In this document: positions 1-64,000 of the stretch, one piece after another
Layout: each line of letters opens with the position of its first letter
How positions within the stretch are numbered: the stretch's first letter is position 1
Assembly: GCA_020161435.1 (NCBI GenBank)
Contig: JAIUNV010000007.1
Span: forward strand, 62,001 to 126,000
From: Bacteroidota bacterium
GTDB taxonomy: Bacteria > Bacteroidota > Bacteroidia > Chitinophagales > Chitinophagaceae
Direction: 5' to 3'
Length of the DNA: 64,000 nucleotides
Notes under the pieces: model-generated
Seen by the model: only the letters and a program-made list of their open reading frames with translations
Told to the model about the DNA's origin: nothing
Databases searched by the model: none
Position numbers and translations under genes: made by a program

Positions 1-628
1 CCTGCCAACTTCTGCCATGCTATTTTTTATTGCATACAAACCTTTACTTTTGAAGTGCAGAGGCTTGCGGGCCACTGCACCCTATGCAGCCTTCGGGCTG
101 CATATTTTTTTGTTCAGATATCAAATACAGGATTCAGTATCACCTCAAAAGTCTATCAAGTTTGCCTTTTCATCGTTTAGGCATTTAAAATTAGCGTGTT
201 TCTCTTTTTTTAAGTCATCGAATTTCATGGTAGCGTAGAAAACAGCTTTAAAAATATTTTGTTGATATACGGGAAGTAAGGATATTTAAGGTAGAGCAAT
301 TCTCAGTTACGGGTGTAACAACACTGCCTGGGAGCGTGATGACATAACGACTGCGTGTGATGCAGGCGCTTGGTATACCTGTACCTGTCGGAAACGCTCC
401 TCGTTTAAAAGCAGTATACATGTGCCTAAACTCCTTATCCCGTTTTGTTCATCCCTTTTTTCGTGTAATGATTTTTCATTTTGATCAAACTTGGGGATGT
501 TTTTGCATTTGGCATTTTATCATTAGTATACTCAAATGGTAAGATTTTTTAGCAACATCATCTGAAACTATCAAATTAATCTCCTGCCTGGCATATTTCT
601 CTAAATATTTGCACAAATACAAACTCGT
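1..628. other. Leading non-coding stretch
   Basis: No convincing gene is visible. The short open frames here have biased, low-complexity translations and no recognisable domain. The stretch is AT-rich and leads into the large helicase gene. A TATTTG sequence at 606-611, about 17 bases before the start codon at 629, could be a degenerate Bacteroidota -7 box, but no -33 element is obvious. Confidence 0.5.
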
Positions 629-3600
629 ATGTCAACTGAAAACACACATGAATTATTTGAAATAGTACCTGTGTATCAAGTAGCCATGAATGCTGCGATG
701 TTACATAATCATGTGCCACCCATTCGGGAGATTTCTATTACAGCACATGCTGGTGCAGATGAGTCATCCTCTTATCGGTTGTTATTGGAAAATGATTTGG
801 GTGCTTGGTCCAGCTGGTCTGTAACGATTGACAAACTGGTTGCTGATGTACCCTTCGTGTTAGATAATATCCCGGTGCGGATGGATTGGGATTTGCTATC
901 CGGGCTTACTGAACGGCAGGATGGATTCTTTATCGTGAAGTTGTTTCGACAATCCGATAGTTCATTATGTATAGAACAAAGCTTGCCTTTGAGTTTAATG
1001 CCATTAGACATGTGGTTAGGGGTACAGGTATTACCAGAGTTGCTGGCATCATTTGTTACGCCTAATATTCCTGCCATTCAACAGCTTTTGCAAGCCTCTA
1101 CTATTGAATTGCAACGACTGAGTGGTAATCCTTCATTAGATGATTATCAAAGTCAGGATATCAGTCGTGTTCGACTTATGATGGCGGCTATCTACCATAC
1201 AATTAAGCAAACTCAGATTGTATATGCTACAGTACCTGCCAGTTTTGAACAGCAAGGTCAGCGAGTACGGATGCCGGATGCCGTTGTGAATCAGCGGATG
1301 GGTAATTGTTTGGATATGAGTTTGCTTTTTGCTTCTTGTTTGGAAGCGGCTGGTCTGAATCCGCTTGTGGTCATCATCAAAGGGCATGCATTCGTAGGCG
1401 CATGGCTTGTTCAGGATACACTTGCTGATCCGGTAACTGATGACCCGAGCATTCTTAGCAAACGAATGGCAGAAGGCATTTATGAGATTGCATTAATTGA
1501 GGCTACCGCCATGAATGCAGGTAAAGAGTTCGGATTTGAACAGGCAGAGCAATTAGCCGCATCGCATATGACTAATGTCGACGATTTTATCATGTGTATT
1601 GATATAAAGCGGGCCCGCTATGGAGGTGTATTGCCTTTACCGATAAGGGTGCAAGATGAAAATGAGTGGAAATGGGCACCAACAGCAATGCCATCAAAAA
1701 TGGATAGCAAAGAAGATGTTATCAGTGAAATCAGACAAGGTGACCGGCTTGTTCATACCAGCAAGATTACAGTTGGCCGACAGCAAATTTGGGAACGGAA
1801 GCTGCTGGATCTTTCATTGCGCAATGCTTTGTTGAATATGCGTATCAGTCAGCAAACACTTCAGCTGATAACACCGCCTTTGTCTGAATTAGAGGATATG
1901 CTTTCTTCCGGTAAGGAAATGACATTGCTTCCCAGACCTGCAGATTGGGACGGTCATTTACGTCATTCGGGGTTGTATGAAGCATTACATGCTAACGATC
2001 CTATCCTACAATTGGTTGCTCATGAGCTGCAGCATCAAAGAATCAGGTGCTATCAGGCAGAGACGCACTTTCAGGAGGTGCTAACCGGGATGTATCGTAA
2101 AGCCAAGACTGCCATAGAAGAAAATGGCGCCAACACGTTGTTTCTGGCTATTGGTGTTCTTCGGTGGTATGAGACGCCGCAGAGTCAAAGACCAAGATTT
2201 GCTCCTTTGATTTTAACTCCAGTGGAAATCATCCGAAGAGGCGCTCAAAAAGGGTTTGTGCTCAGAAGCAGGGACGAAGAGTCTCAAATCAACATTACGT
2301 TGTTGGAAATGCTTCGCCAGGACTTTGGTATTACTGTTTCAGGACTTGATCCGTTGCCCAGAGATGAAAATGGCGTTGATGTAAAGCGAATACTACATAT
2401 TTTTCGACAACTTATCATGAGTCAGCCCCGTTGGGATGTAGAAACACAGGCGCTGATTGGTCATTTTTCTTTCAGCAAGTTTGTGATGTGGCGAGACCTA
2501 CATGCGCATTCCCATTTGCTTGCCCGCAACCCTGTAGTAGACAGTTTGATTAAAAATCAGTTAAGCTGGGCGGCAGACCTGGATAACACAGGTGATGCCC
2601 AACCCGATAAACAATGGAAACTTACTGATGTGCTATTGCCTATTGGTGCCGACAGTAGCCAATTAAAGGCAATAGCATCAGCTCTTTCTGATAAAAGTTT
2701 TGTATTGCACGGACCTCCCGGTACAGGTAAGTCACAAACAATTACCAACATCATTGCCAATGCTTTGTACAGGGGCAAACGTGTGTTATTTGTAGCAGAA
2801 AAAATGGCTGCGCTGGAGGTTGTTGAAAAAAGGCTTGCGTCAATTGGTCTTGGGCCCTATTGTCTTGAACTACACAGTAACAAATCGAGAAAGACCGCTG
2901 TATTGGAGCAACTCAAGCAAGTGATTGAAACAGGCAGGGTTGATGATTCGGGCGTTTTTGAACAGGAGGCGAATAGACTTGAATCCTTAAGGGCGGATCT
3001 TAATTTATACATAGAGGAGTTGCATAAGCCGGGGCTAATGGGGCTGTCTTTATACGATGCTATACATGGTTTTTCTGGTATGCCTGTTTCGCTTGAGGAA
3101 GCACCCATTGAGAAAGCTGTTATTCAATACCCTGATGCCATCCGCCTACAGTTAATCGAAGACCAAGCGCAGGCTGTTGAAGCTGCTGCTCATTCATTGC
3201 GTGAAGTTCACAAGCATCCACTGCAGTCAGTATTTCTCCAACACTATTCGACGCAGGACCAGACTGAGGCGAATCAGCTATTAGTAAATCTTATTGAGAC
3301 AGGAGACTGGATTGAGTTTCATACAAGCCGGTTGATTCAGACTATTGGATTGGAAGAGGCGTTTATACCGGGAAGAGAACAATGGATTTATATTCAGCGG
3401 TTATTAGAGATTTGGATTCAAGTGCCGGACTTTCCAGTTTCTTTTTTGACAGTGAGTGAGCCAATCCAAACATGGGAGCGTATACGTTCGGTTGCCACTA
3501 TGGGCTTAAAATATCAAGAAAGTGTAAGTAGGATTTCAGAAAGATTCTTAGATTCTATTCTGCAGGTGCAACCAGAGGCTTTGCAAATGGAATGGCAGCG

Positions 3601-4030
3601 GGCCAGCCAGGGGTGGTGGCCTGTGCGGTGGTGGCAACAACGAAAGGTTAGACAGCAACTTCAGATTCATGCGAAGAGCAGGAAACTAAGTAATGAAGAG
3701 GTTCCAGCATTACTTGAGCAACTCAGGGTAGTTCATGGTGAGGAAAAAGCGCTTATGAGTGAGTCGAATTGGTTGTTGCCATTGCTTGGACCATTGTGGA
3801 AAGGTGTGTCTACAGATTGGTCAAAAATTTTGACCGGCATTGAAGTATTAGATTCCAGTTATAACCATGTATTGCTTACTGTATCTGAGGGGGCTCAATT
3901 GACTTTGTGGCGAGAAAAGTTTGGTGGCATGTTAACTGAAGGAGTAAGTGGTTATGCTGTTTTAAAGCAATCTTTTTGGCGGAATTTTCACAGATGCTCA
4001 CCACATTTTTTAAGGAAGAAGAAAGGCTAA
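629..4030 (+). CDS. DUF4011 helicase-nuclease, N-terminal part (frameshifted)
   Basis: This is the first part of a very large superfamily-I helicase/endonuclease of the DUF4011 type. A transglutaminase-like region (GNCLD with C227, then KGHAFVGAW with H253) comes first. DUF4011 starts near residue 388 (WERKLLDLSLRNALLN). The Walker A motif GPPGTGKS starts at residue 695. The helicase does not finish in this frame: the last 16 or so residues are out-of-frame readthrough, and the rest continues in the -1 frame. Full-length relatives have DUF4011, helicase, a Vsr/MTES_1575-type nuclease and DUF3320 in one chain of about 1,900-2,000 residues; one group is a reported single-gene anti-phage system (Hhe, as I recall). 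Similarity is clear, but the activity of the split gene is uncertain. Confidence 0.9.
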   Translation: MSTENTHELFEIVPVYQVAMNAAMLHNHVPPIREISITAHAGADESSSYRLLLENDLGAWSSWSVTIDKLVADVPFVLDNIPVRMDWDLLSGLTERQDGFFIVKLFRQSDSSLCIEQSLPLSLMPLDMWLGVQVLPELLASFVTPNIPAIQQLLQASTIELQRLSGNPSLDDYQSQDISRVRLMMAAIYHTIKQTQIVYATVPASFEQQGQRVRMPDAVVNQRMGNCLDMSLLFASCLEAAGLNPLVVIIKGHAFVGAWLVQDTLADPVTDDPSILSKRMAEGIYEIALIEATAMNAGKEFGFEQAEQLAASHMTNVDDFIMCIDIKRARYGGVLPLPIRVQDENEWKWAPTAMPSKMDSKEDVISEIRQGDRLVHTSKITVGRQQIWERKLLDLSLRNALLNMRISQQTLQLITPPLSELEDMLSSGKEMTLLPRPADWDGHLRHSGLYEALHANDPILQLVAHELQHQRIRCYQAETHFQEVLTGMYRKAKTAIEENGANTLFLAIGVLRWYETPQSQRPRFAPLILTPVEIIRRGAQKGFVLRSRDEESQINITLLEMLRQDFGITVSGLDPLPRDENGVDVKRILHIFRQLIMSQPRWDVETQALIGHFSFSKFVMWRDLHAHSHLLARNPVVDSLIKNQLSWAADLDNTGDAQPDKQWKLTDVLLPIGADSSQLKAIASALSDKSFVLHGPPGTGKSQTITNIIANALYRGKRVLFVAEKMAALEVVEKRLASIGLGPYCLELHSNKSRKTAVLEQLKQVIETGRVDDSGVFEQEANRLESLRADLNLYIEELHKPGLMGLSLYDAIHGFSGMPVSLEEAPIEKAVIQYPDAIRLQLIEDQAQAVEAAAHSLREVHKHPLQSVFLQHYSTQDQTEANQLLVNLIETGDWIEFHTSRLIQTIGLEEAFIPGREQWIYIQRLLEIWIQVPDFPVSFLTVSEPIQTWERIRSVATMGLKYQESVSRISERFLDSILQVQPEALQMEWQRASQGWWPVRWWQQRKVRQQLQIHAKSRKLSNEEVPALLEQLRVVHGEEKALMSESNWLLPLLGPLWKGVSTDWSKILTGIEVLDSSYNHVLLTVSEGAQLTLWREKFGGMLTEGVSGYAVLKQSFWRNFHRCSPHFLRKKKG

Positions 4031-6531
4031 AAGCGTTGTTGTTATGGACATTTGATTCGGATGATCCTGAGACAAAGCGACTGAGTAACATAGTGAGTTT
4101 GTACAAAAACGCACATGAACATTTACAGGATTTGCGTGACTGGTGTATTTACAGGCAGCAGAGTGGTCAGTTAGCATCGATTGGTCTAGCAGCAGCTGTT
4201 GTGGCCCTGAATAAAGGAAAACTAACTGTTTCGGGATTTGCCGATTCAGTTAAAAAGGGTGTGTATAAAGCCATTGCAGATTTTCAAATTGAGACCTCGG
4301 GTGTGTTGAGTAAGTTTAGTTCTGATATTTATAACGACAGTATCAAAAGATATGCTAAGCTTATGCAACAATTTGAGGATTTGTCGCGTAAAACGATTGC
4401 TGCAGTTGTCACTAGCAGATTGCCCAATATGCTGCACGAGGCTGCCAGAAGTAGTGAGGTGTCGATATTAAAAAGAGCTATTGGTAATAATGGCAGAGGT
4501 ATTAGTATACGACAGTTATTTCAGCAGCTACCTCACTTGTTGCCAAGGATTACGCCATGTATGCTGATGAGCCCGATGTCTGTGGCACAATACCTAAGTC
4601 TGGATTTGGAGCCGTTTGATTTAATCATTTTTGATGAGGCATCTCAGATGCCCACTGCAGAAGCTATCGGAGCCCTTGCGAGGGGTAAAAATGTGGTGGT
4701 AGTTGGAGATCCGAAGCAAATGCCCCCGACCAGTTTTTTTGCTGCGCAGCAATTTGACGGGGACAATGCAGATAAGGAGGATATGGAGAGTATTTTGGAT
4801 GACTGTTTGGCTTTGCCCATGCCGAGCAAACATCTATTATGGCATTATAGAAGCCGTCATGAGAGTTTGATTGCTTTTAGTAATGCTAAGTACTACGACC
4901 ACCAATTGCTGACTTTTCCGAGTGCAGATGATATTGAGACGAAGGTTGGTTTTGTGTCGGTGCAGGGGTATTATGACAGAAGTAAAGCCCGGAACAACAA
5001 GGCGGAAGCGGAGGCTGTGGTAGCAGAAATTGTACAACGGCTTAAAGATCCGTCACTAAGGATGCGAAGTATAGGTGTAGTGACATTTAGCAGTGTACAA
5101 CAGCAACTGATTCAGGATTTGGCAGATGCAGTATTTGCACAGGAACCTATATTGGAGAAATGGGCATATGAAAGGGAAGAGCCGCTTTTCATTAAGAATC
5201 TCGAAAACGTGCAAGGAGATGAAAGGGATGTGATTCTTTTTTCTGTGGGATATGGCCCGGACAAAGAGGGAAAGTTGTACATGAATTTCGGGCCTATTAA
5301 TCGTGATGGGGGATGGCGACGATTGAATGTGGCAGTGAGTAGGGCCCGCTATGAAATGAAAGTGTTTAGTACCCTTCGTGGCTCTCAGATTGATCTGACC
5401 CGAACTTCGAGTGAGGGGGTGGCAGGGTTGAAAGCATTCTTAGAATATGCTGAGAAGGGAAAAACAGCTTTGCCAGGGGCAATGCATCGAGCATTGAGTC
5501 ATTCAGGTAATGTAGAAATGGCTATAGCCGATACTATCAGGGAAATGGGCTATGAAGTACATACCGGAGTAGGCACTTCTGGATTTAAGGTAGATATAGC
5601 TGTTGTGCACCCACAGCACAAAGGAAAATACCTCTTGGGAGTGCTGTGTGACGGTAAGCAATTTGCCGGGGTACCTGCCGCAAGGGACCGATATATTGGT
5701 AAAGTTGACGTGTTGCAGCATTTGGGCTGGCGGATACATCGTATTTGGGTAGCAGACTGGTGGATGCGTAGTAGCAGGGAAATTCAAAAGTTGAGGGATG
5801 CAATCGGTAGCGCTATTGAAAATGCTCCAGTTGATGTAAGTGAAACTATAGTGGAGGTGCTACCTGCAACGGAGCTTGAAAAAGCGGAAGTTGCATCTGA
5901 ACAGGCGTTAGCAGCCCCATTAATGTTGAATAAAAATGTAGCGGCAAAGACTCAGACCCAATTCCGACAATTTTATAGAGAAGCCAATTTGCCAAAGGTG
6001 CAGCTGAGTTACATAGATTTCTTAGCCTATTCTCAAGAGGCGTTTATTGCCCAACAGTTAGGCGCTGTAATACAAGCTGAGGCACCTATTACCAGACGGT
6101 TGCTGTATCATCGAGTGCTACAAGCGTGGGGAATAGCCAGATTGGGCGTTAGAATTGAAGAACAACTGACTAGTGCTATTGAACAAGTGTCATGTGAATA
6201 CTTATCCATATCAAACCAAGAGATTGTAGTGCCAAAAGGATTTGTGGTGAAAGATTATGTGCAATATCGTGTTCCTGAAGTGTCATCAACTTCTGTCAAG
6301 AGGAATATAGAGGATATTCCTTTTATTGAGATTGTGAATGGCATGCATGATATCTTAACGCATCAGATAAGTTTGCCATCAGAAGAGTTGCTTCGGGAAA
6401 CAGCAAAATTGTTTGGTTTTGCCCGTATGGGACAGAACGTGCAGCAATGTATGGAGGAAGGGCTTAACTACGGTCTTGAAATTGGGAAATTGCTGAATAG
6501 AAATGGCAGGATAATCGCTGTTACGATTTAG
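3976..6531 (+). CDS. DUF4011 helicase-nuclease, C-terminal part (frameshifted)
   Basis: This frame holds the missing second half of the preceding helicase. It has Walker B/motif II (IIFDEASQMPTAEA, D220), motif III (VVGDPKQMPP) and motif VI (LNVAVSRAR near residue 450). A PD-(D/E)XK-like MTES_1575/Vsr-type nuclease follows, with GFKVDIAVVHP (D540) and GVLCDGK (D559, K561). A DUF3320-like tail contains APITRRLLYHRVLQAWGIAR. The nominal start is a TTG inside a T tract, so this is probably not an independent gene. One extra T in the five-T run at 3973-3977 would fuse both frames into one protein of about 1,967 residues. It is therefore a recent frameshift, a sequencing error or slippage. The domains themselves look intact. 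Confidence 0.9.
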   Translation: MAEFSQMLTTFFKEEERLKALLLWTFDSDDPETKRLSNIVSLYKNAHEHLQDLRDWCIYRQQSGQLASIGLAAAVVALNKGKLTVSGFADSVKKGVYKAIADFQIETSGVLSKFSSDIYNDSIKRYAKLMQQFEDLSRKTIAAVVTSRLPNMLHEAARSSEVSILKRAIGNNGRGISIRQLFQQLPHLLPRITPCMLMSPMSVAQYLSLDLEPFDLIIFDEASQMPTAEAIGALARGKNVVVVGDPKQMPPTSFFAAQQFDGDNADKEDMESILDDCLALPMPSKHLLWHYRSRHESLIAFSNAKYYDHQLLTFPSADDIETKVGFVSVQGYYDRSKARNNKAEAEAVVAEIVQRLKDPSLRMRSIGVVTFSSVQQQLIQDLADAVFAQEPILEKWAYEREEPLFIKNLENVQGDERDVILFSVGYGPDKEGKLYMNFGPINRDGGWRRLNVAVSRARYEMKVFSTLRGSQIDLTRTSSEGVAGLKAFLEYAEKGKTALPGAMHRALSHSGNVEMAIADTIREMGYEVHTGVGTSGFKVDIAVVHPQHKGKYLLGVLCDGKQFAGVPAARDRYIGKVDVLQHLGWRIHRIWVADWWMRSSREIQKLRDAIGSAIENAPVDVSETIVEVLPATELEKAEVASEQALAAPLMLNKNVAAKTQTQFRQFYREANLPKVQLSYIDFLAYSQEAFIAQQLGAVIQAEAPITRRLLYHRVLQAWGIARLGVRIEEQLTSAIEQVSCEYLSISNQEIVVPKGFVVKDYVQYRVPEVSSTSVKRNIEDIPFIEIVNGMHDILTHQISLPSEELLRETAKLFGFARMGQNVQQCMEEGLNYGLEIGKLLNRNGRIIAVTI

Positions 6532-6569
6532 AAGCCGATACAATTTACCAGCTGCAAATAATATAGGAT

Positions 6570-6866
6570 ATGGGAAACGAAAATTTGCATTACCATAATA
6601 ATGGTGGCTATAATCAATTGGAAAATATGGAGCCAGAAATGGCCATAGAGAAACTGCAATTGTATCTGCAGGAATTGTTTGCACAAAAAAATGATGCAGT
6701 GAAAAGGGGCTACTATGAGAAAGCTACCACAATCAGAGATGAGGAAAAAAGAATAGAAGCATTGATAGCCAGCAAAGCTGGCAAAACTGAAAACTGCCAA
6801 GTATGCCAACCATTAAACCTAAAAACAGCTATCATCCTGCAATTGACACATTGCAAAAGGAAATAG
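6570..6866 (+). CDS. Small UVR-motif protein
   Basis: A 98-residue protein begins 38 bases after the helicase stop. Residues about 25-66 resemble the UVR motif of UvrB/UvrC, ClpC and McsA (AVKRGYYEKATTIRDEEKRI), a helical hairpin used for protein-protein contacts. The end of the frame overlaps the next gene by 64 bases in another frame, and its last 25 residues look unlike the family. The true function is not known. Its position suggests cotranscription with the helicase and the next gene. Confidence 0.6.
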   Translation: MGNENLHYHNNGGYNQLENMEPEMAIEKLQLYLQELFAQKNDAVKRGYYEKATTIRDEEKRIEALIASKAGKTENCQVCQPLNLKTAIILQLTHCKRK

Positions 6867-7513
6867 AACAATATTTTAAAAGCTTAGCTGAAAAGAATGA
6901 AACTATACGGTATCAGTTTTTGTTCAGTCCTTTCTATGAAAATGCTGATGTGCTGATTTTGGGATTTAACCCAGGAATGGGTGATAAATATTGTGCTGAT
7001 GTGATGGAAAGAACAGGATTGACTTATACGAAATATGATACATACTCTACAGGAAGAGACACATTTTATGTGTTTAGAAAAGCTGGATTAGAGAACGTAT
7101 TAGAAGGAAGAATAGTGAAATCGAATGTATTTCATTTAGCCACGAGGACAGCCTCACAACTATACACTACAGCCAAAAAGATTGATGAAACGCCGAAATG
7201 GTTATTTTATAAAAAGCACTATGAATGGACTCGTGAATTGATACAGAAAGTAGCCCCTAAATTAATCATCATTGAAGGCATCAGGGCGTATCGTGAAATC
7301 AAAAAAGCTATTGAGGAAAACAGGTTTGGACAAGGAATTGACTTCATTGACAAGACTGAAATATTCCAAGGGAAATTTGAAATTGGTAATAGAACTTTTG
7401 TCTTTATTGGCTATCATAGAGCCAGACATGGCATGATAAATAAAGATGGTTTTGCAGAGTTGTTGCGAGAACAGTATCTGCAGTTAAATATGCTTGAAGA
7501 AGCTACTAAGTAG
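6803..7513 (+). CDS. Uracil-DNA glycosylase superfamily-like protein
   Basis: A 236-residue protein with features of the uracil-DNA glycosylase fold. It has a hydrophobic strand followed by a GxNPG motif (DVLILGFNPGMG, about residues 50-61), a central strand KLIIIEGIRAY and a late IGYHRARHG motif in the place of the HPxxR loop. This assignment rests on motifs only, so a DNA-base recognition or excision role is an inference. It overlaps the UVR-motif gene by 64 bases and lies downstream of the helicase-nuclease. A more upstream start was not found in this frame. Confidence 0.55.
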   Translation: MPTIKPKNSYHPAIDTLQKEIEQYFKSLAEKNETIRYQFLFSPFYENADVLILGFNPGMGDKYCADVMERTGLTYTKYDTYSTGRDTFYVFRKAGLENVLEGRIVKSNVFHLATRTASQLYTTAKKIDETPKWLFYKKHYEWTRELIQKVAPKLIIIEGIRAYREIKKAIEENRFGQGIDFIDKTEIFQGKFEIGNRTFVFIGYHRARHGMINKDGFAELLREQYLQLNMLEEATK

Positions 7514-7519
7514 GCTAAA

Positions 7520-7984
7520 CTAAATGCCCGGTACAAATGGACTTTTGAGAATTCTTCCAATTTTGATGTGGTACTTGCCATTGCGAATGGAAAAGCCTTT
7601 GTACTCAGTTATCATTCTTTTGGAATCGGGATTATAGCCGTTGATAAACTCTATAAAATTGTACTCCTTCCGGCTGCCGTCTTTGTTGAACAAACGGGCA
7701 TGCCAAAAGGGCTTTTCATCACGGTATTCTGTTTTTTTGGTGCCTGCAGCAATTTCATTGAACCAAGGCTGCTTGATGACAATGCGTAGTGAGGTTGGGA
7801 GCGATGGATAAGTTAACTTTTCAGAAGCATGCATATCATAGGGTTTCAATGTTAAACTGTTTTTCAGATACAGCGGATGTACCGGTACACCACTCAGGTT
7901 CATGCCATTTTTCCAACTAAATAAATCGTTGAGGTTGCGGAATGTCAACGCTTGCAGCCCGATGTTATCGGCATACCAATGCAT
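7520..7984 (-). CDS. ASCH-domain protein
   Basis: A 154-residue protein whose second half is an ASCH domain. The sequence from about residue 66 reads SLRIVIKQPWFNEIAAGTKK, followed by TEYRD and a closing HIKIGRIL strand. ASCH domains have a PUA-like fold and bind RNA or modified nucleosides; some are RNases or acetylcytidine amidohydrolases. The start is supported by AGGAG ten bases upstream, an unusually clear Shine-Dalgarno for this phylum. It converges with the UDG-like gene, leaving six bases between stops. The N-terminal 60 residues match nothing I recognise. Confidence 0.7.
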   Translation of the reverse strand: MHWYADNIGLQALTFRNLNDLFSWKNGMNLSGVPVHPLYLKNSLTLKPYDMHASEKLTYPSLPTSLRIVIKQPWFNEIAAGTKKTEYRDEKPFWHARLFNKDGSRKEYNFIEFINGYNPDSKRMITEYKGFSIRNGKYHIKIGRILKSPFVPGI

Positions 7985-8112
7985 GTTGGGAAACTCCTAT
8001 TGTTGCTTCCAAAAAGCCACAAATGTGTCTGCGTTAGCCATGCTTTGGCGCTCCAGAACCGTGAAGAGCTTGGGGGCGTTGGTTTTTGGTGACTTTGACA
8101 TGTGCAGCACGA

Positions 8113-8853
8113 TTAAAGCGTGTCTTTTTGTAAAACAAGCAGCCGGGTATCAAAGTCGTATGAATCCTTTGCAGCACCTTCATTGAATAATTGTATTGGC
8201 CACTTGATGGTGAGGCTATCCTTCGATGAACTAAAAAAGCCATACAGCTTTGTAATGTCTTTTGAAATAAAACCAGCATTGCGGGAAAGCAGTAAGCTGT
8301 CGCCTTTGATGGATTGTTTCATATACAAATCTTGCCCTTCACCAATCATCACCAAGCCAAGGCCGTTCTTTTTGAGTTTAATGTCAAAGATGAATAAGTC
8401 GGAGCCATCACCGTTTGGATGATTGTAGGACCATGTGCCGATGTTTAATGTGTCATCCATATCTACATCCGGGTTGTTTGAACTCCAGTACAGATAGTGA
8501 ACGCCAGCACTTGACACCAACTGCTGAGTTGCTTTATCAAACTTCAGTTGTGCAACACCGGTATCAGTATTGACATTGAATTGTTGTTTGGCACTATCAA
8601 AAAATCCTGAAAATTGATTTCCGATCTCGTCGTACAGTAATTCATTATCAACAGCAATCATGAAAGAATCTGAACCGTTATGCGTAATGGTAAGGTATTC
8701 CCCACAATCGGATTCCCGTACCCATATTCCTTCAATAATAGGGATAGCACTGGTCTTGGATTCATCAGCAGAAGGATTTTTAGTTGAAGAGTCAGAAAAA
8801 CAGGCAGTAAGAAAGCCCAAAAGAAACAACGCAGAGATAGATTTCGATAACAT
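8113..8853 (-). CDS. Putative lipoprotein
   Basis: A 246-residue secreted lipoprotein of unknown function. I chose the internal ATG at 8853 because it opens a textbook type-II signal peptide: MLSKSISALFLLGFLTAC, with the lipobox LTAC at residues 15-18. An upstream start at 8916 would add 21 charged residues ahead of the signal. The mature part begins with a Ser/Asp/Lys-rich linker and continues as beta-rich sequence (GIWVRESDCGEYLTITHNG), like small Bacteroidota lipocalin-like or DUF-type lipoproteins. No catalytic motif is visible. Confidence 0.75.
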   Translation of the reverse strand: MLSKSISALFLLGFLTACFSDSSTKNPSADESKTSAIPIIEGIWVRESDCGEYLTITHNGSDSFMIAVDNELLYDEIGNQFSGFFDSAKQQFNVNTDTGVAQLKFDKATQQLVSSAGVHYLYWSSNNPDVDMDDTLNIGTWSYNHPNGDGSDLFIFDIKLKKNGLGLVMIGEGQDLYMKQSIKGDSLLLSRNAGFISKDITKLYGFFSSSKDSLTIKWPIQLFNEGAAKDSYDFDTRLLVLQKDTL

Positions 8854-8906
8854 GAATTTGTATTTTAATTTCTGATTCAGGTTAAAATAAGGTCTTTTTA
8901 ATTCCT

Positions 8907-9065
8907 CTAATTCCAAAGGGCAACAGGGTTATTGAATTGCCACAAGCCGCGTTTAGCAGCTTTGGCGGTTCGTTTCAGCTCTGTCCATTTGTGGGTTTGA
9001 TCAGGTGGTTTATCGTGCCAGGTGAGACCGTCAATTGAATGAACGTGTAGACTCCAATATTCCGA
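8907..9065 (-). pseudogene. Thermonuclease-like C-terminal remnant (minus strand)
   Basis: A 52-codon open stretch without a start codon, bounded upstream by an in-frame TAG at 9066-9068. Its end, AKAAKRGLWQFNNPVALW, followed by one residue and the stop, matches the C-terminus typical of staphylococcal-nuclease-like proteins (GLW..NPVxPW). No N-terminal nuclease half is visible upstream. It lies 54 bases upstream of the lipoprotein start, on the same strand. It differs in sequence and strand from the repeat-borne remnants that follow. Confidence 0.6.
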
Positions 9066-9408
9066 CTACTTTACCGGTATGCTGGTACCAAGTACTGGTG
9101 GCAGCCTATAGAATCATGCTGGTTGTGAGTGTACATAATAGTGGCATGGATTGAGTATTTGTTGGTATGCAATTTAATAAAATTGGGGACGGTATAATTA
9201 ACTAAGGTTAATGCAGCCAGTTAGTATAATGGTTATAGGCTGCTTTTATAGTATGTACTTTTTGCCTTGATGCGAAAAGTACCAAAAATTCCGATTGCTA
9301 TCGGGACAAGGCCAACCCGAACCCTCCGGGCTCCCGATAGCTATCGGGATGGCCGTGCCTGCGCCTCCCTCTGTGTGGCGGGTTGACTGAACGTGGTGGT
9401 TTTTTTGA

Positions 9409-9433
9409 GGTTGGTAGGTTGGTAGGTTGGTAA
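9409..9433 (+). repeat. GGTTGGTA tandem tract
   Basis: Three direct copies of GGTTGGTA with a variant tail. Runs of GG separated by TT or TA resemble sequences that fold into two-layer G-quadruplexes, such as the thrombin aptamer GGTTGGTGTGGTTGG. Similar but shorter tracts sit in the copies near 16.6, 19.4, 19.7 and 23.8 kb. Confidence 0.75.
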
Positions 9434-9700
9434 GTGTGAGGGCTGGCCTGGTATTATACCCGGTATGACCAACACGCTGCGAGGGCGAAGATGGATGGTT
9501 TGATGGTACGAGCCAAGGCGTTGCATGGGTTAGCATGTACTTTTTGCCTTGATGCAAAAAGTACCAAAAAAATCAAGGCAAACCCGATGGCTCCGCCCGT
9601 TTTGCCGTGCCAGCACCTCCCTTTGTGTAGCGGGTTGACTTTTGTGGTAGTTGGTGATTTTTTGGGTTGATAAGTTTGGAGATTGGTAAGTTGGTAGGTG

Positions 9701-9832
9701 AATGGGCTGGCGTGGCATTATACCTGGTATGACCAAAACGTAGCCTGGGCAAAGCTGGAGCTGGCTGCTCATACTGCCCAGATTGGCCTGTGGGCAGAGA
9801 AACAACCAGTTGCACCGTGGGAGTGGCGGTAA
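9701..9832 (+). pseudogene. Thermonuclease C-terminal fragment (copy A)
   Basis: A 43-codon fragment with the C-terminal signature of staphylococcal nucleases: NGLAWHYTWYDQN, then a Glu/Ala-rich helix and IGLWAEKQPVAPWEWR before the stop. There is no start codon and no N-terminal half. A second, more diverged fragment (GLAWYYTRYDQHAARAKMD) lies in the first unit near 9441-9500 and runs into the hairpin at 9537. Confidence 0.75.
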
Positions 9833-9931
9833 ATGCAGTAATGTAATGGTTATGGGATATTGTTGCTGTATTTGGCGCCTGTTTCGTGAGCCACGAACCA
9901 AGGCGGAGCTTATGCTGAGAATTGATTTTTA

Positions 9932-10444
9932 CTAAGGAGTTTCCCAGCTTTTCAGCCGGTTTTCTATTTCCTCTTTCAGCCGGGGATTGTTTTGGAAAGT
10001 GTTGTTGATACAACAGAGGCGTTGAAGTGCAGCAATAGCTGCCTTTTTTGTGATTAGCTGATGCAATAGCATTTGGTCGAACAGCCATAGCATGCCATGG
10101 TATTCGATAGCTTGCCTGCCTGCATGATAGCGCACCTTTGCATCGCTGGTGAGTACCATGCCGCCGGTTTTTGAGGCCAGATAGAGCACCGTTTTGTCAT
10201 TAAATGTTAGTCCATCTGGCAAAGGCAAGGCCTGAATGGATGACATGTCTTCTAAGGTTAATGCATGAATGAACAATCGTTGGCTGGATACAAATGTCCT
10301 TAAGATTTCTTGTTGCTCCGCATACAGCTCTGCAAATACGGCATCGCTGGTATGAATATCAATAGGTAGTTGGAATAACTGATGTGTGAGTGAGAGGTCG
10401 TGCAGGTCTATAAAAATACATGCATCGGTGAGTGCTATATTCAT
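9932..10444 (-). CDS. PIN-domain protein (probable toxin)
   Basis: A 170-residue PIN-like protein. The acidic residues expected of the PIN RNase site are visible: an N-terminal Asp in the first strand (IALTDACIFIDLHD), Glu near residue 39 (VFAELYAE), a central FNDKTVLYLA region and a TSDAKVRYHA strand. PIN proteins of toxin-antitoxin pairs cleave RNA in a metal-dependent way. Its start overlaps the stop of the preceding HTH/ImmA gene by four bases (ATGA), showing translational coupling. Target RNA is unknown. Confidence 0.75.
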   Translation of the reverse strand: MNIALTDACIFIDLHDLSLTHQLFQLPIDIHTSDAVFAELYAEQQEILRTFVSSQRLFIHALTLEDMSSIQALPLPDGLTFNDKTVLYLASKTGGMVLTSDAKVRYHAGRQAIEYHGMLWLFDQMLLHQLITKKAAIAALQRLCCINNTFQNNPRLKEEIENRLKSWETP

Positions 10445-11511
10445 TCTACCATTTGTAACTGTTTTCTGAATGCGAGTAAAGACTGGTTATTCAATACGGC
10501 TGCTTTGTCTATTGAAATTATTTCTTCAGCCAACGCCCGCATCAATAACTGATTGAAGCGGGTAGCCTTTTCTTCACCGGTGTAAGGTGCCGGTTCAGTT
10601 TGGCGCCAGCCATGCTGATAAAACATAAATATAAACTGTTTCAGGTAACTGTCGGTAATGATGCCCAAATCGTTGGCACGGAAGGCGAGGGCCTGCATGG
10701 ATATGCCGTACTGCTTTTTCAGATCGGCCAGTTCTTGCAGGTGCAGGCGATTGCGTTTGGCTCCGAATTCCATTTTGGCAGTAGACTCAGGCAATAACAT
10801 AGCTGCTGCAAAGCGGTTGCACATCCGTTCTCTTTCTTTTTCGGGCAAATGGTTGATGGGCAGTAAGAGGTGGCCTAATTCGTGTAAGGCGGTAAAACGA
10901 AGCCGGTCGGGGCTATTGAGGCGCACACTATTCAGGGCAATGACTGCAATTTGCTGGTCATTCACCCAGGCTTTCATACCATCGAAGCTGTCCTCGGATT
11001 GGAGGAGTATCATTTTTACATGCTGGTCTTCCAATAGTTCGAGCACATTGTATAATGGGCCGGTACCCCAATTCCATTGGGTTCTAACGTGGTTGGCTGC
11101 AACTTCCACCTCTGCCAGCTCGTTGATTTCCGGAAAGTTGGCTAAGGGATTGATGAAAGGAGTATTCAGGCCTAATAAGGACTCCAGTTCGAGATAGCGG
11201 GACACCGCAAACCGGGTAATGGCAGTGATGCGTTCCTGCTCTTTTACCGGCAGCTTGCTGAGCTTCCTGTACTCCGGAGTGCTGAGCTCTACGGTGTGGC
11301 GTTGGAAAAAGAAATCGAGGCGTACACCCAGCACCCTACTGAGCTGCAGCAGCATTTGGGTATCGGGTATGGCTTCGCCTTTTTCGTATTTGTGGAGTGC
11401 CTGCTTTGAGATGCTGATTTGTTCGGCTTGGAGTTTATTGGCCAGATCTTGTAAAGAAAACCCATTGAGCATACGGGCTTCTTTGAAGCGCTGTGAAAAT
11501 GGGGCTGACAT
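10441..11511 (-). CDS. XRE HTH / ImmA-IrrE metallopeptidase (probable antitoxin)
   Basis: A 356-residue two-domain protein. Residues about 5-65 form an XRE helix-turn-helix (RFKEARMLNGFSLQDLANKL through VLGVRLDFFF). The second half has the ImmA/IrrE zinc-peptidase motif HELGHLLL and a following conserved helix MCNRFAAAMLLP. Such proteins repress their own operon and may be inactivated or activated by proteolysis; paired with PIN, COG2856-type modules act as antitoxin and toxin. The ATG at 11511 places the HTH right at the N-terminus; an ATG at 11532 would add seven residues. It is cotranscribed with the PIN gene. Confidence 0.85.
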   Translation of the reverse strand: MSAPFSQRFKEARMLNGFSLQDLANKLQAEQISISKQALHKYEKGEAIPDTQMLLQLSRVLGVRLDFFFQRHTVELSTPEYRKLSKLPVKEQERITAITRFAVSRYLELESLLGLNTPFINPLANFPEINELAEVEVAANHVRTQWNWGTGPLYNVLELLEDQHVKMILLQSEDSFDGMKAWVNDQQIAVIALNSVRLNSPDRLRFTALHELGHLLLPINHLPEKERERMCNRFAAAMLLPESTAKMEFGAKRNRLHLQELADLKKQYGISMQALAFRANDLGIITDSYLKQFIFMFYQHGWRQTEPAPYTGEEKATRFNQLLMRALAEEIISIDKAAVLNNQSLLAFRKQLQMVE

Positions 11512-12232
11512 AATGCGAGAATTGTTGTGCAAAGGTAAGGGTAAGTTGACAAATTTCGATTCACGTTTATTCCACTTCAGTATTTATGTCAGTTTTTACT
11601 AGGGTATGGATGGGAGTAGGTTGACAAAAGTTGTATATTTGACTGTCTGTCAGAATTATGGTTGTCTACTTACGGGTTGCTAATGAAATGTTAAGCCAAT
11701 GTGGCAGGTTACAGTTATTGGCCCGTGATTTGGAGGGTGATTCTGAAAAAAAGAAGAAGCCCCCACTGGTTGGTCGAGAACCGGCGAGGGCGAAGGGAAG
11801 ATTTATAGCATGCTAGAAACTTCCCGGAATCGGTATGAACACCGGTGCCAAAAATAAGGGAAACCCCTAAACCCCTTACGATTTGTATCCGGGGCCATTG
11901 CGGCCCATCGATTTCCTTCACAGCATGTATGACGGCTAGAATGCCCGCTACTCCGCAAAATATTGTGGGCAATTATTGTATTCACCCATTTAAATGAAAA
12001 ACAATGGGATAGTATCAACTCTAACACCAAATACCCCGGCGCTGTACGGATGGTTAAAAGGGGGACTAAGAAAGTCACCAAAGTAAACGAAACGCAAAAG
12101 GGGCTAATGATATAGCCACTGTGTTTACAATACTTCGCAAATCAAAAGTTGTAATTCAGTATAGAGGTGGTGAGATATCATATCAAGGCTCTAACAGAAA
12201 TGAACTAGTAACACATAAATAAAAATAAAATA
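11512..12232. other. Intergenic region upstream of CBASS
   Basis: About 700 bases without a convincing gene. Divergent promoters for the toxin-antitoxin pair and the CBASS operon must lie here. Bases about 12004-12113 on the plus strand read as an open stretch (WDSINSNTKYPGAVRMVKRG and on to a stop) that looks like the tail of a lost gene, but I do not recognise it. The part next to the CBASS start is very AT-rich. Confidence 0.4.
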
Positions 12233-13198
12233 ATGGCAAAAGAGCATGTCAGTCACTCAGATATTGCAGAGTATGCAAAAGAAAAGGTGAATTTACCGAA
12301 GGACAAAGCCGATGAATATAGAGCCCAAGTGCAACGGTTAAGAGAGAAACTTGAGGGTTACATATCGGAGTATCCTGATTTTACTTTAAAGAAAATGATT
12401 TTATCGGGGAGCCTTGCAAAGGGAACTGCTTTAAAATCATTAAATGATATTGATGTTGCTTGTTACGTAAGCGGAGCCGAGGCACCAAAGGATGTTAAGG
12501 CTCTTATTGAGTACTTGGCAGAACGTTTACGCAAGGCATTTCCTAATTTTAAACCGGAACAGGTAAAACCTAAAACATATAGTGTAACAGTTTCATTTAT
12601 TGGCAGTGGCCTCGATGTTGATGTTGTGCCTATTTTATACAGCGGGGATCCAAATTGGTACGGTGATTTAGTTAGCCAGGATGATGGTTCGTTTTTGAAA
12701 ACTTGTATCCCGAGACATATTGAGTTTATCGGCAAAAGAAAGAAAAAACAAGAAGTCCACTTTTCACAGGTTATACGTTTAGCCAAACAGTGGGTATATT
12801 TTCTCAAAAGCGAGAATGAAAATTTTCGATTTAAGTCATTCATGGTTGAATTAATTATGTCGAAATTATTGGATAGCGGTAAAGATTTTTCAGATTATCC
12901 TGAAGCACTTCAGGAGTTTTTTACCTACTTAGCTAAAAGTGATTTGAAAGAACTAATTGCTTTTAATGATTATTACCCGTTATCAAGTATTGGTTCTCAT
13001 TCCAGTCCTGTAAAAATTATAGATCCGGTTAACGCTGAGAACAATGCTGCTAAACAATATAATATTCAGCAAGCAAAAGCTATTGTTGAAGCAGCAATTG
13101 ATGCAGGAGATGCAATTGACGCAGCTATGGCTGCTCCTACAAAAAAAGAAACAGTTTATTATTGGCAAAAAGTTTTTGGCCCTTCATTTCAAATTTAA
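12233..13198 (+). CDS. cdnC: CBASS CD-NTase (cyclic oligonucleotide synthase)
   Basis: A 321-residue cGAS/DncV-like nucleotidyltransferase, the sensor enzyme of CBASS. The signature is GSLAKGTALKSLNDIDV with GS at 59-60 and catalytic D72/D74; the third acidic strand is LDVDVVP (D128/D130). An OAS-like helical region follows. Together with HORMA, TRIP13 and NucC it makes a type III CBASS. Studied systems of this kind make cyclic triadenylate that activates NucC; the product here is inferred from the effector, and I use the CdnC label on that basis. The next gene starts five bases after the stop. The operon is visibly more AT-rich than the core genes in this window. Confidence 0.92.
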   Translation: MAKEHVSHSDIAEYAKEKVNLPKDKADEYRAQVQRLREKLEGYISEYPDFTLKKMILSGSLAKGTALKSLNDIDVACYVSGAEAPKDVKALIEYLAERLRKAFPNFKPEQVKPKTYSVTVSFIGSGLDVDVVPILYSGDPNWYGDLVSQDDGSFLKTCIPRHIEFIGKRKKKQEVHFSQVIRLAKQWVYFLKSENENFRFKSFMVELIMSKLLDSGKDFSDYPEALQEFFTYLAKSDLKELIAFNDYYPLSSIGSHSSPVKIIDPVNAENNAAKQYNIQQAKAIVEAAIDAGDAIDAAMAAPTKKETVYYWQKVFGPSFQI

Positions 13199-13203
13199 TT
13201 ATC

Positions 13204-13713
13204 ATGAGTTATAGTTATACTGTTTCACAATCATTTACCGAAACGCATGCAAAGCACATTGCATCAAAAGTTGCTACTGATTTAAAAAGAGTGCAAAGAT
13301 TTTATGGTCAGCCCAGTGACTATGATATCAGTTCATATGAAAGCGAGTTAATTGAATTACTGAAGAAAGGATACCTGGGAACTGTTACTTACGGATACAA
13401 GAAGAACGACAATTGGATTACCCCTACTCTGCGATATACAGCTAAAGAATTATATGGAATGAGTTCTTCAGATGATGATCCAGGAAGAATACCTGCAAAC
13501 GCAAATATTGAAGGGGCTTCATTCCATTCTTTTTTAACATACAGCTTGGCTTGGGATGGTTTATCCCAAGCTGAAAAAGATGCTTTTAAAAGAACTCTTC
13601 CTTTTCAACGAGTGTATGCTTCTGAACCTGGTATATCCGGGTATATGAGTGTAGACAAATCTTATTCTGCTGGCGGCAAATCATTAGATCGTTCAATTTT
13701 AAAAAGTTACTAA
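13204..13713 (+). CDS. cap7: CBASS HORMA-domain protein Cap7
   Basis: A 169-residue bacterial HORMA protein. Its opening (SYSYTVSQSFTETHAKHIAS) and the following DLKRVQRFYG and LLKKGYLGTVTYGYKK are characteristic of bacterial HORMA1 proteins. In type III CBASS the closed HORMA bound to a peptide activates the CD-NTase. I chose the ATG at 13204, just after the CD-NTase stop, because the family begins with this strand; an upstream ATG at 13162 lies inside the CD-NTase gene. The downstream TRIP13 gene starts at the very next base. Confidence 0.88.
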   Translation: MSYSYTVSQSFTETHAKHIASKVATDLKRVQRFYGQPSDYDISSYESELIELLKKGYLGTVTYGYKKNDNWITPTLRYTAKELYGMSSSDDDPGRIPANANIEGASFHSFLTYSLAWDGLSQAEKDAFKRTLPFQRVYASEPGISGYMSVDKSYSAGGKSLDRSILKSY

Positions 13714-14649
13714 ATGGAAAATTTGAAACCCAGTGCTGAGGAATTATTTGAGCAAGCGTATACTTATCCTGATACAGATATGAAAGAGAGATATTCTATG
13801 CTTATCGGTCTTGATGAGCAAAAGAATAAGTTGAAAAAAATATTAGGTCTCCTTGTCAATCCGACAGGAATTGAAGAGTGGGCCAAAAAACACCATCCTT
13901 CTGCAAAGAAAATCATCCATACTGTACTTAGGAGACCACCCCTAATTGTATTAGCGGGTGACGTAGGTGCTGGTAAAACTGAATTAGCATTAACCATAGG
14001 TGATGAAGTCGCAAGACAGGAAAAAATAAATATTACACTTTTACCAATAAGCCTGTCAGCCCGAGGTAATGGCCGTGTTGGACAAATGACGCAGTTAATA
14101 AGTACGGCATTTGAATATACAATTGAAAAAGCTAAAAAAATAAAAGGCCAATCTGGGGCTGCAAGAGGAGCCGTTATTTTATTGGTTGACGAGGCTGATG
14201 CGCTTGCACAATCCAGAGAAAATACACAAATGCATCATGAGGACAAAGCAGGAGTAAATGCTTTCATCCGGGGTATTGATAATCTTGGAAATGGTAAACT
14301 GCCAGCTGCAGTCCTAATGTGTACTAATAGAATAGGCTCTCTTGATCCTGCAATCAAAAGAAGGTCTGCAGAAGTTCTTTACTTTAACAGACCAAGTAAA
14401 GACCAAAGGCTAAATGTATTAAACGGACCATTACAAGAGTTGGGGTTTAATCTAAAAGACGTTGAAGAGATTGTGGAAATGACTGGAGAAAGCAAAGAGT
14501 TTGAATACGGTTTTACCTTTTCTGATTTAACACAAAGACTTATACCTTCTATCATTCTGGATGCATATCCTGATAAAAATGTGACCCCAACAAGGGCAAA
14601 GGAAATTGCAAAAGGCATTATACCTACTTCACCATTTAAAGAGTATTAA
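13714..14649 (+). CDS. cap6: CBASS TRIP13-like AAA+ ATPase Cap6
   Basis: A 311-residue AAA+ ATPase of the TRIP13/Pch2 type. Walker A is AGDVGAGKT (G82-T89). Walker B is AVILLVDEADAL (D159, E160). A sensor region (VLMCTNRIGSLDPAIKRRSA) follows. In type III CBASS, TRIP13 pulls the HORMA protein open and off the CD-NTase, keeping the system quiet in uninfected cells. It is directly adjacent to cap7 and two bases before nucC. Length and motifs suggest it is intact. Confidence 0.9.
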   Translation: MENLKPSAEELFEQAYTYPDTDMKERYSMLIGLDEQKNKLKKILGLLVNPTGIEEWAKKHHPSAKKIIHTVLRRPPLIVLAGDVGAGKTELALTIGDEVARQEKINITLLPISLSARGNGRVGQMTQLISTAFEYTIEKAKKIKGQSGAARGAVILLVDEADALAQSRENTQMHHEDKAGVNAFIRGIDNLGNGKLPAAVLMCTNRIGSLDPAIKRRSAEVLYFNRPSKDQRLNVLNGPLQELGFNLKDVEEIVEMTGESKEFEYGFTFSDLTQRLIPSIILDAYPDKNVTPTRAKEIAKGIIPTSPFKEY

Positions 14650-14651
14650 TT

Positions 14652-15371
14652 ATGGCAGATTGGTCATTAAAAACATTGCTTGAGGGCCTTCATGACGTTA
14701 TCCATCAAAAATTGGAGACAGCTCGTAAAACAATTGTACACCCTGGATCGAAAGGCGATGCCAGTGAAAAAATATGGCTTGAAATGCTCCAGACTTATTT
14801 ACCTAAAAGGTATCAAGCAGAAAAAGCCTTTGTTGTAGATAGTAATGGTGTTTTTAGCCAACAGATGGATGTAGTTGTTTTTGACAGGCAATACTCACCT
14901 TTTATTTTTGATTATGAAGGGCAGAAGATTGTACCTGCTGAGAGTGTATATGCTGTATTTGAAGCAAAACAGGCAATTAATGCAGACTATGTAAAGTATG
15001 CACAAGAGAAAGTGCAGAGTGTGAGGAATTTGCATCGCACTAGCTTGCCAATACCACATGCAGGTGGTGTTTATCCTGCCAAGCCGCCAGTGAAAATTGT
15101 AGGAGGAATTTTGACACTTGAAAGTGATTGGACACCAGCGTTCGGAAAATCTTTAGAAGATGTTTTGAAATTTGATTTAGGATGTTTGGATATTGGTTGT
15201 GTCGCTGCACACGGATACTTTTTATTTGATCTTCCTTTAAAACAATATCAGTTTTTTAATGGAGGCAAACCTGCAACAGCATTCCTGTTTCAACTTATAT
15301 CTCAGCTACAATATAGTGGAACAGTTCCGATGATTGATGTGCTTTCATATTTCAAATGGTTGAATAAATAA
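14652..15371 (+). CDS. nucC: CBASS effector endonuclease NucC
   Basis: A 239-residue NucC-type DNA endonuclease. The sequence matches the family nearly end to end (PGSKGDASEKIWLEMLQTYL, PHAGGVYPAKPP, GCVAAHGYF). The catalytic PD-(D/E)XK residues fall at D73 (QMDVVVFD), E104 and K106 (AVFEAKQ), the same numbers as I recall for E. coli NucC. NucC trimers bind cyclic triadenylate, assemble into hexamers and cut double-stranded DNA, killing the infected cell. Two bases separate it from cap6 and four from the next gene. Confidence 0.93.
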   Translation: MADWSLKTLLEGLHDVIHQKLETARKTIVHPGSKGDASEKIWLEMLQTYLPKRYQAEKAFVVDSNGVFSQQMDVVVFDRQYSPFIFDYEGQKIVPAESVYAVFEAKQAINADYVKYAQEKVQSVRNLHRTSLPIPHAGGVYPAKPPVKIVGGILTLESDWTPAFGKSLEDVLKFDLGCLDIGCVAAHGYFLFDLPLKQYQFFNGGKPATAFLFQLISQLQYSGTVPMIDVLSYFKWLNK

Positions 15372-15375
15372 CATA

Positions 15376-16443
15376 ATGGATAAAGCAAGTAGATATGCAG
15401 TAAAGGTGGCTTGTATTGCGGGAATCGGAAATGCATTACTAAATTTAATTCACCAATTAAATGAAATGGATAAAACTCAAGAACAGAAGTTTGATTGGGA
15501 AAGATTATTTTATGAAGGGTGTAAAGGTGCATTTGTCGGAGCAATTGCTGGATATATATATGGGTCAATCGTTGATTATGAAAATTCACTGGAGAAACCG
15601 ATAAATACAGACGCATATTTGCAAGCACTTGCATCAAAAGTTAAGTTGAAAAAATCAGATAAAAAGCATCTACTTTTAAGTGAAAAAGCAAATATTCTCG
15701 TATCGGTTCTAAAAAATAACTTTGCAGATAAATTGAATGGGGAGCCAGTTCGTATAGGTTCAACCGAAAAAGGAACCGCAATAAAGGATAAATTTGATAT
15801 AGATGTTTGCTTTGCATTCAAGTCTAAAAGCTTCAGTTCAACAAGAGAAATGTTTGAAAACGTTTTAGGATTTTTAGTAAGTCTAAAAGGGCAATACTCT
15901 ATTGCCGATGTTAGAGATCAAAAAAAATCTATAGGTGTATATATTAAAGTTGGAATTAATGAATGCAGAGTTGACATTGTTCCATATAAACTTACTGATT
16001 CAAAAAAAAATAGCAGTTCCGGTTATTTATTTGTTAATGATAATTCTTTTTTCTCTGATAACTCTAGCTATACTAAGACAGATATTGGTCTGCTGAAGAA
16101 GAGCCTATTAACTGAGACGCAAAAGCAGATAGTTATAGTTCTTAAGCAATGGAAGAAAAGAAATGGTCTGCCTTTAAGTTCCTATTTGTTGGAGAATTTA
16201 GTTTTGGATGCATATCGATGCAACTACAATCGAATTTCCCAGACGTTTACACAGCAAGTAATTATGGTAATAAATCATATTGCTAGTTACCTTGACGTTA
16301 TTGTTATAAGAAGTGTAGAAAATTCCAATAATATTCTAACTAACATTTCTGAGAAAAGCAAAAGTGAAATTATATATGCCTGCAAAGAAGTGATAAAAAA
16401 ATATGAATATCAGCCAAATTCAGTTTTAAAAGAATTTTACTAA
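15376..16443 (+). CDS. Second nucleotidyltransferase with hydrophobic N-terminus in CBASS operon
   Basis: A 355-residue protein starting four bases after nucC. Its core is a second polymerase-beta-type nucleotidyltransferase: GSTEKGTAIKDKFDIDV (GS at 128-129, D141/D143) and CRVDIVPYK (D200) give all three catalytic acids. The N-terminus differs from an ordinary CD-NTase: it has two weakly hydrophobic, glycine-rich segments (about 8-26 and 47-65, the latter GAFVGAIAGYIYGS). These could be membrane hairpins or a glycine zipper. It is as AT-rich as the CBASS genes and appears cotranscribed. A fifth gene of this kind is not part of the standard type III CBASS I know. It could be a second signal synthase, a regulator or an unrelated defence gene. 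Confidence 0.8.
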   Translation: MDKASRYAVKVACIAGIGNALLNLIHQLNEMDKTQEQKFDWERLFYEGCKGAFVGAIAGYIYGSIVDYENSLEKPINTDAYLQALASKVKLKKSDKKHLLLSEKANILVSVLKNNFADKLNGEPVRIGSTEKGTAIKDKFDIDVCFAFKSKSFSSTREMFENVLGFLVSLKGQYSIADVRDQKKSIGVYIKVGINECRVDIVPYKLTDSKKNSSSGYLFVNDNSFFSDNSSYTKTDIGLLKKSLLTETQKQIVIVLKQWKKRNGLPLSSYLLENLVLDAYRCNYNRISQTFTQQVIMVINHIASYLDVIVIRSVENSNNILTNISEKSKSEIIYACKEVIKKYEYQPNSVLKEFY

Positions 16444-16554
16444 ATTTAGTGTCAATTGTGGCTGTTTGGTGCGTTAATCAAGAAAGTATATTTGGGATTA
16501 CACAGAAATATTGCTCTAAACGTGGGGTCGATTGCCCTGATTTGCAGTAATGCC

Positions 16555-17024
16555 CTTTTTGGCCCGCTAGCCGGTAAACTGGTAGGTTGTTAGGTTGATA
16601 AGTTGGCAGGTTGGTAGGGTTTGGCAAATTGCCGTTATGATAACCGGTATTATCAATATGCTGCTTGTGGAAGGCCGATGTCTTTTCGTAAACGAAATGA
16701 GGGACTTGATGCACATTTATTTTTCTGACCCTGTAGAAAAAGGAAGTACGGATACGGCTGCATGGGATTGATTGCCCGGAGAAGGGGCAGCCGTTTGGGC
16801 AGGTGGCGAAGCAATTTGCCAATAAAGCCATTTATGGTAAGACCGTGAAGGTGGATAGTACTGATACCGACCGGTACGGCCGGACGATTGGCATTGTGTG
16901 GTACGATGAGCCGACGCAAAACCTGAATGAAGCTTTCTGTTTCGCCGTGGGAGTGGCGGTATATGCAGTAATGGTTCTGGGTTTTTTTGCAGCTGTATGA
17001 GGGTCACGTTTCGTGAGCCATGAA
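16555..17024 (+). repeat. Thermonuclease-fragment repeat, copy D
   Basis: A diverged copy lying between the CBASS operon and the KTSC/exonuclease genes. It starts with a GGTAGGTTGTTAGGTTG-type G-rich tract, continues with a degraded stretch resembling the GLAWHYTRYD region, and then holds the N-terminal half of the thermonuclease gene. It ends with the TTCGTG hairpin (17010-17024, one mismatch). The GTACTTTTTGC hairpin is absent here. Confidence 0.7.
16737..17000 (+). pseudogene. Thermonuclease N-terminal half with internal deletion
   Basis: The frame encodes the N-terminal half of a staphylococcal nuclease: EVRIRLHGIDCPEKGQPFGQ, then AKQFANKAIYGKTVKV and DTDRYGRTIGIVW. RLxGID, the PE pair and DRYGR are family hallmarks around the active site. 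After NLNEA the sequence jumps to the bases that encode PWEWRYMQ in other copies, now out of frame, so the middle and C-terminal parts are deleted. An in-frame TAG lies directly upstream. It shows what part of the gene the other copies lack. Confidence 0.75.
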
Positions 17025-17222
17025 CCAAGGCTGAGTATAATTTGGAAAAAAAATTAAGAAAGTAACTTTTTTCAGACAAAATCACCGATTTTCAGCAAAG
17101 TTTCTCCTGGAACAACCTCGAACCGGGAGCGTGATGATTACAAATTGGACCCATTTTGGGACCCCTGTTCGGTATTGTTCGAAAGAGATGCCTCTTTTTC
17201 ATAATAAATCAAACCGAACACA

Positions 17223-17450
17223 ATGGAAAGGTATTTAAACAGAGGTGGGAACTCCGGCGTCGCCGGTTACAGTATCACAGCCGACAGTATCACAGTTTAC
17301 TTCAATGATGGCGGGCAGTATTTGTACAACTACACCTATACAGGCCAACGTGATGTTGAGCACATGAAAGCACTAGCAGTTTCTGGAAGGGGATTAAACA
17401 GCTATATCAGTTCTGTGGTAAAAAAAAGGTATGCACGGAAAATCAGATAA
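17223..17450 (+). CDS. KTSC-domain protein
   Basis: A 75-residue protein that resembles the KTSC domain. It has YSITADSITVYFNDGGQYLYNY, then a VEHMKALAVSGRGLNSYISS segment ending in the KKRYARK tail. KTSC domains are small and often occur with nucleases or in RNA-related proteins; their function is poorly known. Four bases separate it from the exonuclease-BRCT gene, so the two are probably cotranscribed. Its start is preceded by about 200 bases of the repeat's far flank. Confidence 0.65.
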   Translation: MERYLNRGGNSGVAGYSITADSITVYFNDGGQYLYNYTYTGQRDVEHMKALAVSGRGLNSYISSVVKKRYARKIR

Positions 17451-17454
17451 AACT

Positions 17455-18363
17455 ATGCTACCAAAAAAACTAACCTTCACAGCTATCGATTTTGAAACTG
17501 CCAACTGGCAAAAGACTAGCGCATGCCAGCTTGGACTTACTATTGTAGAAGAAGGGATCATCAAAGAAACGCTCAGTTACCTTATTAAACCCGAACCATT
17601 CTTTTTTGCCCCCAGGCATATTGCCATCCATGGTATAACCCAAGATCAGGTTCTGAACCAAAAGACTTTCGTTGAGCTTTGGCCGGAAATACAGCTACAT
17701 ATCGATCATAAAATACTGGTGGCACATAACATGCCATTCGATAAGTCGGTGCTACTGAGCTTATTTGAGAATTACCAAATAGAAAACAAAGTGGTCGATT
17801 ATTTTTGCACCCTATATATGAGTAGACTTTACCTGCATCACCTGCCGGATCATCGTCTTCCTACGATTGTCGAACACTTGTTTAACGAAGAAATCCAACA
17901 CCATAATGCTTTCGACGATGCACTTGCATCTGCTAGAATAGCTATTGAGTTAAGCAGCAGAGAGGGGGTACCCGATTTTAATGCTATGACTGCTGCATTC
18001 TACGAGCTGCCAAGGTCTGAACGCAGGGTATATAAGAAAGAACCTCCCATCACCAGTTTTGTACAGGAAGAGGCATACAATGGATGCAATCAGCTTTCAG
18101 GAGAGGAGTTTTGCTTCACAGGCGATATCACTGGATTTACTAGAGCCGATGCCTGGCAATATGTAGTCAATCACGGAGGTAGAATAAATAATAGCATGAG
18201 CAACAGAACCACAGTGCTGGTCGTAGGAGGATACAATGGTGATTTTATAGATGGTCAGATAAGTTCTAAGCATAAAAAAGCTAATGAAATGCTGCAGCTC
18301 GGGAAAAAAATACGCATCATAAGTGATGAAGATTTTTTAGAAATGACCAGAAATATTGTATAA
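17455..18363 (+). CDS. DEDDh exonuclease with C-terminal BRCT domain
   Basis: A 302-residue protein. The N-terminal domain is a DnaQ/epsilon-type 3'-5' exonuclease with D12 and E14 (FTAIDFETAN), D96 (AHNMPFD), and H150/D155 (HHNAFDDA), so all five DEDDh residues seem present. The C-terminus (about 220-300; EFCFTGDITGFTRADAWQYV and TTVLVVGGYNG) is a BRCT domain like that of NAD-dependent ligase, which binds DNA ends. I chose the ATG at 17455, four bases after the KTSC stop; a start at 17431 would add eight charged residues inside KTSC. A role in DNA repair or degradation is likely. Confidence 0.88.
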   Translation: MLPKKLTFTAIDFETANWQKTSACQLGLTIVEEGIIKETLSYLIKPEPFFFAPRHIAIHGITQDQVLNQKTFVELWPEIQLHIDHKILVAHNMPFDKSVLLSLFENYQIENKVVDYFCTLYMSRLYLHHLPDHRLPTIVEHLFNEEIQHHNAFDDALASARIAIELSSREGVPDFNAMTAAFYELPRSERRVYKKEPPITSFVQEEAYNGCNQLSGEEFCFTGDITGFTRADAWQYVVNHGGRINNSMSNRTTVLVVGGYNGDFIDGQISSKHKKANEMLQLGKKIRIISDEDFLEMTRNIV

Positions 18364-18413
18364 AAAAAGGATAATGCTTATACCTTTTAATTCGATTTTA
18401 ATCGACGATTTCC

Positions 18414-18632
18414 ATGGCACGCCAACGCAAACCATATAACTCAAACACAGCCTTCGGCCGCAAAAAAATTAGGGAAGAATTTGAAGTGCGCCGATTAGAA
18501 ATGACACCTGCAGAAAGAAGCAGTAATGATTTTTGGAGTACAGTTATGGTACTGGTACTCATCGTCATGATAGCTGGTTGCGCATACTGCGCCGGCGGCT
18601 CCAAAGGAATGCTCAAAGCACTATCACATTAA
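18414..18632 (+). CDS. Small membrane protein
   Basis: A 72-residue protein with a basic cytoplasmic N-terminal half (MARQRKPYNS, GRKKIREEFEVRRLEM) and one clear transmembrane helix near residues 42-62 (STVMVLVLIVMIAGCAYCAG). It lies between the exonuclease-BRCT gene and the next small gene with short gaps (50 and 9 bases), all on the same strand. I do not recognise the family. The arrangement would suit a membrane-acting partner of the exonuclease cluster, but this is speculation. Confidence 0.55.
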   Translation: MARQRKPYNSNTAFGRKKIREEFEVRRLEMTPAERSSNDFWSTVMVLVLIVMIAGCAYCAGGSKGMLKALSH

Positions 18633-18641
18633 AACAATTCA

Positions 18642-19058
18642 ATGCCACTCATTACAGCAGAGCAGAAAGATGTTTTCATTAAAGTAATCGCTGATAATTC
18701 TGCGCTTTACCATTTATCCAGCGTGGATTTAGTCACATTGAAAAAATACACTGGATTCAATGAAGATGCTTCTCGAGCTATGCTGGAGTATATGCAGGAA
18801 AGGGGATTGATATCTGACTACAACGATTACCGGGTGGAGCTCGCTTATGTTGTAAAAATCGACTTACATGACTTTATACAGTCCGGTGGTTTTACTATGC
18901 GTGAAGTACTGTACGATGTACAGTTGAAAAGAATGCAGCTTGAGATAGATAAATTACTTCTGGACCTAAAGCCCGATCACCTGGACACAGCAAACAAAAT
19001 CGCCGGGGTCGTATCCGGAACCATGTCAGTTTTTCAAGCCTACCTTGCTGGTAGATAA
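18642..19058 (+). CDS. Hypothetical protein, helical
   Basis: A 138-residue protein of unknown function. Its N-terminal 60 residues (LSSVDLVTLKKYTGFNEDAS, then MLEYMQERGLISDY) look like a winged-helix or HTH-like fold. The C-terminal part is a long amphipathic helix (REVLYDVQLKRMQLEIDKLL) and ends in a small Gly/Ser-rich helix. It follows the small membrane protein by nine bases and closes the four-gene KTSC cluster, immediately before the next repeat copy. Confidence 0.55.
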   Translation: MPLITAEQKDVFIKVIADNSALYHLSSVDLVTLKKYTGFNEDASRAMLEYMQERGLISDYNDYRVELAYVVKIDLHDFIQSGGFTMREVLYDVQLKRMQLEIDKLLLDLKPDHLDTANKIAGVVSGTMSVFQAYLAGR

Positions 19059-19326
19059 CTTTGCTCCACCAATCAATTAAGCGAGCTAAAACTATCCGTC
19101 ATCCCGATTCCGAGCATCGGGAGAGGGATACTATCATTCAACGACCAAAATCTTTACCTCACTAGTATAAAAAGGGGCTGCCAGGACAGAGGCTTCATCA
19201 TTCTGTGACTGTTCACTGCTGACAGGAAACATTACATTTACTTTCATGCTCCGCTGCTGGCGAAAGTGTTCCGCCTCTGCGGGTCGCTTTCGCCTTTGTT
19301 GGTATTCCTTTCGGAGTCGCCGTTGC
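19059..19326. other. Spacer with degraded sequence shared with 47.1 kb
   Basis: No convincing gene. Bases near 19285-19345 contain TTTCGCCTTTG and, further on, CGGAG.CGCCGTTGC, ahead of the CCCGAT palindrome. The same order (TTTCGCCTTTG, CGGAGCCGCCGTTGC, CCCGATTGCTATCGG) occurs at about 47056-47112, so this is another dispersed repeat. A further TCCCGAT...ATCGGGA hairpin lies near 19103-19123. Confidence 0.4.
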
Positions 19327-19900
19327 GGTTCCCGATAGCTATCGGGATGGCCGTGCCTGCTCTTCCCTCTGTGTTGCGGGTTGACTTGTTGTGGTAGTTT
19401 TTTTGGGGTTGGTAGGTTGGTAGGTGTGTGGGAGTGGCCTGGCATTATACCCGGTATGACCAACACGCTGCATGGGCGAAGATGGATGGTTTGATGGTAC
19501 GAGCCAAGGTGTTGCATGGGTTAGCATGTACTTTTTGCCTTGATGCAAAAAGTACCAAAAATCCCGATAGCTATCGGGACAAGGCCAACCCGATCCCTCC
19601 AGGCTCCCGATTGCTATCGGGATGGCCGTGCCTGCGCCTCCCTCTGTGTGGCGGGCTGACTTGTTGTAGTAGTTTTTTTGAGTTGGTAGGTTGGTAAGTT
19701 GGTAAGTGTGAGGGCTGGCGTGGCATTATACCCGGTATGACCAAAACGTAGCCTGGGCGAAGCTGGAGCTGGCTGCCCGTACTGCCCAGATTGGCCTGTG
19801 GGCAGATAAACAACCTGTTGCGCCGTGGGAGTGGAGGTATATGCAGTAAATGGTATGGGATGATGCCGCTGTATGAGGTGCTTGTTTCGTGAGCCACGAA
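19327..19900 (+). repeat. Thermonuclease-fragment repeat, copy B (two units)
   Basis: Two tandem units arranged as in copy A. Unit 1 begins with the palindrome TCCCGATAGCTATCGGGA (19329-19346), has a GGTTGGTA tract near 19409-19426, and then a GVAWHYTRYDQHAAWAKMD fragment that runs into the hairpin at 19528-19555 (arms GTACTTTTTGC / GCAAAAAGTAC). Unit 2 repeats the palindrome, the G-rich tract and the nuclease fragment, and ends with the TTCGTG hairpin (19886-19900). The block separates the KTSC cluster from the Iet-like pair. Confidence 0.8.
19712..19849 (+). pseudogene. Thermonuclease C-terminal fragment (copy B)
   Basis: A 45-codon fragment encoding the best preserved C-terminal third of the nuclease: GLAWHYTRYDQNVAWAKLEL, then AARTAQIGLWADKQPVAPWE and WRYMQ before the stop. 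GLAWHY and GLWAD..PVAPWEWR are characteristic of the staphylococcal nuclease family. No N-terminal catalytic half is attached. Confidence 0.75.
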
Positions 19901-19923
19901 CCAAGGCACAGCTAAGCTACCAA

Positions 19924-22479
19924 TTATGATGATATTGGAATTGGGACCGCTATCAGCATTTCGACAGGAGTATAAATGTCTACTTCCTTTACAGGAGTTT
20001 CAATTGAGATAATCAAACTATACCGAACTGATGTATTGTAGCGGTTCAATCTTTTGCGTGTACGGTACCAACCTGCCTTGGGAAAGATGGCTAAATAATG
20101 CCGGTCTGCCAATTCAGCACCGCTTACCGTGAGCATGTCTTTTTTGATAGATCCTTTGTTCCGGACCCTTTCTTTAATGAACCAGTCTTCACCTTTCTTA
20201 TTGGCTGGCATGATTTCTTCTAGTTCATCCTCCTCTTCTAGCACGGATGCTGCCGATACTCTTCTTTGAAAATGATCAAGCGATTCTCCTGGTTTTATGA
20301 GCTTAAAGTCGAGACTGTGTGAGTGATAGGAGAAAGACCTCGCATATTGCCGGTTGCCCGGGTTGGGTTCAATAAAATAGGAGAGCGTAATGGTAATGGT
20401 TGCATTCTTTTCTGCCACTTCATGCAGCAGCACTGCTCTTGGCCAAGGTAGCTCATACAGGTGATATTCATTGTAGCGTACATTGCTTTTTCCCAGTTTG
20501 TATGGAATGATGTGTTCCTGAGCGATAAGCGTCAGAGAATTGTTAGCACTGCTAACGGCTTTCGAAATATTTGGCACACCATATCCTACCGATCGAATCA
20601 ATGATCTTCGTTCATTTTCTGACAAGGTATGAATGGCCTTCCCGGCCAACATGGCTGGTGTCCATTCGGCACTATGAATGAGCAGACCTCTTATGGTCTC
20701 TGGCCATAAGTCAGGATACTGGTGCTGTAGCATAGACGCCATGTTTGCCACCATGGCAGAGGCTCCACTGGTGCCACCAAATGGAATGAAAATATTTCGG
20801 TTGAAATTCTTATCTATTGAAAGTGGGTTTAGTTGATCGTTGTGTAGTAAGTCGTTGCCATCTATTTCCTGGTTTCCCCCTTCCATTACAATGTCCGGCT
20901 TGTTGGGCCACTGGCCTTCCCATGCAGCTGAAGTGCTGTTAAATGGCGACATGCCGCCATAGGGTGCAATGGCAGCGTTAGCGCTGTTGCTCATTTTGTC
21001 CTTTTGGGTAAATGCGCCAACGGTGATAGCGTTGTAAGCCTGGCCGGGGTCTTTTACTGAAGAAATGAAATTATTGTTGGGGTATTGTTGGGGATGATTG
21101 AGCCAAACATTTCCACCGCTCACGATAAATAGCTTTTTCGGATCGCCTTCATAACTGCCACCAAAACACAATTTGTCAATAGCTGCGGCGCTGGATGTGG
21201 GTCGGCCTCCATTGTCCAAATCTTCATTAGTTATTGCCAGGCAATAGACTCTTTGATTATTTGGCCTTTCGGATAGCACTGTATTGCACCCGTCCCGATA
21301 AATGATACCATACAACTTGGCGTCATTGGCTGTGCCAGGCCGCACAATTTTAAATGACTCCACACCATGCACGATGCTGATGCGTGCCGGACTTGCCAAA
21401 GCCTCGGTCAGGTCGCCATAAAAGGCAAGGCCTGCCATACCCGTACCATGTCCACCTCTTTCCCATGAATCAGCCACACCCCAATCAGGATTCCAGGTAT
21501 GTAAGTGATCTCCGGGTATCAATGGCTGTAGCAAGGGGTGCATATGATTGACGCCTGAATCCAATAGGCAGACCAGCACTTTGTCAGGGTCTCCATTTAC
21601 ATCAGTCCGTCTTATTAAGTCATCCAGCCATTCCTGCTTTTCGGTAAAGGTTACAGACCTGTCGGTGATGAAATCATTCAGCTGCTGTGGTTTGCGCAGT
21701 TCTGATAAGGAGTCCAGCAGGAACAAGGATCCGCTAAGCTGCCTCGCACTGGCTTTTACCAACTGCACTATATGCTCGGGAAACTCAAGTGCGCCTACTC
21801 CTAAGTCTGCTCCAGCTAACTGCAGTTGTGTTCGTAGCGTGTCTGCGTTATATGCCTGTTTGTGGAACCATACTTCCCACCAAACTACTTCGTCTTCGGT
21901 TGGAAAGGGTGCTTTTTTTGAACTTTCAGCCCAGAAAGCCGCCAGGGTGGCTAACTGAATGTCTTCAATATTGGCGATTAAGTCATTGGATGCCGGCTTG
22001 CCAGTATCCTCTCCTCTATAGCGTCCGTTTCGCTCCAAATACCTTGTTACCTGCGTAATGAAATGGGAGATGCCACCTTTCTTAAGCATTAGCAACGACC
22101 GATAGCGAAAGTTTGTTTTTGGATCATCGTTGCCATTCTGGGCCTCCCTTTTTGTGGACAGTAGCAGATAATGTGGGTCCTCCACAGTATGGATAAGGCG
22201 CTCAAAGTTTAGTTCATACCCCCAAGGAGAAACAAACTCCACATAAACTACCTCATCCCAACGGATACCATTATCCACCAGCTCATTTCGGGTGGCTTCG
22301 TCTTGTTCAAAACGATTGAGTACCTGTTGCATTTGCTGCAGCAATCGTTGGCCATGCTGCTGCCGATTGCGTACCATTACCTTAAAAGTAGAACCTGTAG
22401 GTCGAGGGTACTTGTATTCCTGAGACTGCTGAAAACGTTGGGGGAGAATGAGGTGTGGTTTCTGAAAAGAGTGGGCCAT
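19924..22479 (-). CDS. ietS: Subtilisin-like S8 protease (IetS-like)
   Basis: An 851-residue S8-family serine protease without a signal peptide. The catalytic triad is visible: D307 (LLDSGVNHMHP), H344 (GGHGTGMAGL) and S571 (GGTSGASAMVA). The usual proline after the serine motif is an alanine. About 290 N-terminal residues and 200 C-terminal residues (beta-rich) flank the catalytic domain. A cytoplasmic subtilase directly behind an AAA ATPase gene is the layout of the ietAS locus, first described as a plasmid-stability system and later listed among anti-phage systems. Its start lies three bases after the ATPase stop, so the pair is coupled. The substrate is unknown. Confidence 0.88.
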   Translation of the reverse strand: MAHSFQKPHLILPQRFQQSQEYKYPRPTGSTFKVMVRNRQQHGQRLLQQMQQVLNRFEQDEATRNELVDNGIRWDEVVYVEFVSPWGYELNFERLIHTVEDPHYLLLSTKREAQNGNDDPKTNFRYRSLLMLKKGGISHFITQVTRYLERNGRYRGEDTGKPASNDLIANIEDIQLATLAAFWAESSKKAPFPTEDEVVWWEVWFHKQAYNADTLRTQLQLAGADLGVGALEFPEHIVQLVKASARQLSGSLFLLDSLSELRKPQQLNDFITDRSVTFTEKQEWLDDLIRRTDVNGDPDKVLVCLLDSGVNHMHPLLQPLIPGDHLHTWNPDWGVADSWERGGHGTGMAGLAFYGDLTEALASPARISIVHGVESFKIVRPGTANDAKLYGIIYRDGCNTVLSERPNNQRVYCLAITNEDLDNGGRPTSSAAAIDKLCFGGSYEGDPKKLFIVSGGNVWLNHPQQYPNNNFISSVKDPGQAYNAITVGAFTQKDKMSNSANAAIAPYGGMSPFNSTSAAWEGQWPNKPDIVMEGGNQEIDGNDLLHNDQLNPLSIDKNFNRNIFIPFGGTSGASAMVANMASMLQHQYPDLWPETIRGLLIHSAEWTPAMLAGKAIHTLSENERRSLIRSVGYGVPNISKAVSSANNSLTLIAQEHIIPYKLGKSNVRYNEYHLYELPWPRAVLLHEVAEKNATITITLSYFIEPNPGNRQYARSFSYHSHSLDFKLIKPGESLDHFQRRVSAASVLEEEDELEEIMPANKKGEDWFIKERVRNKGSIKKDMLTVSGAELADRHYLAIFPKAGWYRTRKRLNRYNTSVRYSLIISIETPVKEVDIYTPVEMLIAVPIPISS

Positions 22480-22482
22480 AGT

Positions 22483-23457
22483 TTATTGTCTTTTCTGTAA
22501 TGCCTGTGTGAGGTGCGCCGTTGATATGGCGGGCAGTTCTTCAATTATCATTTCTTTGATGCCTTCTTCGCAAGCCTGTACAATTTGTGCGTGGTTAAGG
22601 CCTGTGGCCAGCCTGGCTATATCATGCAGGTCAAACCTGGCTTCTTTGGCGAAACCCTGCAGGGAGCGGCTGATCAGATTTTCAATTTCTTCGGTATCTG
22701 GTAGAGGATAAGCAATCACTTCATCAAAGCGGCGGAATAAAGCTTTATCCAGCATGTCGGGCAGGTTTGTAGCTGCAATGATGATGCTGTTGCTTTGGTC
22801 CTTCTCAATGTGGATAAGGAAGCTGTTGAGGATGCGTTTGATTTCGCCGACATCCTGCCCTTTATCGCGGTGGCTACCAATGGAGTCGAACTCATCGAAG
22901 AGGTAAACGCCACGATTATCTACCATGGCTTCAAAAATGAGGCGCAGCTTGGCAATGGATTCGCCCATGAATTTGGAAACGATACCATCGAGGCGCACAA
23001 TGAATACTGGAATGCCCAGTTCACCCGCCAATGCCTGTGCTGTCATGGTTTTGCCTGTGCCGGGCGGGCCCACCAGTAGCAGCTTGCGCTTGGGCTGTAA
23101 ATTGAATTGCTGCAGTTTCTCCCAATGCTTTTGCTCCTTCACCAGCTTTTGCAGCGATTGCGCAACAGGCTTGCTCAACACCATTTCTTTGAGGCGCACC
23201 TGAGGGTAGAACACATCTATTAAATCTTTCAGTTCCCGTTTGGGCTGCAGAATTGGTATGGTCTTGGCCCTGTCGGCATAAGCAACCGACCTGTAGGCTT
23301 TCGCCTTTTCAATCAGCAATTTCAGCTCATGTGCCAGGTTTGTATGCCCTTTGCGGGCTTCCATGGCAGCAATTTGCAAGGCCGATGAAAAGAAACGTTC
23401 TTCATCGCCTTCGCCAAAATAGCGGATCATGCTCTTGATTTGGTCAGATGCTGCCAT
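22483..23457 (-). CDS. ietA: AAA+ ATPase (IetA-like)
   Basis: A 324-residue AAA+ ATPase. An N-terminal helical region (about 1-110) precedes Walker A LLVGPPGTGKT (G130-T137), the pore-loop region KFMGES, Walker B GVYLFDEFDSIG (D188, E189) and sensor-1 IIAATNLPD, with arginine fingers at LFRRFDE. It belongs to the FtsH/katanin-like group that partners S8 proteases in ietAS loci. It probably feeds or restrains the protease. Repeat copies lie beyond both ends of the pair, so the unit may have arrived as a block. Confidence 0.87.
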   Translation of the reverse strand: MAASDQIKSMIRYFGEGDEERFFSSALQIAAMEARKGHTNLAHELKLLIEKAKAYRSVAYADRAKTIPILQPKRELKDLIDVFYPQVRLKEMVLSKPVAQSLQKLVKEQKHWEKLQQFNLQPKRKLLLVGPPGTGKTMTAQALAGELGIPVFIVRLDGIVSKFMGESIAKLRLIFEAMVDNRGVYLFDEFDSIGSHRDKGQDVGEIKRILNSFLIHIEKDQSNSIIIAATNLPDMLDKALFRRFDEVIAYPLPDTEEIENLISRSLQGFAKEARFDLHDIARLATGLNHAQIVQACEEGIKEMIIEELPAISTAHLTQALQKRQ

Positions 23458-23577
23458 ACTGCGAATCTAAAAACTTGTAGGGTATAAATAATTATCAAGA
23501 ATTGCCCAGATGTTAATTTCAATCATTTTCATTTATTGAAAGAGGGTAATTACGAATGATTGAGGCAGAAGATGGAA

Positions 23578-23984
23578 GTACGGATACGGCTGCATGGGAT
23601 TGATTGCCCGGAGGGTAATATGTACTTTTTGCCTTGATGCAAAAAGTACCAAAAAAATCAAGGCAAACCCGATGGCTCCGCCCGTTTTGCCTTGCCTGCT
23701 CCTCCCTCTGTGTGGCGGGTTGACTTTTGTGATTGAGGCTGCTTTTTTGAGGTTGATAAGTTTGGAGATTGGTAAGTTGGTAGGTGTGTGGGAATGGCCT
23801 GGCATTATACCCGTTATGACCAAAACGTAGCCTGGGCGAAACTGGAGCTGGCTGCCCGTACTGCCTGGGTTGGCCTGTGGGCAGATAAACAACCTGTTGC
23901 GCCTTGGGAGTGGCGGTATATGCAGAAAGGGGATGGGATGATGCAGCTGTATTAGGGCCTTGTTTCGTGAGCCACGAAACAAGG
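23578..23984 (+). repeat. Thermonuclease-fragment repeat, copy C
   Basis: A single-unit copy and the clearest example of the layout. The N-terminal nuclease piece VRIRLHGIDCPE (23578-23613) breaks off and is followed by the hairpin at 23622-23649 (arms GTACTTTTTGC / GCAAAAAGTAC), a C-rich part and the GGTAAGTTGGTAGG tract. The C-terminal nuclease piece resumes at 23791. The end is a perfect hairpin, arms CCTTGTTTCGTG / CACGAAACAAGG (23958-23984). It looks as if an element of about 180 bases replaced the middle of the nuclease gene. Confidence 0.8.
23791..23955 (+). pseudogene. Thermonuclease C-terminal fragment (copy C)
   Basis: A 54-codon fragment: GMAWHYTRYDQNVAWAKLEL, then WVGLWADKQPVAPWEWRYMQ and a short extension to the stop. 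It lacks a start codon and the catalytic N-terminal half; a small piece of that half lies about 180 bases upstream. Confidence 0.75.
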
Positions 23985-24174
23985 CGATGGGATTAAAGTT
24001 AGCTTAATACTAAGTGAGTTGTCACGTTGTTAAGTAGTTAAGCAATCGTTTTTGATATAGATTCACCATAAAGTTAGCTTTTCTGCATATTTTTTTGCTA
24101 AAAAGTATAATGCACTGATTATCAATTTGAAAAAAACATGTAACCAATCTGCATTATTATATTTAATAGGACTA
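23985..24174. other. Upstream region of the Argonaute operon
   Basis: A short AT-rich region between the end of repeat copy C and the first gene of the Argonaute operon. The promoter should lie here. A GTATAATG sequence at 24107-24114 is a possible core element, but I could not pair it with a -33 box. A TTG-initiated extension (from 24127) is possible but adds an atypical N-terminus. Confidence 0.35.
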
Positions 24175-24768
24175 ATGAGATATCAATCAATAATTCAATT
24201 AATTGAGATAAAAGACCCAAAAGGCTTAGAAGAATTATATCAAGCCTATGGAAGTAGATTTTATGCCTATGCGGTTCAACGGTGGCATTTAACAGAAGAT
24301 GAAGCTTGGGACGTAGTTTATAAAACATTAGAAACGCTGGTATTAAAGCTTTCCAATTATCAATTTCAATCCCAGGCTCTTTTTGAAGGTTTTTTATTCA
24401 AGGTGTTAGTCAATTTTTTAAGGCAACATTTTAGGAGTAAGAGGAATAGTCATCAGGGTGAAATAGATTTTGTGGATTTGAATAATGAAAGAGAAATGCC
24501 TTACCAGATAAGTAAACAAATCAGCAAATCTGCTTTTTCTGATTATTATAAAACCGAAACAGTAGAGAATCCGGCACTCGTAATGTTAAATGAGGCATTA
24601 AGCAAATTGGAACCACATGAAAAAGATATTTTATTGTTGAGAGCACAGAATTACACTTACGATGAAATAGCCGACTTATTAGGTATTGATAACAACCAAT
24701 TAAAAGTAAAGCATCATAGAGCAAAACAAAAATTACTTAATCTGATTAACGAATCACAAAACAAATAA
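24175..24768 (+). CDS. Sigma-70-like (ECF-type) sigma factor
   Basis: A 197-residue protein with the two-domain plan of extracytoplasmic-function sigma factors. Region 2 covers about residues 15-95 (LEELYQAYGSRFYAYAVQRW through FKVLVNFLRQHFRSKRN). Region 4 covers about 135-185, with an HTH in TYDEIADLLGIDNNQLKVKH. Its ATG at 24175 suits the family. It heads a six-gene operon in which the next gene begins one base after its stop. It may drive its own operon or act as a DNA-binding adaptor. No classical anti-sigma (zinc-finger HxxxCxxC) is seen nearby, although the next protein could take that role. Confidence 0.82.
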   Translation: MRYQSIIQLIEIKDPKGLEELYQAYGSRFYAYAVQRWHLTEDEAWDVVYKTLETLVLKLSNYQFQSQALFEGFLFKVLVNFLRQHFRSKRNSHQGEIDFVDLNNEREMPYQISKQISKSAFSDYYKTETVENPALVMLNEALSKLEPHEKDILLLRAQNYTYDEIADLLGIDNNQLKVKHHRAKQKLLNLINESQNK

Positions 24769-24769
24769 A

Positions 24770-25366
24770 ATGGACGCTCCCAAAAAAATAGATACTCTTG
24801 ATGAAGCACTAAGAGTGATTTTCTTAGAGAGTGCCAAAGACACAGATGCAGCTGGCGTTGGAGTGCAAATATTACTATCTTCTCCGGTATCTGTAAATAT
24901 GAGTGATGAAAAAAAAGCACTCATCATTCAACAATTGAATGCTGTTATTACCTCTTTATCATTTGGACAGCTATTGCAGCTGGCAATGCAAAATCTGAAT
25001 ACAACAGATGAAGTGGTTGCTGAAAAATCTAAGCTTCCCATTACTGTAATAGCAGATTTGAAAAACGATAGCATCTATACAAACAATGTTCCAATAGTTC
25101 TTTTCAAAGGCTTGCTTACAAATTTGAATCTTTCTTTTAAGCCCGTTGAAGAAGCTATCCGTAAAACATTTGAGATGTTGCAAAGCCAAGTTGGAATAAA
25201 GAGCAATAATTTTTCCGGCTTCAGTCCTGCTTTTCGAAAGGGATATTATACATCAAGAGAATTACTTTCAAAAAATGCTCCGAATACAGATGGTAAAGAG
25301 TTATTTGAGAATAAAGAAGCCCTTGATAAATACCTGGCAAGATTAAATGAACTGATGAATAACTAA
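24770..25366 (+). CDS. Unknown protein after the sigma factor
   Basis: A 198-residue soluble protein with no domain I can name. The middle (LPITVIADLKNDSIYTNNVP followed by LNLSFKPVEEAI) has the feel of small XRE-like or anti-sigma-like proteins that follow ECF sigma genes, but no zinc ligands or membrane span are visible. The C-terminus is rich in Lys, Asn and Leu (ALDKYLARLNELMNN). One base separates it from both neighbours, so it is firmly part of the operon. A sigma-modulating role is a guess from its position. Confidence 0.7.
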   Translation: MDAPKKIDTLDEALRVIFLESAKDTDAAGVGVQILLSSPVSVNMSDEKKALIIQQLNAVITSLSFGQLLQLAMQNLNTTDEVVAEKSKLPITVIADLKNDSIYTNNVPIVLFKGLLTNLNLSFKPVEEAIRKTFEMLQSQVGIKSNNFSGFSPAFRKGYYTSRELLSKNAPNTDGKELFENKEALDKYLARLNELMNN

Positions 25367-25367
25367 A

Positions 25368-26384
25368 ATGATGACAGAAAAAGTAAGTTGGTCATATTCT
25401 ACAGTAAATACGCTACGGCAATGTAATAGAAAATATTACTTCGGGAGCGTACTGGCAAACTTTGGGCGTAAAGACCTTTTAAGAAGGAAAGCATATGAAT
25501 TGAAGAAAATGCAAAACCTGGTAATGTGGAAAGGAACAGTAGTAGATAAGTTTATGGAAACAACAGTAATTCCTGCAATCATTGAAAAAAAAGAACTTGA
25601 TTTCAACAGGTTAGGTGACGAAGCTGTGGCCTTGGCGAAAAATCAATTTGATTTTTCAAAATTTCAGATTTATACCGACCCTACTGTTACTAAAACAGAA
25701 GCAGCTAATGAGTTTTGTATCTTGGATATTCATGAGATAGGGAAAATTTATACTGAAGAAGAATTGGCACAAACATATTCGCTGATAAGAGATGCTGTAT
25801 TGAATATACCAACCATCAAAATGCCTGATGGCAAATTGCTGATAGATTTTTTGAAAGAGTGTAATCTATTGTTGCCTAACGTAAGTAACTGGCAGGTTGA
25901 AGTTGAGAAGGCGAGAGTAAAACCCCAGATGGACTTAATTGCTTACCATAACTGGAAACCAGTAGTGATTGATTGGAAGCTTTCCGAAAGTTATGCCGCA
26001 GATTATTCACGTCAATTAATTATTTGTGGTATTACTGTTTATTTGAAAAGACTGGAAAAAACTGATAAGAAGCCTTATGAGTATGCAGATATAAAACTTT
26101 TTGAAGTAAATCTTCTCAAAGGAGTGGTTAAGGAGCATGTCTTTTCCGAAGAAAAGATTAACGATATGATTGATTACATCAATCTTACGAGTAAAGATAT
26201 TGCATTGCTTACAGACACTCCCGATGGGGCGCCTGTAGACATTGAAGATTTTGAATTGACAGATAATGAAGGTTCTTGTAAATTTTGCAACTACCGTTCT
26301 CTATGTTCATTTTTATTGCTAAACGAAAATCAATACGATGAGAAATCATACTTTGAATTTGTACAAAATAACCAACTTGTCTGA
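25368..26384 (+). CDS. Cas4/RecB-like PD-(D/E)XK nuclease with Fe-S-type cysteines
   Basis: A 338-residue nuclease of the RecB/AddB/Cas4 group (PDDEXK_1). The core motifs are all visible: an acidic strand WQVEVE (E178/E180), D189 in QMDLIAYHN, D202-x-K204 in VVIDWKLS and the RecB-type Q216 in SRQLIICG. Cysteines C19 (RQCNRKYYF) and C304, C307, C313 (CKFCNYRSLC) are placed as in Cas4 and AddB, where four cysteines hold a [4Fe-4S] cluster. Its last 47 bases overlap the start of the Argonaute gene, so the two are translated together. It is a likely DNA nuclease working with the Argonaute, perhaps for guide making or target degradation. Confidence 0.87.
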   Translation: MMTEKVSWSYSTVNTLRQCNRKYYFGSVLANFGRKDLLRRKAYELKKMQNLVMWKGTVVDKFMETTVIPAIIEKKELDFNRLGDEAVALAKNQFDFSKFQIYTDPTVTKTEAANEFCILDIHEIGKIYTEEELAQTYSLIRDAVLNIPTIKMPDGKLLIDFLKECNLLLPNVSNWQVEVEKARVKPQMDLIAYHNWKPVVIDWKLSESYAADYSRQLIICGITVYLKRLEKTDKKPYEYADIKLFEVNLLKGVVKEHVFSEEKINDMIDYINLTSKDIALLTDTPDGAPVDIEDFELTDNEGSCKFCNYRSLCSFLLLNENQYDEKSYFEFVQNNQLV

Positions 26385-28728
26385 TTTGGATTTTTCTTAC
26401 AAGTTGGTTGAGTTTGACCTGCCTTCTGTGGATGGCAAAGAAGATTTATACAATAAACAGTTGCAAAAAATAGCTCAAAAAGTATCTTCAGTTACCGGAG
26501 GTCCTGCTGCTATCTTGAAAAGAGACGGCAAAATGTACATTGCTATTCCTGGGGATAGAAATTTGCGGGAAATGAAGGTTGATGTAACACCTTTCAATAT
26601 ATCGGTAAAGATGCTGGCAGATGTTTATCATATCCAGTCATCGAGTATTACTGCAGACAATATAGATGTAGTGCAGAAATTTCTTGAATTTGAGATACGA
26701 AGACAACTGACTAATAATAACCAGCTTTGGAAGCTTAACACAAGCCAGTTCTTTTTGAAGAAACCCGTTTACAGCAGTGAAGAATCAACGATTGAAATTT
26801 TCGGAGGGTTTACCTTCAAGCTTGTGAGGCTTTCGGATGGCAATTTCTACATCTGTTTAGATTTAACTTCAAAATATATTGACAAACATTATTTGTCTCA
26901 TTATGTAAACGAAACGAATGCAAATACAGTTGGAGCAAGGTTTAGGGGCAGGCGTTTCTTATATCTTAATGGGGATGATTGGTACACTACAGAAGTGGTT
27001 GGATTTGGAAAGAATATTAAAGAGCATGAGTTTAGCTTCGATGGGAAAACTCATAATGTATTCGACTACATAAGCAATAAAACAAACAACCATCAGTTCA
27101 GTGCTGTTTCCTTAGTGAAGCCAACAGATATAACAATGTTGTACAAATATCCTGGCAGGTCTATGGAACCTCATAACGGAGCTTCTTCGTTGGCTAAAAT
27201 GCTATATAGCACCAATGACAATGAAGTTAAGGCTTTGCACAGGTATTCAATCAAAGACCCTTCAAGAAGATTTGATGCTATAGGGAAGAACATCAACAGG
27301 TATTTCCAGAATATCACTTTCAACAGAAAGCCATTGAATATTACTGCCAGTCCAGTTGTTGAACAGGTTAGAAACTTTCCAATGCCTGAACTAAAATACA
27401 ACAATGATAGAATATTAAAAGTTGGTCATTACTCAACTGGTGCAAGTGCTCCACTAAGAGAATTTGGTTTTGAAAGAAAACAAAATATCATTGAAAACGG
27501 GGTATTAAACAAATCGACTTTCGATGAACAATTTTTGATAGTTCCTGATTATCTCAATAAAGAATTGGTAGAGGCTTTTAAGAAAAATGCAGAATGGCAA
27601 ATCAAAAAATTAGCTCCTGCCTTTGTGAGTTTCAAAGTTATCAGGTATAAAGTAAGAGAAAATCAGGCGGCTACTTATCAGATCCAGGAGATAGAAAAAG
27701 TATTGCATCAACAAAATGCTTTAAGTGGATTTGCATTATTCCTACTTCCTGATATCTCTTTCGATTCAAGAAGGCATATAAAAAACTTTCACGACTGCCT
27801 GAAAAGTAAATTTTATCCGGGGCTGAAAGTGCAATGTGCTTCTGCATCGAAAATAAAATCATTTTTTATGCCCTTTACTTCTAATAGTAGTAGGGTAATG
27901 GAGTACAAAGTGCCGGAAGACAAAAAGCCACGATTCAGGTCTTACCTGTTTAACTTGGTAATGGAGCATTTGATTGTTAACCGGAAATGGGCTTTTGCTT
28001 TATCCAAAAACCTTCACTACGATATTTATATTGGAGTGGATGTGCACGAAAGATATGCCGGCTTTACGTTTTTCTTTAAAAATGGAGAACACATCTTTTT
28101 CTTTCCTGAACAGGTAGCTAAAAAGAACAAGTCGCAAAGGACGGAAAAACTAAAAGCAGGGCTACTATATAAAATGATTTATGAGAAACTGAAACTATTT
28201 ATCCCTAAGTATGCAGCCAATCCTAATGGTATAGTTATAGTAAGGGATGGCAGAAGTTTCGGTGAGGAAGAAAAAGCATTAAGTAGTGTTATAGAATCAT
28301 TGGCAAGTGATGGCATTGTTAGTAAGGCTACTTTGAAATCCGGAGTGATCGATTTGCATAAGCAAAGTGCAGTCCCCCTACGTGTTGCTTCTCAAACAAA
28401 CAGTTACAATAATTTGGAAAACCCGATAGCCGGAGCATACAAATTGTTTGAAACTACAGAGGGCTTTATTTATAATACAGGTTTTCCATTTCAGATACCT
28501 GGCACTGCTAAGCCTTTACACCTGTCATTAAAAGCAGGAGATGTAGAATTTTTAAAAGTCATGGAAGATGTTTTCTGCCAGAGTATGATGGCATTTTCTG
28601 CACCCGACAGAAGCAACTCATTGCCTGTTACAATTAAACTGATAGATACCTTACTAGAACCGCTGGCTGCTACCGTTGAAGTCATTGAGGAAGAAGAGGA
28701 ATTTGAAGAAACAACAATTGATAACTAA
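26338..28728 (+). CDS. Long prokaryotic Argonaute with intact DEDD tetrad
   Basis: A 796-residue prokaryotic Argonaute (pAgo). The N-terminus (LNLYKITNLSDLDFSYKLVE) is typical of bacterial Agos, followed by N, PAZ-like and MID regions. The PIWI domain has D568 (IYIGVDVHER), E603 (SQRTEKLK), D637 (IVIVRDGRSF) and D770 (VTIKLIDTLL). The first three are spaced 35 and 34 residues apart, as in Thermus Ago (D478/E512/D546), and the last fits D660. NPIAGAYKLF and PGTAKPLHL are also PIWI hallmarks. The tetrad suggests an active guide-directed slicer, unlike most long-B or short pAgos. The ATG at 26338 is supported by the match of the first residues to pAgo starts. The tail ends in an acidic Glu run (EVIEEEEEFEETTIDN). 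Confidence 0.9.
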   Translation: MRNHTLNLYKITNLSDLDFSYKLVEFDLPSVDGKEDLYNKQLQKIAQKVSSVTGGPAAILKRDGKMYIAIPGDRNLREMKVDVTPFNISVKMLADVYHIQSSSITADNIDVVQKFLEFEIRRQLTNNNQLWKLNTSQFFLKKPVYSSEESTIEIFGGFTFKLVRLSDGNFYICLDLTSKYIDKHYLSHYVNETNANTVGARFRGRRFLYLNGDDWYTTEVVGFGKNIKEHEFSFDGKTHNVFDYISNKTNNHQFSAVSLVKPTDITMLYKYPGRSMEPHNGASSLAKMLYSTNDNEVKALHRYSIKDPSRRFDAIGKNINRYFQNITFNRKPLNITASPVVEQVRNFPMPELKYNNDRILKVGHYSTGASAPLREFGFERKQNIIENGVLNKSTFDEQFLIVPDYLNKELVEAFKKNAEWQIKKLAPAFVSFKVIRYKVRENQAATYQIQEIEKVLHQQNALSGFALFLLPDISFDSRRHIKNFHDCLKSKFYPGLKVQCASASKIKSFFMPFTSNSSRVMEYKVPEDKKPRFRSYLFNLVMEHLIVNRKWAFALSKNLHYDIYIGVDVHERYAGFTFFFKNGEHIFFFPEQVAKKNKSQRTEKLKAGLLYKMIYEKLKLFIPKYAANPNGIVIVRDGRSFGEEEKALSSVIESLASDGIVSKATLKSGVIDLHKQSAVPLRVASQTNSYNNLENPIAGAYKLFETTEGFIYNTGFPFQIPGTAKPLHLSLKAGDVEFLKVMEDVFCQSMMAFSAPDRSNSLPVTIKLIDTLLEPLAATVEVIEEEEEFEETTIDN

Positions 28729-28742
28729 TTAAAATAAATTTT

Positions 28743-29186
28743 ATGAGCGACATAAGTGTTCTATCCAATCAGTATGAGCAATTAGTTGCCACATCTGATA
28801 AGGTCAATAATTCTGTAATAGCTTTTAAAAAGAAAAGTTTACTGGACGATGCTGCAACTAAAGCTAAATATCCCAAATTGAGCATATCAACAGAGGAACT
28901 TGCAACAGCAAAGCAAATCCTTTTACTGTTTTTGGAAAATATCATAAAGCTAATAGAAAATGATTCCTTAGAATCAGATTTTATTCCTGCGATAATTTTA
29001 GATGATTATAAAACTCGGTTGTCATTCAAACCATATCTGAAGGATGATTTGAAAAAACTTATCAGTGAGTTAAAACAGAATCAGCAGGTTACCGAAGATG
29101 ATATTGAAGTATTGGATAGCATTTTGTCAATTTTGGATAATGAAAGAAGCATTCTATTTAGAAAATTAAGAACAGCAAGAGGATGA
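28743..29186 (+). CDS. Unknown helical protein of the Argonaute operon
   Basis: A 147-residue protein, 14 bases after the Argonaute stop and overlapping the next gene by four bases (ATGA). It is rich in Leu, Lys, Asp and Glu with long predicted helices (ELATAKQILLLFLENIIKLI, then DDIEVLDSILSILDNER). No domain or cysteine motif is recognised. The tight overlap suggests that it acts with the metallopeptidase, perhaps as an adaptor or inhibitor. Confidence 0.7.
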   Translation: MSDISVLSNQYEQLVATSDKVNNSVIAFKKKSLLDDAATKAKYPKLSISTEELATAKQILLLFLENIIKLIENDSLESDFIPAIILDDYKTRLSFKPYLKDDLKKLISELKQNQQVTEDDIEVLDSILSILDNERSILFRKLRTARG

Positions 29187-30316
29187 TTTCATTTGTAAAA
29201 GGAATTTTTTATGACCAATCTAACCGGGTAACAAAAATGTTATCCGACCTTGCTTCTCCCCAAATAAATGGGGAGATAGATAGGGCTTTTCTGGACAAGA
29301 CAATCCAAATGCTTGAGGATTTAAATGCAGAAATTCAAATCCTCGCCAATTCCGGTGACCTTGATATAGATGCATTGGCTCCGTACAATATTATCCGTTA
29401 TAACACTTTTCATGAGAGGTTATTGACTATTGAATTGTTTCGCTATCTGGTGATAATTAATTATGGAAGCCCTGAAGAATATTTTAAAAAGAAAATCAGC
29501 CGCATTTATACAGAAGTAAACTGTATGCAGAAGCAACCGATTGTTACCACAATCAGCAATTCCCAAGATTATTATTGGGCGCTTCCATCGTATGATGTAA
29601 TTGCCGTGCCTAAAGGCGAACAAAGAAATTTGCTAAATCTGCCGGACTTGTACCATGAAATGGGACATTTGGTTTACAATCAGCATGAAGTTTATTTAAA
29701 AGGAGGAATAGAACCCGTAATCAATCAGTATTATAATGATGAAATGCAACGGGTGCTTACCGAGCAGAGAGATCCAAAGTTGATTCCATTTTTTCGGGAG
29801 AAAAATCAAAGATGGATTAGTGGATGGATAATGGAATTTACATGCGATTTTATAGCAACCTATTTGGTTGGTCCGGCTTATGCCTGGACAAATATGAAAC
29901 TGACTACACTAAGCAGCAGCAACGACAGAGTTTATAAAGACATACCAAGCCATCCATCAGATGAGGCAAGGATGAGAGGCATATTTTATATACTTGAACA
30001 AATGGGGCATAATGCAGAAGTAACACAGCTAAAAAGTAGTTGGCAGGATTTTTTAACGGCTACAAATAACCCCATCCCCGCAAATTATAATTATATCTTC
30101 CCTCAACGCATTATTGAGCACTTGGCAAATAATGTTTTATCAGGATGTCAGGCAATAGGTCTTATAGCATATAATGAGCAGATTAGAAAATTCGGAAAGC
30201 CCATTTCCAAAATACTAAATGATGCTTGGTATGAATTATTTAGAAATCCTGCTGGCTTTAAAGGATGGGAAGAAGAAAGAATTTCTGAAATTAATGGGTT
30301 GATCGAAAGAAGGTAA
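29183..30316 (+). CDS. HExxH metallopeptidase-like protein of the Argonaute operon
   Basis: A 377-residue soluble protein with a zinc-peptidase motif HEMGH (H158, E159, H162). About 56 residues later comes WIMEFTCDFIATYLVGPAYA, where E218 or D222 would be the third zinc ligand of a gluzincin- or aspzincin-type site. A SHPSDEARMRG segment follows, as in several poorly known metallopeptidase families. No signal peptide is visible, so it should act in the cytoplasm. It closes the operon. A protease next to an Argonaute is, to my knowledge, not a described arrangement; it could cleave a host target, the sigma factor or a partner protein. Confidence 0.8.
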   Translation: MISFVKGIFYDQSNRVTKMLSDLASPQINGEIDRAFLDKTIQMLEDLNAEIQILANSGDLDIDALAPYNIIRYNTFHERLLTIELFRYLVIINYGSPEEYFKKKISRIYTEVNCMQKQPIVTTISNSQDYYWALPSYDVIAVPKGEQRNLLNLPDLYHEMGHLVYNQHEVYLKGGIEPVINQYYNDEMQRVLTEQRDPKLIPFFREKNQRWISGWIMEFTCDFIATYLVGPAYAWTNMKLTTLSSSNDRVYKDIPSHPSDEARMRGIFYILEQMGHNAEVTQLKSSWQDFLTATNNPIPANYNYIFPQRIIEHLANNVLSGCQAIGLIAYNEQIRKFGKPISKILNDAWYELFRNPAGFKGWEEERISEINGLIERR

Positions 30317-30630
30317 GTGATAGTTTAAGTAACCTTATTATAGTGAGTATTAGATAGAGTATAGAAGATATATTTTTATATTAATTTCTATTCTTAATGA
30401 ATTATGATACTGAAGTGATTCATGTAGTTCTTTGGTGTTGTGTTTTTTCAGTTGAACCAATTAAATATTTGATTTATAAACTATATAAAATTAGGAAAAA
30501 CATTTAAATCAAAGGATAAAAACGAAATACTGTACTTAAGCACAAGCATAACGTTTAAATTTACATTTAAGCTATTTACTGTGACTTATATTTATTTGTC
30601 AAAGTCGCAATTTGAATAATATAAAAAATA
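30317..30630. other. AT-rich stretch after the Argonaute operon
   Basis: About 310 bases of very AT-rich sequence with no open frame of interest. It probably holds the 3' untranslated part of the Argonaute operon up to the terminator at 30631. Confidence 0.4.
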
Positions 30631-30676
30631 AAAGTTGTGGCCTTTCGTTGTTAAAAGCGAAGACCACAACTTTTTT
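30631..30676. terminator. Bidirectional terminator after the Argonaute operon
   Basis: A 10-base-pair stem AAAGTTGTGG / CCACAACTTT, extended inward by a few pairs, is followed by TTT on the plus strand. The upstream A-rich bases give a T run on the minus strand. It sits between the Argonaute operon (stop 30316) and the minus-strand 48-residue gene, and could serve both. Confidence 0.75.
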
Positions 30677-30714
30677 GAAGTAGGATGCATTAAGTCACTT
30701 AGGAACTGTCTAAT

Positions 30715-30861
30715 TCAATTATTTTTTCCCTTATTTTTTGCTTGTGTAAGGGCAGAAGCTGCTACACTTTTGACAGTTTTTGATGTACTAGGATTACTTA
30801 ACAACTTTGCGGCTTTCGATGCAACAGATTTCGATGTTGACTCATTTTTTTGTTTGCTCAT
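30715..30861 (-). CDS. Small basic 48-residue protein
   Basis: A short gene encoding a basic, Ser/Lys/Ala-rich protein: MSKQKNESTSKSVASKAAKL, then LLSNPSTSKTVKSVAASALT and a Lys/Asn-rich tail. This pattern (SK.VAS.A.K.L.....SK..KS.A.SAL.Q) matches a small protein family I have seen in many bacteria next to HTH regulators or in accessory regions; its function is unknown. The 49-codon frame fits between a terminator at 30676 and the HTH gene at 30982, on the same strand as that gene. Confidence 0.7.
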   Translation of the reverse strand: MSKQKNESTSKSVASKAAKLLSNPSTSKTVKSVAASALTQAKNKGKNN

Positions 30862-30981
30862 GGGATTTAGGATTTGTGAGAAATAATGATAACACTAAAA
30901 TACTATTAAAGTTAGTTTTTAAAAGAACTAGGTGAATAGATTTTTTTGGCATTCTGCCATAAAGTTTTAAAATGAATTGCA

Positions 30982-31323
30982 TCAACTTTCTTCTATTTGT
31001 CTCTTTAAAAGACGAATCTTTTCAAGACTTTCTAAGTAGAGTTTATAATAATAATCTCTTTGTTCTACTGCTTCATCAATGCTAGATGGCTTAGCAAGAC
31101 CATTGTGAATTTCAACCTTTTGTTGTGATACTCCACTTATAGAATAAATATCTGCTGATTTTAAAACTTTCGCATAACGCAACAGTACCTTTTCTGATAA
31201 TATTTCTTTTTTGAAATGGTCATAGATAGTTGAACGGGACTTATAGTGTAACAATTTTGCAATTTCATCTATTGTCTTCCCTGAGTTGGCTATTTCCTTT
31301 TGTATGATTTTACCTTGGTGCAT
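30982..31323 (-). CDS. HTH regulator with C-terminal coiled coil
   Basis: A 113-residue DNA-binding protein. The N-terminal 60 residues form a helix-turn-helix (KTIDEIAKLLHYKSRSTIYD, then a VLLRYAKVLKSAD helix). The C-terminal 35 residues are a likely coiled coil (EQRDYYYKLYLESLEKIRLL). The start codon is seven bases from a palindrome TTGAAC-TTT-GTTCAA, suggesting autoregulation. It lies upstream of the 48-residue gene on the same strand. It marks the end of the defence island. Confidence 0.75.
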   Translation of the reverse strand: MHQGKIIQKEIANSGKTIDEIAKLLHYKSRSTIYDHFKKEILSEKVLLRYAKVLKSADIYSISGVSQQKVEIHNGLAKPSSIDEAVEQRDYYYKLYLESLEKIRLLKRQIEES

Positions 31324-31329
31324 GGTTTA

Positions 31330-31344
31330 TTGAACTTTGTTCAA
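31330..31344. promoter_or_regulatory. Palindromic operator of the HTH regulator
   Basis: A perfect inverted repeat TTGAAC-TTT-GTTCAA lies seven bases upstream of the regulator's start codon. A further half site GTTCAA lies at 31370-31375. Position and symmetry fit binding by a dimer of the HTH protein; binding is inferred. Confidence 0.55.
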
Positions 31345-31521
31345 GCACTGTAAAGAAATATCCGAATGTGTTCAATAAAATGTACGAAAAAATGTATAAA
31401 ATGGAATTTTTGTGTATTATAATGTTCAGAAGTGTATGATTAAGTTTGACGTATTATATTTGATAAGCTATTAGCTACTTTCGCTTTTACAAAAAGTATT
31501 GAAGCTATTCGCTTTAAGTCT

Positions 31522-31629
31522 CGTTCTGAAACCTAGGAAATTTCAACGCACCGAGGCGATAAGTGAAGAGCTCACGTTACGGCGTGGGCTCCCTTATCCG
31601 GTGCAAGGCTTTCCTAGGGCCTCAGAGCG
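31522..31629. other. Long near-continuous hairpin (structured RNA or palindromic element)
   Basis: A 108-base stretch folds almost fully into one hairpin with 37 base pairs. From the outside in, the arms are CGTTCTGA/TCAGAGCG, CCTAGGAAA/TTTCCTAGG, GCACCG/CGGTGC, GATAAG/CTTATC, GAGC/GCTC and CACG/CGTG around a TTACGG loop, with small internal loops between them. Such order does not arise by chance. It could be a non-coding RNA, a miniature palindromic transposable element or a cruciform. No known RNA family comes to mind. Confidence 0.7.
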
Positions 31630-31802
31630 GTAAGTGGAGTTCCACGCCTACTTTTTTGGGTGTTGTCTCCATGGGTTATTTACTCACACAACCAACTGTT
31701 GTTATGGAGAAACGGTACCAACACCTGGCCCTGCATTTATTGCAAACGCTTTTTGCGAAGAAGCCGAAGAATCCGATTTAGTTGATTGTTGATGGTTTGT
31801 GG

Positions 31803-31987
31803 TCCCGATAGCTATTGGGATCGGCTTTGCAAACTGTGGTTCGACGAGCTCACCACAGCAGAGCTTACCACTGCAGAGGGTGGTTCGAGTCTGTGGTTCG
31901 ACAAGCTCACCACAGCAGTAATCACCACAGCAGTAATGTAGCAGACAGCTACTGGATTATCATCCATGCTTCGACTAGCTCAGCATG
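31803..31987. repeat. Cluster of REP-like inverted repeats
   Basis: Upstream of the SusC gene there are several short palindromes: TCCCGATAGCTATTGGGA (31803-31820), two copies of an inverted repeat with arms CTGTGG/CCACAG around TTCGAC.AGCTCA (31834-31858 and 31891-31915), and CATGCT...AGCATG around TCGACTAGCTC (31965-31987). Sequences of the TTCGAC..GCTCA type are common dispersed repeats in Bacteroidota. No gene of note lies here. Confidence 0.7.
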
Positions 31988-32089
31988 GCATTACGTATAG
32001 CAGGCCTATCGTGGGGGCCTGGGGGCTGTCTGTTGTCGGTTATCCTTTCATTTTTTATCCGGAGCCCCACGGTTCCGACAAAACATTTT

Positions 32090-35065
32090 ATGATGATGCG
32101 CATACGTGTGTATGGCTTGGTGGCCATGCTATGGCTGTGGGGGAGTGCCATGGGGCAGCCTCTTATGAAATCCTTAAAGGGTCAAATTGTTCATGCGGTT
32201 ACCCAAAGCCCGGTGGCTGGTGCCAGTGTATTGGTGTTGCCAACGGGTGCTATGGTGGTGAGTGATGAGCAAGGTGTGTTTGGTTTTCTTCAGGTCCCTC
32301 AAGATGCCGTGTTGCAGGTGAGTGCCGTTGGTTTTCGAACAGCAACCGTGGCGGTGAATGGCAGGGATTCGATACAAGTACTGCTGGAGCCTGTAGTGGC
32401 TGCCTTGGATGAAGCCATTGTGATTGGCTATGGCAAAACCAGCCGCCGTTTGAGCACAGGAAGTGTGGGGAAGGTAGACGCGGCGACGATTGAACGGCAA
32501 CCGGTGACCAATGTATTGGCGGCACTACAAGGCAGGGTTGCTGGGCTTTGGGTGGAGCAAAGCAATGGGTTGCCCGGTTCGAACTTCAATGTAGAAATCA
32601 GGGGGCGCAATTCTATCGGTGGAGGTACCAGGCCATTGTTTGTTGTAGATGGTGTGCCATGGATGCAGAATGTAAACCCGGGTTCATTGGCTACGGGTTT
32701 GGCGCCGAATCCGCTGAACAGTTTGAACCCTGCTGATATAGAGCGGGTGGAGATATTGAAGGATGCAGATGCCACAGCGATTTATGGTGCTGCAGCAGCC
32801 AATGGTGTGGTGTTGATTACGACGAAGAAAGGGGGGCAGGGAGCCAGTAGCTTTAGTGTCAATTTTTTCAGCGGTGCGGGTGTAGTGACAAGGGGGACAC
32901 CCCAATTGGCCACAGCCTCTTATCTGGCGATGCGTCGTATTGCATTTGCCTTGGATGGTGTAAACCCGAGTGTATCTACCGCGCCGGATTTGTTGTTGTG
33001 GGACAGTACCCGCTATACAGATTGGGCAGGGGAGCTCACCGGCGGTGCGGCATCGCTGGTGAACCTGCAGGGCAGTTTGCGGACAGGTAGTAAAACGTTG
33101 CAGGTATTGTTGAGCGGGCAGTATCAATCTCAAACAACGGTGTTTCCACAGACGCAGCCGACCACGAGGGGCTCTGGCATGCTGAGTGTGGTATACCGGG
33201 GATTGAAAGACCGGTTGGGGGCTACGTTGCAGCTGAATTATGGGATATTCAATATCCGGACGCCGGTGTTTGATTTGGCCAATTTCATGTATTTGCCGCC
33301 GAACGCACCGGCTGCCTATGACAGTACGGGGAAACTGACCTGGACCAACTGGACAGGAGCGGACAACCCGATGGCCCAGTTGGAGCGGCGGTTTGAGCAC
33401 CGCAATGCCACGCTGAACAGCAATCTGGTATTGGATTACCGGTTGCTGCCGGGTTTGGTACTCAAAGCCACCGTAGGGTATAACGATGCATTGACGGAGG
33501 AGTACCGGTCTTTTCCTATCAGCAGTAAGCGGCCTGCAGCGGGCCTAACGGCAGAGGCCAGTTATTTTGATTACAGCCAGCGTAACTGGATAGCGGAGCC
33601 TTATTTGGTGTACAATGTAAAAAAGGGTCGTTGGAAGGCCGAATGGACGCTGGGAGCCAGTTGGCAGGAGCGGCTTTATCAATCGACCAGCATCAATGGA
33701 ACACAGTATACAACGGATGCGTTGCTGCGGAATGCGGCCGCTGCAGGGCAGTTGTCGGTAGTGAGTGGTTATAGTCAGTACCGGTATCAATCTTATTTTG
33801 GCCGATTGAGCACCCATTGGGCAAACCGGTACCTGCTGAATCTGAGTGTTCGGCAGGATTACTCCTCCCGATTTGGACCGGCGAACCGGCGGGCCTTGTT
33901 TGCAGCTGTTGGGGCTGGTTGGGTATTATCGGAGGAGCAATGGTGGAAGCGACGTGTACCGTGGGCGTCATTTATGAAGTTGCGGGGCAGTTATGGTAGT
34001 ACGGGCAATGATCAGATTGGTGATTATGCTTTTTTGGATGCCTGGGGCGTTCCTTTTGCTGGCCGCTATCAAAACAATCTGAGTTTGGTGCCGCAGTCGT
34101 TGTTCAATCCGTATTTGCAGTGGGAGCGTAACCGGAAGTTGGAATTGGCGATGGAAGGTGGGTGGTGTCAAAACCGGCTGATGCTGACTGTGGCCTGGTA
34201 TCGCAACAGGTGTGATAATCAACTGACGGGTTATGCGTTGCCCACACAAACCGGGTTTTCGAGTATTGCAGACAATCTGGATGCTGCCATTGAAAACAGT
34301 GGCTGGGAAATTGACTTGCAGGGCACTGCTGTTATGCAGAAGGATTGGAAATGGCAAATGGGTTTGAACCTTACGTTGCCCCAGAGCCAGTTGCTGTCTT
34401 ATCCGGACATAGAGCAAACGCTCAACAGATTTGTGTATCAGGTGGGGGCACCGTTGGATATACGGTTTGGCTATCAGTATGAGGGCGTGGACCCGCAGAC
34501 AGGGCTGTATCGATTTACGGATCAGAACGGTGACGGGCGATTGTCGAGCACGAATGATTATGTGCCGGTAGGCCGCATTGGGCGTCGGGCATTTGGTGGT
34601 ATCAACCAACAGTTGCAATGGAAGGGCTGGCAACTGGACTTGTTTTTTCAGTTTGTACAGCAAACGGCGAGAGCTTGGTTTGCCAGTATGCCAGTGGCAA
34701 CAGGTTCGTTGGGCAACCAGCCTGCTTGGGTGAAAACTGGCGCTTGGTCGGGTGCCGGTGATAACAGTGCCTTGCAGCGGTATACGACAAGGGCGGGGGC
34801 TGCCACAACCGCCTACCGCAATTTGCAGAATTCATCAGCAGCCATTGTGGATGCCAATTACATACGCCTGAAGAATGTATCGGTATCGTGGACGATACCG
34901 GAAGCATGGAGAGCCCGGCTGCGGTTGAAAGAAGCCCGGTTGTATGTGCAGGCGCAAAACATGATTACCTGGACTGACTATGAAGGTGGGGACCCCGAAA
35001 CGGCCAATTTGCGCAGCCTTGCGCCGTTGCGGATGATAACCGGCGGCATTTTCATTACACTTTAA
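32090..35065 (+). CDS. SusC/RagA-type TonB-dependent outer-membrane transporter
   Basis: A 991-residue SusC-type receptor from the ATG at 32090, which opens a signal peptide (RVYGLVAMLWLWGSAMG). An N-terminal carboxypeptidase-like beta-sandwich (GQIVHAVTQSPVAGASVLVL) is followed by the plug domain (RQPVTNVLAALQGRVAGLWV, then the RGRNSIGGGTRPLFVVDGVP motif) and a 22-strand barrel. It works with the SusD-like lipoprotein encoded 10 bases downstream to import a ligand with TonB energy. An upstream start at 31985 would add 35 atypical residues. No glycoside hydrolase or sigma/anti-sigma pair is next to it, so the ligand cannot be guessed. Confidence 0.92.
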   Translation: MMMRIRVYGLVAMLWLWGSAMGQPLMKSLKGQIVHAVTQSPVAGASVLVLPTGAMVVSDEQGVFGFLQVPQDAVLQVSAVGFRTATVAVNGRDSIQVLLEPVVAALDEAIVIGYGKTSRRLSTGSVGKVDAATIERQPVTNVLAALQGRVAGLWVEQSNGLPGSNFNVEIRGRNSIGGGTRPLFVVDGVPWMQNVNPGSLATGLAPNPLNSLNPADIERVEILKDADATAIYGAAAANGVVLITTKKGGQGASSFSVNFFSGAGVVTRGTPQLATASYLAMRRIAFALDGVNPSVSTAPDLLLWDSTRYTDWAGELTGGAASLVNLQGSLRTGSKTLQVLLSGQYQSQTTVFPQTQPTTRGSGMLSVVYRGLKDRLGATLQLNYGIFNIRTPVFDLANFMYLPPNAPAAYDSTGKLTWTNWTGADNPMAQLERRFEHRNATLNSNLVLDYRLLPGLVLKATVGYNDALTEEYRSFPISSKRPAAGLTAEASYFDYSQRNWIAEPYLVYNVKKGRWKAEWTLGASWQERLYQSTSINGTQYTTDALLRNAAAAGQLSVVSGYSQYRYQSYFGRLSTHWANRYLLNLSVRQDYSSRFGPANRRALFAAVGAGWVLSEEQWWKRRVPWASFMKLRGSYGSTGNDQIGDYAFLDAWGVPFAGRYQNNLSLVPQSLFNPYLQWERNRKLELAMEGGWCQNRLMLTVAWYRNRCDNQLTGYALPTQTGFSSIADNLDAAIENSGWEIDLQGTAVMQKDWKWQMGLNLTLPQSQLLSYPDIEQTLNRFVYQVGAPLDIRFGYQYEGVDPQTGLYRFTDQNGDGRLSSTNDYVPVGRIGRRAFGGINQQLQWKGWQLDLFFQFVQQTARAWFASMPVATGSLGNQPAWVKTGAWSGAGDNSALQRYTTRAGAATTAYRNLQNSSAAIVDANYIRLKNVSVSWTIPEAWRARLRLKEARLYVQAQNMITWTDYEGGDPETANLRSLAPLRMITGGIFITL

Positions 35066-35075
35066 AAGAATCAGC

Positions 35076-36458
35076 ATGACAAATAACAATAGGATTTCAA
35101 TAAAGGGCATCAGTATATGCTTGTTGCTGTTGATGTCGGCATTGGGGTGCCAGCGTTTTATAGAAGTGAAAGAACCTGCCCAGCAGGTAACAGCTGGCGC
35201 TGTATTTAGTGATGACATGAATGCTACAGCTGCTATCAATGGGATTTACAGCCAGATGATTGGCGGTTCATCCAGTTTCAGTAGCTGGATGACGACTGTT
35301 TTGGCAGGGGCGGCGGCAGATGAATTATTGCGTTTTAATGCCAGTGTAGAAGAGCAGGAGCTTGTGACCAATGCCATAACGCCGGACAACAATCTGGTCA
35401 GTATTCTTTGGACGTCGGCTTACAGAACAATTTATCAATGCAATGCTGCCATCGAAGGGTTGGGGCGACCCAGTGCGGTGAGTATGCCGGTCAGGAATCA
35501 GTTGTTGGGAGAGGCGCATTTTGTCAGAGCCTTTTGCTATAGTTATCTGGTGCAATCATTTGGTGATGTGCCTTTGGTGTTGACGACGGACTGGGCCAGT
35601 AATCAGGGACTGAGCAGAAATGCAGTAGCAGAAGTGTATGAACGCATTTTATCGGATTTGCAAAAAGCGGGTTCGTTGATGTCTGTGAGTTATCCATCGG
35701 CCATGAAAGGACGGCCTAATAAGTGGTCAGCCGTTGCTTTCAGCGCAAGGATTTTGCTGCTATTGGGGCGTTGGGAAGAGGCCGCTCTGGCTGCTACTGA
35801 AGTGCTTGACAAGGGCGGGTATCTGCCGCTGCCCAGCTTGCCACAGGTGTATTTGGCGAATAGCCGGGAAGCTATCTGGCAACTGGTGCCAGATGCGGTG
35901 AATTATGGGTATGTACCAGAGTTGCGGATGCCTCCATTTTATACAGCGAATGTGCCGGGATATTATTTGCGGCCAGACCTCATGATGGCATTTGAGCCGG
36001 GTGACAGGCGGAGGAGTGCCTGGGTAGACAGTGTGCAGTATCTGGGTACCAGATACTACTATCCGGGGAAGTACAAGAGCCTGAGTGGCAATACAGAATA
36101 CTATGTGGTATTGAGAGCTGCAGAGTTATTGTTGATACGTGCAGATGCGAGGGCAAATATGGGCTATATAGCTGAAGGGATGCAGGATGTAAATGCGGTC
36201 CGCCTCCGGGCACAATTGCCTATACTGTCCGGAGCAATGAGTAAGGATGAGTTGTTGGCGGCAGTGTATCGGGAGCGTAGAGTGGAGTTGTTTGCAGAAT
36301 GGGGACATCGTTGGTACGATCTGAAAAGAACGGGCAGGGCAACGCAGGTATTAGGGAGGTTAAAGCCTGATAGCTGGCAGCCACATGATACCCTTTGGCC
36401 GATTCACTCGGGGCAGCTGGTGTTGAACCCTGCGCTCCGGCAAAACGAAGGGTATTGA
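35076..36458 (+). CDS. SusD/RagB-type nutrient-binding lipoprotein
   Basis: A 460-residue SusD-family lipoprotein. The signal peptide (GISICLLLLMSALGC) ends in a lipobox with the cysteine near residue 25. The tetratricopeptide-like helical body includes NQLLGEAHFVRAFCYSYLVQ and the C-terminal hallmark YRERRVELFAEWGHRWYDLK. It caps the SusC barrel and holds the ligand at the cell surface. It starts 10 bases after susC. Confidence 0.93.
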   Translation: MTNNNRISIKGISICLLLLMSALGCQRFIEVKEPAQQVTAGAVFSDDMNATAAINGIYSQMIGGSSSFSSWMTTVLAGAAADELLRFNASVEEQELVTNAITPDNNLVSILWTSAYRTIYQCNAAIEGLGRPSAVSMPVRNQLLGEAHFVRAFCYSYLVQSFGDVPLVLTTDWASNQGLSRNAVAEVYERILSDLQKAGSLMSVSYPSAMKGRPNKWSAVAFSARILLLLGRWEEAALAATEVLDKGGYLPLPSLPQVYLANSREAIWQLVPDAVNYGYVPELRMPPFYTANVPGYYLRPDLMMAFEPGDRRRSAWVDSVQYLGTRYYYPGKYKSLSGNTEYYVVLRAAELLLIRADARANMGYIAEGMQDVNAVRLRAQLPILSGAMSKDELLAAVYRERRVELFAEWGHRWYDLKRTGRATQVLGRLKPDSWQPHDTLWPIHSGQLVLNPALRQNEGY

Positions 36459-36552
36459 TACGAATATTCAGCAGGCAGGAAATGCCTGTGGCAGATTTTT
36501 TCAGGGGTTTGTACAGGAGGGTGGGTAGGTGGGGTATTTAAAACTTAAAATC

Positions 36553-37812
36553 ATGAAAAAAAGTTTTATAAGCACAATCGGATTGTGGTTGTATATGACA
36601 TCAGTAGCACAGCCAGTGTTGACGATAGGTGACCAATGGAAACCAGTATCGCTGGGGCCTTTGGCCAGTGTAGCTGTAACGCAATTGACACCTGCTATGT
36701 ATGCCGATAAGTTGTTGATTGTAGATTTTTGGGCGACCTGGTGTGGCACCTGTGTTGCCAGTATGCCGAAAGTAGCGGCTTTACAGCAGCGTTTTGGTGA
36801 TAGTGTACAGTTTGTGTATGTGACTGTTCAGGACAGGAAGGTTGTGGATGCCTTTTTAGATAAGCGGCCATCCTTGCGTTCGTTAGGATTGCCAATTGTG
36901 ACAGGAGATACAATGTTGATAAGGCAATTTCCATGTGTGAGTGTGCCGCATGTGGTTTGGATTGGCGCAGACAAACATGTAAAGGCAATAACCGGAGGGG
37001 AGTATCTGACCGAGGCTACAATTGCTGCTATGCTACAAAGAAAAGTGGTGCAATTACCGTTGAAAGAAGATGTGTTGGTTTTTGATTACGAACAACCCTG
37101 GAGTTTGGATAGTACTATACAAAGCCAGCTGATACAAAAGGGGCTATTGTTGAAAGAAGAACGGTCGCTGAAAAGCCGATCGGGTTTTAATGCTGTTCAG
37201 CCCGGCATGAAGCGTTATTATTCAACCAATAACTGGTTGGTGAGTTTGTATGCAGATGCGTATTCGTTGCGGACCGGTTTATCTGCGCATGAACTGTATA
37301 GCAGGTTGAATGGAGAGGAAGAATTGAAAGAACGGATACTTGAGACGAGGTTGCCAGAGGATGAAAGGGGGACCTATAGTTATGAGGGCATGATACGGGC
37401 CGGAAAGGATGAGCTTTCAGACAGGGCGGAGTTACTTCAATTGTTGCAAGGAGATTTGGACAAGTATTTGGGTATACGCACATGGGTGAAAGTAGACTCA
37501 GTACTGTGTTGGGTCATCCGGCCAGTTCATGCAAGATTGGAGCCAACGAAGGAAATGAAGGGCATTGTGTATGGGCTTGCTGAGAAGCAACTTAACAATC
37601 AGTCGGGGAAAGCGGTTGCCAATGCAGTTTATATGAGTAGTGACAAAAAGACTCCTGTTTTGTACGATGGGGCTGCCGGAGATGTACATCGATTGACTTT
37701 ACCCTTGCACTATACAGATTTGGAAGAGGCTGCCCGGCATTTGGAAGCACAAGGTTATAGTATGCGACAGGAATGGCGGTTGTTGCAAACAATTGCAGTC
37801 GACAAAAGATAA
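36553..37812 (+). CDS. Secreted TlpA-like thiol-disulfide protein
   Basis: A 419-residue protein with a signal peptide (MKKSFISTIGLWLYMTSVAQ) and a thioredoxin-like TlpA domain carrying the active-site WCGTC (C64, C67) in IVDFWATWCGTCVASMPKVA. The C-terminal 250 residues are unlike standard TlpA and resemble the long tails found in Bacteroidota thioredoxin proteins next to SusCD pairs. The ATG at 36553 is chosen because it starts the signal peptide; an upstream ATG at 36529 would put eight residues in front. It is likely cotranscribed with susCD and acts in the periplasm. Confidence 0.85.
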   Translation: MKKSFISTIGLWLYMTSVAQPVLTIGDQWKPVSLGPLASVAVTQLTPAMYADKLLIVDFWATWCGTCVASMPKVAALQQRFGDSVQFVYVTVQDRKVVDAFLDKRPSLRSLGLPIVTGDTMLIRQFPCVSVPHVVWIGADKHVKAITGGEYLTEATIAAMLQRKVVQLPLKEDVLVFDYEQPWSLDSTIQSQLIQKGLLLKEERSLKSRSGFNAVQPGMKRYYSTNNWLVSLYADAYSLRTGLSAHELYSRLNGEEELKERILETRLPEDERGTYSYEGMIRAGKDELSDRAELLQLLQGDLDKYLGIRTWVKVDSVLCWVIRPVHARLEPTKEMKGIVYGLAEKQLNNQSGKAVANAVYMSSDKKTPVLYDGAAGDVHRLTLPLHYTDLEEAARHLEAQGYSMRQEWRLLQTIAVDKR

Positions 37813-37838
37813 CAGGCAACCCTGTTGGGGTTGCCTGT
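37812..37838. terminator. Strong hairpin between convergent genes
   Basis: An 11-base-pair perfect stem ACAGGCAACCC / GGGTTGCCTGT with a TGTTG loop starts at the TlpA-like stop. There is no T run, so it is a possible terminator of non-classical type. It lies between the TlpA-like gene and the convergent DUF6520 gene. Confidence 0.6.
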
Positions 37839-37844
37839 AGGAAA

Positions 37845-38198
37845 TCAGGGTTTTTGCAGCGTTGCATCGTAGTATGCAGGACTACTGATGTCTACGCCAG
37901 CTTTGATGGTGTAGGTTCCATCATTGTTATCGATGACTTCACTGGCAGAGGGATTGGCGGCATCAAAAGTGAGGGCTCTTGAGCAGAGGTTTGAGCCTGT
38001 GTTGGGGCAGCCAAAGGGGTTTGAGCCCGCCTGACCATTGGATTCATCGATTGGGTTACCATCTTCATCTACCTGAAACCAAACGAGAACAGGCGTAAGC
38101 GATGCTTTCTGATCAATGGTTGGTTTGCTGAAAGCGAAAATGGCGATGGCCATGAGGAGCAATGCCGGGATGGCCAAGAAAAGGGATTTGTTTTTCAT
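37845..38198 (-). CDS. DUF6520-type small secreted protein
   Basis: A 117-residue protein with a signal peptide (MKNKSLFLAIPALLLMAIAI, then FAFSKP) of the type common in Bacteroidota DUF6520 proteins. The mature part is short, with two cysteines (GCPNTGSNLCSRA) that may form a disulfide. Such genes often follow SusCD-like or thioredoxin-like genes; the function is unknown. Confidence 0.75.
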   Translation of the reverse strand: MKNKSLFLAIPALLLMAIAIFAFSKPTIDQKASLTPVLVWFQVDEDGNPIDESNGQAGSNPFGCPNTGSNLCSRALTFDAANPSASEVIDNNDGTYTIKAGVDISSPAYYDATLQKP

Positions 38199-38401
38199 GA
38201 TGTGTTGGTTTGGGGGTGGCTATGCTTTTGCTGGTAGGGCTTAAGAATGGTCCACCCCATTTTTTGAACATTGCCTACTGTTTTCTACAGGTGTTCGGCT
38301 ATGCCTGGGTTCGGTCACCCACGGGGCTTTATGTGACCGGGTGTGCGGAGATGGGCCTACTTTTTTCTACAGGTGTTCGGCGGAGCCTGGTATGCGCATA
38401 C
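38199..38401. repeat. Short direct repeat in the spacer
   Basis: The sequence TTTTCTACAGGTGTTCGGC followed after three bases by GCCTGG occurs twice, about 80 bases apart (around 38281 and 38360). It lies between two minus-strand secreted-protein genes. No gene is seen. Confidence 0.5.
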
Positions 38402-38806
38402 TTATTGAATGGTCATGGTGCAGGGGGTGCAGGAGCAGCGGATGGAAGGTTCGCCGAGTTCGGATAATTCGATGATGATTTGGCAGGCGCAGAAGTTGCT
38501 GTCGCAGCGATAGCTGGTATAGACGAGTTGGCCTTCCGTGTTGTAATAGCTTTCGATGACCAGGGTAGCTGTGGCTTGCTGCTCATTGGTATAGGTGATG
38601 TGCGTGTAGGTGTGGTTGTTGTACTGGTAGGACTGCAGTTGTTGAATGTTTTGTGGCAGGAGTTTTTGCTGTGGTGCTTTTGCCGCGAGGATGTGGATGA
38701 CTTCTTCTTGGGTGATGATTGGCGCTGCTGTGGGGTGTAAAGGCATTTTGGAACAGGCCACACTACAGATAACGAATAGCAACAGGGGTAGTAGATACTT
38801 GTGCAT
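38402..38806 (-). CDS. Small lipoprotein
   Basis: A 134-residue lipoprotein. The signal peptide MHKYLLPLLLFVICSVAC ends in a lipobox SVAC. The mature part has a beta-rich middle (YQYNNHTYTHITYTNEQQAT) and a cysteine-rich C-terminus (RCDSNFCACQ, RCSCTPCTM) with six cysteines that may form disulfides or bind metal. No family is recognised. Confidence 0.75.
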   Translation of the reverse strand: MHKYLLPLLLFVICSVACSKMPLHPTAAPIITQEEVIHILAAKAPQQKLLPQNIQQLQSYQYNNHTYTHITYTNEQQATATLVIESYYNTEGQLVYTSYRCDSNFCACQIIIELSELGEPSIRCSCTPCTMTIQ

Positions 38807-39234
38807 AAGGATTTGTGTTTTTAGTGAAGGAATAAGCGTACAAAGTTTTGCCTGTTGGATGGGTTGTGCAACCGGCTGTCGGCCGATTTGCAGGAATTGC
38901 CGGCAGATGGTACATATGAACCTGTATTTGGTCTATATGAACCGGGATTTGGTTTGTTTTGGGTTTGTTGTTTTTGGTTTGGGGTTTGGGGTTGGTTATG
39001 AGGAATTAGGTTTTAGTAGTTAGGGATTAGGGAGGAGAGGGGGATTGGTAATTAGGGAATGGTAATTAGGTGTTAGTAGTTAGTGATTGGGAGTGGGTTG
39101 AAGGGGGTAGTTGATGGTGCCTGTTGATTTGAGCCGGTATTTGGTATATATGAGCCGGAATTCGGTATTGCATAGCTGATAGGGGCTTTCTACTTTAGTG
39201 ACATCGTATTGTTCACCAGAGAAAGCACTGCTCT
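38807..39234. other. GT-rich spacer
   Basis: No gene. Bases about 38920-39120 are strongly G+T-rich on the plus strand, with repeats of TTTGGTTTG, GGTTTGGGG and TTAGTAGTTAGGGATTAGGG. A pair of ATATGA(A/G)CCGG(G/A)ATT(T/C)GGT motifs lies near 38935-38953 and 39147-39166. This kind of strand-biased sequence is also seen at 42.0-42.25 kb. Confidence 0.5.
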
Positions 39235-40761
39235 ATGCGTATTGTACTGTTGTTGTTGCTTCCATTATTGGGCTGTTCAGAAGTACGGTCGGCGGATACG
39301 ACTGTGCTGGTGGATAGGGTGATGCTGGTGATGCCGGGCATACGGGAGGCGCAGTTGGTACCACAGGAGCGGCGGTTGCAGCTATATGAGGGTCTATTGC
39401 AGGTATTGGTGAGTGGGAGTCCGCTACAGGTGTTTGGCAGTGTGCAACTGTGGGGGGATGTCAGGAAAGGCTACTGGCTGCGGCCAGTGGAGTTGGGGAT
39501 TGGAGACAGCCTGCAGGCGCCACAGCAATGGCGGAGGGTGCCTGTAGGGCAATTGGCATTGGATACATTGTTGCCATTGGGGGCTTCTCTATCCATTTGG
39601 ATCCGATTGCCAGCGGATGGCAGGGCCTGGCCGCTGCTGAGGGTGATGCGGCCGGATATTGCACCCCGGGTGGGCGGATATCAGGTGAAGCTGGAAGCAG
39701 ATACGCTAGGGTTGGCGATGCGGGCCATGCAGGTGATGCAGGGCAACGGGCACCGGCTGGCGTGGCGGGAGGGAAAACCCATGCTGATGGATGGTCAGGT
39801 GGCGGAGTTGTATGTGCTGCCAGCGAAAGGTATTGAGGACAGCAGTTTGGTATACAGGTTGCTGGATAACACTGATGATATTGGTACCAGCGGACATATT
39901 GTACAGGACTGGCAGGCAACAGGGCATTTACTACGGTTGCCAGCATTGCCAGCGGGCAAGGAGTATGTGCTGCAGGTACGCTATAAAAGTATGCAAGCAA
40001 TGAGCAGTTTACAGATAACAGTGTCGAGGTACTGGTATCAGCAACCCCTTTGGGTGGGGATGGTGGTACTGGTGCTTTGTGCATTGGTGGTGTACGGGAT
40101 GAATGTGCGGTACCGAAAGCGGCTGCGACAGGTAGAAGAGCACAAGGCAGCGATGCAGGAACAGTTGCGTCGGTTGCAATTGCAGCTCAATCCGCATTTT
40201 TTATACAATGCCCTTAGTTCGATAGCCGGGCTGGTGGGGAGCCAGCAATACAGTGCTGCGAACACCTATCTCTCTCAGTTTGGGGAATTGCTGCGGCAAA
40301 CCATTGAAAGCAGTAAGGGAGACCGGCCGTTTACGCTGGCGCAGGAGTTGGGAATGATGGAGAAGTATTGCCGGCTGGAGCAGTTGCGGTTTGGTTTCCG
40401 GTATTCGATTGAGGTAGATGATTGTTTGGACAGCGAGTCATTGCAGTTGCCTGCCATGCTGATACAGCCCTTAGTGGAGAATGCCATCCGGCATGGTGTA
40501 CAGGGGTTGAGGGAAGCAGGGTTTATCAGGATTGTGTATGCCCGGGAGGGGCAGGATTTGGTGCTTTCTGTATCGGATAACGGACCGGGCTTGGCGTACA
40601 AGGCCACGGAAGGAGGCACGGGCACGGGGCTGGCGTTGACCCGGTTGCGGATTCAGTATTTACAGGATTTGACAGGCGGGCCACCCATCGTGTTTACGCT
40701 TGAACGGCTGGGCAGTGAGACCGTAGCGAAGATTCGGTTTACCGATTGGATTGAGCTATAA
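39235..40761 (+). CDS. LytS-type sensor histidine kinase
   Basis: A 508-residue sensor kinase. The N-terminus has a signal or lipobox-like start (MRIVLLLLLPLLGCSE) and a beta-rich sensor region of about 250 residues. One transmembrane helix (PLWVGMVVLVLCALVVYGMN) lies near 270. A His_kinase (LytS-type) domain with H321 in QLNPHFLYNALSSI and a HATPase domain (LVENAIRHGV, SVSDNGPGLA) follow. It probably phosphorylates the LytTR response regulator encoded 39 bases downstream. Confidence 0.9.
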   Translation: MRIVLLLLLPLLGCSEVRSADTTVLVDRVMLVMPGIREAQLVPQERRLQLYEGLLQVLVSGSPLQVFGSVQLWGDVRKGYWLRPVELGIGDSLQAPQQWRRVPVGQLALDTLLPLGASLSIWIRLPADGRAWPLLRVMRPDIAPRVGGYQVKLEADTLGLAMRAMQVMQGNGHRLAWREGKPMLMDGQVAELYVLPAKGIEDSSLVYRLLDNTDDIGTSGHIVQDWQATGHLLRLPALPAGKEYVLQVRYKSMQAMSSLQITVSRYWYQQPLWVGMVVLVLCALVVYGMNVRYRKRLRQVEEHKAAMQEQLRRLQLQLNPHFLYNALSSIAGLVGSQQYSAANTYLSQFGELLRQTIESSKGDRPFTLAQELGMMEKYCRLEQLRFGFRYSIEVDDCLDSESLQLPAMLIQPLVENAIRHGVQGLREAGFIRIVYAREGQDLVLSVSDNGPGLAYKATEGGTGTGLALTRLRIQYLQDLTGGPPIVFTLERLGSETVAKIRFTDWIEL

Positions 40762-40800
40762 CGACATCCTATTGATGTTGTATGTATAACCCATTGAACC

Positions 40801-41547
40801 ATGAAGACGATTGTTGTTGAAGATGAGCAGCATGCCCGTGAGCATCTCTGCCAGTTGTTGCGGCATCATTTTCCATGGCTGGAGTTGTGTGGTGCTGCTG
40901 GCAATGTGACAGATGCAAAGGCATTGATTGTGCAGCATCAGCCAGCATTGTTGTTGCTGGATATCCGTTTGGGCAATGCGACGGCTTTTGATTTGCTGGA
41001 TGCATTGGGTCAGTTTTCTTGTCAGGTTATTTTTATTACCGCCTATAATGAATATGCCATCCGGGCATTCCGGATAGCGGCGGTGGATTATTTGCTGAAG
41101 CCCTTGCAGACAGCCGAGCTGACGGAAGCCCTATACCGTGCAAAGGAACGGTATGAAGGAGCGTTGGGTAAACCCATGCTGCAGGAGTTGTCGGCCATTG
41201 TGCGGGAGCTGCAGCAACAGCAGCGGATGATTACGCTTGCTGACCGGCAGGAGTATGTACGGGTGTCGGTGTCTGAGATTGAGTATTGTTTTTCTTCGAA
41301 TGGCTGTGTACAGGTACATTTTGTGCAGCAGGAAAAGCTGGTGGTGGCCAAGGAGCTCCGGGAGTTGGAAATGCTGCTGGAGCCATCCGGTTTTATCCGT
41401 TGCCATCAATCGTATCTGGTGAATGAGCGACGGGTACGCAGTATCAAGCGGGAAGAAGGGCGTACGTATCTGATTTTAGTGGACGGCATCCGGATTCCGG
41501 TGTCGCGTTCCAGCACTTCCTGGGTAAGGATGCGGCTGGGTTTGTAG
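40801..41547 (+). CDS. LytTR-type response regulator
   Basis: A 248-residue regulator. The receiver domain has the acidic pair (VVEDEQ), phosphorylation site D54 (LLLLDIRLG), the T/S position ITAYNE and K (DYLLKPL). A LytTR DNA-binding domain (about 140-245) includes EYVRVSVSEIEYCFSSNG, GFIRCHQSYLVNERRV and ILVDGIRIPVSRS. It forms a two-component pair with the upstream LytS-type kinase. Target genes are unknown; the neighbouring small secreted proteins are candidates. Confidence 0.92.
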   Translation: MKTIVVEDEQHAREHLCQLLRHHFPWLELCGAAGNVTDAKALIVQHQPALLLLDIRLGNATAFDLLDALGQFSCQVIFITAYNEYAIRAFRIAAVDYLLKPLQTAELTEALYRAKERYEGALGKPMLQELSAIVRELQQQQRMITLADRQEYVRVSVSEIEYCFSSNGCVQVHFVQQEKLVVAKELRELEMLLEPSGFIRCHQSYLVNERRVRSIKREEGRTYLILVDGIRIPVSRSSTSWVRMRLGL

Positions 41548-41782
41548 TGTTCTACTGGCTGACTGTGGTTGCGGTCGGCGATTGTTTCGATACTGGCGGC
41601 ATCGTTGATGCTGCACATTTATGCCAAAGCGATCTGGCTGGGTAGCTGTTGGCGATTGAACAAATCCCTTTACCCTTTTATGGCTGGTTGGTGCTGCTGC
41701 CGGGGCTGCTGCTGCTGGTGTATGCCGGTGTGTACAGTGGTTGTGGTGGTGTGTGCTGTATTGTTTCACCAAAACAAATGCT
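41548..41782. other. Degraded membrane-protein-like sequence
   Basis: The stretch contains an open run (IEQIPLPFYGWLVLLPGLLL, then LVYAGVYSG) in one frame and HIYAKAIWLGSC in another, which together look like the tail of a small membrane protein broken by a frameshift. No start or complete gene is seen. Confidence 0.35.
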
Positions 41783-41998
41783 ATGCAAAAGCAAGGACAT
41801 CGTATGCCCTTACGGGTGGTGATTTATGCCAAGGACATTCAGTTGATAACGGGGAAGAAGGAGCGGAGTGCCCGGCGGCTGCTGGAGGCGGTGCGGCGGC
41901 ATTATGGGAAGCGGCGAAATGCGTTGGTGACGGTGCGGGAGTTTTGTATGTATACGGGATTGGCGGAGGAGGAGGTGAGGGACGTGTTGGTGGGGTAA
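41783..41998 (+). CDS. Small conserved protein, helical
   Basis: A 71-residue basic protein (RVVIYAKDIQLITGKKERSA, RRLLEAVRRHYGKRRNALVT, VREFCMYTGLAEEEVRDVLV). The phrase VREFCMYTGL and the helix pattern look like a small HTH-type DNA-binding protein; Chitinophagaceae carry similar short proteins of unknown function. The start could be the ATG at 41783 or the one at 41804. It precedes, on the opposite strand, the cluster at 42.3-43.6 kb. Confidence 0.6.
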   Translation: MQKQGHRMPLRVVIYAKDIQLITGKKERSARRLLEAVRRHYGKRRNALVTVREFCMYTGLAEEEVRDVLVG

Positions 41999-42254
41999 AG
42001 TGTTGTTGTTGGGAGGTTGGCAGGTTTTTAGTTTTTGGTTTTTAGATTGGGGTTGGAGGGGAGGTGGTTGGTGGGTTGTGGTTGATGGTTGGAAGGTTTG
42101 TTGTTTTGGGTTTTTGGTTTTGGGTTGGAATGTTTTTAGTTTTTAGTTTTTGGTTTGGGGTTGGGGGGGGGGAGGTGGTTGGTGGTTGATAGTTTATGGT
42201 TGGTAGGTGGTTAGGTGGTAGTTGTTTTGTGGGACAAGAAACAAGGTAGGGCAA
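41999..42254. other. G+T-rich repeat tract
   Basis: A tract of about 240 bases that is almost free of C on the plus strand. It is made of imperfect units such as GTTTTTAGTTTTTGG, GGTTGGAGGGGAGGTGG and GGTTGGTAGG. It could form G-quadruplexes, and it lies beyond the terminator of the minus-strand cluster. No gene is seen. Confidence 0.6.
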
Positions 42255-42281
42255 AGAAAAAACCCGGCCGGAGCCGGGTTT
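42255..42281 (-). terminator. Rho-independent terminator of the 42.3-43.6 kb cluster
   Basis: An 8-base-pair GC-rich stem AACCCGGC / GCCGGGTT with a CGGA loop is followed on the minus strand by a T run (TTTTTTC). It lies just after the stop codon of the last gene of the minus-strand cluster. Confidence 0.85.
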
Positions 42282-42304
42282 GGGGGTTGATGCGGGCATG
42301 TGGT

Positions 42305-42532
42305 TTATGCAGGGGGTGTTTTGTTTTGCCGGATCCATTGTTCGATGCGCCGGGTGAGCCATTTCAACAAACAGGAGGCCAGGAAGCTGGTGCAGGCGCC
42401 TACTGCGGCCATGGCGGCAGTATAGGCAAGGTCTTTGGCGGGGATGTTGATGAGGATGGCGACGAGGGTACCTACGATGGTGCCCGACAGGTTTTGTGCA
42501 TCGTGCACATGCGGTTTGGCATCATTCCACAT
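42305..42532 (-). CDS. Small membrane protein of the 42.3-43.6 kb cluster
   Basis: A 75-residue protein with two hydrophobic segments (LSGTIVGTLVAILINIPAKD and MAAVGACTSFLASCLLKWLT) and a basic tail (RRIEQWIRQNK). The ATG at 42532 is chosen because the upstream extension is Pro/Ser-rich and out of character. It overlaps the stop of the preceding small gene by 11 bases. Size and layout recall holin-like proteins, but this is only a resemblance. Confidence 0.6.
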   Translation of the reverse strand: MWNDAKPHVHDAQNLSGTIVGTLVAILINIPAKDLAYTAAMAAVGACTSFLASCLLKWLTRRIEQWIRQNKTPPA

Positions 42533-42770
42533 CTTCAATGGTGTTTGAAGGTTGTGGCTGGCTTTCTTCGCGGGTAGTGAGCTGGCTGACGGCTGAGGCA
42601 ATGCTGCCGGCGACAGTGAGGTAACCGGCGATGCTGGTGACTGCAGCGGGCAGGGCAATGGGAGCGGTGGCGATGGCACCGGCGATGCCTGCTACTACGA
42701 GCCCGATGTTGCGGAGCTTTTTGAAGAAAGGCGGGGTGGGTTTGCGCATTCTGCGCATGACTTGTTTCAT
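42522..42770 (-). CDS. Small membrane protein of the 42.3-43.6 kb cluster
   Basis: An 82-residue protein with a basic N-terminus (MKQVMRRMRKPTPPFFKKLR) and two hydrophobic, Gly/Ala-rich segments (NIGLVVAGIAGAIATAPIAL and AAVTSIAGYLTVAGSIASAV). I have seen close relatives in many Chitinophagaceae and other Bacteroidota, next to the 251-residue protein encoded upstream; their function is unknown. Confidence 0.65.
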   Translation of the reverse strand: MKQVMRRMRKPTPPFFKKLRNIGLVVAGIAGAIATAPIALPAAVTSIAGYLTVAGSIASAVSQLTTREESQPQPSNTIEDVE

Positions 42771-42833
42771 GGTGTGTGGTTTTTGGTGTGTGTGAGAAGG
42801 AGTGAGATAAAAACAAGTGTGGTTGACGGCGGT

Positions 42834-43589
42834 TTATTCGCCGCTGATGTCAATAACGCTGAGGCAGTTGAAGGCCCCGTTTTTGAGGCTGTACTGAGCG
42901 TCGTTGACCATTTGGTAGAACTCCAGTCCGAAGAGCAGCAGCAGTGGTTTGGTGCTGGCTGCGGTGATGGTACAGTTGAGGGTGATTTCGGCGGTATCGG
43001 CGCCGCTCAGGGGCAGGTGGGTGGTACCTGTGTTGGCGGCGTCGTAGGTGTTGCCTTCGAAATCGATGGCGGCGCCACCGGCGATGAGCCGGAAGTGGGT
43101 GGCACCCGCCGGGGCTGCAATCATGTTGGCTGCGGAGAATGGCGGAATGGTGATTTCGAGTTGGCCACTGCTGCGGTTGATTTCGGCTGAGTAGGGAGCG
43201 AAGAGGGTGGTGGCGAGTTTGCCGTTTACGTTGAAGTCGAAGCCTTTGAGAAAGATGAGATTGGGGCCGTTGACTTTGCGTAGCCCTCGTTCGCTGACGG
43301 TGTCGGCTTTAATGACCTGCATGAGCACCTGTGTGAGGCGGCTGACCATTTTGCTGTCGGACACGTTGAGGAGCATTTCGCGGAAGGCGGTGCGGATGAG
43401 TTTGCCGCTGGTGCCGGCCCGGCCGAATTCGGCGCCGTTTTCACGGGTGCGCTGAAAGGCGGGGTCGGTGCTGATGCGGGATTTGGAAACGCCGCCTTTT
43501 TCGCGGATGAGGTAGCCTTCTTTGCTACGGTAGAAGGTAATGTTGCCGAGGGTACCTTCGATGGGGATGATGCCTTTTTGTTTGGCCAT
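42834..43589 (-). CDS. Conserved Bacteroidota protein (MAKQKGIIPIEGTLGN family)
   Basis: A 251-residue protein whose start (MAKQKGIIPIEGTLGNITFY) and RTRENGAEFGRAG motif are strongly conserved among Bacteroidota, often in several copies per genome. The N-terminal half is helical and basic (LIRTAFREMLLNVSDSKMVS); the C-terminal half is beta-rich. The function is not known to me. It is followed by two small membrane proteins and a terminator, and the three genes make a conserved set. No signal peptide is visible. Confidence 0.75.
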   Translation of the reverse strand: MAKQKGIIPIEGTLGNITFYRSKEGYLIREKGGVSKSRISTDPAFQRTRENGAEFGRAGTSGKLIRTAFREMLLNVSDSKMVSRLTQVLMQVIKADTVSERGLRKVNGPNLIFLKGFDFNVNGKLATTLFAPYSAEINRSSGQLEITIPPFSAANMIAAPAGATHFRLIAGGAAIDFEGNTYDAANTGTTHLPLSGADTAEITLNCTITAASTKPLLLLFGLEFYQMVNDAQYSLKNGAFNCLSVIDISGE

Positions 43590-43980
43590 GGTAGTGTGTG
43601 TTTGTGTTGCAGTGTATGTGCTGCAACGGGTGATAAAAAGTGTGTGTGGAGTGTGACTCCTATGGAGCTGATGATCATCCGGTGTTGTGTTGTCAGCAGC
43701 TGGTGTATTGCTGTTAACAACACAAGGTTAGTGCAGGGAAAAATTATTTGCAAAGGTGCTGGCCGGAAGTGGCCGAAGTGGCAGGATTGGATGGTAGTTG
43801 GCAGGTGCTGGTGGGGTTATTTGTGGCGGTAATGGCTTTCCAAGAGCGTTCAGGGGGGTGGGGTAAGTGTTATTTAAAAGTGAATCCGGTTATTTATTTG
43901 TCTGCGTTCAATAATCTTGCTGGCAAATTCGTTTTACCGCACGTCCACACCACACCCAAGCGTACACACATTTACCAACG
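43590..43980. other. Spacer without a recognised gene
   Basis: No gene is seen. The open frames on the plus strand have unusual compositions and no domain. The plus-strand terminator that follows at 43981 has no obvious gene ahead of it, so an unseen transcript may run through here. Confidence 0.4.
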
Positions 43981-44016
43981 ACCGGAAATCTGGCATCTGC
44001 CGGTTTCCGGTTTTTT
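43981..44016 (+). terminator. Orphan terminator
   Basis: An 8-base-pair stem ACCGGAAA / TTTCCGGT with an inner GGC/GCC pairing is followed by a T run on the plus strand. No plus-strand gene lies within the preceding 1.9 kb except short open frames, so it may end an unrecognised RNA. Confidence 0.6.
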
Positions 44017-44267
44017 CATGTTGCCCTACTGTGGTAGCCGGAGGGTAGGAAATTTTTCAGGGGTAACGGCAACAGTTGTAGATTAGCACCAATATATGGT
44101 GGTGATAATATGAACAGTGGCGGCAAACTGAGGTTTGGAAAATGTGCAAGTACCTGGCATTTAGCTGACTATTTCAAAAGCAGCACTTTCTCACCGTGTT
44201 CTGTAATTTCTATTTTCAAAGTTGCCTTTTCTCATCACGCCCTTTTTTTATTACCTAACCTAATTGA
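44017..44267. other. Upstream region of the surface protein
   Basis: About 250 bases upstream of the CHU_C protein with no gene. I see no clear promoter motif. Confidence 0.3.
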
Positions 44268-46763
44268 ATGCTAAGGTTCTTTTTTCTATTCCTGATTAGT
44301 GTTGAATTTATTTCGGCCCAAGCTCAATTGCCATTACTGCAATGGGCTGGATCATTTGTAGAAAAAAATACCTATAACAGAAGAGCATACAGTAACGGAC
44401 GCTCTATTGGCACCGACTTCTACGGCAATGTATTCAGTGCAGGATATTTTGAAGGAACTATAGACTTTGATCCTGGGCCCGGAGTCTTTTTGATGACAGG
44501 GGGTAGTCCTTCACAATATGGTATCTATATCACCAAGCAAAATAAGAATGGTGAACTGGTATGGGCAAAGCAGATTGCCACTTATGTAGAATGGGGGCAA
44601 ATTGAACTTAAAGTAGATCGAAAGGGCAATGTGGTTGTTGCCTCCCAAATTCGTAATGAGCTCGATATTGATCCAGGGCCGGGAGTGGTAACGTTGAAGC
44701 CAACCGGTTATATGAATGCGTTAGTTGTAAAATTTGATACAGATGGAAACCTGGTTTGGGCCAAAGATTTTGGTGGGCCGGGTGATACTGGGGCAGAAGC
44801 AACCTGTATAGCCATTAATCAACAAAACGAAATAGTAGTTTGCGGCAATTTCAATAATACTGTTGATTTTAATCCTGGGCAAGGCGTTTACAATATTACT
44901 TCATCCGGACATAGCAAAAGTTTTGTTGTAAAGCTTGATGAGCAGGGAGATTTTTTGTTGGCTGTGGAATTTGGCAATGCAACAGAAATTTATCATGGTA
45001 TTTCCGTTACAGATGCAGAATTTGACAAGCAGAATAATCTTGTTTTGACTGGCGGTTTTTTTGGCACATGTGACTTCGACCCCGGACGCAGCACCTATAC
45101 TTTGCAAAGTTCGACTGGAAGTTTTCGGGATGGGTTTATATGTAAATTCAGTAACGACTTGACCGGGCTGCTGTGGGCGAAGGCATTTTCACAAAGCGGA
45201 GGTTACAATCAATACCTGACGCCAATGGGAATTGCCATTGATGCAAACAATCATGTGATAGCAGGCGGTTTTTTCAATGGCAATTTTGATTTCAATCCCG
45301 GAACCGAAAACTTTTCATTTGTAAGTAAAGGCGAAGATTGGTTTGTTTTAAAACTAGATGATAAAGGAGATTTTCTTTGGGCCAAGCAATTGGGTGGATC
45401 GGATTTGGATGGTTGCAGTGATGTTGCGGTTGATCCCGATAATCAGATTTACCTCAGTGGTTCCTTCGGTAAATCGGGTGACGCAGATCCAGGCCCAGGC
45501 ACTTTCATTGTGAATGCACTTAGTTATGGCTCTTCTCTACTCATCAAACTCACAGAGCAGGGGAATTTCACCTACGCCATTCCTTACAATGAAAGAGATG
45601 CAACACTCAGTATACGAAGATTGGTTGTAGATGAAGCGTACCAAATTTATGCAGTAGGTACAGTGGCAGGCTCTATAGATGTAGACCACGGCCCGGGGAT
45701 GTATCAAATTAGTGGTTTCAACGACTCTGCTCCATTTGTTTTCAAATTGGGCAGATGCCAAAACCCCACCAGCGCCAACATTATAGCCAATACATGCGAC
45801 AGATATACAATTGAACAATACCAATTCGATTCTTCTGGCATTTATAAAATCACCATACCAAATTCAGCAGGTTGCGATTCTATCATCACATTAAACCTCA
45901 CCATTAGTAAAACCAGAAACTCGCAAACAAAAACTATTTGTCAGGGCGATTCCATACTGTTACAAGGTCAGTTTGTATCGAAGGCTGGTGTGTATATAGA
46001 TTCTCTCAAAACAGTATTTGGCTGTGATTCCATTGTTGTAACCCAACTGGTGATGAATCCCTTGCCTCAACCCATGCTGAGTGCCGATACAAGTATATGT
46101 AGCGGTAGCAGCATCCTACTTTCACCCGGACAGTTTGAACAATACCATTGGCAAGATGGAAGTACAGCCGCAGCTATATCTGCTGATGCTCCAGGGCTCT
46201 ATTGGGTAAGGGTAGTCAATACTTACAATTGCACTGCTGCCGACAGCATGCGGCTACTGAAAGTGCATGCTCTGCCTTCCAATTTTTTGAAGCCAACTGA
46301 CAGTCTTTGCAGCTATGATAAAATTACATTGTCAGCATCTGGTACGTTTCAACAGTATCGATGGAGCACTGGCGAATCAACAGCCCAAATATCTGTTGAA
46401 CGTGCAGGCAGATACCAACTGACAGTAACTGACGGCAATGGTTGCACAGGTAAGGATTCAATGGACGTGATAGCAAAAAGCTGCATCGAGGGTGTTTATA
46501 TCCCTACAGCATTTACACCCAATGCCGACGGGAAAAATGACAAATTCAGAGCCAGTGTATATGCTCGTCTTTCCTCATTTAAGCTATCGGTATTCAACAG
46601 ATTTGGACAAACCGTTTTTGAAACAAATGACCCAGGAGGCGCATGGGATGGAAGATTTGCAGGACAAGCACTGAGTACCGGCACCTATGTCTGGATTTGC
46701 CAATACACAGAAGTTGGCAAAAGCCCAAAGTCCGAGAAAGGAACTGTTGTATTAATACGGTAA
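44268..46763 (+). CDS. Secreted beta-propeller protein with type IX secretion (CHU_C) domain
   Basis: An 831-residue secreted protein. A signal peptide (MLRFFFLFLISVEFISAQAQ) is followed by SBBP-like beta-propeller repeats, several marked by DFDPGPG or DFNPG motifs and LVWAKQ/FLWAKQLGG strands (about 30-500). Two or three Ig-like/PKD-like segments with cysteines follow. The last 95 residues form a gliding-motility-associated CHU_C domain (VYIPTAFTPNADGKNDKFRA, then FNRFGQTVFET and STGTYVWICQY). This domain directs secretion and anchoring through the type IX system. It is likely a surface adhesin or matrix protein. Confidence 0.9.
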   Translation: MLRFFFLFLISVEFISAQAQLPLLQWAGSFVEKNTYNRRAYSNGRSIGTDFYGNVFSAGYFEGTIDFDPGPGVFLMTGGSPSQYGIYITKQNKNGELVWAKQIATYVEWGQIELKVDRKGNVVVASQIRNELDIDPGPGVVTLKPTGYMNALVVKFDTDGNLVWAKDFGGPGDTGAEATCIAINQQNEIVVCGNFNNTVDFNPGQGVYNITSSGHSKSFVVKLDEQGDFLLAVEFGNATEIYHGISVTDAEFDKQNNLVLTGGFFGTCDFDPGRSTYTLQSSTGSFRDGFICKFSNDLTGLLWAKAFSQSGGYNQYLTPMGIAIDANNHVIAGGFFNGNFDFNPGTENFSFVSKGEDWFVLKLDDKGDFLWAKQLGGSDLDGCSDVAVDPDNQIYLSGSFGKSGDADPGPGTFIVNALSYGSSLLIKLTEQGNFTYAIPYNERDATLSIRRLVVDEAYQIYAVGTVAGSIDVDHGPGMYQISGFNDSAPFVFKLGRCQNPTSANIIANTCDRYTIEQYQFDSSGIYKITIPNSAGCDSIITLNLTISKTRNSQTKTICQGDSILLQGQFVSKAGVYIDSLKTVFGCDSIVVTQLVMNPLPQPMLSADTSICSGSSILLSPGQFEQYHWQDGSTAAAISADAPGLYWVRVVNTYNCTAADSMRLLKVHALPSNFLKPTDSLCSYDKITLSASGTFQQYRWSTGESTAQISVERAGRYQLTVTDGNGCTGKDSMDVIAKSCIEGVYIPTAFTPNADGKNDKFRASVYARLSSFKLSVFNRFGQTVFETNDPGGAWDGRFAGQALSTGTYVWICQYTEVGKSPKSEKGTVVLIR

Positions 46764-46833
46764 GTGGAATCGTCACAAGTGGCCCGCAAAGCGGAACATT
46801 TACGCAAGAGCAGCTTTAAAGGAACAATTAAAA

Positions 46834-47049
46834 ATGAGTAAAAAAAGTTGGATAATCATAATTAGATTAGCTCAAATAGGCTGTTCGATTGCTATTGTTT
46901 TTTTGATATTTTTTTCGCTAATGGCCTTTGCAGGTGGGCATAAAGTACCCTCCTTAACCTACATACAGGCTGCAACTTTCGCATTGTTCTTGATTGTCTT
47001 TATAGTATTGCTGCAATATTTGGCAGGCAGAATTAGAACGAGAGAATAA
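46834..47049 (+). CDS. Small two-helix membrane protein
   Basis: A 71-residue protein with two transmembrane helices (RLAQIGCSIAIVFLIFFSLM and TFALFLIVFIVLLQYLAGRI) and basic ends. No family is recognised. It lies 70 bases after the surface protein and before a membrane protein of similar style. Confidence 0.6.
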   Translation: MSKKSWIIIIRLAQIGCSIAIVFLIFFSLMAFAGGHKVPSLTYIQAATFALFLIVFIVLLQYLAGRIRTRE

Positions 47050-47184
47050 AATATTTTCGCCTTTGCGAGTGTCTAATCGGAGCCGCCGTTGCAGGGTCCC
47101 GATTGCTATCGGAATTGCCCGCAAATACGAGAGTGCACAAATTGATGTAGGTGATGGCAGCAACAGTGATGTAAAAGATGAAAC
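47050..47184. repeat. Dispersed repeat shared with 19.3 kb
   Basis: Bases about 47056-47112 hold TTTCGCCTTTG, CGGAGCCGCCGTTGC and the palindrome-like TCCCGATTGCTATCGG in the same order as bases about 19290-19346. This is a further copy of the dispersed sequence found in the island, now in a core-like region. Confidence 0.5.
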
Positions 47185-47634
47185 ATGAAGAATAACCAAT
47201 TATCAAAGACTACAAAAAGGATTTATTGGCTATCAGGCATTGTATTTACTATTTGTATCATGCTGTTATGGCAAAGAAATGAGAGAAAGCAGGTACGGTT
47301 AATTGAAAAGGGTGATGTTGTAAATGGAGCTACCATTATGTCAATCCATAGATATGGAAATAGATATCGTATTTACAATGTTCAGTATGATTATCAGTTT
47401 AGGGGTAAGGCATATACTGAAAAGATGTACTTAACCTTAGTTCCCGATGAGGATCTGGCTGCAACTTATTTTATTGGGAAAAAGGTGCCTGTTATTTTAG
47501 ATAGTACTGATCCGTCAAACTCCCTGCTTTTATTGGGTTCAGCAGCTTTTGAGGAGTACGGACTTCCATGCCCCGACTCACTTTATTGGTATGATTCTAT
47601 TGTGAATGCGAACAAGAGATTTTTTGATTTTTAA
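47185..47634 (+). CDS. DUF3592-like membrane protein
   Basis: A 149-residue protein with an N-terminal transmembrane helix (IYWLSGIVFTICIMLLWQRN) and an extracytoplasmic beta-rich domain (VQYDYQFRGKAYTEKMYLTL, KKVPVILDSTDPSNSLLLLG). The latter resembles DUF3592-type domains. The function is unknown. Confidence 0.6.
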   Translation: MKNNQLSKTTKRIYWLSGIVFTICIMLLWQRNERKQVRLIEKGDVVNGATIMSIHRYGNRYRIYNVQYDYQFRGKAYTEKMYLTLVPDEDLAATYFIGKKVPVILDSTDPSNSLLLLGSAAFEEYGLPCPDSLYWYDSIVNANKRFFDF

Positions 47635-47766
47635 CTATGCTGTTATCAGTGGTTTCACGCCAATATGGAAATGATCAAACACAACTTTTATTTTGGGAGC
47701 AATAGCTGTTGGTGATGATTTAAGTCGTGTCATTTCAAACTCACAAGCCCCCGGTTTCCACTTTTT

Positions 47767-47798
47767 TTGCGCCACATCCGTTTCTAGCAACATCTTTG
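47767..47798 (+). promoter_or_regulatory. Possible Bacteroidota promoter of queA
   Basis: A TTG (47767-47769) and CATCTTTG (47791-47798) are separated by 21 bases. They fit the Bacteroidota pattern TTG - about 20 bases - TAnnTTTG with one mismatch in the -7 box. The queA start follows at 47803, which would leave an almost leaderless message; the prediction is weak. Confidence 0.3.
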
Positions 47799-47802
47799 CG
47801 GC

Positions 47803-49026
47803 ATGCATCCCAAGCACATTTCCATCGCCGATTATACCTACCATTTACCGGAAGACCGCATAGCCCGCTACCCGTTGCCCAACCGCGACGATAGCCAGCT
47901 GTTTGTGTACCAACAGGGCCTGCTAATCCGGGAAAAATTTCCGGCCATTGTGCAGCATTTGCCTGCGCATGCCATGCTGGTGTTCAACAACAGCCGGGTG
48001 GTAGAAGCAAGGTTGTTGTTTCAGAAAGCCTCGGGCGGTATCATCGAGTTGTTTGCACTGGAGCCGCATGAGCAATACGCCGATATTACCACGGCCATGA
48101 ACTGCACGGGTAACATCGAGTACAAATGTTTGGTGGGTGGTGCCAGCAAGTGGAAGGCCGGTATGCTGCTACAAAAAGAAGTGCAGCACGAAGGCGAAAC
48201 GGTGCTCATTACTGCCGCCATGCAGGAGCGGCGCAGCGATTGTTTCATCATTCATTTTTCTTGGACGCCGGCTTCGCTGGCTTTTGCGCAAATACTGCAC
48301 CTGATGGGTGAAATGCCCATTCCGCCGTATTTACAACGCAAGGCGGAAGCTTCCGATCTGGAACGCTATCAAACCGTGTATGCATCGCAGGATGGCAGTG
48401 TAGCGGCACCTACAGCCGGCCTGCATTTTACACCTGCCATTCAGGAGGCCCTGGTAAAAGCCGGTCATCCGTTGCAGTATGTAACGCTGCATGTGGGGGC
48501 GGGTACGTTTAAACCGGTAAAAGCCGACAGCATGCAAGACCATGAAATGCATGCCGAGTTTATAGATGTAGATACGGATACCATTGAGGCATTGCTCCAA
48601 CAAGACAGCATCATTCCTGTAGGTACCACCAGCATGCGTACGCTGGAAAGTGTGTACTGGATGGGGGTGAAAACCTATCATCAACCCGAGATTAGTTTGC
48701 AGGCACTGGAAATGCAACAATGGGAAGTGTACGATACGTGGCTGCAGCAAAATCCGGGCAAGGAAGCGGCACTGAACAGTTTGCTGGCGTGGATGCGGCG
48801 GCAGGGCTTGCAGCGGCTGATTTTGCGGACGCAAATCATTATTGCGCCGGGCTATGCGTTTCAGTTGTGTAGAGGATTGGTCACCAATTTTCATCAGCCC
48901 AACAGTACGTTGCTGTTGCTGGTGGCGGCATTGATAGGCGAAGACTGGAAGCGGCTGTATGAATTTGCCCTCGGCCATGAGGGGCGTTTTTTGAGCTATG
49001 GCGATAGCAGTTTGCTGCTGCCTTAG
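47803..49026 (+). CDS. queA: tRNA preQ1(34) S-adenosylmethionine ribosyltransferase-isomerase
   Basis: A 407-residue QueA. The start contains YHLPEDRIARYPLPNRDDSQ, typical of the family (LP.e.IA..P...RD.S.L), followed by VFNNSRVVEARLLF. It also has MPIPPYLQRKAEASDLERYQ, VAAPTAGLHFTPAIQEALVK and LHVGAGTFKPVKADSMQDHE. QueA transfers the ribosyl part of SAM to preQ1 in tRNA, giving epoxyqueuosine at the wobble position. It is longer than the E. coli protein (about 356 residues), as in other Bacteroidota. The stop overlaps the next minus-strand gene by four bases. Confidence 0.95.
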   Translation: MHPKHISIADYTYHLPEDRIARYPLPNRDDSQLFVYQQGLLIREKFPAIVQHLPAHAMLVFNNSRVVEARLLFQKASGGIIELFALEPHEQYADITTAMNCTGNIEYKCLVGGASKWKAGMLLQKEVQHEGETVLITAAMQERRSDCFIIHFSWTPASLAFAQILHLMGEMPIPPYLQRKAEASDLERYQTVYASQDGSVAAPTAGLHFTPAIQEALVKAGHPLQYVTLHVGAGTFKPVKADSMQDHEMHAEFIDVDTDTIEALLQQDSIIPVGTTSMRTLESVYWMGVKTYHQPEISLQALEMQQWEVYDTWLQQNPGKEAALNSLLAWMRRQGLQRLILRTQIIIAPGYAFQLCRGLVTNFHQPNSTLLLLVAALIGEDWKRLYEFALGHEGRFLSYGDSSLLLP

Positions 49027-49277
49027 TCTACCATGGTTTCGAAGCGGCCTTCGTGCAGTACGGCATCGTTGCACACAATGCGCAGCAAAAAACGCTGGCC
49101 TTTGGGCAGTAATCTTGTTGAAATGTAAATGTTGCTGCCTTTAAACCAGCCTTGGCGGAGTACCTGCCCCAATTGAGAGAGTATTTGGTACTGCAGCATT
49201 TCGTTGCAGTGGCAAGATGGTATGCTGATGGGCAAGCTGCTTTCAGCCAGTACCGGATGCATGTAGCCTGTGTTCAT
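49023..49277 (-). CDS. Small hypothetical protein
   Basis: An 84-residue protein convergent with queA and sharing four bases with it. It has beta-rich sequence (GSNIYISTRLLPKGQRFLLR, IVCNDAVLHEGRFETMVD) and two cysteines at CHC. No family is recognised. The composition is protein-like, but the gene could be a shadow. Confidence 0.5.
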   Translation of the reverse strand: MNTGYMHPVLAESSLPISIPSCHCNEMLQYQILSQLGQVLRQGWFKGSNIYISTRLLPKGQRFLLRIVCNDAVLHEGRFETMVD

Positions 49278-49501
49278 ATACGCACTTGATTAAATCAATC
49301 GGTGATTGCGATCAATGTTGTCTAAGGCTTTGGGCCAATGCTGATGGTTGGCTGGTGTGCGAAAGGAGCGGGATATAAATGTGGGTTAGTAAGTAAGTAG
49401 GATGAATATAGACATCCATTTCCGCAAATCAATGTGTGTACATTAATATTATGCTGAATAGCTACATTTTTTGATATAAGTCAAGTTGGTATGCCGGATT
49501 A

Positions 49502-50845
49502 TCAGGCTTTTGCCAGCGGAATTTCTACTAAAAATGAACTGCCTTTACCAAGGGTGCTTTCTACTTTGATGCGGCCTTTGTGGGCATCCACAATCGATTT
49601 TACATAGCTCATGCCCAACCCGAAACCCTTCACGTTGTGAATGTTGCCGGTATGTGCCCGGTAAAATTTTTCGAAAATGCGTTTGACGGATTCTTTGGTC
49701 ATACCAATGCCTTTGTCATCAATCTTCATACAAAAGTATTTGCCGGTACTGTGGGTGGTAATCATTATTTCCGGCGCATCTTTTGAGTATTTGATGGCGT
49801 TGTCCATCAGGTTGTTTACCAGGTTGGTAAAGTGTTGTTCATCCACAAAAATCTGATCGTTGCGGGCATTGAGTTGCAGGGTGGCACTGCCTTGTTTTTC
49901 GGCCAGTACCAGTTTGTAGTTGTCGAGCACATGCTCAATAATATGGTGGCCGCTGCATTTTTGTTTGTTCAGTGTCAGCTCTTGCCGTTCAAGGGTTGCA
50001 GCCTGCAAAATGGTTTCCACGTGTTTGTTCATCCGCTTGTTTTCATCTTTGATAATGCCACGGAAATATTGCAGTTTGCTTTCGTCTTTCAGCACTTTTT
50101 CGTTGCTCAGCGCATCTACCGCCAGTGAGATGGTGGCCAGTGGGGTTTTAAATTCATGCGTCATGTTGTTGATGAAATCACTTTTGATTTCGCTCAGCTT
50201 TTTCTGGTTGAGCATGGTGCTCAGGGTGAGGTAAAAAGCAAACATGATAAAGAGGGTAAAAATGATGGCGCCGATGAAATCGAAGTACGATTCTTTTACC
50301 GCCAGCTTTTTGTAATCAGGAATAACGACGACGATGTTTTCATAAGGGGCCAGGCCCTCGGCCCATGTGCCTACGGGCGGTTCTATGGGTAGGTTCCAGA
50401 TGTAATTGTTGATGGTATCTTCTACTACGTGGTTGAAGCCCGGCGACTTCATTTCGTAGTTCATCAGGTTGATATTGTTGATGATGGCAAACTCGAAATG
50501 ATTAGCCGGAATTTGATTGGCTTTGAAGGCTGCATCCAGTTTTTCCCGTACTTCAAATTGGGTAAAACGTTCGGATATAAGCGCCGGTTGCATCAGTTCT
50601 ACAGGCACCAGCTCGTTGCTGAGGCTGAGCGAACTTTTGCGGCGCTGCCGTAGCGAAGGCGTACGGGTATTGGTTTCGCTAAGGTCTTTGCCTACTGTTA
50701 CAATCGACTTTACTACCTTTTCGTAGAGTTGCTCCTGCTTTACCAGCAACAGGTTTTGAATACGGTTGTACTGCAAGTAGATGATGCCAATCAACGAAAC
50801 GGTGATGAGCAAAATGATTACGGGGAGCAGCTTTTTTAGCGACAT
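49502..50845 (-). CDS. Membrane sensor histidine kinase (HisKA/HATPase)
   Basis: A 447-residue sensor kinase. Two transmembrane helices (residues about 6-25 and 188-209) flank a periplasmic sensor region of about 160 residues. The HisKA domain has H230 in NNMTHEFKTPLATISL. The HATPase has N (LVNNLMDNAIKYSKD), G1 (KIDDKGIGM) and G2 (GFGLGMSYVKSIVDAHKG) boxes. I chose the ATG at 50845 since it starts directly before the first membrane helix; an upstream ATG at 50887 would add 14 residues. No response regulator lies next to it, so its partner is encoded elsewhere. Confidence 0.9.
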   Translation of the reverse strand: MSLKKLLPVIILLITVSLIGIIYLQYNRIQNLLLVKQEQLYEKVVKSIVTVGKDLSETNTRTPSLRQRRKSSLSLSNELVPVELMQPALISERFTQFEVREKLDAAFKANQIPANHFEFAIINNINLMNYEMKSPGFNHVVEDTINNYIWNLPIEPPVGTWAEGLAPYENIVVVIPDYKKLAVKESYFDFIGAIIFTLFIMFAFYLTLSTMLNQKKLSEIKSDFINNMTHEFKTPLATISLAVDALSNEKVLKDESKLQYFRGIIKDENKRMNKHVETILQAATLERQELTLNKQKCSGHHIIEHVLDNYKLVLAEKQGSATLQLNARNDQIFVDEQHFTNLVNNLMDNAIKYSKDAPEIMITTHSTGKYFCMKIDDKGIGMTKESVKRIFEKFYRAHTGNIHNVKGFGLGMSYVKSIVDAHKGRIKVESTLGKGSSFLVEIPLAKA

Positions 50846-51004
50846 AGAAGAAGTAGAATAGCGGACAAATGTAACGGTACAAATCACTGCTCCGGAAAAT
50901 CCTGATTTTTTTTAACGTCCGTTGAAACACCTGCCACTACCAATGGGGTAAAAAAACTTTCAACAGCTGAATGAGAATTCAATCATTACACAATACTTTG
51001 AAGT

Positions 51005-51556
51005 ATGATTGAACCTGCACCTGGAGTGATATTGATTTCGGAGCCTTTTTTGAAGGATCCCAATTTCATGCGAACGGCTGTGTACCTGTGCGAACACAGT
51101 GAGGACAGCAGCTTTGGCCTGGTGATGAACCGTCCTTTTGAACAGCAGCTCGACGATTTTATACCGGCACTCGATGGCATGGCCATTCCGCTGTTTTATG
51201 GCGGGCCGGTGCAAACAGATACTTTACACATTTTGCATACCCTGCCCGATGCCATTCCCAATGCCACACAGGTATCCAACGGCGTGTACTGGGGCGGCGA
51301 TTTTCCCAGTATTATCGATTTGATTGTGGCGCAGCAACTCGATCTGGACCGTATCCGGTTTTACCTTGGGTACAGCGGATGGGGTACAGGGCAGCTGGAA
51401 GGTGAGATAGCTGAAAAAAGCTGGCTCACGGTAGCGGGTGGCCCATCTCTGGTATTTCATCCGGAGCCCGAAGACATTTGGAAAATGGCGGTGCAGCAGT
51501 TAGACAAATCGTTTCACCCCATTATTCATTATCCAATCGATCCTCAATTGAATTAA
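51005..51556 (+). CDS. yqgE: YqgE/AlgH family protein (UPF0301)
   Basis: A 183-residue protein of the YqgE/AlgH family. It has PAPGVILISEPFLKDPNFMR, AVYLCEHSEDSSFGLVMNRP, the FYGGPVQTDTLHILH motif and FYLGYSGWGTGQLEGEIAEK, all hallmarks of UPF0301. The biochemical role is not settled. It ends at the bidirectional terminator shared with atpC. Confidence 0.93.
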   Translation: MIEPAPGVILISEPFLKDPNFMRTAVYLCEHSEDSSFGLVMNRPFEQQLDDFIPALDGMAIPLFYGGPVQTDTLHILHTLPDAIPNATQVSNGVYWGGDFPSIIDLIVAQQLDLDRIRFYLGYSGWGTGQLEGEIAEKSWLTVAGGPSLVFHPEPEDIWKMAVQQLDKSFHPIIHYPIDPQLN

Positions 51557-51560
51557 AATA

Positions 51561-51594
51561 AAAAACGCTTCGATGATGTATCGAAGCGTTTTTC
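51561..51594. terminator. Bidirectional terminator between yqgE and atpC
   Basis: A perfect stem AAACGCTTCGAT / ATCGAAGCGTTT with a GATGT loop is flanked by an A run before and a T run after, so it works in both directions. It ends the yqgE transcript on the plus strand and the atpD-atpC transcript on the minus strand. Confidence 0.9.
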
Positions 51595-51611
51595 TATTGC
51601 TGAATGAGTGC

Positions 51612-51863
51612 TTACAGTTCAGTAGCGCCTTCTACCAGTACAGTGGCCTTGTTATTGATGACCTCAATAAAACCACCGGTGATGTCGAAGCTTACGGTAC
51701 TGTTTTTGTCTTTCAGCACTTTTACTTTTCCCTTGCCCAAAGCACTTACCATGGGGGCGTGTTTTTCCAGTATTTCGAACAAGCCGCTTACACCGGGAAG
51801 CTGTACGCCGTACACGTCGTCGCTAAAAAGCTTTTTTTCGGGAGTCAGTATTTCTAAGTTCAT
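51612..51863 (-). CDS. atpC: F-type ATP synthase epsilon subunit
   Basis: An 83-residue short epsilon subunit with only the beta-sandwich domain (MNLEILTPEKKLFSDDVYGV, QLPGVSGLFEILEKHAPMVS, SFDITGGFIEVINNKATVLV). The C-terminal helical domain of longer epsilon subunits is absent, as is common in Bacteroidota. It lies downstream of atpD on the same strand with a gap of about 47 bases. Confidence 0.92.
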   Translation of the reverse strand: MNLEILTPEKKLFSDDVYGVQLPGVSGLFEILEKHAPMVSALGKGKVKVLKDKNSTVSFDITGGFIEVINNKATVLVEGATEL

Positions 51864-51910
51864 GTGTTACAGATTTGGCGTTGAAAAATGGGCACAAAAG
51901 CAAGTGGGAA

Positions 51911-53443
<1,533 letters not shown>

Positions 53444-53754
53444 TCAAATTGAAAAGGCGCAGGCAATACCGGTAGGGTTGGAAAACTAGTATACCTGTTT
53501 TCAAATTGGCTGCAAAAGTAAGGGAGGCAATTGTATTATAGTGATGCGGGGCCACAAAAAAACCAAATAATCATGGCGGCGAGGTTAATAAGCGCAGCAG
53601 AAAGAGGGCCAAGGATTATTTTGGAAAATCTGGCCTTGTTTTTTTGGGTAATATTTGGATTCCTGCAAATATTCCTGCAACCTTTGTTGGTATTTTTCAC
53701 CTACCTGTGTCCGGTAAGTAATTTGGAGCACGGGTGATTTTTGAAATTTTTTTT

Positions 53755-54102
53755 ATGAATTTGTACATTGGTAACCTCAGCTGGGGTACATCGGAAGCAG
53801 ACCTCCAGCAGCTCTTTGAAGCGTACGGCGAAGTATCTTCTTGCAAGATTGTAACCGACAAGATGACGAACCGTAGCAAAGGCTTCGGCTTTGTAGAAAT
53901 GCCGAACAATGATGAAGCGAACGCTGCTATCAATGCCCTCAACGGCAAAGATGTTGGTGGTCGTAACATCAGCGTAAACGAGGCACGTCCTCGTGAAGAG
54001 CGTCCTTCTGGCGGCGGCGGTGGTTTCCGTGGCGGCAACCGTGGCGGTGGTGGTAACTACGGCGGCGGTGGCGGCTATGGCGGCGGTCGTGGCAGGTACT
54101 AA
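53755..54102 (+). CDS. RRM-type RNA-binding protein with glycine-rich tail
   Basis: A 115-residue protein. The N-terminal RRM has RNP2 LYIGNLSW and RNP1 KGFGFVEM. A glycine-rich tail (about residues 85-115; GGGGGFRGGNRGGGGNYGGG) follows. Such proteins are common in Bacteroidota and cyanobacteria and may act as RNA chaperones, often in the cold. The ATG at 53755 is chosen because it leads directly into RNP2; a start at 53734 would add seven residues. A terminator follows at 54173. Confidence 0.93.
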   Translation: MNLYIGNLSWGTSEADLQQLFEAYGEVSSCKIVTDKMTNRSKGFGFVEMPNNDEANAAINALNGKDVGGRNISVNEARPREERPSGGGGGFRGGNRGGGGNYGGGGGYGGGRGRY

Positions 54103-54172
54103 GCTTTGCATCATTTAGGTTCTCCATATATCGGTCCCGTTATTTGGCTCCCCGTAAATGAAAACGCATTTC

Positions 54173-54201
54173 AACCCCGGTTTCACCAACCGGGGTTTTT
54201 T
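54173..54201 (+). terminator. Terminator after the RRM gene
   Basis: A 10-base-pair stem AACCCCGGTT / AACCGGGGTT with a TCACC loop is followed by a T run. It lies about 70 bases after the RRM stop. Confidence 0.9.
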
Positions 54202-54520
54202 GTGCCCCTGTATTATCAGCATTGTATGCGAAACAGCCATTGGCTCCCCTGGTTTGATGTTTTCCCATTTGCCAATCCTACGCTAAACCTTCCGGCAAGG
54301 CCAAATTGCGGTGCAATAATTGTTTTACCCGTAGCGTCTTTGTAGCCTGCTTGGCCATGGTCGAAAAACAACAGCGGTGTAGCCATTTTTGCATTAGGCT
54401 AAATGCAAGAGCAGCAAACTCAATAGCAAAAGGGTGATGATGAAATGAATCCTGTTGTATCAATAGCGGTTGTAATCTGGCTGATTCATGCGCTAATTTA
54501 TTGATTTACTGCACCAGAAC
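54202..54520. other. Spacer upstream of tamB
   Basis: No gene is seen. Short open frames on both strands have no recognisable domain. The tamB promoter should lie here. Confidence 0.4.
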
Positions 54521-57500
54521 ATGGTCGGCAGTGGCAGGGACACTATTTTTACAGTCGCAAACAAATATTTGAAAAACAGCAGAACCCTTTTGGCAAAAGC
54601 ACTTCGCATATTCAAAAACATTGTCCTTACCATTCTTGCAATTATTGCATTGCTGTGGCTATTGTTGCAAACGCCTGCTTTTCAAAACTGGTTGGCACAT
54701 ACGGCCGCCAAACGCCTGAGTGCACAATTAGGCACTACTGTAAAAGTGGAAAGTGCATACATCGGCTGGCTCAACAGGGTAAGTTTGAAAGGCGTGTACA
54801 TAGCCGACCAGCAAAAGGACACATTGCTGTCTATTGGTTTGGCGCAAGTCAATACCACCGATTGGCTGATTTGGAAAGACAGCATCACCCTTCACTACCT
54901 GAAATTGGAAGACGTGCTCATCCGGCTGCAACGAACAGACAGTACCTGGAACCACAGCTTTTTGAAAAATGCTTTTGGCGGAAAGGGAAGTACTGACAGC
55001 ACCGCTGCAGCCACGGCAAAAGACAGCACTACGCCTGTGGTACTGCAGCTCGATATTGTTTCTATCAGCAACCTGCGGTTTGAACAACTGGATAAATGGC
55101 GTGGTAAAACCCTGATTGGCGGGGTAGAAAAATTGTACCTAAAAGCCAACAAGTTTGATATAAACAATCTTGATTTTGAGATAGCCAAACTCGATTTAGT
55201 AAAACCTGAGTACCGCGAATTTAAACGCCAGGGCCTGTGGTCTTCGGCCGACTCTGCCAAATACTGGCGGCGGATAGATTCGCTGGATGCTTTGCGTACT
55301 TACCCCGAATCGTGGAACCCCGATGGCATGCGGCTAACTATTGGGGAAGTAAACGTGACGCAGGGGGTGGTTGAAATTTTTAACCGGCATGGGCCAGTGT
55401 ATACTGCCGGCCTGTTTGACGAAAGAGACATTATTGTAACGCCCATAGATGGACGGTTAAAAAACGTACGGCTCAACGCAGATACACTTACGGCAAAAGT
55501 GCAGCTTACAGCCAAAGAAAGAAGCGGACTGGAAGTAAAACGGTTTGAAACCAATCTCCGTTTGCATCCGCAGCTCATGGAATTTGCCAACATGGATTTG
55601 CAGCTCAACAAAAGCCGGCTGGGTCCATACTACGCCATGCGCTACACCAGCCTGGATGCCATGGAAGATTTTGTAGACAGTGTGCAGGTAACGGCCATGC
55701 TACGCAACAGCACTGTGCACATGGATGATCTTGGATTTTTTGCCACCGAGCTTCGTGGCATTGGCCAGATAGGCACACTTAGCGGCGATGCCACTGGAAC
55801 AATCAGCAATTTTGTGGTGCAAAATGCCGACTTACGTACGGGCAACAGCCGGTTTACAGGTACCTACAAAATGAAGGGCCTGATTGATATAGACAAAACT
55901 GTGATACAAGCCGAAACGGGCGGCTCCCAATTCGATTTGAAAGACATTGAGCCTTGGGCACCGGCATTAAAAGACTTACGGTCTACGCCTTTATACAACG
56001 CGGGATTGTTGCAATACAAAGGGCGTTTTGATGGCACCATCAACAATTTTACGACTGATGGGCATTTACAAACAGCAGCCGGTGGAATGGATGCAACCGT
56101 GGCGGTGAATATGAATGGCCCGGCCAAAGGATTTGATGGTACTATCCGCAATGCACAATTGAACGGTGCCAGGTTGCTTGGTGTACCTTCTATGGGGATG
56201 ATGAAGTTTAATGGAAAAATTTCCAGCAATGGTTTTTCTGCTGCAACTCCCATTAAAATGAAAGGAGATGTATCGGCCATTGAGTATGGCGGATACACCT
56301 ATCACGATATTTTGGCGGACGCCATTTTCGTAAATGAATCGCTGTCTGCCAACCTCTCCAGTACCGATCCAAACCTGATGGCCAATTTTACCACGGTCTT
56401 AGATTTCAGAAAGAAAAAACAAAGCTATAATGCCCGTGGTGCTGTAGCGTATGCCAACCTGCATGCACTACAACTTACCAAAGATTCGGTGGTGGTTTCT
56501 GGTTTGTTTGATGTTGATTTTACAGGTACCAATATTGATGATTTCAGGGGGTATGCCCGCATTTATGACGCAGAAGTGTACAACAAGCGGCAGCTGTTGA
56601 ACATCGATTCAATGTACATCCAGTCTTCCATTGATGCCAATAATATTGAAACGCTGATAGTGCAAACAAACGAAGCCGATATCAACATCAGTGGTGATTT
56701 CGACATCAGCGATTTGCCCAATGGCTTTCAGGCGTTTTTGCACAACTATTATCCTTCTGTAATAGACAAACCGGCAAAGCTGCCCCGCAATCAGTTGCTC
56801 ACTTTTTCAATAGAAACAAGAAACGTAGAACCCTTTCTCGATTTCATAGATCCCAAACTGAAGGGACTCAACTATACATCATTGCTGGGCAGCCTCGATA
56901 CCCGCCAAAATGAGCTGTTGGTAAATTTGGATATGCCCTACCTCGAGTACGGCGGGGTAAAGCTTACCAATACAGCCATCAGGGCAAATGGCAGCAATCA
57001 AGCATTGATGCTTACCGGCACCATTGACGAATTACTGGTGAATGACAGCATTGGTTTTCCGAACGCTCAAATGCTCATTAATACAGTAAACGATACCACC
57101 AAGGTGCAGTTGACTACCCGCACCAACGGGCCGCTCGGCAATGCATCTATCAACGGTTTTTTCTTTAGCAAACCCGATGGCTTTGAAGCAAGGTTCGAAG
57201 AATCGTCGTTTATCCTGAACAATAAAAAATGGACGGTAAAAAGCGATGGCAGTATTGAAATGCGGAAAGGGTATCTCATATCCAACGGGCTGCAGATAGA
57301 AAACGATAACCAACGCATTAAGATGTACACCAAACCATCTGACGATGGCTATTGGAATGATGTGTATGTAGATATTGATGATTTTATAATGGGTGATGTT
57401 TTGCCCTTTGTAGTAACAGAGCCAAGACTGGAAGGCCTGCTGAGTGCCCGAACTGTTATTCAGGATTTGATGGGTAAACCCTACGTAACCACTGAGTTTG

Positions 57501-59368
57501 CAGCAAAAAACTTTTATTTCAATAATGATTCTGTAGGAGTGGTTTCAGGTACTGCACAATATGACCATGCAACCAGAATGTTGAAAAGCAAGATTGACTC
57601 CCGAAATGAAGGATACGACTTTAGCGGTTTACTTGCCTTAAACCTGAACGATTCGGCCAACGAGCAAATTAATCTTGAAGTAGACTTACGAAGAGAACGT
57701 GTAAACGTACTGCGTAAATACCTTGACGGTATATTGGATGATGTGGATGGATATGCTACCGGTAAGCTGGCGTTGAAAGGGAAAATGAATGCGCCATCAT
57801 TATTGGGCGATGTGCTCCTCAATGATGGCCGGCTAAAAGTAGAATATACACAATGCACATACTGGCTAGCCCCTACGCGGCTGCGATTTGGCGATAATTA
57901 TATCGACTTCGGAACGGTACAGTTGAAAGATGAAAAAGGAAGAAACGGTACCATGGAAGGATTGATGTACCATCGTTTTTTCGACAGTCTTTCTTTTAAT
58001 ATGCGGATGCGGTCGAATGGCTTACAGTTACTGAATACCGGCAGTAAAGACAACGATTTGTTTTACGGGCAAGCCGTAGGAAAGGCCAGTTTCGACCTGA
58101 CCGGGCCACTCAATAATCTGAGAATGCGCATTACCGGTGCCACTACAGATACTTCACACATTATTATTGCCAATAAGCTGGGGAAAGAAAGCGGCACAGC
58201 CGATTTTATAGTATTCAAACAATACGGCCGGGAGCTGCAAAACGAAGCCGACAGCACAGAAACCAATATTCACATCGAGCTTGATTTAACAGCCACTCCA
58301 CTATGCCAGATTGATGTGATTATGGATGAAACAACCGGTGACATTATCAAGGCAAATGGAACAGGTAATTTGAAAATAAAAACCGGCACTACTGAAGAAA
58401 CTGAAATGCGTGGACGCTATCAGATTGAATCTGGCAGTTATAACTTCAGTTTTCAAACCTTATTTAAAAAACCATTTACGCTTGATGGAGGCGAAAACAG
58501 CTATATAGAATGGAATGGTAATCCTTACGACGCCAACCTGAATATTGGTGCCCGCTACCGTGCCGTAGGTGTGAGCTTGCGAGATTTAATGGCCAGCGAA
58601 CAGGGGCAAACGGTGCTGGACCAATCGGCTCAGAATTATAAAGGTGATGTGTATGTAAAAGCAAGGCTAACAGGGTTGCTTAGCAAACCTGATATTGCTT
58701 TCGGTATTGAGTTTCCGCAGGGGTCTGCCATGCAAAACAACCTGAGTGCCCAGCAAATGCTGCGGCAAATAGAAAGCGATAAAAGTGAAATGCTGCGGCA
58801 GGTAACCTACCTGATAGTATTTAAATCTTTTGCCCCCTACAAAGAAGGGGTGGGAGCCCGCAACCCCGGTACAGATTTAGCGGTGAATACCATTAGTGAT
58901 TTATTGAGCAACCAGATGGGCAAAATTCTCACCAGCATTATTCAGGAAATAACGGGCGATAGAAGTTTGAATATTGATTTTAGCACAGAAGTATATAACT
59001 CAAACTCATTGGTTGGGGGCTCGGTTAATACGCCTACAGGTTACGATCGGGTGAACTTCAACTTTATGCTCAATAAAAGCTATTTCAACAACCGGGTAGT
59101 TGTTAATTTAGGTAGCGACTTTGATTTGAACGTACGAAATACCACTACCACTGGCTTTCAGTTTTTGCCTGATGTAAGTGTTGAATTTATACTCACCAAT
59201 AACCGCAGGTTACGGGCTATTTTATTTAAAAAAGACGCACTGGATTTTGCCGGCCGGCGCAACAGGGCGGGGGTGAGTCTCAGCTATCGCAAAGAGTTCG
59301 ATAAGCTTTTTTCATCCAATAAAGAAGAGGCGTTAATCTTCCTGAAAAAAACAGCGGACGATAAGTAA
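54521..59368 (+). CDS. tamB: TamB-like translocation/assembly protein (AsmA/DUF490)
   Basis: A 1,615-residue TamB-like protein. An N-terminal membrane anchor (IFKNIVLTILAIIALLWLLL) is followed by AsmA-like beta-rich sequence (LGTTVKVESAYIGWLNRVSL) and a long beta-helical body. The C-terminal DUF490/TamB domain includes FTLDGGENSYIEWNGNPYDA, NIGARYRAVGVSL and SLVGGSVNTPTGYDRVN. TamB-like proteins span the periplasm and are thought to help place proteins or lipids into the outer membrane. It ends at a bidirectional terminator shared with ompH. Confidence 0.93.
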   Translation: MVGSGRDTIFTVANKYLKNSRTLLAKALRIFKNIVLTILAIIALLWLLLQTPAFQNWLAHTAAKRLSAQLGTTVKVESAYIGWLNRVSLKGVYIADQQKDTLLSIGLAQVNTTDWLIWKDSITLHYLKLEDVLIRLQRTDSTWNHSFLKNAFGGKGSTDSTAAATAKDSTTPVVLQLDIVSISNLRFEQLDKWRGKTLIGGVEKLYLKANKFDINNLDFEIAKLDLVKPEYREFKRQGLWSSADSAKYWRRIDSLDALRTYPESWNPDGMRLTIGEVNVTQGVVEIFNRHGPVYTAGLFDERDIIVTPIDGRLKNVRLNADTLTAKVQLTAKERSGLEVKRFETNLRLHPQLMEFANMDLQLNKSRLGPYYAMRYTSLDAMEDFVDSVQVTAMLRNSTVHMDDLGFFATELRGIGQIGTLSGDATGTISNFVVQNADLRTGNSRFTGTYKMKGLIDIDKTVIQAETGGSQFDLKDIEPWAPALKDLRSTPLYNAGLLQYKGRFDGTINNFTTDGHLQTAAGGMDATVAVNMNGPAKGFDGTIRNAQLNGARLLGVPSMGMMKFNGKISSNGFSAATPIKMKGDVSAIEYGGYTYHDILADAIFVNESLSANLSSTDPNLMANFTTVLDFRKKKQSYNARGAVAYANLHALQLTKDSVVVSGLFDVDFTGTNIDDFRGYARIYDAEVYNKRQLLNIDSMYIQSSIDANNIETLIVQTNEADINISGDFDISDLPNGFQAFLHNYYPSVIDKPAKLPRNQLLTFSIETRNVEPFLDFIDPKLKGLNYTSLLGSLDTRQNELLVNLDMPYLEYGGVKLTNTAIRANGSNQALMLTGTIDELLVNDSIGFPNAQMLINTVNDTTKVQLTTRTNGPLGNASINGFFFSKPDGFEARFEESSFILNNKKWTVKSDGSIEMRKGYLISNGLQIENDNQRIKMYTKPSDDGYWNDVYVDIDDFIMGDVLPFVVTEPRLEGLLSARTVIQDLMGKPYVTTEFAAKNFYFNNDSVGVVSGTAQYDHATRMLKSKIDSRNEGYDFSGLLALNLNDSANEQINLEVDLRRERVNVLRKYLDGILDDVDGYATGKLALKGKMNAPSLLGDVLLNDGRLKVEYTQCTYWLAPTRLRFGDNYIDFGTVQLKDEKGRNGTMEGLMYHRFFDSLSFNMRMRSNGLQLLNTGSKDNDLFYGQAVGKASFDLTGPLNNLRMRITGATTDTSHIIIANKLGKESGTADFIVFKQYGRELQNEADSTETNIHIELDLTATPLCQIDVIMDETTGDIIKANGTGNLKIKTGTTEETEMRGRYQIESGSYNFSFQTLFKKPFTLDGGENSYIEWNGNPYDANLNIGARYRAVGVSLRDLMASEQGQTVLDQSAQNYKGDVYVKARLTGLLSKPDIAFGIEFPQGSAMQNNLSAQQMLRQIESDKSEMLRQVTYLIVFKSFAPYKEGVGARNPGTDLAVNTISDLLSNQMGKILTSIIQEITGDRSLNIDFSTEVYNSNSLVGGSVNTPTGYDRVNFNFMLNKSYFNNRVVVNLGSDFDLNVRNTTTTGFQFLPDVSVEFILTNNRRLRAILFKKDALDFAGRRNRAGVSLSYRKEFDKLFSSNKEEALIFLKKTADDK

Positions 59369-59375
59369 TGGACAA

Positions 59376-59409
59376 TAAAAAATGAGTACAAAACTGTACT
59401 CATTTTTTT
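59376..59409. terminator. Bidirectional terminator between tamB and ompH
   Basis: A stem AATGAGTAC / GTACTCATT with an AAAACT loop is flanked by an A run upstream and a T run downstream. It serves the convergent tamB and ompH genes. Confidence 0.9.
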
Positions 59410-59430
59410 ATAAAGAAAATAAGGCTGTTA

Positions 59431-60018
59431 TTACTTTTTGTATGCAGCGTTCAATCCTTTTATCACATCATCTGTAATGTTGTAAGTGCTATCAGCAAAA
59501 TATACAAAGTCGCCGGGCGAACGTGAAATAATGTAAGCATACTTTTTATCGGCATTAAAACTTTTCAGAAAATCAGCAATTTTATCGTTGATTTCTTTCA
59601 TCATCTTAAACTGCTTCTCTTGCAGGTCTTGAGTGAGCTTAGCTTCCCGCTGTTGCAGGGTCATTTGCATTTGGTTTATTTCTGCTTGTGCAGCTTCGCC
59701 TTCTTGCTGGCTCATAGTGGGTGCTTTTGATTGCAGTTGCTGTATGCGCCCCATATAGTTCTTTTTCATGCTACCCAACTCTGCAGTGATGTTGTCTTCA
59801 TCTTTTTTCAGTTGGTCACGAACGTTTTTCACAAATGCATAATGCTGTTCAATGGAGTCCATTTCAAAATAACCAATTTGGCCATGTGTATGGCTATCGG
59901 TTTGGGCTCCGGCACTGACTGGTTTATTACTGGAAGTGCTGCCTGCAAATTGCATTACAAAAAGACCTGCAACCCCTGCGAGAGACAGGATACTTAGAAT
60001 AGTGGAAACATTTTTCAT
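59431..60018 (-). CDS. OmpH/Skp family periplasmic chaperone
   Basis: A 195-residue OmpH-family protein. A signal or anchor segment (ILSILSLAGVAGLFVMQFAG) is followed by IGYFEMDSIEQHYAFVKNVR and a long coiled-coil arm (MQMTLQQREAKLTQDLQEKQ). The C-terminus (YAYIISRSPGDFVYFADSTY) matches the Skp beta-domain. It holds unfolded outer-membrane proteins. The ATG at 60018 is chosen as the start of the signal; an upstream ATG adds three residues. Confidence 0.88.
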   Translation of the reverse strand: MKNVSTILSILSLAGVAGLFVMQFAGSTSSNKPVSAGAQTDSHTHGQIGYFEMDSIEQHYAFVKNVRDQLKKDEDNITAELGSMKKNYMGRIQQLQSKAPTMSQQEGEAAQAEINQMQMTLQQREAKLTQDLQEKQFKMMKEINDKIADFLKSFNADKKYAYIISRSPGDFVYFADSTYNITDDVIKGLNAAYKK

Positions 60019-60131
60019 AGAAAACAAACAAAACTGATTTGCTGCGAATGTAGCAGTTTGGAAGTCACAATGCTGTTAAATCAGGCAAAGCAAAACAAGG
60101 CTCTTGGGAACTATGCCTGCATCTTTGCAAT

Positions 60132-60605
60132 ATGAAAATACTTTTTTGGTCGGTAGGTGCCCGGCACGATGCCAGCCTGGTAAAGGCAATAGAAGATTTT
60201 ACCCAAAGGATATCGCATTATTATGCCTGTGAATGGAAGCTGGTTTCGCCCCCAAAAAATGCAGCCAGCATGCCAGTTGCCGATCAAAAAGATGCCGAAA
60301 GTGAGCTGCTTTTAAAATCATTAGACCCGGTTGATTATGTGGTATTGCTGGATGAGCGGGGCAAAATGCTGAGCTCTCCTGAATTGGCTGCGGTGATAGA
60401 GCAGCGGGCTATCAATGGGGCTAAAAAAATTCACTTCGTCATTGGCGGGGCCTTTGGGGTAAATGATGCCGTTCGAAAAAGGGCCGACCTGGTTTGGCAA
60501 TTATCTAAGCTCGTTTTTCCGCATCAGTTGGTGCGGCTTATGTTGGCGGAGCAGGTGTACCGTGCCAGCACCATTATCCGGGGCGAAAAATATCACCACA
60601 TCTAA
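60132..60605 (+). CDS. rlmH: 23S rRNA (pseudouridine1915-N3)-methyltransferase
   Basis: A 157-residue SPOUT methyltransferase of the RlmH family. It has DYVVLLDERGKMLSSPELAA, FVIGGAFGVNDAVRKRADLV and the C-terminal SKLVFPHQLVRLMLAEQVYR with REGY-like RGEKYHH. It methylates pseudouridine 1915 of 23S rRNA with SAM. Its stop overlaps the convergent yraN stop by four bases. Confidence 0.95.
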   Translation: MKILFWSVGARHDASLVKAIEDFTQRISHYYACEWKLVSPPKNAASMPVADQKDAESELLLKSLDPVDYVVLLDERGKMLSSPELAAVIEQRAINGAKKIHFVIGGAFGVNDAVRKRADLVWQLSKLVFPHQLVRLMLAEQVYRASTIIRGEKYHHI

Positions 60606-60979
60606 AAAACGTCTTCAATAAAAAGAAGGTCGGCCAGGTTTTCGCCATTAAACCTGATGGCGAGAATGTCAAACTGGATAAAATTCCACTGCGGATATTC
60701 TGCCAGAAAACCTGCCGCTCCCAACTTCATCTGTTGAATTTTAGCCTTGTTTACTTTTAGTTCGGGCAGGGCATCTACAGGAGTATTCAAGGTTTTCACC
60801 TCTATAAAATGCAATACGTTATCGCAACTGGCTATAATATCCGTTTCTGTTTTCTTAAACCGCCAGTTTCGGTGTAAAACAGTATACCCCTTTTCCGTCA
60901 GGTAATTGCAGGCATAGGTTTCGCCCTTTTGGCCTGTATATTGGTTGCTATGGTTGGCATGTTTTTCCACAATCAGCAA
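60602..60979 (-). CDS. yraN: YraN family endonuclease-like protein (UPF0102)
   Basis: A 125-residue YraN-family protein. GQKGETYACNYLTEKGYTVL, RNWRFKKTETDIIASCDNVL and HFIEVKTLN carry the endonuclease-like core: the D in TETDIIA and the ExK in FIEVK. The family resembles archaeal Holliday junction resolvases, but its role is not firmly known. It converges with rlmH. Confidence 0.92.
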   Translation of the reverse strand: MLIVEKHANHSNQYTGQKGETYACNYLTEKGYTVLHRNWRFKKTETDIIASCDNVLHFIEVKTLNTPVDALPELKVNKAKIQQMKLGAAGFLAEYPQWNFIQFDILAIRFNGENLADLLFIEDVF

Positions 60980-61056
60980 AAACTATTAAAGGTACAGATG
61001 GGGTTGGCATTCAAATTGGCCTATTTTTGTCGTCTTCTAAATGGAAATTTAATCAA

Positions 61057-61620
61057 ATGAACAGATCTGTCGCCTTGGTTTTTGCCCTACTGATTGCAAT
61101 TTGCACCATCTACCGTATTATACCTTACGAAATGCGGCCCGAATGGCTGGGTGCTCCTCAGTTGGCACTGGCTGTATTTGCTGGCAGTGTTATCAAAAAC
61201 CGCAAAGTGGCTTTCTTACTTCCACTGGCTTCCATGCTGGTGAGTGATGTGCTTATGCAAATATTGAGTTCTTTCGACCCTGCTTTTTACGCTGGTTTTT
61301 ACAAAGGACAGCTGATTAACTACGTACTTATTTTATCTACTACCGTTATTGGTTTTTTCATCAGCGAACGCAAGCCAGCACAAATTCTGGCGGGTGCCGT
61401 AGCCGCTCCGGTTGTATTTTTCCTGCTTTCCAATTTTCAGGTTTGGGCTGCAACAGGCGGCCTTATGCGTAGCAAAACCGCAGCTGGTTTGCTGCAAACC
61501 TACATAGACGGCCTTCCATTTTTACGTACCAGCCTCATCGGAACTATATTGTTTAGTGGTGTATTCTTTGGCATCAAAGCCTTACTGGCAGCACCTGCGC
61601 AACAGATGGCCAAAGCCTAA
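61057..61620 (+). CDS. DUF6580-like membrane protein
   Basis: A 187-residue membrane protein with about five helices (VALVFALLIAICTIYRIIPY, WLGAPQLALAVFAGSVI, VAFLLPLASMLVSDVLMQIL, INYVLILSTTVIGFFIS, ILAGAVAAPVVFFLLSNFQV). The sequence pattern resembles the DUF6580 family of Bacteroidota membrane proteins, of unknown function. The ATG at 61057 is chosen; a TTG at 61027 would add ten residues. Confidence 0.8.
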   Translation: MNRSVALVFALLIAICTIYRIIPYEMRPEWLGAPQLALAVFAGSVIKNRKVAFLLPLASMLVSDVLMQILSSFDPAFYAGFYKGQLINYVLILSTTVIGFFISERKPAQILAGAVAAPVVFFLLSNFQVWAATGGLMRSKTAAGLLQTYIDGLPFLRTSLIGTILFSGVFFGIKALLAAPAQQMAKA

Positions 61621-61642
61621 CCTGGCAGCTATAACTCATTTG

Positions 61643-61669
61643 AAAGCCACCCCAACGGGTGGTTTTTTT
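61643..61669 (+). terminator. Terminator after the DUF6580-like gene
   Basis: A stem CCACCC / GGGTGG with a CAAC loop is followed by seven T residues. It lies about 25 bases after the stop. Confidence 0.88.
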
Positions 61670-61757
61670 GTGCAAGTTTTGAGCCATCCGCTATCCACCA
61701 TGCATCCACATTTACAATTTCTTTACAGCCCAGCTGAATTATTCCATGCATTACCTG

Positions 61758-61765
61758 TACTTTTG
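61758..61765 (+). promoter_or_regulatory. Possible -7 box of fusA promoter
   Basis: TACTTTTG is an exact match to the Bacteroidota -7 pattern TAnnTTTG and lies 52 bases before the fusA start. No clear -33 TTG is found at the expected distance, so this is tentative. Confidence 0.35.
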
Positions 61766-61816
61766 CGCCTCGAAATTTTTTAGGGCAAAACCCGCATATT
61801 CAATAAAACGACCACA

Positions 61817-63967
61817 ATGGCCGATCTTAAATTCAGACGCAACTTTGGTATTGCCGCTCACATCGACGCCGGCAAAACCACCACTACTGAGCGTATTCTG
61901 CGCTACACAGGTATGATCCACCGCATTGGTGAGGTGCACGAAGGTGCTGCCACCACAGACTGGATGGAACAGGAAAAGGAACGTGGTATCACCATCACAT
62001 CTGCAGCTGTAAGCTGTAAGTGGAACTTTCCTACTGTAAAAGGTAAAGCCGATGCCAACACCAAGGAGTACTCCTTCAACATCATTGATACTCCCGGACA
62101 CGTGGATTTTACAGTGGAAGTAGAACGCTCCATGCGTGTACTCGATGGTTTGATTGCCCTCTTCTCTGCGGTAGATGGTGTTGAACCTCAGTCTGAAACC
62201 GTTTGGCGCCAAGCCAACCGCTACGGTGTACCCCGTATTGGTTTTGTAAATAAAATGGACCGCTCAGGTGCCGACTTCCTCAATGTAGTGAAGCAGGTAC
62301 GTGAAATGCTGGGTTCAAAGGCTGTGCCTTTGCAGCTTCCCATTGGTGCCGAAGACAGTTTCCAGGGTGTAGTCGACCTCATTAAAATGAAGGGCATCAT
62401 TTGGCACACGGAAACAGAAGGTATGACTTTCGATGAAATCGACATTCCTGCCGATATGGTTGAAGAAGCTCAACTCTGGCGTGCCCAACTGGTGGAAGCT
62501 GTTGCTGAGTACGACGACCAGTTGATGGAAAAGTTCTTCGATAACCCAGATAGCATCAGCGAAGTTGAAATTCATGAAGCCATCCGTAAGGCCACTATCG
62601 ATCTAAGCATTGTGCCCATGATGTGTGGGTCTTCATTTAAGAACAAAGGTGTACAAACAGCCCTCGATGCCGTTTGCCGCTACCTGCCTTCTCCTGTTGA
62701 TATTCCTGATACAGTAGGTACCAACCCCGATACAGGCGAAGAAGTACTGCGCAAGCCGGATGTAAAAGAACCTTTCGCAGCTTTGGCTTTCAAAATCATG
62801 ACTGATCCTTTCGTAGGTCGTTTGGCGTTCTTCCGGTGTTACAGCGGTAAGCTCGATGCCGGTAGCTACGTACGCAACATGCGCAGCGGAAAAAACGAAC
62901 GTATCAGCCGTATCATGAAGATGTTTGCCAACAAGCAAAACCCCATTGACTTCATCGAAGCTGGTGACATTGGTGCTGCTGTTGGTTTTAAAGAAATCAA
63001 AACCGGTGATACCCTTTGCGATGAAAAGCATCCTGTAGTATTGGAAAACATGTTCATCCCAGAACCTGTAATCGCCATCGCCGTTGAGCCTAAAACTCAG
63101 GCCGACGTTGACAAAATGGGTATGGCCATTGCCAAACTGGTAGAAGAAGATCCTACACTGCGTGTAAATACCGACGAAGAAACAGGCCAAACCATCCTGC
63201 GTGGTATGGGCGAACTGCACCTGGAAATCATCGTAGACCGTATGCGTCGTGAATTCAAGGTAGAAGTTAACCAAGGTGCGCCAATGGTGGCCTATAAAGA
63301 AGCCTTCACACATACTGTACAGCACCGTGAGGTTTTGAAGAAGCAGTCTGGTGGTCGTGGTAAGTTTGCCGATATTCAGTTCGAAATCGGACCTGTGGAC
63401 GAAGAATGGCAAAAAGAGAACCCTGACAAGCACTTCCAGTTTGTAAACGACCTGTTTGGTGGTAGCATTCCGAAAGAATTTGTAGGACCTATCCAGAAAG
63501 GTTTTGAAAACAGCATGGGTACTGGTGTTCTTGCTGCTTACCCTGTTGTAAACATGAAAGTTCGTGTATTTGACGGTAGCTTCCACGCAGTTGACTCTGA
63601 TGGTATGAGCTTCGAATTGTGTGCCCGTTCTGGTTTCCGCGAAGCTGGCCGCAAAGCTAAGCCCGTATTGCTGGAGCCAATCATGAAGGTAGAAGTAATC
63701 ACTCCTGACCAGTACATGGGTGATGTAACAGGTGACTTGAACCGTCGTCGTGGCATGCTGGAAGGCATGGACAGCCGCAACAATGCTCAGGTAATCAAAG
63801 CTAAAGTACCATTGAGCGAAATGTTTGGTTATGTAACCCAACTGCGTTCACTGAGCTCTGGCCGTGCTACGAGTACCATGGAATTCAGCCACTATGCTCC
63901 TGCGCCAAACAACATTGCCGAAGAGGTAATAGCCAAGCAAAAGGGCAAGTTGAAGGTTGAAGATTAA
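61817..63967 (+). CDS. fusA: Translation elongation factor G
   Basis: A 716-residue EF-G. The G1 motif AHIDAGKTT, the G2 region [12 protein letters not shown]3 [21 protein letters not shown]4 NKMDRSG and the following domains II-V ([38 protein letters not shown]) are all in place. EF-G moves tRNA and mRNA through the ribosome with GTP. The gene ends 33 bases before the window ends. Confidence 0.97.
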
Positions 63968-64000
63968 TTACTTAGGAACGTAATATTCAAAAGCCACTAC

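Follow-up and report, generated by a model that had tools for sequence, protein, structure and literature searches.

The usual description of CBASS pairs one cyclase with one effector. In the type III system of E. coli MS115-1 the gene order is CdnC-HORMA-TRIP13-NucC, and characterised NucC homologues are activated by cyclic tri-adenylate. Panoptes, in which the mCpol synthase OptS is paired with the 2TM-beta effector OptE, provides a precedent for an inhibitory signal and a guard, and is often encoded in operons adjacent to CBASS (PMC12657218, PMC12657230). Hailong, in the passages that cite it in PMC12657218, PMC12657230 and PMC12265719, consists of a Pol-beta-type nucleotidyltransferase (NTase), HalA, with an inhibitory product, and a gated effector, HalB. 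In Clover the dNTPase CloA is accompanied by an accessory NTase, CloB, whose inhibitory product tunes the immune effector (PMC12265719).

The window, by which we mean the whole 64,000-nucleotide stretch of Chitinophagaceae contig JAIUNV010000007.1 that was analysed, holds an operon whose first four genes are like those of E. coli MS115-1 and which, unlike that system, carries an extra fifth gene, which codes for a hairpin joined to a second CD-NTase and is referred to here as NTase2. The features are as follows.

12233-13198, forward strand: cdnC, primary CD-NTase (cyclase) of the CBASS operon, 321 aa (PADLOC PDLC00808, 9.7e-143)
13204-13713, forward strand: HORMA-domain protein of type III CBASS, ATG at 13204 (Pfam bacHORMA_1, 1.2e-55; PADLOC PDLC00884, 1.5e-79)
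13714-14649, forward strand: TRIP13/Pch2-type AAA ATPase (PADLOC TRIP13 model PDLC00914, 3.1e-128)
14652-15371, forward strand: nucC, endonuclease effector (PADLOC NucC effector model PDLC00745, 1.5e-106)
15376-16443, forward strand: NTase2, hairpin-CD-NTase fusion and fifth gene of the operon, 355 aa from ATG to TAA with no internal stop
15376-15600, forward strand: N-terminal glycine-zipper helical hairpin of NTase2, residues 1-75, with helices at 3-33 and 41-71
15601-16440, forward strand: CD-NTase domain of NTase2, residues 76-355, with G128-S129, D141, D143 and D200

A preliminary description of this DNA had proposed a standard, tightly spaced four-gene type III CBASS followed by a fifth gene four bases 3' of nucC, and both statements hold: each of the four genes is confirmed by profile, the fifth is an intact open reading frame, and the successive gaps from cdnC to NTase2 are 5, 0, 2 and 4 bases. 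The CdnC product also scores above the cutoff of NCBIfam NF041116 and matches the solved E. coli MS115-1 CdnC (6p80) at 5.9e-140, with NucC matching its solved counterpart from the same strain (6p7o) at 7.6e-102. A CD-NTase, a HORMA protein, TRIP13 and an effector are thus present in one operon, as defines type III CBASS, and with NTase2 included the operon spans window positions 12233-16443.

Two further observations concern the surroundings of the operon. A divergent gene 0.7 kb upstream of cdnC (10441-11532, reverse strand) encodes an HTH and M78-peptidase protein (PADLOC RmrA, 1.1e-47; capP, 1e-16) and is followed downstream by a small gene (9932-10444, reverse strand) with a PDC-S70 match of 2.5e-5; the two genes may regulate CBASS or form a toxin-antitoxin-like pair of their own. 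Short G/T-rich repeats (GTTGGTAGGTTG-like) lie between genes at about 16560-16620, 9250-10090 and 19130-19910, and yield spurious open reading frames reading NLPTYQPTN.

That the fifth gene encodes a second nucleotidyltransferase, as had been suggested from its GSTEKGT and DID motifs and from D200, is borne out by profile and by predicted fold. Residues 77-347 match the PADLOC cyclase model PDLC00803 at 2.6e-34, the best profile for the enzyme domain; the match to NCBIfam CBASS_cyclase_a falls below the cutoff of that model, and a Pfam search of NTase2 returned no family at its curated cutoff. In an AlphaFold2 model calculated from an eight-sequence input (mean pLDDT 83.6) approximately residues 75-355 form a complete CD-NTase fold, which compares best with B. 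fragilis CdnB (7ljo; VIA Z 23.2, 259 residues, 2.6 A) and gives VIA Z values of 21-22 against CdnC, CdnD and DncV. The motif residues are where they had been placed (GST at 128-130, D141/D143 and D200), and G128, S129 and the aspartate triad D141, D143 and D200 are invariant across NTase2s and primary cyclases (alignment A9), so that, as far as sequence and model allow, NTase2 is competent-looking as a catalyst. The intact frame and the invariant catalytic residues rule out a pseudogene or inactive paralogue. A CCA-adding enzyme was also considered; phmmer gave E ~1 and TIGR03671 scored far below its cutoff, and CD-NTases fit better.

The N-terminus had been described as hydrophobic and glycine-rich. 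It is indeed glycine-rich and moderately hydrophobic, with Kyte-Doolittle values of 1.58 at residues 7-25 and 1.23 at residues 48-66. The model folds it into a helical hairpin, a result that is unchanged when the hairpin is modelled alone (pLDDT 86.8). The alignments (A5, A7, A8) show a conserved pattern, K..KYA..GA....N..Q....FDW...G...G...G...G, and the second helix carries a conserved G-x3-G-x3-G-x3-G run formed by G51, G55, G59 and G63. Membrane insertion of residues 8-26 and 47-65 had been put forward for prediction; a two-helix hairpin is what the model contains, but its hydropathy is borderline (0.7-1.9 over 19 residues in both helices), and insertion therefore stays a prediction. We consider it probable that the hairpin inserts into the inner membrane and forms oligomers; because its hydropathy is moderate and a segment inside the NTase domain of the same protein reaches 1.54, it may instead be a soluble oligomerisation module.

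Searches with the hairpin place it in no known family. Glycine-zipper, holin and PDC-M09B matches were all sub-threshold and membrane-hairpin folds non-significant; the fold search gave no significant match, its top entries including ATP-synthase c-subunit hairpins at E ~2, and sub-threshold PDB sequence matches were to glycine-rich segments and are taken as composition. A profile built on the hairpin found five strong matches in 294 family genomes, every one fused to NTase2, together with one marginal other match, at whose locus no CBASS gene was seen; in the phylum sample the remaining matches were weak (E 7e-6 to 1e-3).

We searched for NTase2 in 394 family-level, 396 order-level and 395 phylum-level genomes and scanned GTDB contigs. 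Ten genes combining hairpin and NTase were obtained, the window's included, plus one fragment cut at a contig end (L017/L052). All ten adjoin CBASS genes, of types II and III, and the adjacent effectors are NucC (six loci), Cap4 (two) and 2TM-NUDIX (two). The arrangements are listed below.

Window and L050: CdnC-HORMA-TRIP13-NucC-NTase2
L054 and L055 (= L015): Cdn-E1E2-JAB-NucC-NTase2
L053: Cdn-E2-NucC-NTase2
L051: NucC-NTase2, at a contig start
L016: CdnC-HORMA-TRIP13-Cap4-(164-aa protein, weak GNAT match)-NTase2
L019 with L018/L056 (Niastella populi): NTase2 divergent, beside TRIP13-HORMA-HORMA-Cdn-Cap4
L044: 2TM-NUDIX-Cdn-E2-NTase2
L020: 2TM-NUDIX-NTase2, at a contig end

At L051 and L020 the contig carries only the effector gene of CBASS beside NTase2, and the Niastella populi gene is split over two contigs, the halves of which we infer to be one gene. 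NucC lies directly upstream of NTase2 in L051, L053, L054 and L055 as well, with gaps of 4-15 bases where measured, and in most loci NTase2 ends a co-directional operon. The pairing of nucC with the fifth gene therefore recurs, and the outcome that would have spoken against it, a gene found mostly outside CBASS, was not what emerged. Since the family came from sequence searches blind to context, the CBASS linkage is not built into the sample, and a chance neighbourhood with nucC is ruled out by the ten loci together with the rarity of NucC, which in 117 family genomes was found only in that of the window. Carriage as phage or plasmid cargo was likewise rejected: no NTase2 match was found in phages or viral contigs and plasmid matches were weak, the one inspected, from Caballeronia, being a plain 254-aa NTase without hairpin beside DUF6602 (NucC-like).

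A full effector is present wherever the operon is complete, and NTase2 is therefore an extra; it is also optional, because CBASS operons of similar types without it exist (L021, L042, L043, L046). These operons, and the divergent gene of Niastella populi, would be expected were NTase2 a functionally separate defence gene merely riding in defence islands. We regard such a passenger as very improbable in view of ten loci out of ten beside CBASS, the short gaps to NucC, the terminal position in co-directional operons at most loci and the five-gene order of the window, kept in L050, a Crocinitomicaceae MAG, at 50-70% identity.

Several neighbouring arrangements were noted in the course of the survey. 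Upstream of CBASS operons at L050 (1593-3382), L054 (404-2139), L044 (3558-5323) and L053 (2546-4362) is a divergent set comprising a protein of ~190-235 aa (without a Pfam family in those tested), in most cases a small protein in the middle, and a protein of ~260-270 aa that Pfam identifies as an M78 peptidase in L050 and L054; the set resembles a regulatory cassette common to these CBASS operons. At L023 (6763-8375, reverse strand) two tandem NTase genes of ~265 aa, weakly NTase2-like and without hairpin, are preceded by a 271-aa open reading frame containing a hydrophobic stretch; this may be a further case of two NTases together. NTase genes of 264-267 aa at L022 (6673-8046) and L049 (6778-8039) each adjoin a short open reading frame with a hydrophobic stretch and resemble the hairpin and NTase split over two genes.

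The NTase2s share their fold with the type II NucC-associated CD-NTases described by PDLC00803, and differ from these in the N-terminal hairpin, in a C-terminus without the ...RFG tail and in their position in the tree, where nine of the eleven NTase2s group together (100/99) and separately from every primary cyclase; both copies linked to 2TM-NUDIX fall elsewhere, and a single clade is not rejected (AU test, p 0.147). Identities of NTase2 and of the adjacent NucC are discordant, 57% and 40%, respectively, between L050 and L054 and 46% and 79% between L054 and L055; NTase2 must accordingly have been swapped or replaced from one CBASS core to another. That it has moved between cores yet is still linked to CBASS argues for a function within CBASS. 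We read NTase2 as an optional addition to Bacteroidota CBASS that can pass between operons, and very probably as a second active CD-NTase that belongs functionally to CBASS.

As to how NTase2 is controlled, ...RFG is the C-terminal sequence of the type II primary cyclases at L054 and L055, and FGP.F that of the CdnCs; the C-termini of the NTase2s are short and variable after a conserved YQPNS and have neither tail. The type II cyclase-like C-terminal tail that goes with Cap2 licensing is thus absent, and judging from these termini Cap2 probably does not license NTase2 in the way that it licenses the neighbouring cyclase. Three roles had been suggested for the gene, namely to produce a second signal, to modify the first or to add a membrane-bound arm; the hairpin fusion and the missing Cap2 and CdnC tails favour a membrane-bound arm with a second signal.

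Panoptes, Hailong and Clover suggest by analogy that NTase2 most likely serves as a guard or back-up arm. The membrane insertion, nucleotide product, separate control and guard logic that we infer for it would fit together in the following manner. CdnC, licensed by HORMA and TRIP13, would make the signal that fires NucC, and NTase2 a different nucleotide product under separate control; this product, or nucleotide-occupied NTase2, would keep the fused hairpin assembly harmless, and interference of a phage with nucleotide signaling, be it through a sponge, a phosphodiesterase or a cyclase inhibitor, would release membrane damage by the hairpin. We favour a guard because the hairpin was not found alone, because NTase2 does not have the tails of its neighbours and because nucleotide-based guards beside CBASS are known. 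The guard version is nevertheless put forward tentatively, and the whole account, an optional and transferable CBASS module consisting of a membrane-anchored second CD-NTase that makes a second signal and serves as guard or back-up, is plausible while still falling short of probable. The NTase2 of L019, divergent and outside the operon, counts against it. In its most specific form, a single polypeptide of CD-NTase and pore-like glycine-zipper hairpin would be a self-contained nucleotide-gated guard within CBASS, its own product shutting a pore that the anti-CBASS sponges or nucleases of a phage open; this we offer as speculation, more doubtful than the general guard.

The same anatomy is explained nearly as well by an activating, membrane-bound second cyclase. 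NucC and Cap4 effectors respond to cyclic trinucleotides, and most neighbours of NTase2 are one or the other, so that a membrane-anchored sensor cyclase, triggered at the membrane on infection, might add its product to the pool that fires them, or activate its own oligomerised hairpin, giving redundancy and not a guard. A complete CD-NTase with all catalytic residues is what such an arm would need, and PDLC00803, the nearest profile of NTase2, is also the best match of the primary cyclase in the L015 NucC type II operon. However, NTase2 is tied to no single effector, being found beside 2TM-NUDIX CBASS as well, it is without the tails of licensed cyclases, and a hairpin never found apart from the NTase would be left unexplained; we therefore judge this arm possible, if on the unlikely side.

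The NTase2 loci have in common with Panoptes a second nucleotide synthase near CBASS, a membrane arm and a guard logic, the last two putative for NTase2. The synthase of Panoptes, in contrast, is a mini-Cas10 protein with a separate 2TM-beta effector, whereas NTase2 has, in the model, the CD-NTase fold and not that of mCpol, with the hairpin in the same polypeptide; after NTase2 in the window, L050, L053 and L054 no neighbour stands out as an obvious candidate 2TM-beta effector. Hailong, to the extent that the citing papers describe it, is similar in joining an NTase to a gated effector, and it is by this description that NTase2 is set beside HalA; HalB is a separate protein, while no HalB-like gene is apparent here and the recognised operon partners of NTase2 are CBASS genes. 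No HalA entry appears among the profile and fold matches of NTase2, an absence that carries no weight as evidence.

Clover, with its accessory NTase tuning an immune effector, suggests a role in which NTase2 would alter the CdnC signal or compete with it. Alternatively, its product would be an inhibitory nucleotide that holds the adjacent effector in check before infection, as CloB does with CloA. The precedent (PMC12265719) and the position directly 3' of nucC in six loci agree with such a tuning enzyme. Clover, though, is a two-gene system with a dNTPase, and no HD-type dNTPase partner is found in NTase2 operons, the partners in the window, L015, L016 and L019 being CBASS genes; moreover, one NTase2 family accompanies the unrelated effectors NucC, Cap4 and 2TM-NUDIX, and tuning gives the hairpin no role. 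We consider it improbable, and retain the guard or back-up arm as the preferred use of NTase2.

The open-access literature that was searched gave no account of two cyclases in one CBASS operon, and NTase2 may already be counted as a cyclase in surveys because a PADLOC cyclase model matches it. With a hairpin-bearing second cyclase recurring alongside several CBASS types and effectors, some operons would carry two nucleotide signals. If the single-polypeptide reading is true, NTase2 would be the equivalent of Panoptes or Hailong in one gene, derived from a CBASS cyclase and added to several CBASS types; a guard role, if confirmed, would illustrate how bacteria shield CBASS from phage nucleotide sponges within one operon.

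What the first reader, a model, noticed from the sequence alone, without database searches (positions are those of the whole stretch)
24175..30316. Six-gene operon pairing an active-type Argonaute with a sigma factor, a Cas4-like nuclease and a metallopeptidase
The sequence shows six plus-strand genes with gaps of 1, 1, -47, 14 and -4 bases: sigma-like factor, unknown, Cas4/RecB-like nuclease, long Argonaute, unknown, HExxH protease. Known Argonaute neighbours include nucleases, Sir2, TM or TIR effectors. I do not know a described system that has a dedicated sigma factor and a soluble zinc protease in the same operon. The layout suggests inducible control, guide-directed nucleic-acid cutting and a protease step in one unit. 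It sits in a defence island between repeat copies and other islands' modules. Function is inference.
Basis: partly seen in the sequence, partly recalled or inferred. Interest (0 to 1): 0.92.

Follow-up and report, generated by a model that had tools for sequence, protein, structure and literature searches.

The report
Argonaute operon with protease-sigma control module
This is a conserved bacterial anti-invader gene set in which a DNA-guided, RNA-cutting Argonaute is always accompanied by its own gene regulator and an uncharacterised zinc protease, which suggests that a protease controls when this Argonaute system is switched on.

Summary
In detail: six plus-strand genes, 24175-30316, with gaps 1, 1, -47, 14 and -4. 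The Argonaute is a PnyAgo-type D-R pAgo (relatives are DNA-guided RNA nucleases) with an intact DEDD tetrad. Its pairing with a Cas4-like nuclease and a sigma factor was published in 2022, so that part is not new. I found no description of the rest. The HExxH protein and the small gene before it are obligate partners. A peptidase-first scan of 84,980 genomes gave 76 loci, 67 with this Argonaute. An Argonaute-first search gave the peptidase in 15 of 15 genomes. There are two forms: sigma plus a divergent Cro/C1-type HTH protein, or an XRE repressor. Each has its own conserved promoter element (TGTAACC-N5-GCAT in 21 of 21 loci; a GCTTG-N-AGC palindrome in 42 of 43). In several lineages nuclease and Argonaute were lost while regulator, small protein and peptidase remained. 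Best explanation: a self-amplifying defence operon gated by proteolysis of its HTH regulator, working like IrrE/DdrO or CalpL/T/S, though not homologous to them. The alternative is a Craspase-like, Argonaute-triggered protease. Protease activity, substrate and trigger are inference. The left neighbour is a known defence pair (IetAS).

The parts
24139..24168 (+). Conserved promoter/operator element TGTAACC-N5-GCAT followed by an A+T stretch and TA (autoregulatory site of the operon)
   Evidence: Present 28-47 nt before the sigma start in 21 of 21 sigma-type loci with unrelated flanks; chance about 1e-4 per locus; the other 9 exact matches in this genome have no convincing gene start close downstream and 8 of them sit in long open frames
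24175..24768 (+). sig: ECF-type sigma-70 family factor, 197 aa
   Evidence: TIGR02937 E=4e-17, Pfam Sigma70_r4_2 E=3.5e-11; fold matches ECF sigma factors
24770..25366 (+). g2: 198-aa Cro/C1(XRE)-type HTH protein with a flexible linker and a C-terminal helix; proposed anti-sigma/repressor partner of sig
   Evidence: No single-sequence hit; HTH_26/HTH_3/HTH_19 are the commonest weak Pfam matches among 24 relatives; hhalign to the XRE regulators P=0.0045, collinear; model core pLDDT about 97 with XRE-like helices; Foldseek hits Cro, C.BclI, HigA
25368..26384 (+). nuc: Cas4-like PD-(D/E)XK nuclease with four invariant Cys (19, 304, 307, 313), Fe-S-cluster type
   Evidence: PADLOC Aga_Cas4-like_Nuc E=2e-52; D189, D202, K204, Q216 and the four Cys at least 99% conserved in 69 relatives
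26338..28728 (+). ago: long, active-type D-R prokaryotic Argonaute (PnyAgo group), catalytic tetrad D568/E603/D637/D770
   Evidence: PADLOC pAgo_II; near-full-length PDB match 8xih/9wmd, 1050 bits; tetrad 100% conserved in 70 relatives; 34% identical to the PnyAgo locus L057
28743..29186 (+). g5: 147-aa protein of unknown family, always directly before pep; proposed adaptor/inhibitor of pep
   Evidence: No database family; found in 92 of the 97 loci examined; -4 overlap with pep is the median in both operon types
29183..30316 (+). pep: predicted cytosolic zincin metallopeptidase, H158-E-x-x-H162 ... E218-x-x-C-D222 ... H257-P...R263
   Evidence: Motif residues 99-100% conserved in 74 relatives; AlphaFold2 pLDDT 95; no Pfam/PADLOC/NCBIfam family; no confident PDB fold match
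30630..30676 (+). Possible intrinsic terminator (AAAAGTTGTGG...CCACAACTTTTTT) about 310 nt after pep
   Evidence: Read by eye from the sequence; loop too long for the terminator scan, so tentative

Best explanation
A D-R Argonaute defence operon with its own proteolytic on-switch. At rest the HTH regulator (g2 here, XRE in the sister form) holds the operon down at its conserved promoter element; here g2 also restrains the dedicated ECF sigma factor. On invasion the zincin peptidase, held or aimed by g5, cleaves the HTH regulator between its DNA-binding domain and its C-terminal helix. The freed sigma factor transcribes its own promoter, giving a self-amplifying burst of nuclease and Argonaute. 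The Cas4-like nuclease chops invader DNA and may supply guides; the DNA-loaded Argonaute cuts the invader's transcripts. Shown here: composition, conservation, active-site residues, promoter elements, HTH nature of g2 (moderate evidence), modular loss of nuc-ago. Known from biochemistry of relatives: DNA-guided RNA cutting. Inferred: protease activity, its substrate, the trigger, anti-sigma action of g2, guide supply by nuc, anti-phage function.
For: Obligate co-occurrence in both directions: 67 of 76 peptidase-first loci hold the Ago, 2 of the other 9 being cut by contig ends and 1 a broken peptidase gene; 15 of 15 Ago-first genomes hold pep. Peptidase tree splits into a sigma clade and an XRE clade, so the peptidase partner is older than the regulator difference. 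g2 and XRE share the order HTH - linker - tail helix. Conserved autoregulatory sites in both forms: 21/21 and 42/43; in this genome the only copy just upstream of a credible gene start is the operon's own. Nuc+ago lost in several lineages while regulator-g5-pep is kept, with intact peptidase active site in the five loci that could be aligned, placing pep functionally with the regulator rather than with Ago. A metallopeptidase cutting an XRE repressor is established for IrrE/DdrO (PMC7907104); protease-released ECF sigma in immunity is established for CalpL/T/S (PMC11417357). Defence-island neighbours.
Against: No protease activity or substrate was tested. pep is not of the ImmA/IrrE family by Pfam and has no confident fold match. 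The modelled sig-g2 fusion gave no confident interface (pTM 0.43), and part of its alignment was misplaced. The HTH hits could partly come from sigma region 4. The TGTAACC element is not a textbook ECF promoter, since GCAT falls inside the usual spacer. Ago-less loci might be decaying leftovers.
Confidence: 0.42

Rival explanations
1. Craspase-like effector: target-RNA binding by the DNA-guided Argonaute activates pep directly; pep then cuts g5, g2 or host proteins to stop growth and/or to release the sigma factor. The protease is the output of Ago sensing rather than the upstream switch.
For: [quoted passage not shown] PMC9729208); strict Ago-pep linkage in both operon types; one Acidobacterial pep carries an extra C-terminal domain like CBASS M48 peptidase effectors (L106).
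Against: Regulator-g5-pep persist without Ago in several lineages; Ago is itself catalytically active; no Ago-pep fusion seen; complex not modelled.
Confidence: 0.3
2. pep is a maturation or quality-control protease that processes or turns over nuc, Ago or g5; regulator and sigma are ordinary autoregulation, unrelated to pep.
For: pep is translationally coupled to g5 (-4 overlap), so g5 could be its substrate or prosegment; g5 is present in nearly every pep locus.
Against: pep retained where nuc and Ago are gone; the HTH-metallopeptidase pairing has a precedent as repressor cleavage.
Confidence: 0.17
3. pep plus g5 is a toxin-antitoxin-like addiction module that stabilises the operon; nuclease genes are cargo that can be lost.
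For: Survival of regulator-g5-pep after loss of nuc-ago; five plasmid records carry the peptidase.
Against: Most loci keep the whole operon; no free-standing g5-pep loci outside it were found in the profile search.
Confidence: 0.08
4. Chance arrangement in one genome.
For: None.
Against: 59 of 61 complete loci in the same order across many phyla.
Confidence: 0.005

Closest known systems
D-R pAgos of the PnyAgo group (PnyAgo, HpeAgo, MpaAgo; Lisitskaya et al. 2022, PMC9360449)
   Same: Same Argonaute clade with DEDD tetrad; same preceding Cas4-like PD-(D/E)XK nuclease and sigma-70 factor; the Pedobacter nyackensis locus L057 is itself in the set and has all six genes
   Different: The paper's text names nuclease, regulator and sigma only; the peptidase, g5, the HTH nature of g2, the promoter elements and the Ago-less variants are not mentioned in the text searched. 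Figures were not readable.
D-R pAgos of the PliAgo group (PliAgo, RslAgo)
   Same: Sister operon: XRE regulator - nuclease - Ago - g5 - pep; characterised RslAgo (WP_013921749.1) lies in such an operon on plasmid pRUNSL03, with pep next but one
   Different: No sigma factor; XRE repressor with palindromic operators instead
IrrE/DdrO and ImmA/ImmR (metallopeptidase + XRE repressor)
   Same: HExxH metallopeptidase encoded with a Cro/C1-type HTH regulator; proposed logic of repressor cleavage
   Different: pep does not match the ImmA/IrrE (M78) Pfam family and has a mostly helical fold without a confident PDB match; extra g5, nuclease and Ago
CalpL/CalpT/CalpS (type III CRISPR-Lon; PMC11417357)
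   Same: Protease + dedicated ECF sigma + putative sigma-restraining protein, coupled to an RNA-sensing immune system
   Different: Lon protease activated by cA4; here a zincin, no cyclase, no SAVED domain in this locus
Craspase (type III-E gRAMP + TPR-CHAT + Csx30/Csx31 + RpoE; PMC9729208)
   Same: Guide-directed RNA-cutting effector, protease, ECF sigma and small unknown proteins in one locus
   Different: Argonaute with DNA guides instead of Cas7-11/crRNA; zinc peptidase instead of caspase-like CHAT; no CRISPR array

Membership tests
D-R prokaryotic Argonautes, PnyAgo group | Sequence in the clade; intact DEDD tetrad | tested here: met
   PADLOC pAgo_II; D568/E603/D637/D770 invariant in 70 relatives; PnyAgo locus in the same homologue set at 34% identity
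D-R prokaryotic Argonautes, PnyAgo group | Preceded by a Cas4-like PD-(D/E)XK nuclease and accompanied by a sigma-70 factor | tested here: met
D-R prokaryotic Argonautes, PnyAgo group | Uses DNA guides to cut RNA targets | not testable with these tools
   Biochemistry known only for relatives (PMC9360449)
ECF-type sigma factors | Sigma-70 region 2 and region 4 domains without region 3 | tested here: met
   Region 4 above cut-off, region 2 only weak (E 0.038); TIGR02937 superfamily above cut-off; fold matches ECF sigma factors
Cro/C1 (XRE) HTH proteins (g2) | Sequence match above curated cut-off | tested here: not met
   Only weak HTH_26/HTH_3/HTH_19 matches in some members, best E 0.02
Cro/C1 (XRE) HTH proteins (g2) | Five-helix HTH fold | tested here: inconclusive
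   Helix pattern and Foldseek hits to Cro, C.BclI, HigA, but the aligned residues were not reported and sigma region 4 is also an HTH
ImmA/IrrE (M78) metallopeptidases (pep) | Match to the family's Pfam model or fold | tested here: not met
   No Pfam family in 20 members beyond isolated weak hits; no IrrE/ImmA structure among the Foldseek matches shown
M48 metallopeptidases (pep) | Match to the Pfam M48 model | tested here: not met
   One of 20 members at E=0.011 only; the HExxH ... ExxxD ... HP..R layout is M48-like by eye
Zincin metallopeptidases (pep) | HExxH on a helix plus a downstream glutamate as third ligand | tested here: met
   H158/E159/H162 on helix 154-173, E218 on helix 200-229, all invariant; metal binding and activity untested
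Craspase / type III-E | gRAMP (Cas7-11) effector and CHAT protease | tested here: not met
   Effector is an Argonaute; peptidase is HExxH type
CalpL/T/S | Lon protease with SAVED domain | tested here: not met
   No such domain in the operon proteins

The most novel reading that the evidence does not exclude
An Argonaute counterpart of Craspase: recognition of invader RNA by a DNA-guided Argonaute switches on a new family of zinc peptidase, which cuts an HTH regulator and frees a dedicated sigma factor, so that target sensing by an Argonaute is converted into a self-amplifying transcriptional response.
Probability: 0.22. Interest if true: 0.92.

Novelty: new variant of a known kind. Interest (0 to 1): 0.68.

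Why it matters
D-R pAgos were described as a unique class of DNA-guided RNA nucleases whose biological role and guide source are open (PMC9360449). An obligate, undescribed peptidase and a defined autoregulatory switch say how the system may be held silent and triggered, and name parts that tests with the Argonaute alone would lack. If the peptidase responds to Ago or cuts the regulator, it would link Argonaute sensing to proteolysis and transcription, a logic known so far from CRISPR-type systems.

Tried and rejected
Single-sequence genome-contig scan with the Ago found nothing: its patterns were too strict, so the peptidase profile was used. A sigma-g2 fold of the window's own proteins needed a four-letter read-through that the tool refuses; the in-frame locus L044 with TAA read as Lys was used instead. 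Its alignment A10 misplaced the first ~40 residues of the g2-only rows (seen only after submission), and pTM 0.43 gives no interface. Regulon search: 10 exact matches of the element in the genome against 5 for the reversed control; apart from the operon's own site none has a credible gene start close downstream, and all but one of them lie in long open frames, so no wider regulon is claimed. Phage/prophage origin: no peptidase in viral contigs or phages, no Ago in viral contigs (the Ago scan used the same strict patterns, so it is weak). The 136-aa gene that replaces nuc-ago in L058 looks GIY-YIG-like by eye (GIYFVYT...YVGES), but neither Pfam nor PDB sequences support it. Pep as M78 or M48: not supported.

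Full report
Observation. I call them sig, g2, nuc, ago, g5 and pep. The window lies in contig C7 of a 4.19-Mb, 8-contig genome that has only this one relative of the Argonaute.

What the parts are. sig is an ECF-type sigma-70 factor. nuc is a Cas4-like PD-(D/E)XK nuclease, PADLOC Aga_Cas4-like_Nuc at E=2e-52, with four invariant cysteines as in Fe-S nucleases. ago is PADLOC pAgo_II; its closest solved relatives are 8xih/9wmd, and 8xih is 99.5% identical over its first 203 residues to the Ago of locus L047, Mucilaginibacter polytrichastri. D568, E603, D637 and D770 are invariant in 70 relatives and match the DEDD tetrad reported for PnyAgo. pep has H158ExxH162, E218xxCD222 and H257P...R263, 99-100% conserved in 74 relatives. 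It is modelled at pLDDT 95 as a mostly helical zincin-like protein. It matches no Pfam, PADLOC or NCBIfam family and no PDB fold with confidence; the nearest sensible match is the small metallopeptidase selecase, 4qhf, over 79 columns.

What is already known. Lisitskaya et al. 2022 (PMC9360449) described two groups of D-R pAgos that use DNA guides to cut RNA. Both are preceded by a Cas4-like nuclease; one group comes with an HTH regulator, the other with a sigma-70 factor. The finding belongs to the second group. The loci of two proteins assayed in that paper are in my set: the Pedobacter nyackensis locus L057, whose tetrad positions match PnyAgo, and RslAgo, WP_013921749.1, on Runella plasmid pRUNSL03, annotated HTH - PD-(D/E)XK - Ago - hypothetical - hypothetical, the last being pep. 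The paper's text never uses the word protease and the passages read do not mention a peptidase; nor do the pAgo surveys of 2009 and 2018. Figures and subscription journals could not be read, so a drawn but unlabelled gene cannot be excluded.

Conservation. Ago-first searches found 15 genomes, all with pep downstream (in one the contig end cuts pep). A peptidase-first scan of 84,980 genomes, blind to Ago, gave 76 loci; 67 have the Ago beside pep, two of the rest are cut by contig ends (L106, L115) and one is a broken pep gene (L067). Of 61 loci (window included) that hold all genes of their type, 59 have the same order and strand. Some loci are near-duplicates. The scan rests on one conserved peptide around HE, so distant relatives are missed; a profile search of 396 genomes of the same phylum added none outside such operons except one remote zincin beside a dCTP deaminase and one doubtful short match. 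The hosts span Bacteroidota, Pseudomonadota, Chloroflexota, Planctomycetota, Cyanobacteriota, Acidobacteriota, Gemmatimonadota and others. The g2 profile was found confidently in 5 of 395 genomes (window included); three of the others are loci already seen to have the operon, and the fifth, fetched as L140, has all six genes.

Two operon forms. Sigma form: sig-g2-nuc-ago-g5-pep. XRE form: xre-nuc-ago-g5-pep. The peptidase tree separates the two. g2 was 'unknown', but three weak, independent signs agree on a Cro/C1-type HTH: hhalign against the XRE profile, P=0.0045, collinear over the HTH; HTH_26/HTH_3/HTH_19 as the commonest Pfam matches among relatives; fold matches to Cro, C.BclI and HigA (sigma region 4 in the same model may account for part of these). 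Both regulators end in a similar helix after a variable linker; the g2-XRE tail score is above the scores of the XRE tail against pep or g5, but g5 comes close to the g2 tail, so I call this suggestive only.

Promoter elements. In 21 of 21 sigma-type loci TGTAACC-N5-GCAT (allowing one or two changes in a few) lies 28-47 nt before sig, with otherwise unrelated flanks; chance is about 1e-4 per locus. GTAACC resembles ECF -35 boxes (my knowledge), but GCAT sits inside the usual spacer, so a second binder such as g2 is likely (inference). In this genome the other nine exact matches have no credible gene start close downstream, and eight of them lie in long open frames, so the operon probably controls mainly itself. 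In the XRE form 42 of 43 loci have a GCTTG-N6-8-AGC-type palindrome over the promoter, 17 of them two copies, against a chance of about 1% per locus.

Ago-less derivatives. L085/L093 have an in-frame deletion joining the start of nuc to the Ago tail; L064 and L075 keep what look like the first codons of nuc; L118 has only xre-g5-pep; L058 has a different 136-aa gene in place of nuc-ago but keeps sig, g2, the promoter element, g5 and pep. The five Ago-less rows in the tree need four changes, so the losses recurred. In all five the peptidase active site is intact (the motif residues are invariant in the alignment that holds them). This is the main reason to place pep functionally with the regulator.

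Mechanism. I commit to proteolytic derepression (0.42): pep, with g5, cuts the HTH regulator; the freed sigma factor amplifies the operon; nuc and Ago attack invader DNA and transcripts. The chief rival (0.30) is an Ago-triggered, Craspase-like protease. Precedents for the individual steps exist (IrrE/DdrO; CalpL/T/S; Craspase), but none of these systems is a homologue. No step of the protease mechanism was tested.

Context. The window has IetA/IetS directly to the left. Relatives sit near CBASS, multiubiquitin/ThiF, ApeA, Avs, DRT, LmuA and PD-T4-6 genes, which supports a defence role, but without a counted control. Five plasmid records carry the peptidase; no viral record was found to.

Verdict. 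Real, strongly conserved, partly known. The undescribed peptidase-g5 pair, the HTH nature of g2, the autoregulatory elements and the Ago-less forms make it a new variant of a known kind.

Noticed in passing
window 19924-23457 (-): Subtilase + AAA ATPase pair matching the IetS/IetA anti-phage defence system directly left of the operon.
   Followed up: partly
window 9249-9910, 16735-17037, 19327-19913, 23567-23991: Degenerate intergenic repeats of up to ~0.6 kb, 75-97% alike, flanking the IetAS pair and the Argonaute operon, ending in GTTTCGTGAGCCACGAA-like sequence; no Rfam match. Possible boundaries of inserted modules.
   Followed up: no
L106:419-2764: Peptidase homologue fused to a C-terminal ~400-aa part matching CBASS SAVED/M48 peptidase effectors, with a second HExxH.
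   Followed up: partly
L058:6124-6534: 136-aa gene in place of nuc-ago between g2 and g5, with a GIY-YIG-like motif by eye but no Pfam or PDB sequence support.
   Followed up: partly
L149:289-2316 (-): A 468-aa protein with the same HExxH...W..E..CD...GPAY...HP signature next to a dCTP deaminase: a wider, unnamed zincin family perhaps with other defence partners.
   Followed up: no
L041:9929-12082 (also L081, L082, L086, L088): ~720-745-aa gene right after pep (overlap -4 to gap 60) in several XRE-form operons; a PIF1-like helicase in L041, the only one checked.
   Followed up: partly
L030:6373-6956 (also L031, L065, L066, L068, L069, L071, L074, L083): Recurrent pair of ~90- and ~102-aa genes just downstream of pep; no clear Pfam match.
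   Followed up: no
L130:10450-12629 and L131:1204-3617: Multiubiquitin, ThiF-type adenylyltransferase and DUF6527 genes beside D-R Argonaute operons on Runella and Spirosoma plasmids.
   Followed up: no
L047:10634-12202: A second, shorter Argonaute homologue (522 aa) about 2.5 kb downstream of the operon in Mucilaginibacter polytrichastri.
   Followed up: no
window 31985-36458: SusC/SusD-like outer-membrane pair immediately right of the operon, i.e. the defence context ends there.
   Followed up: no
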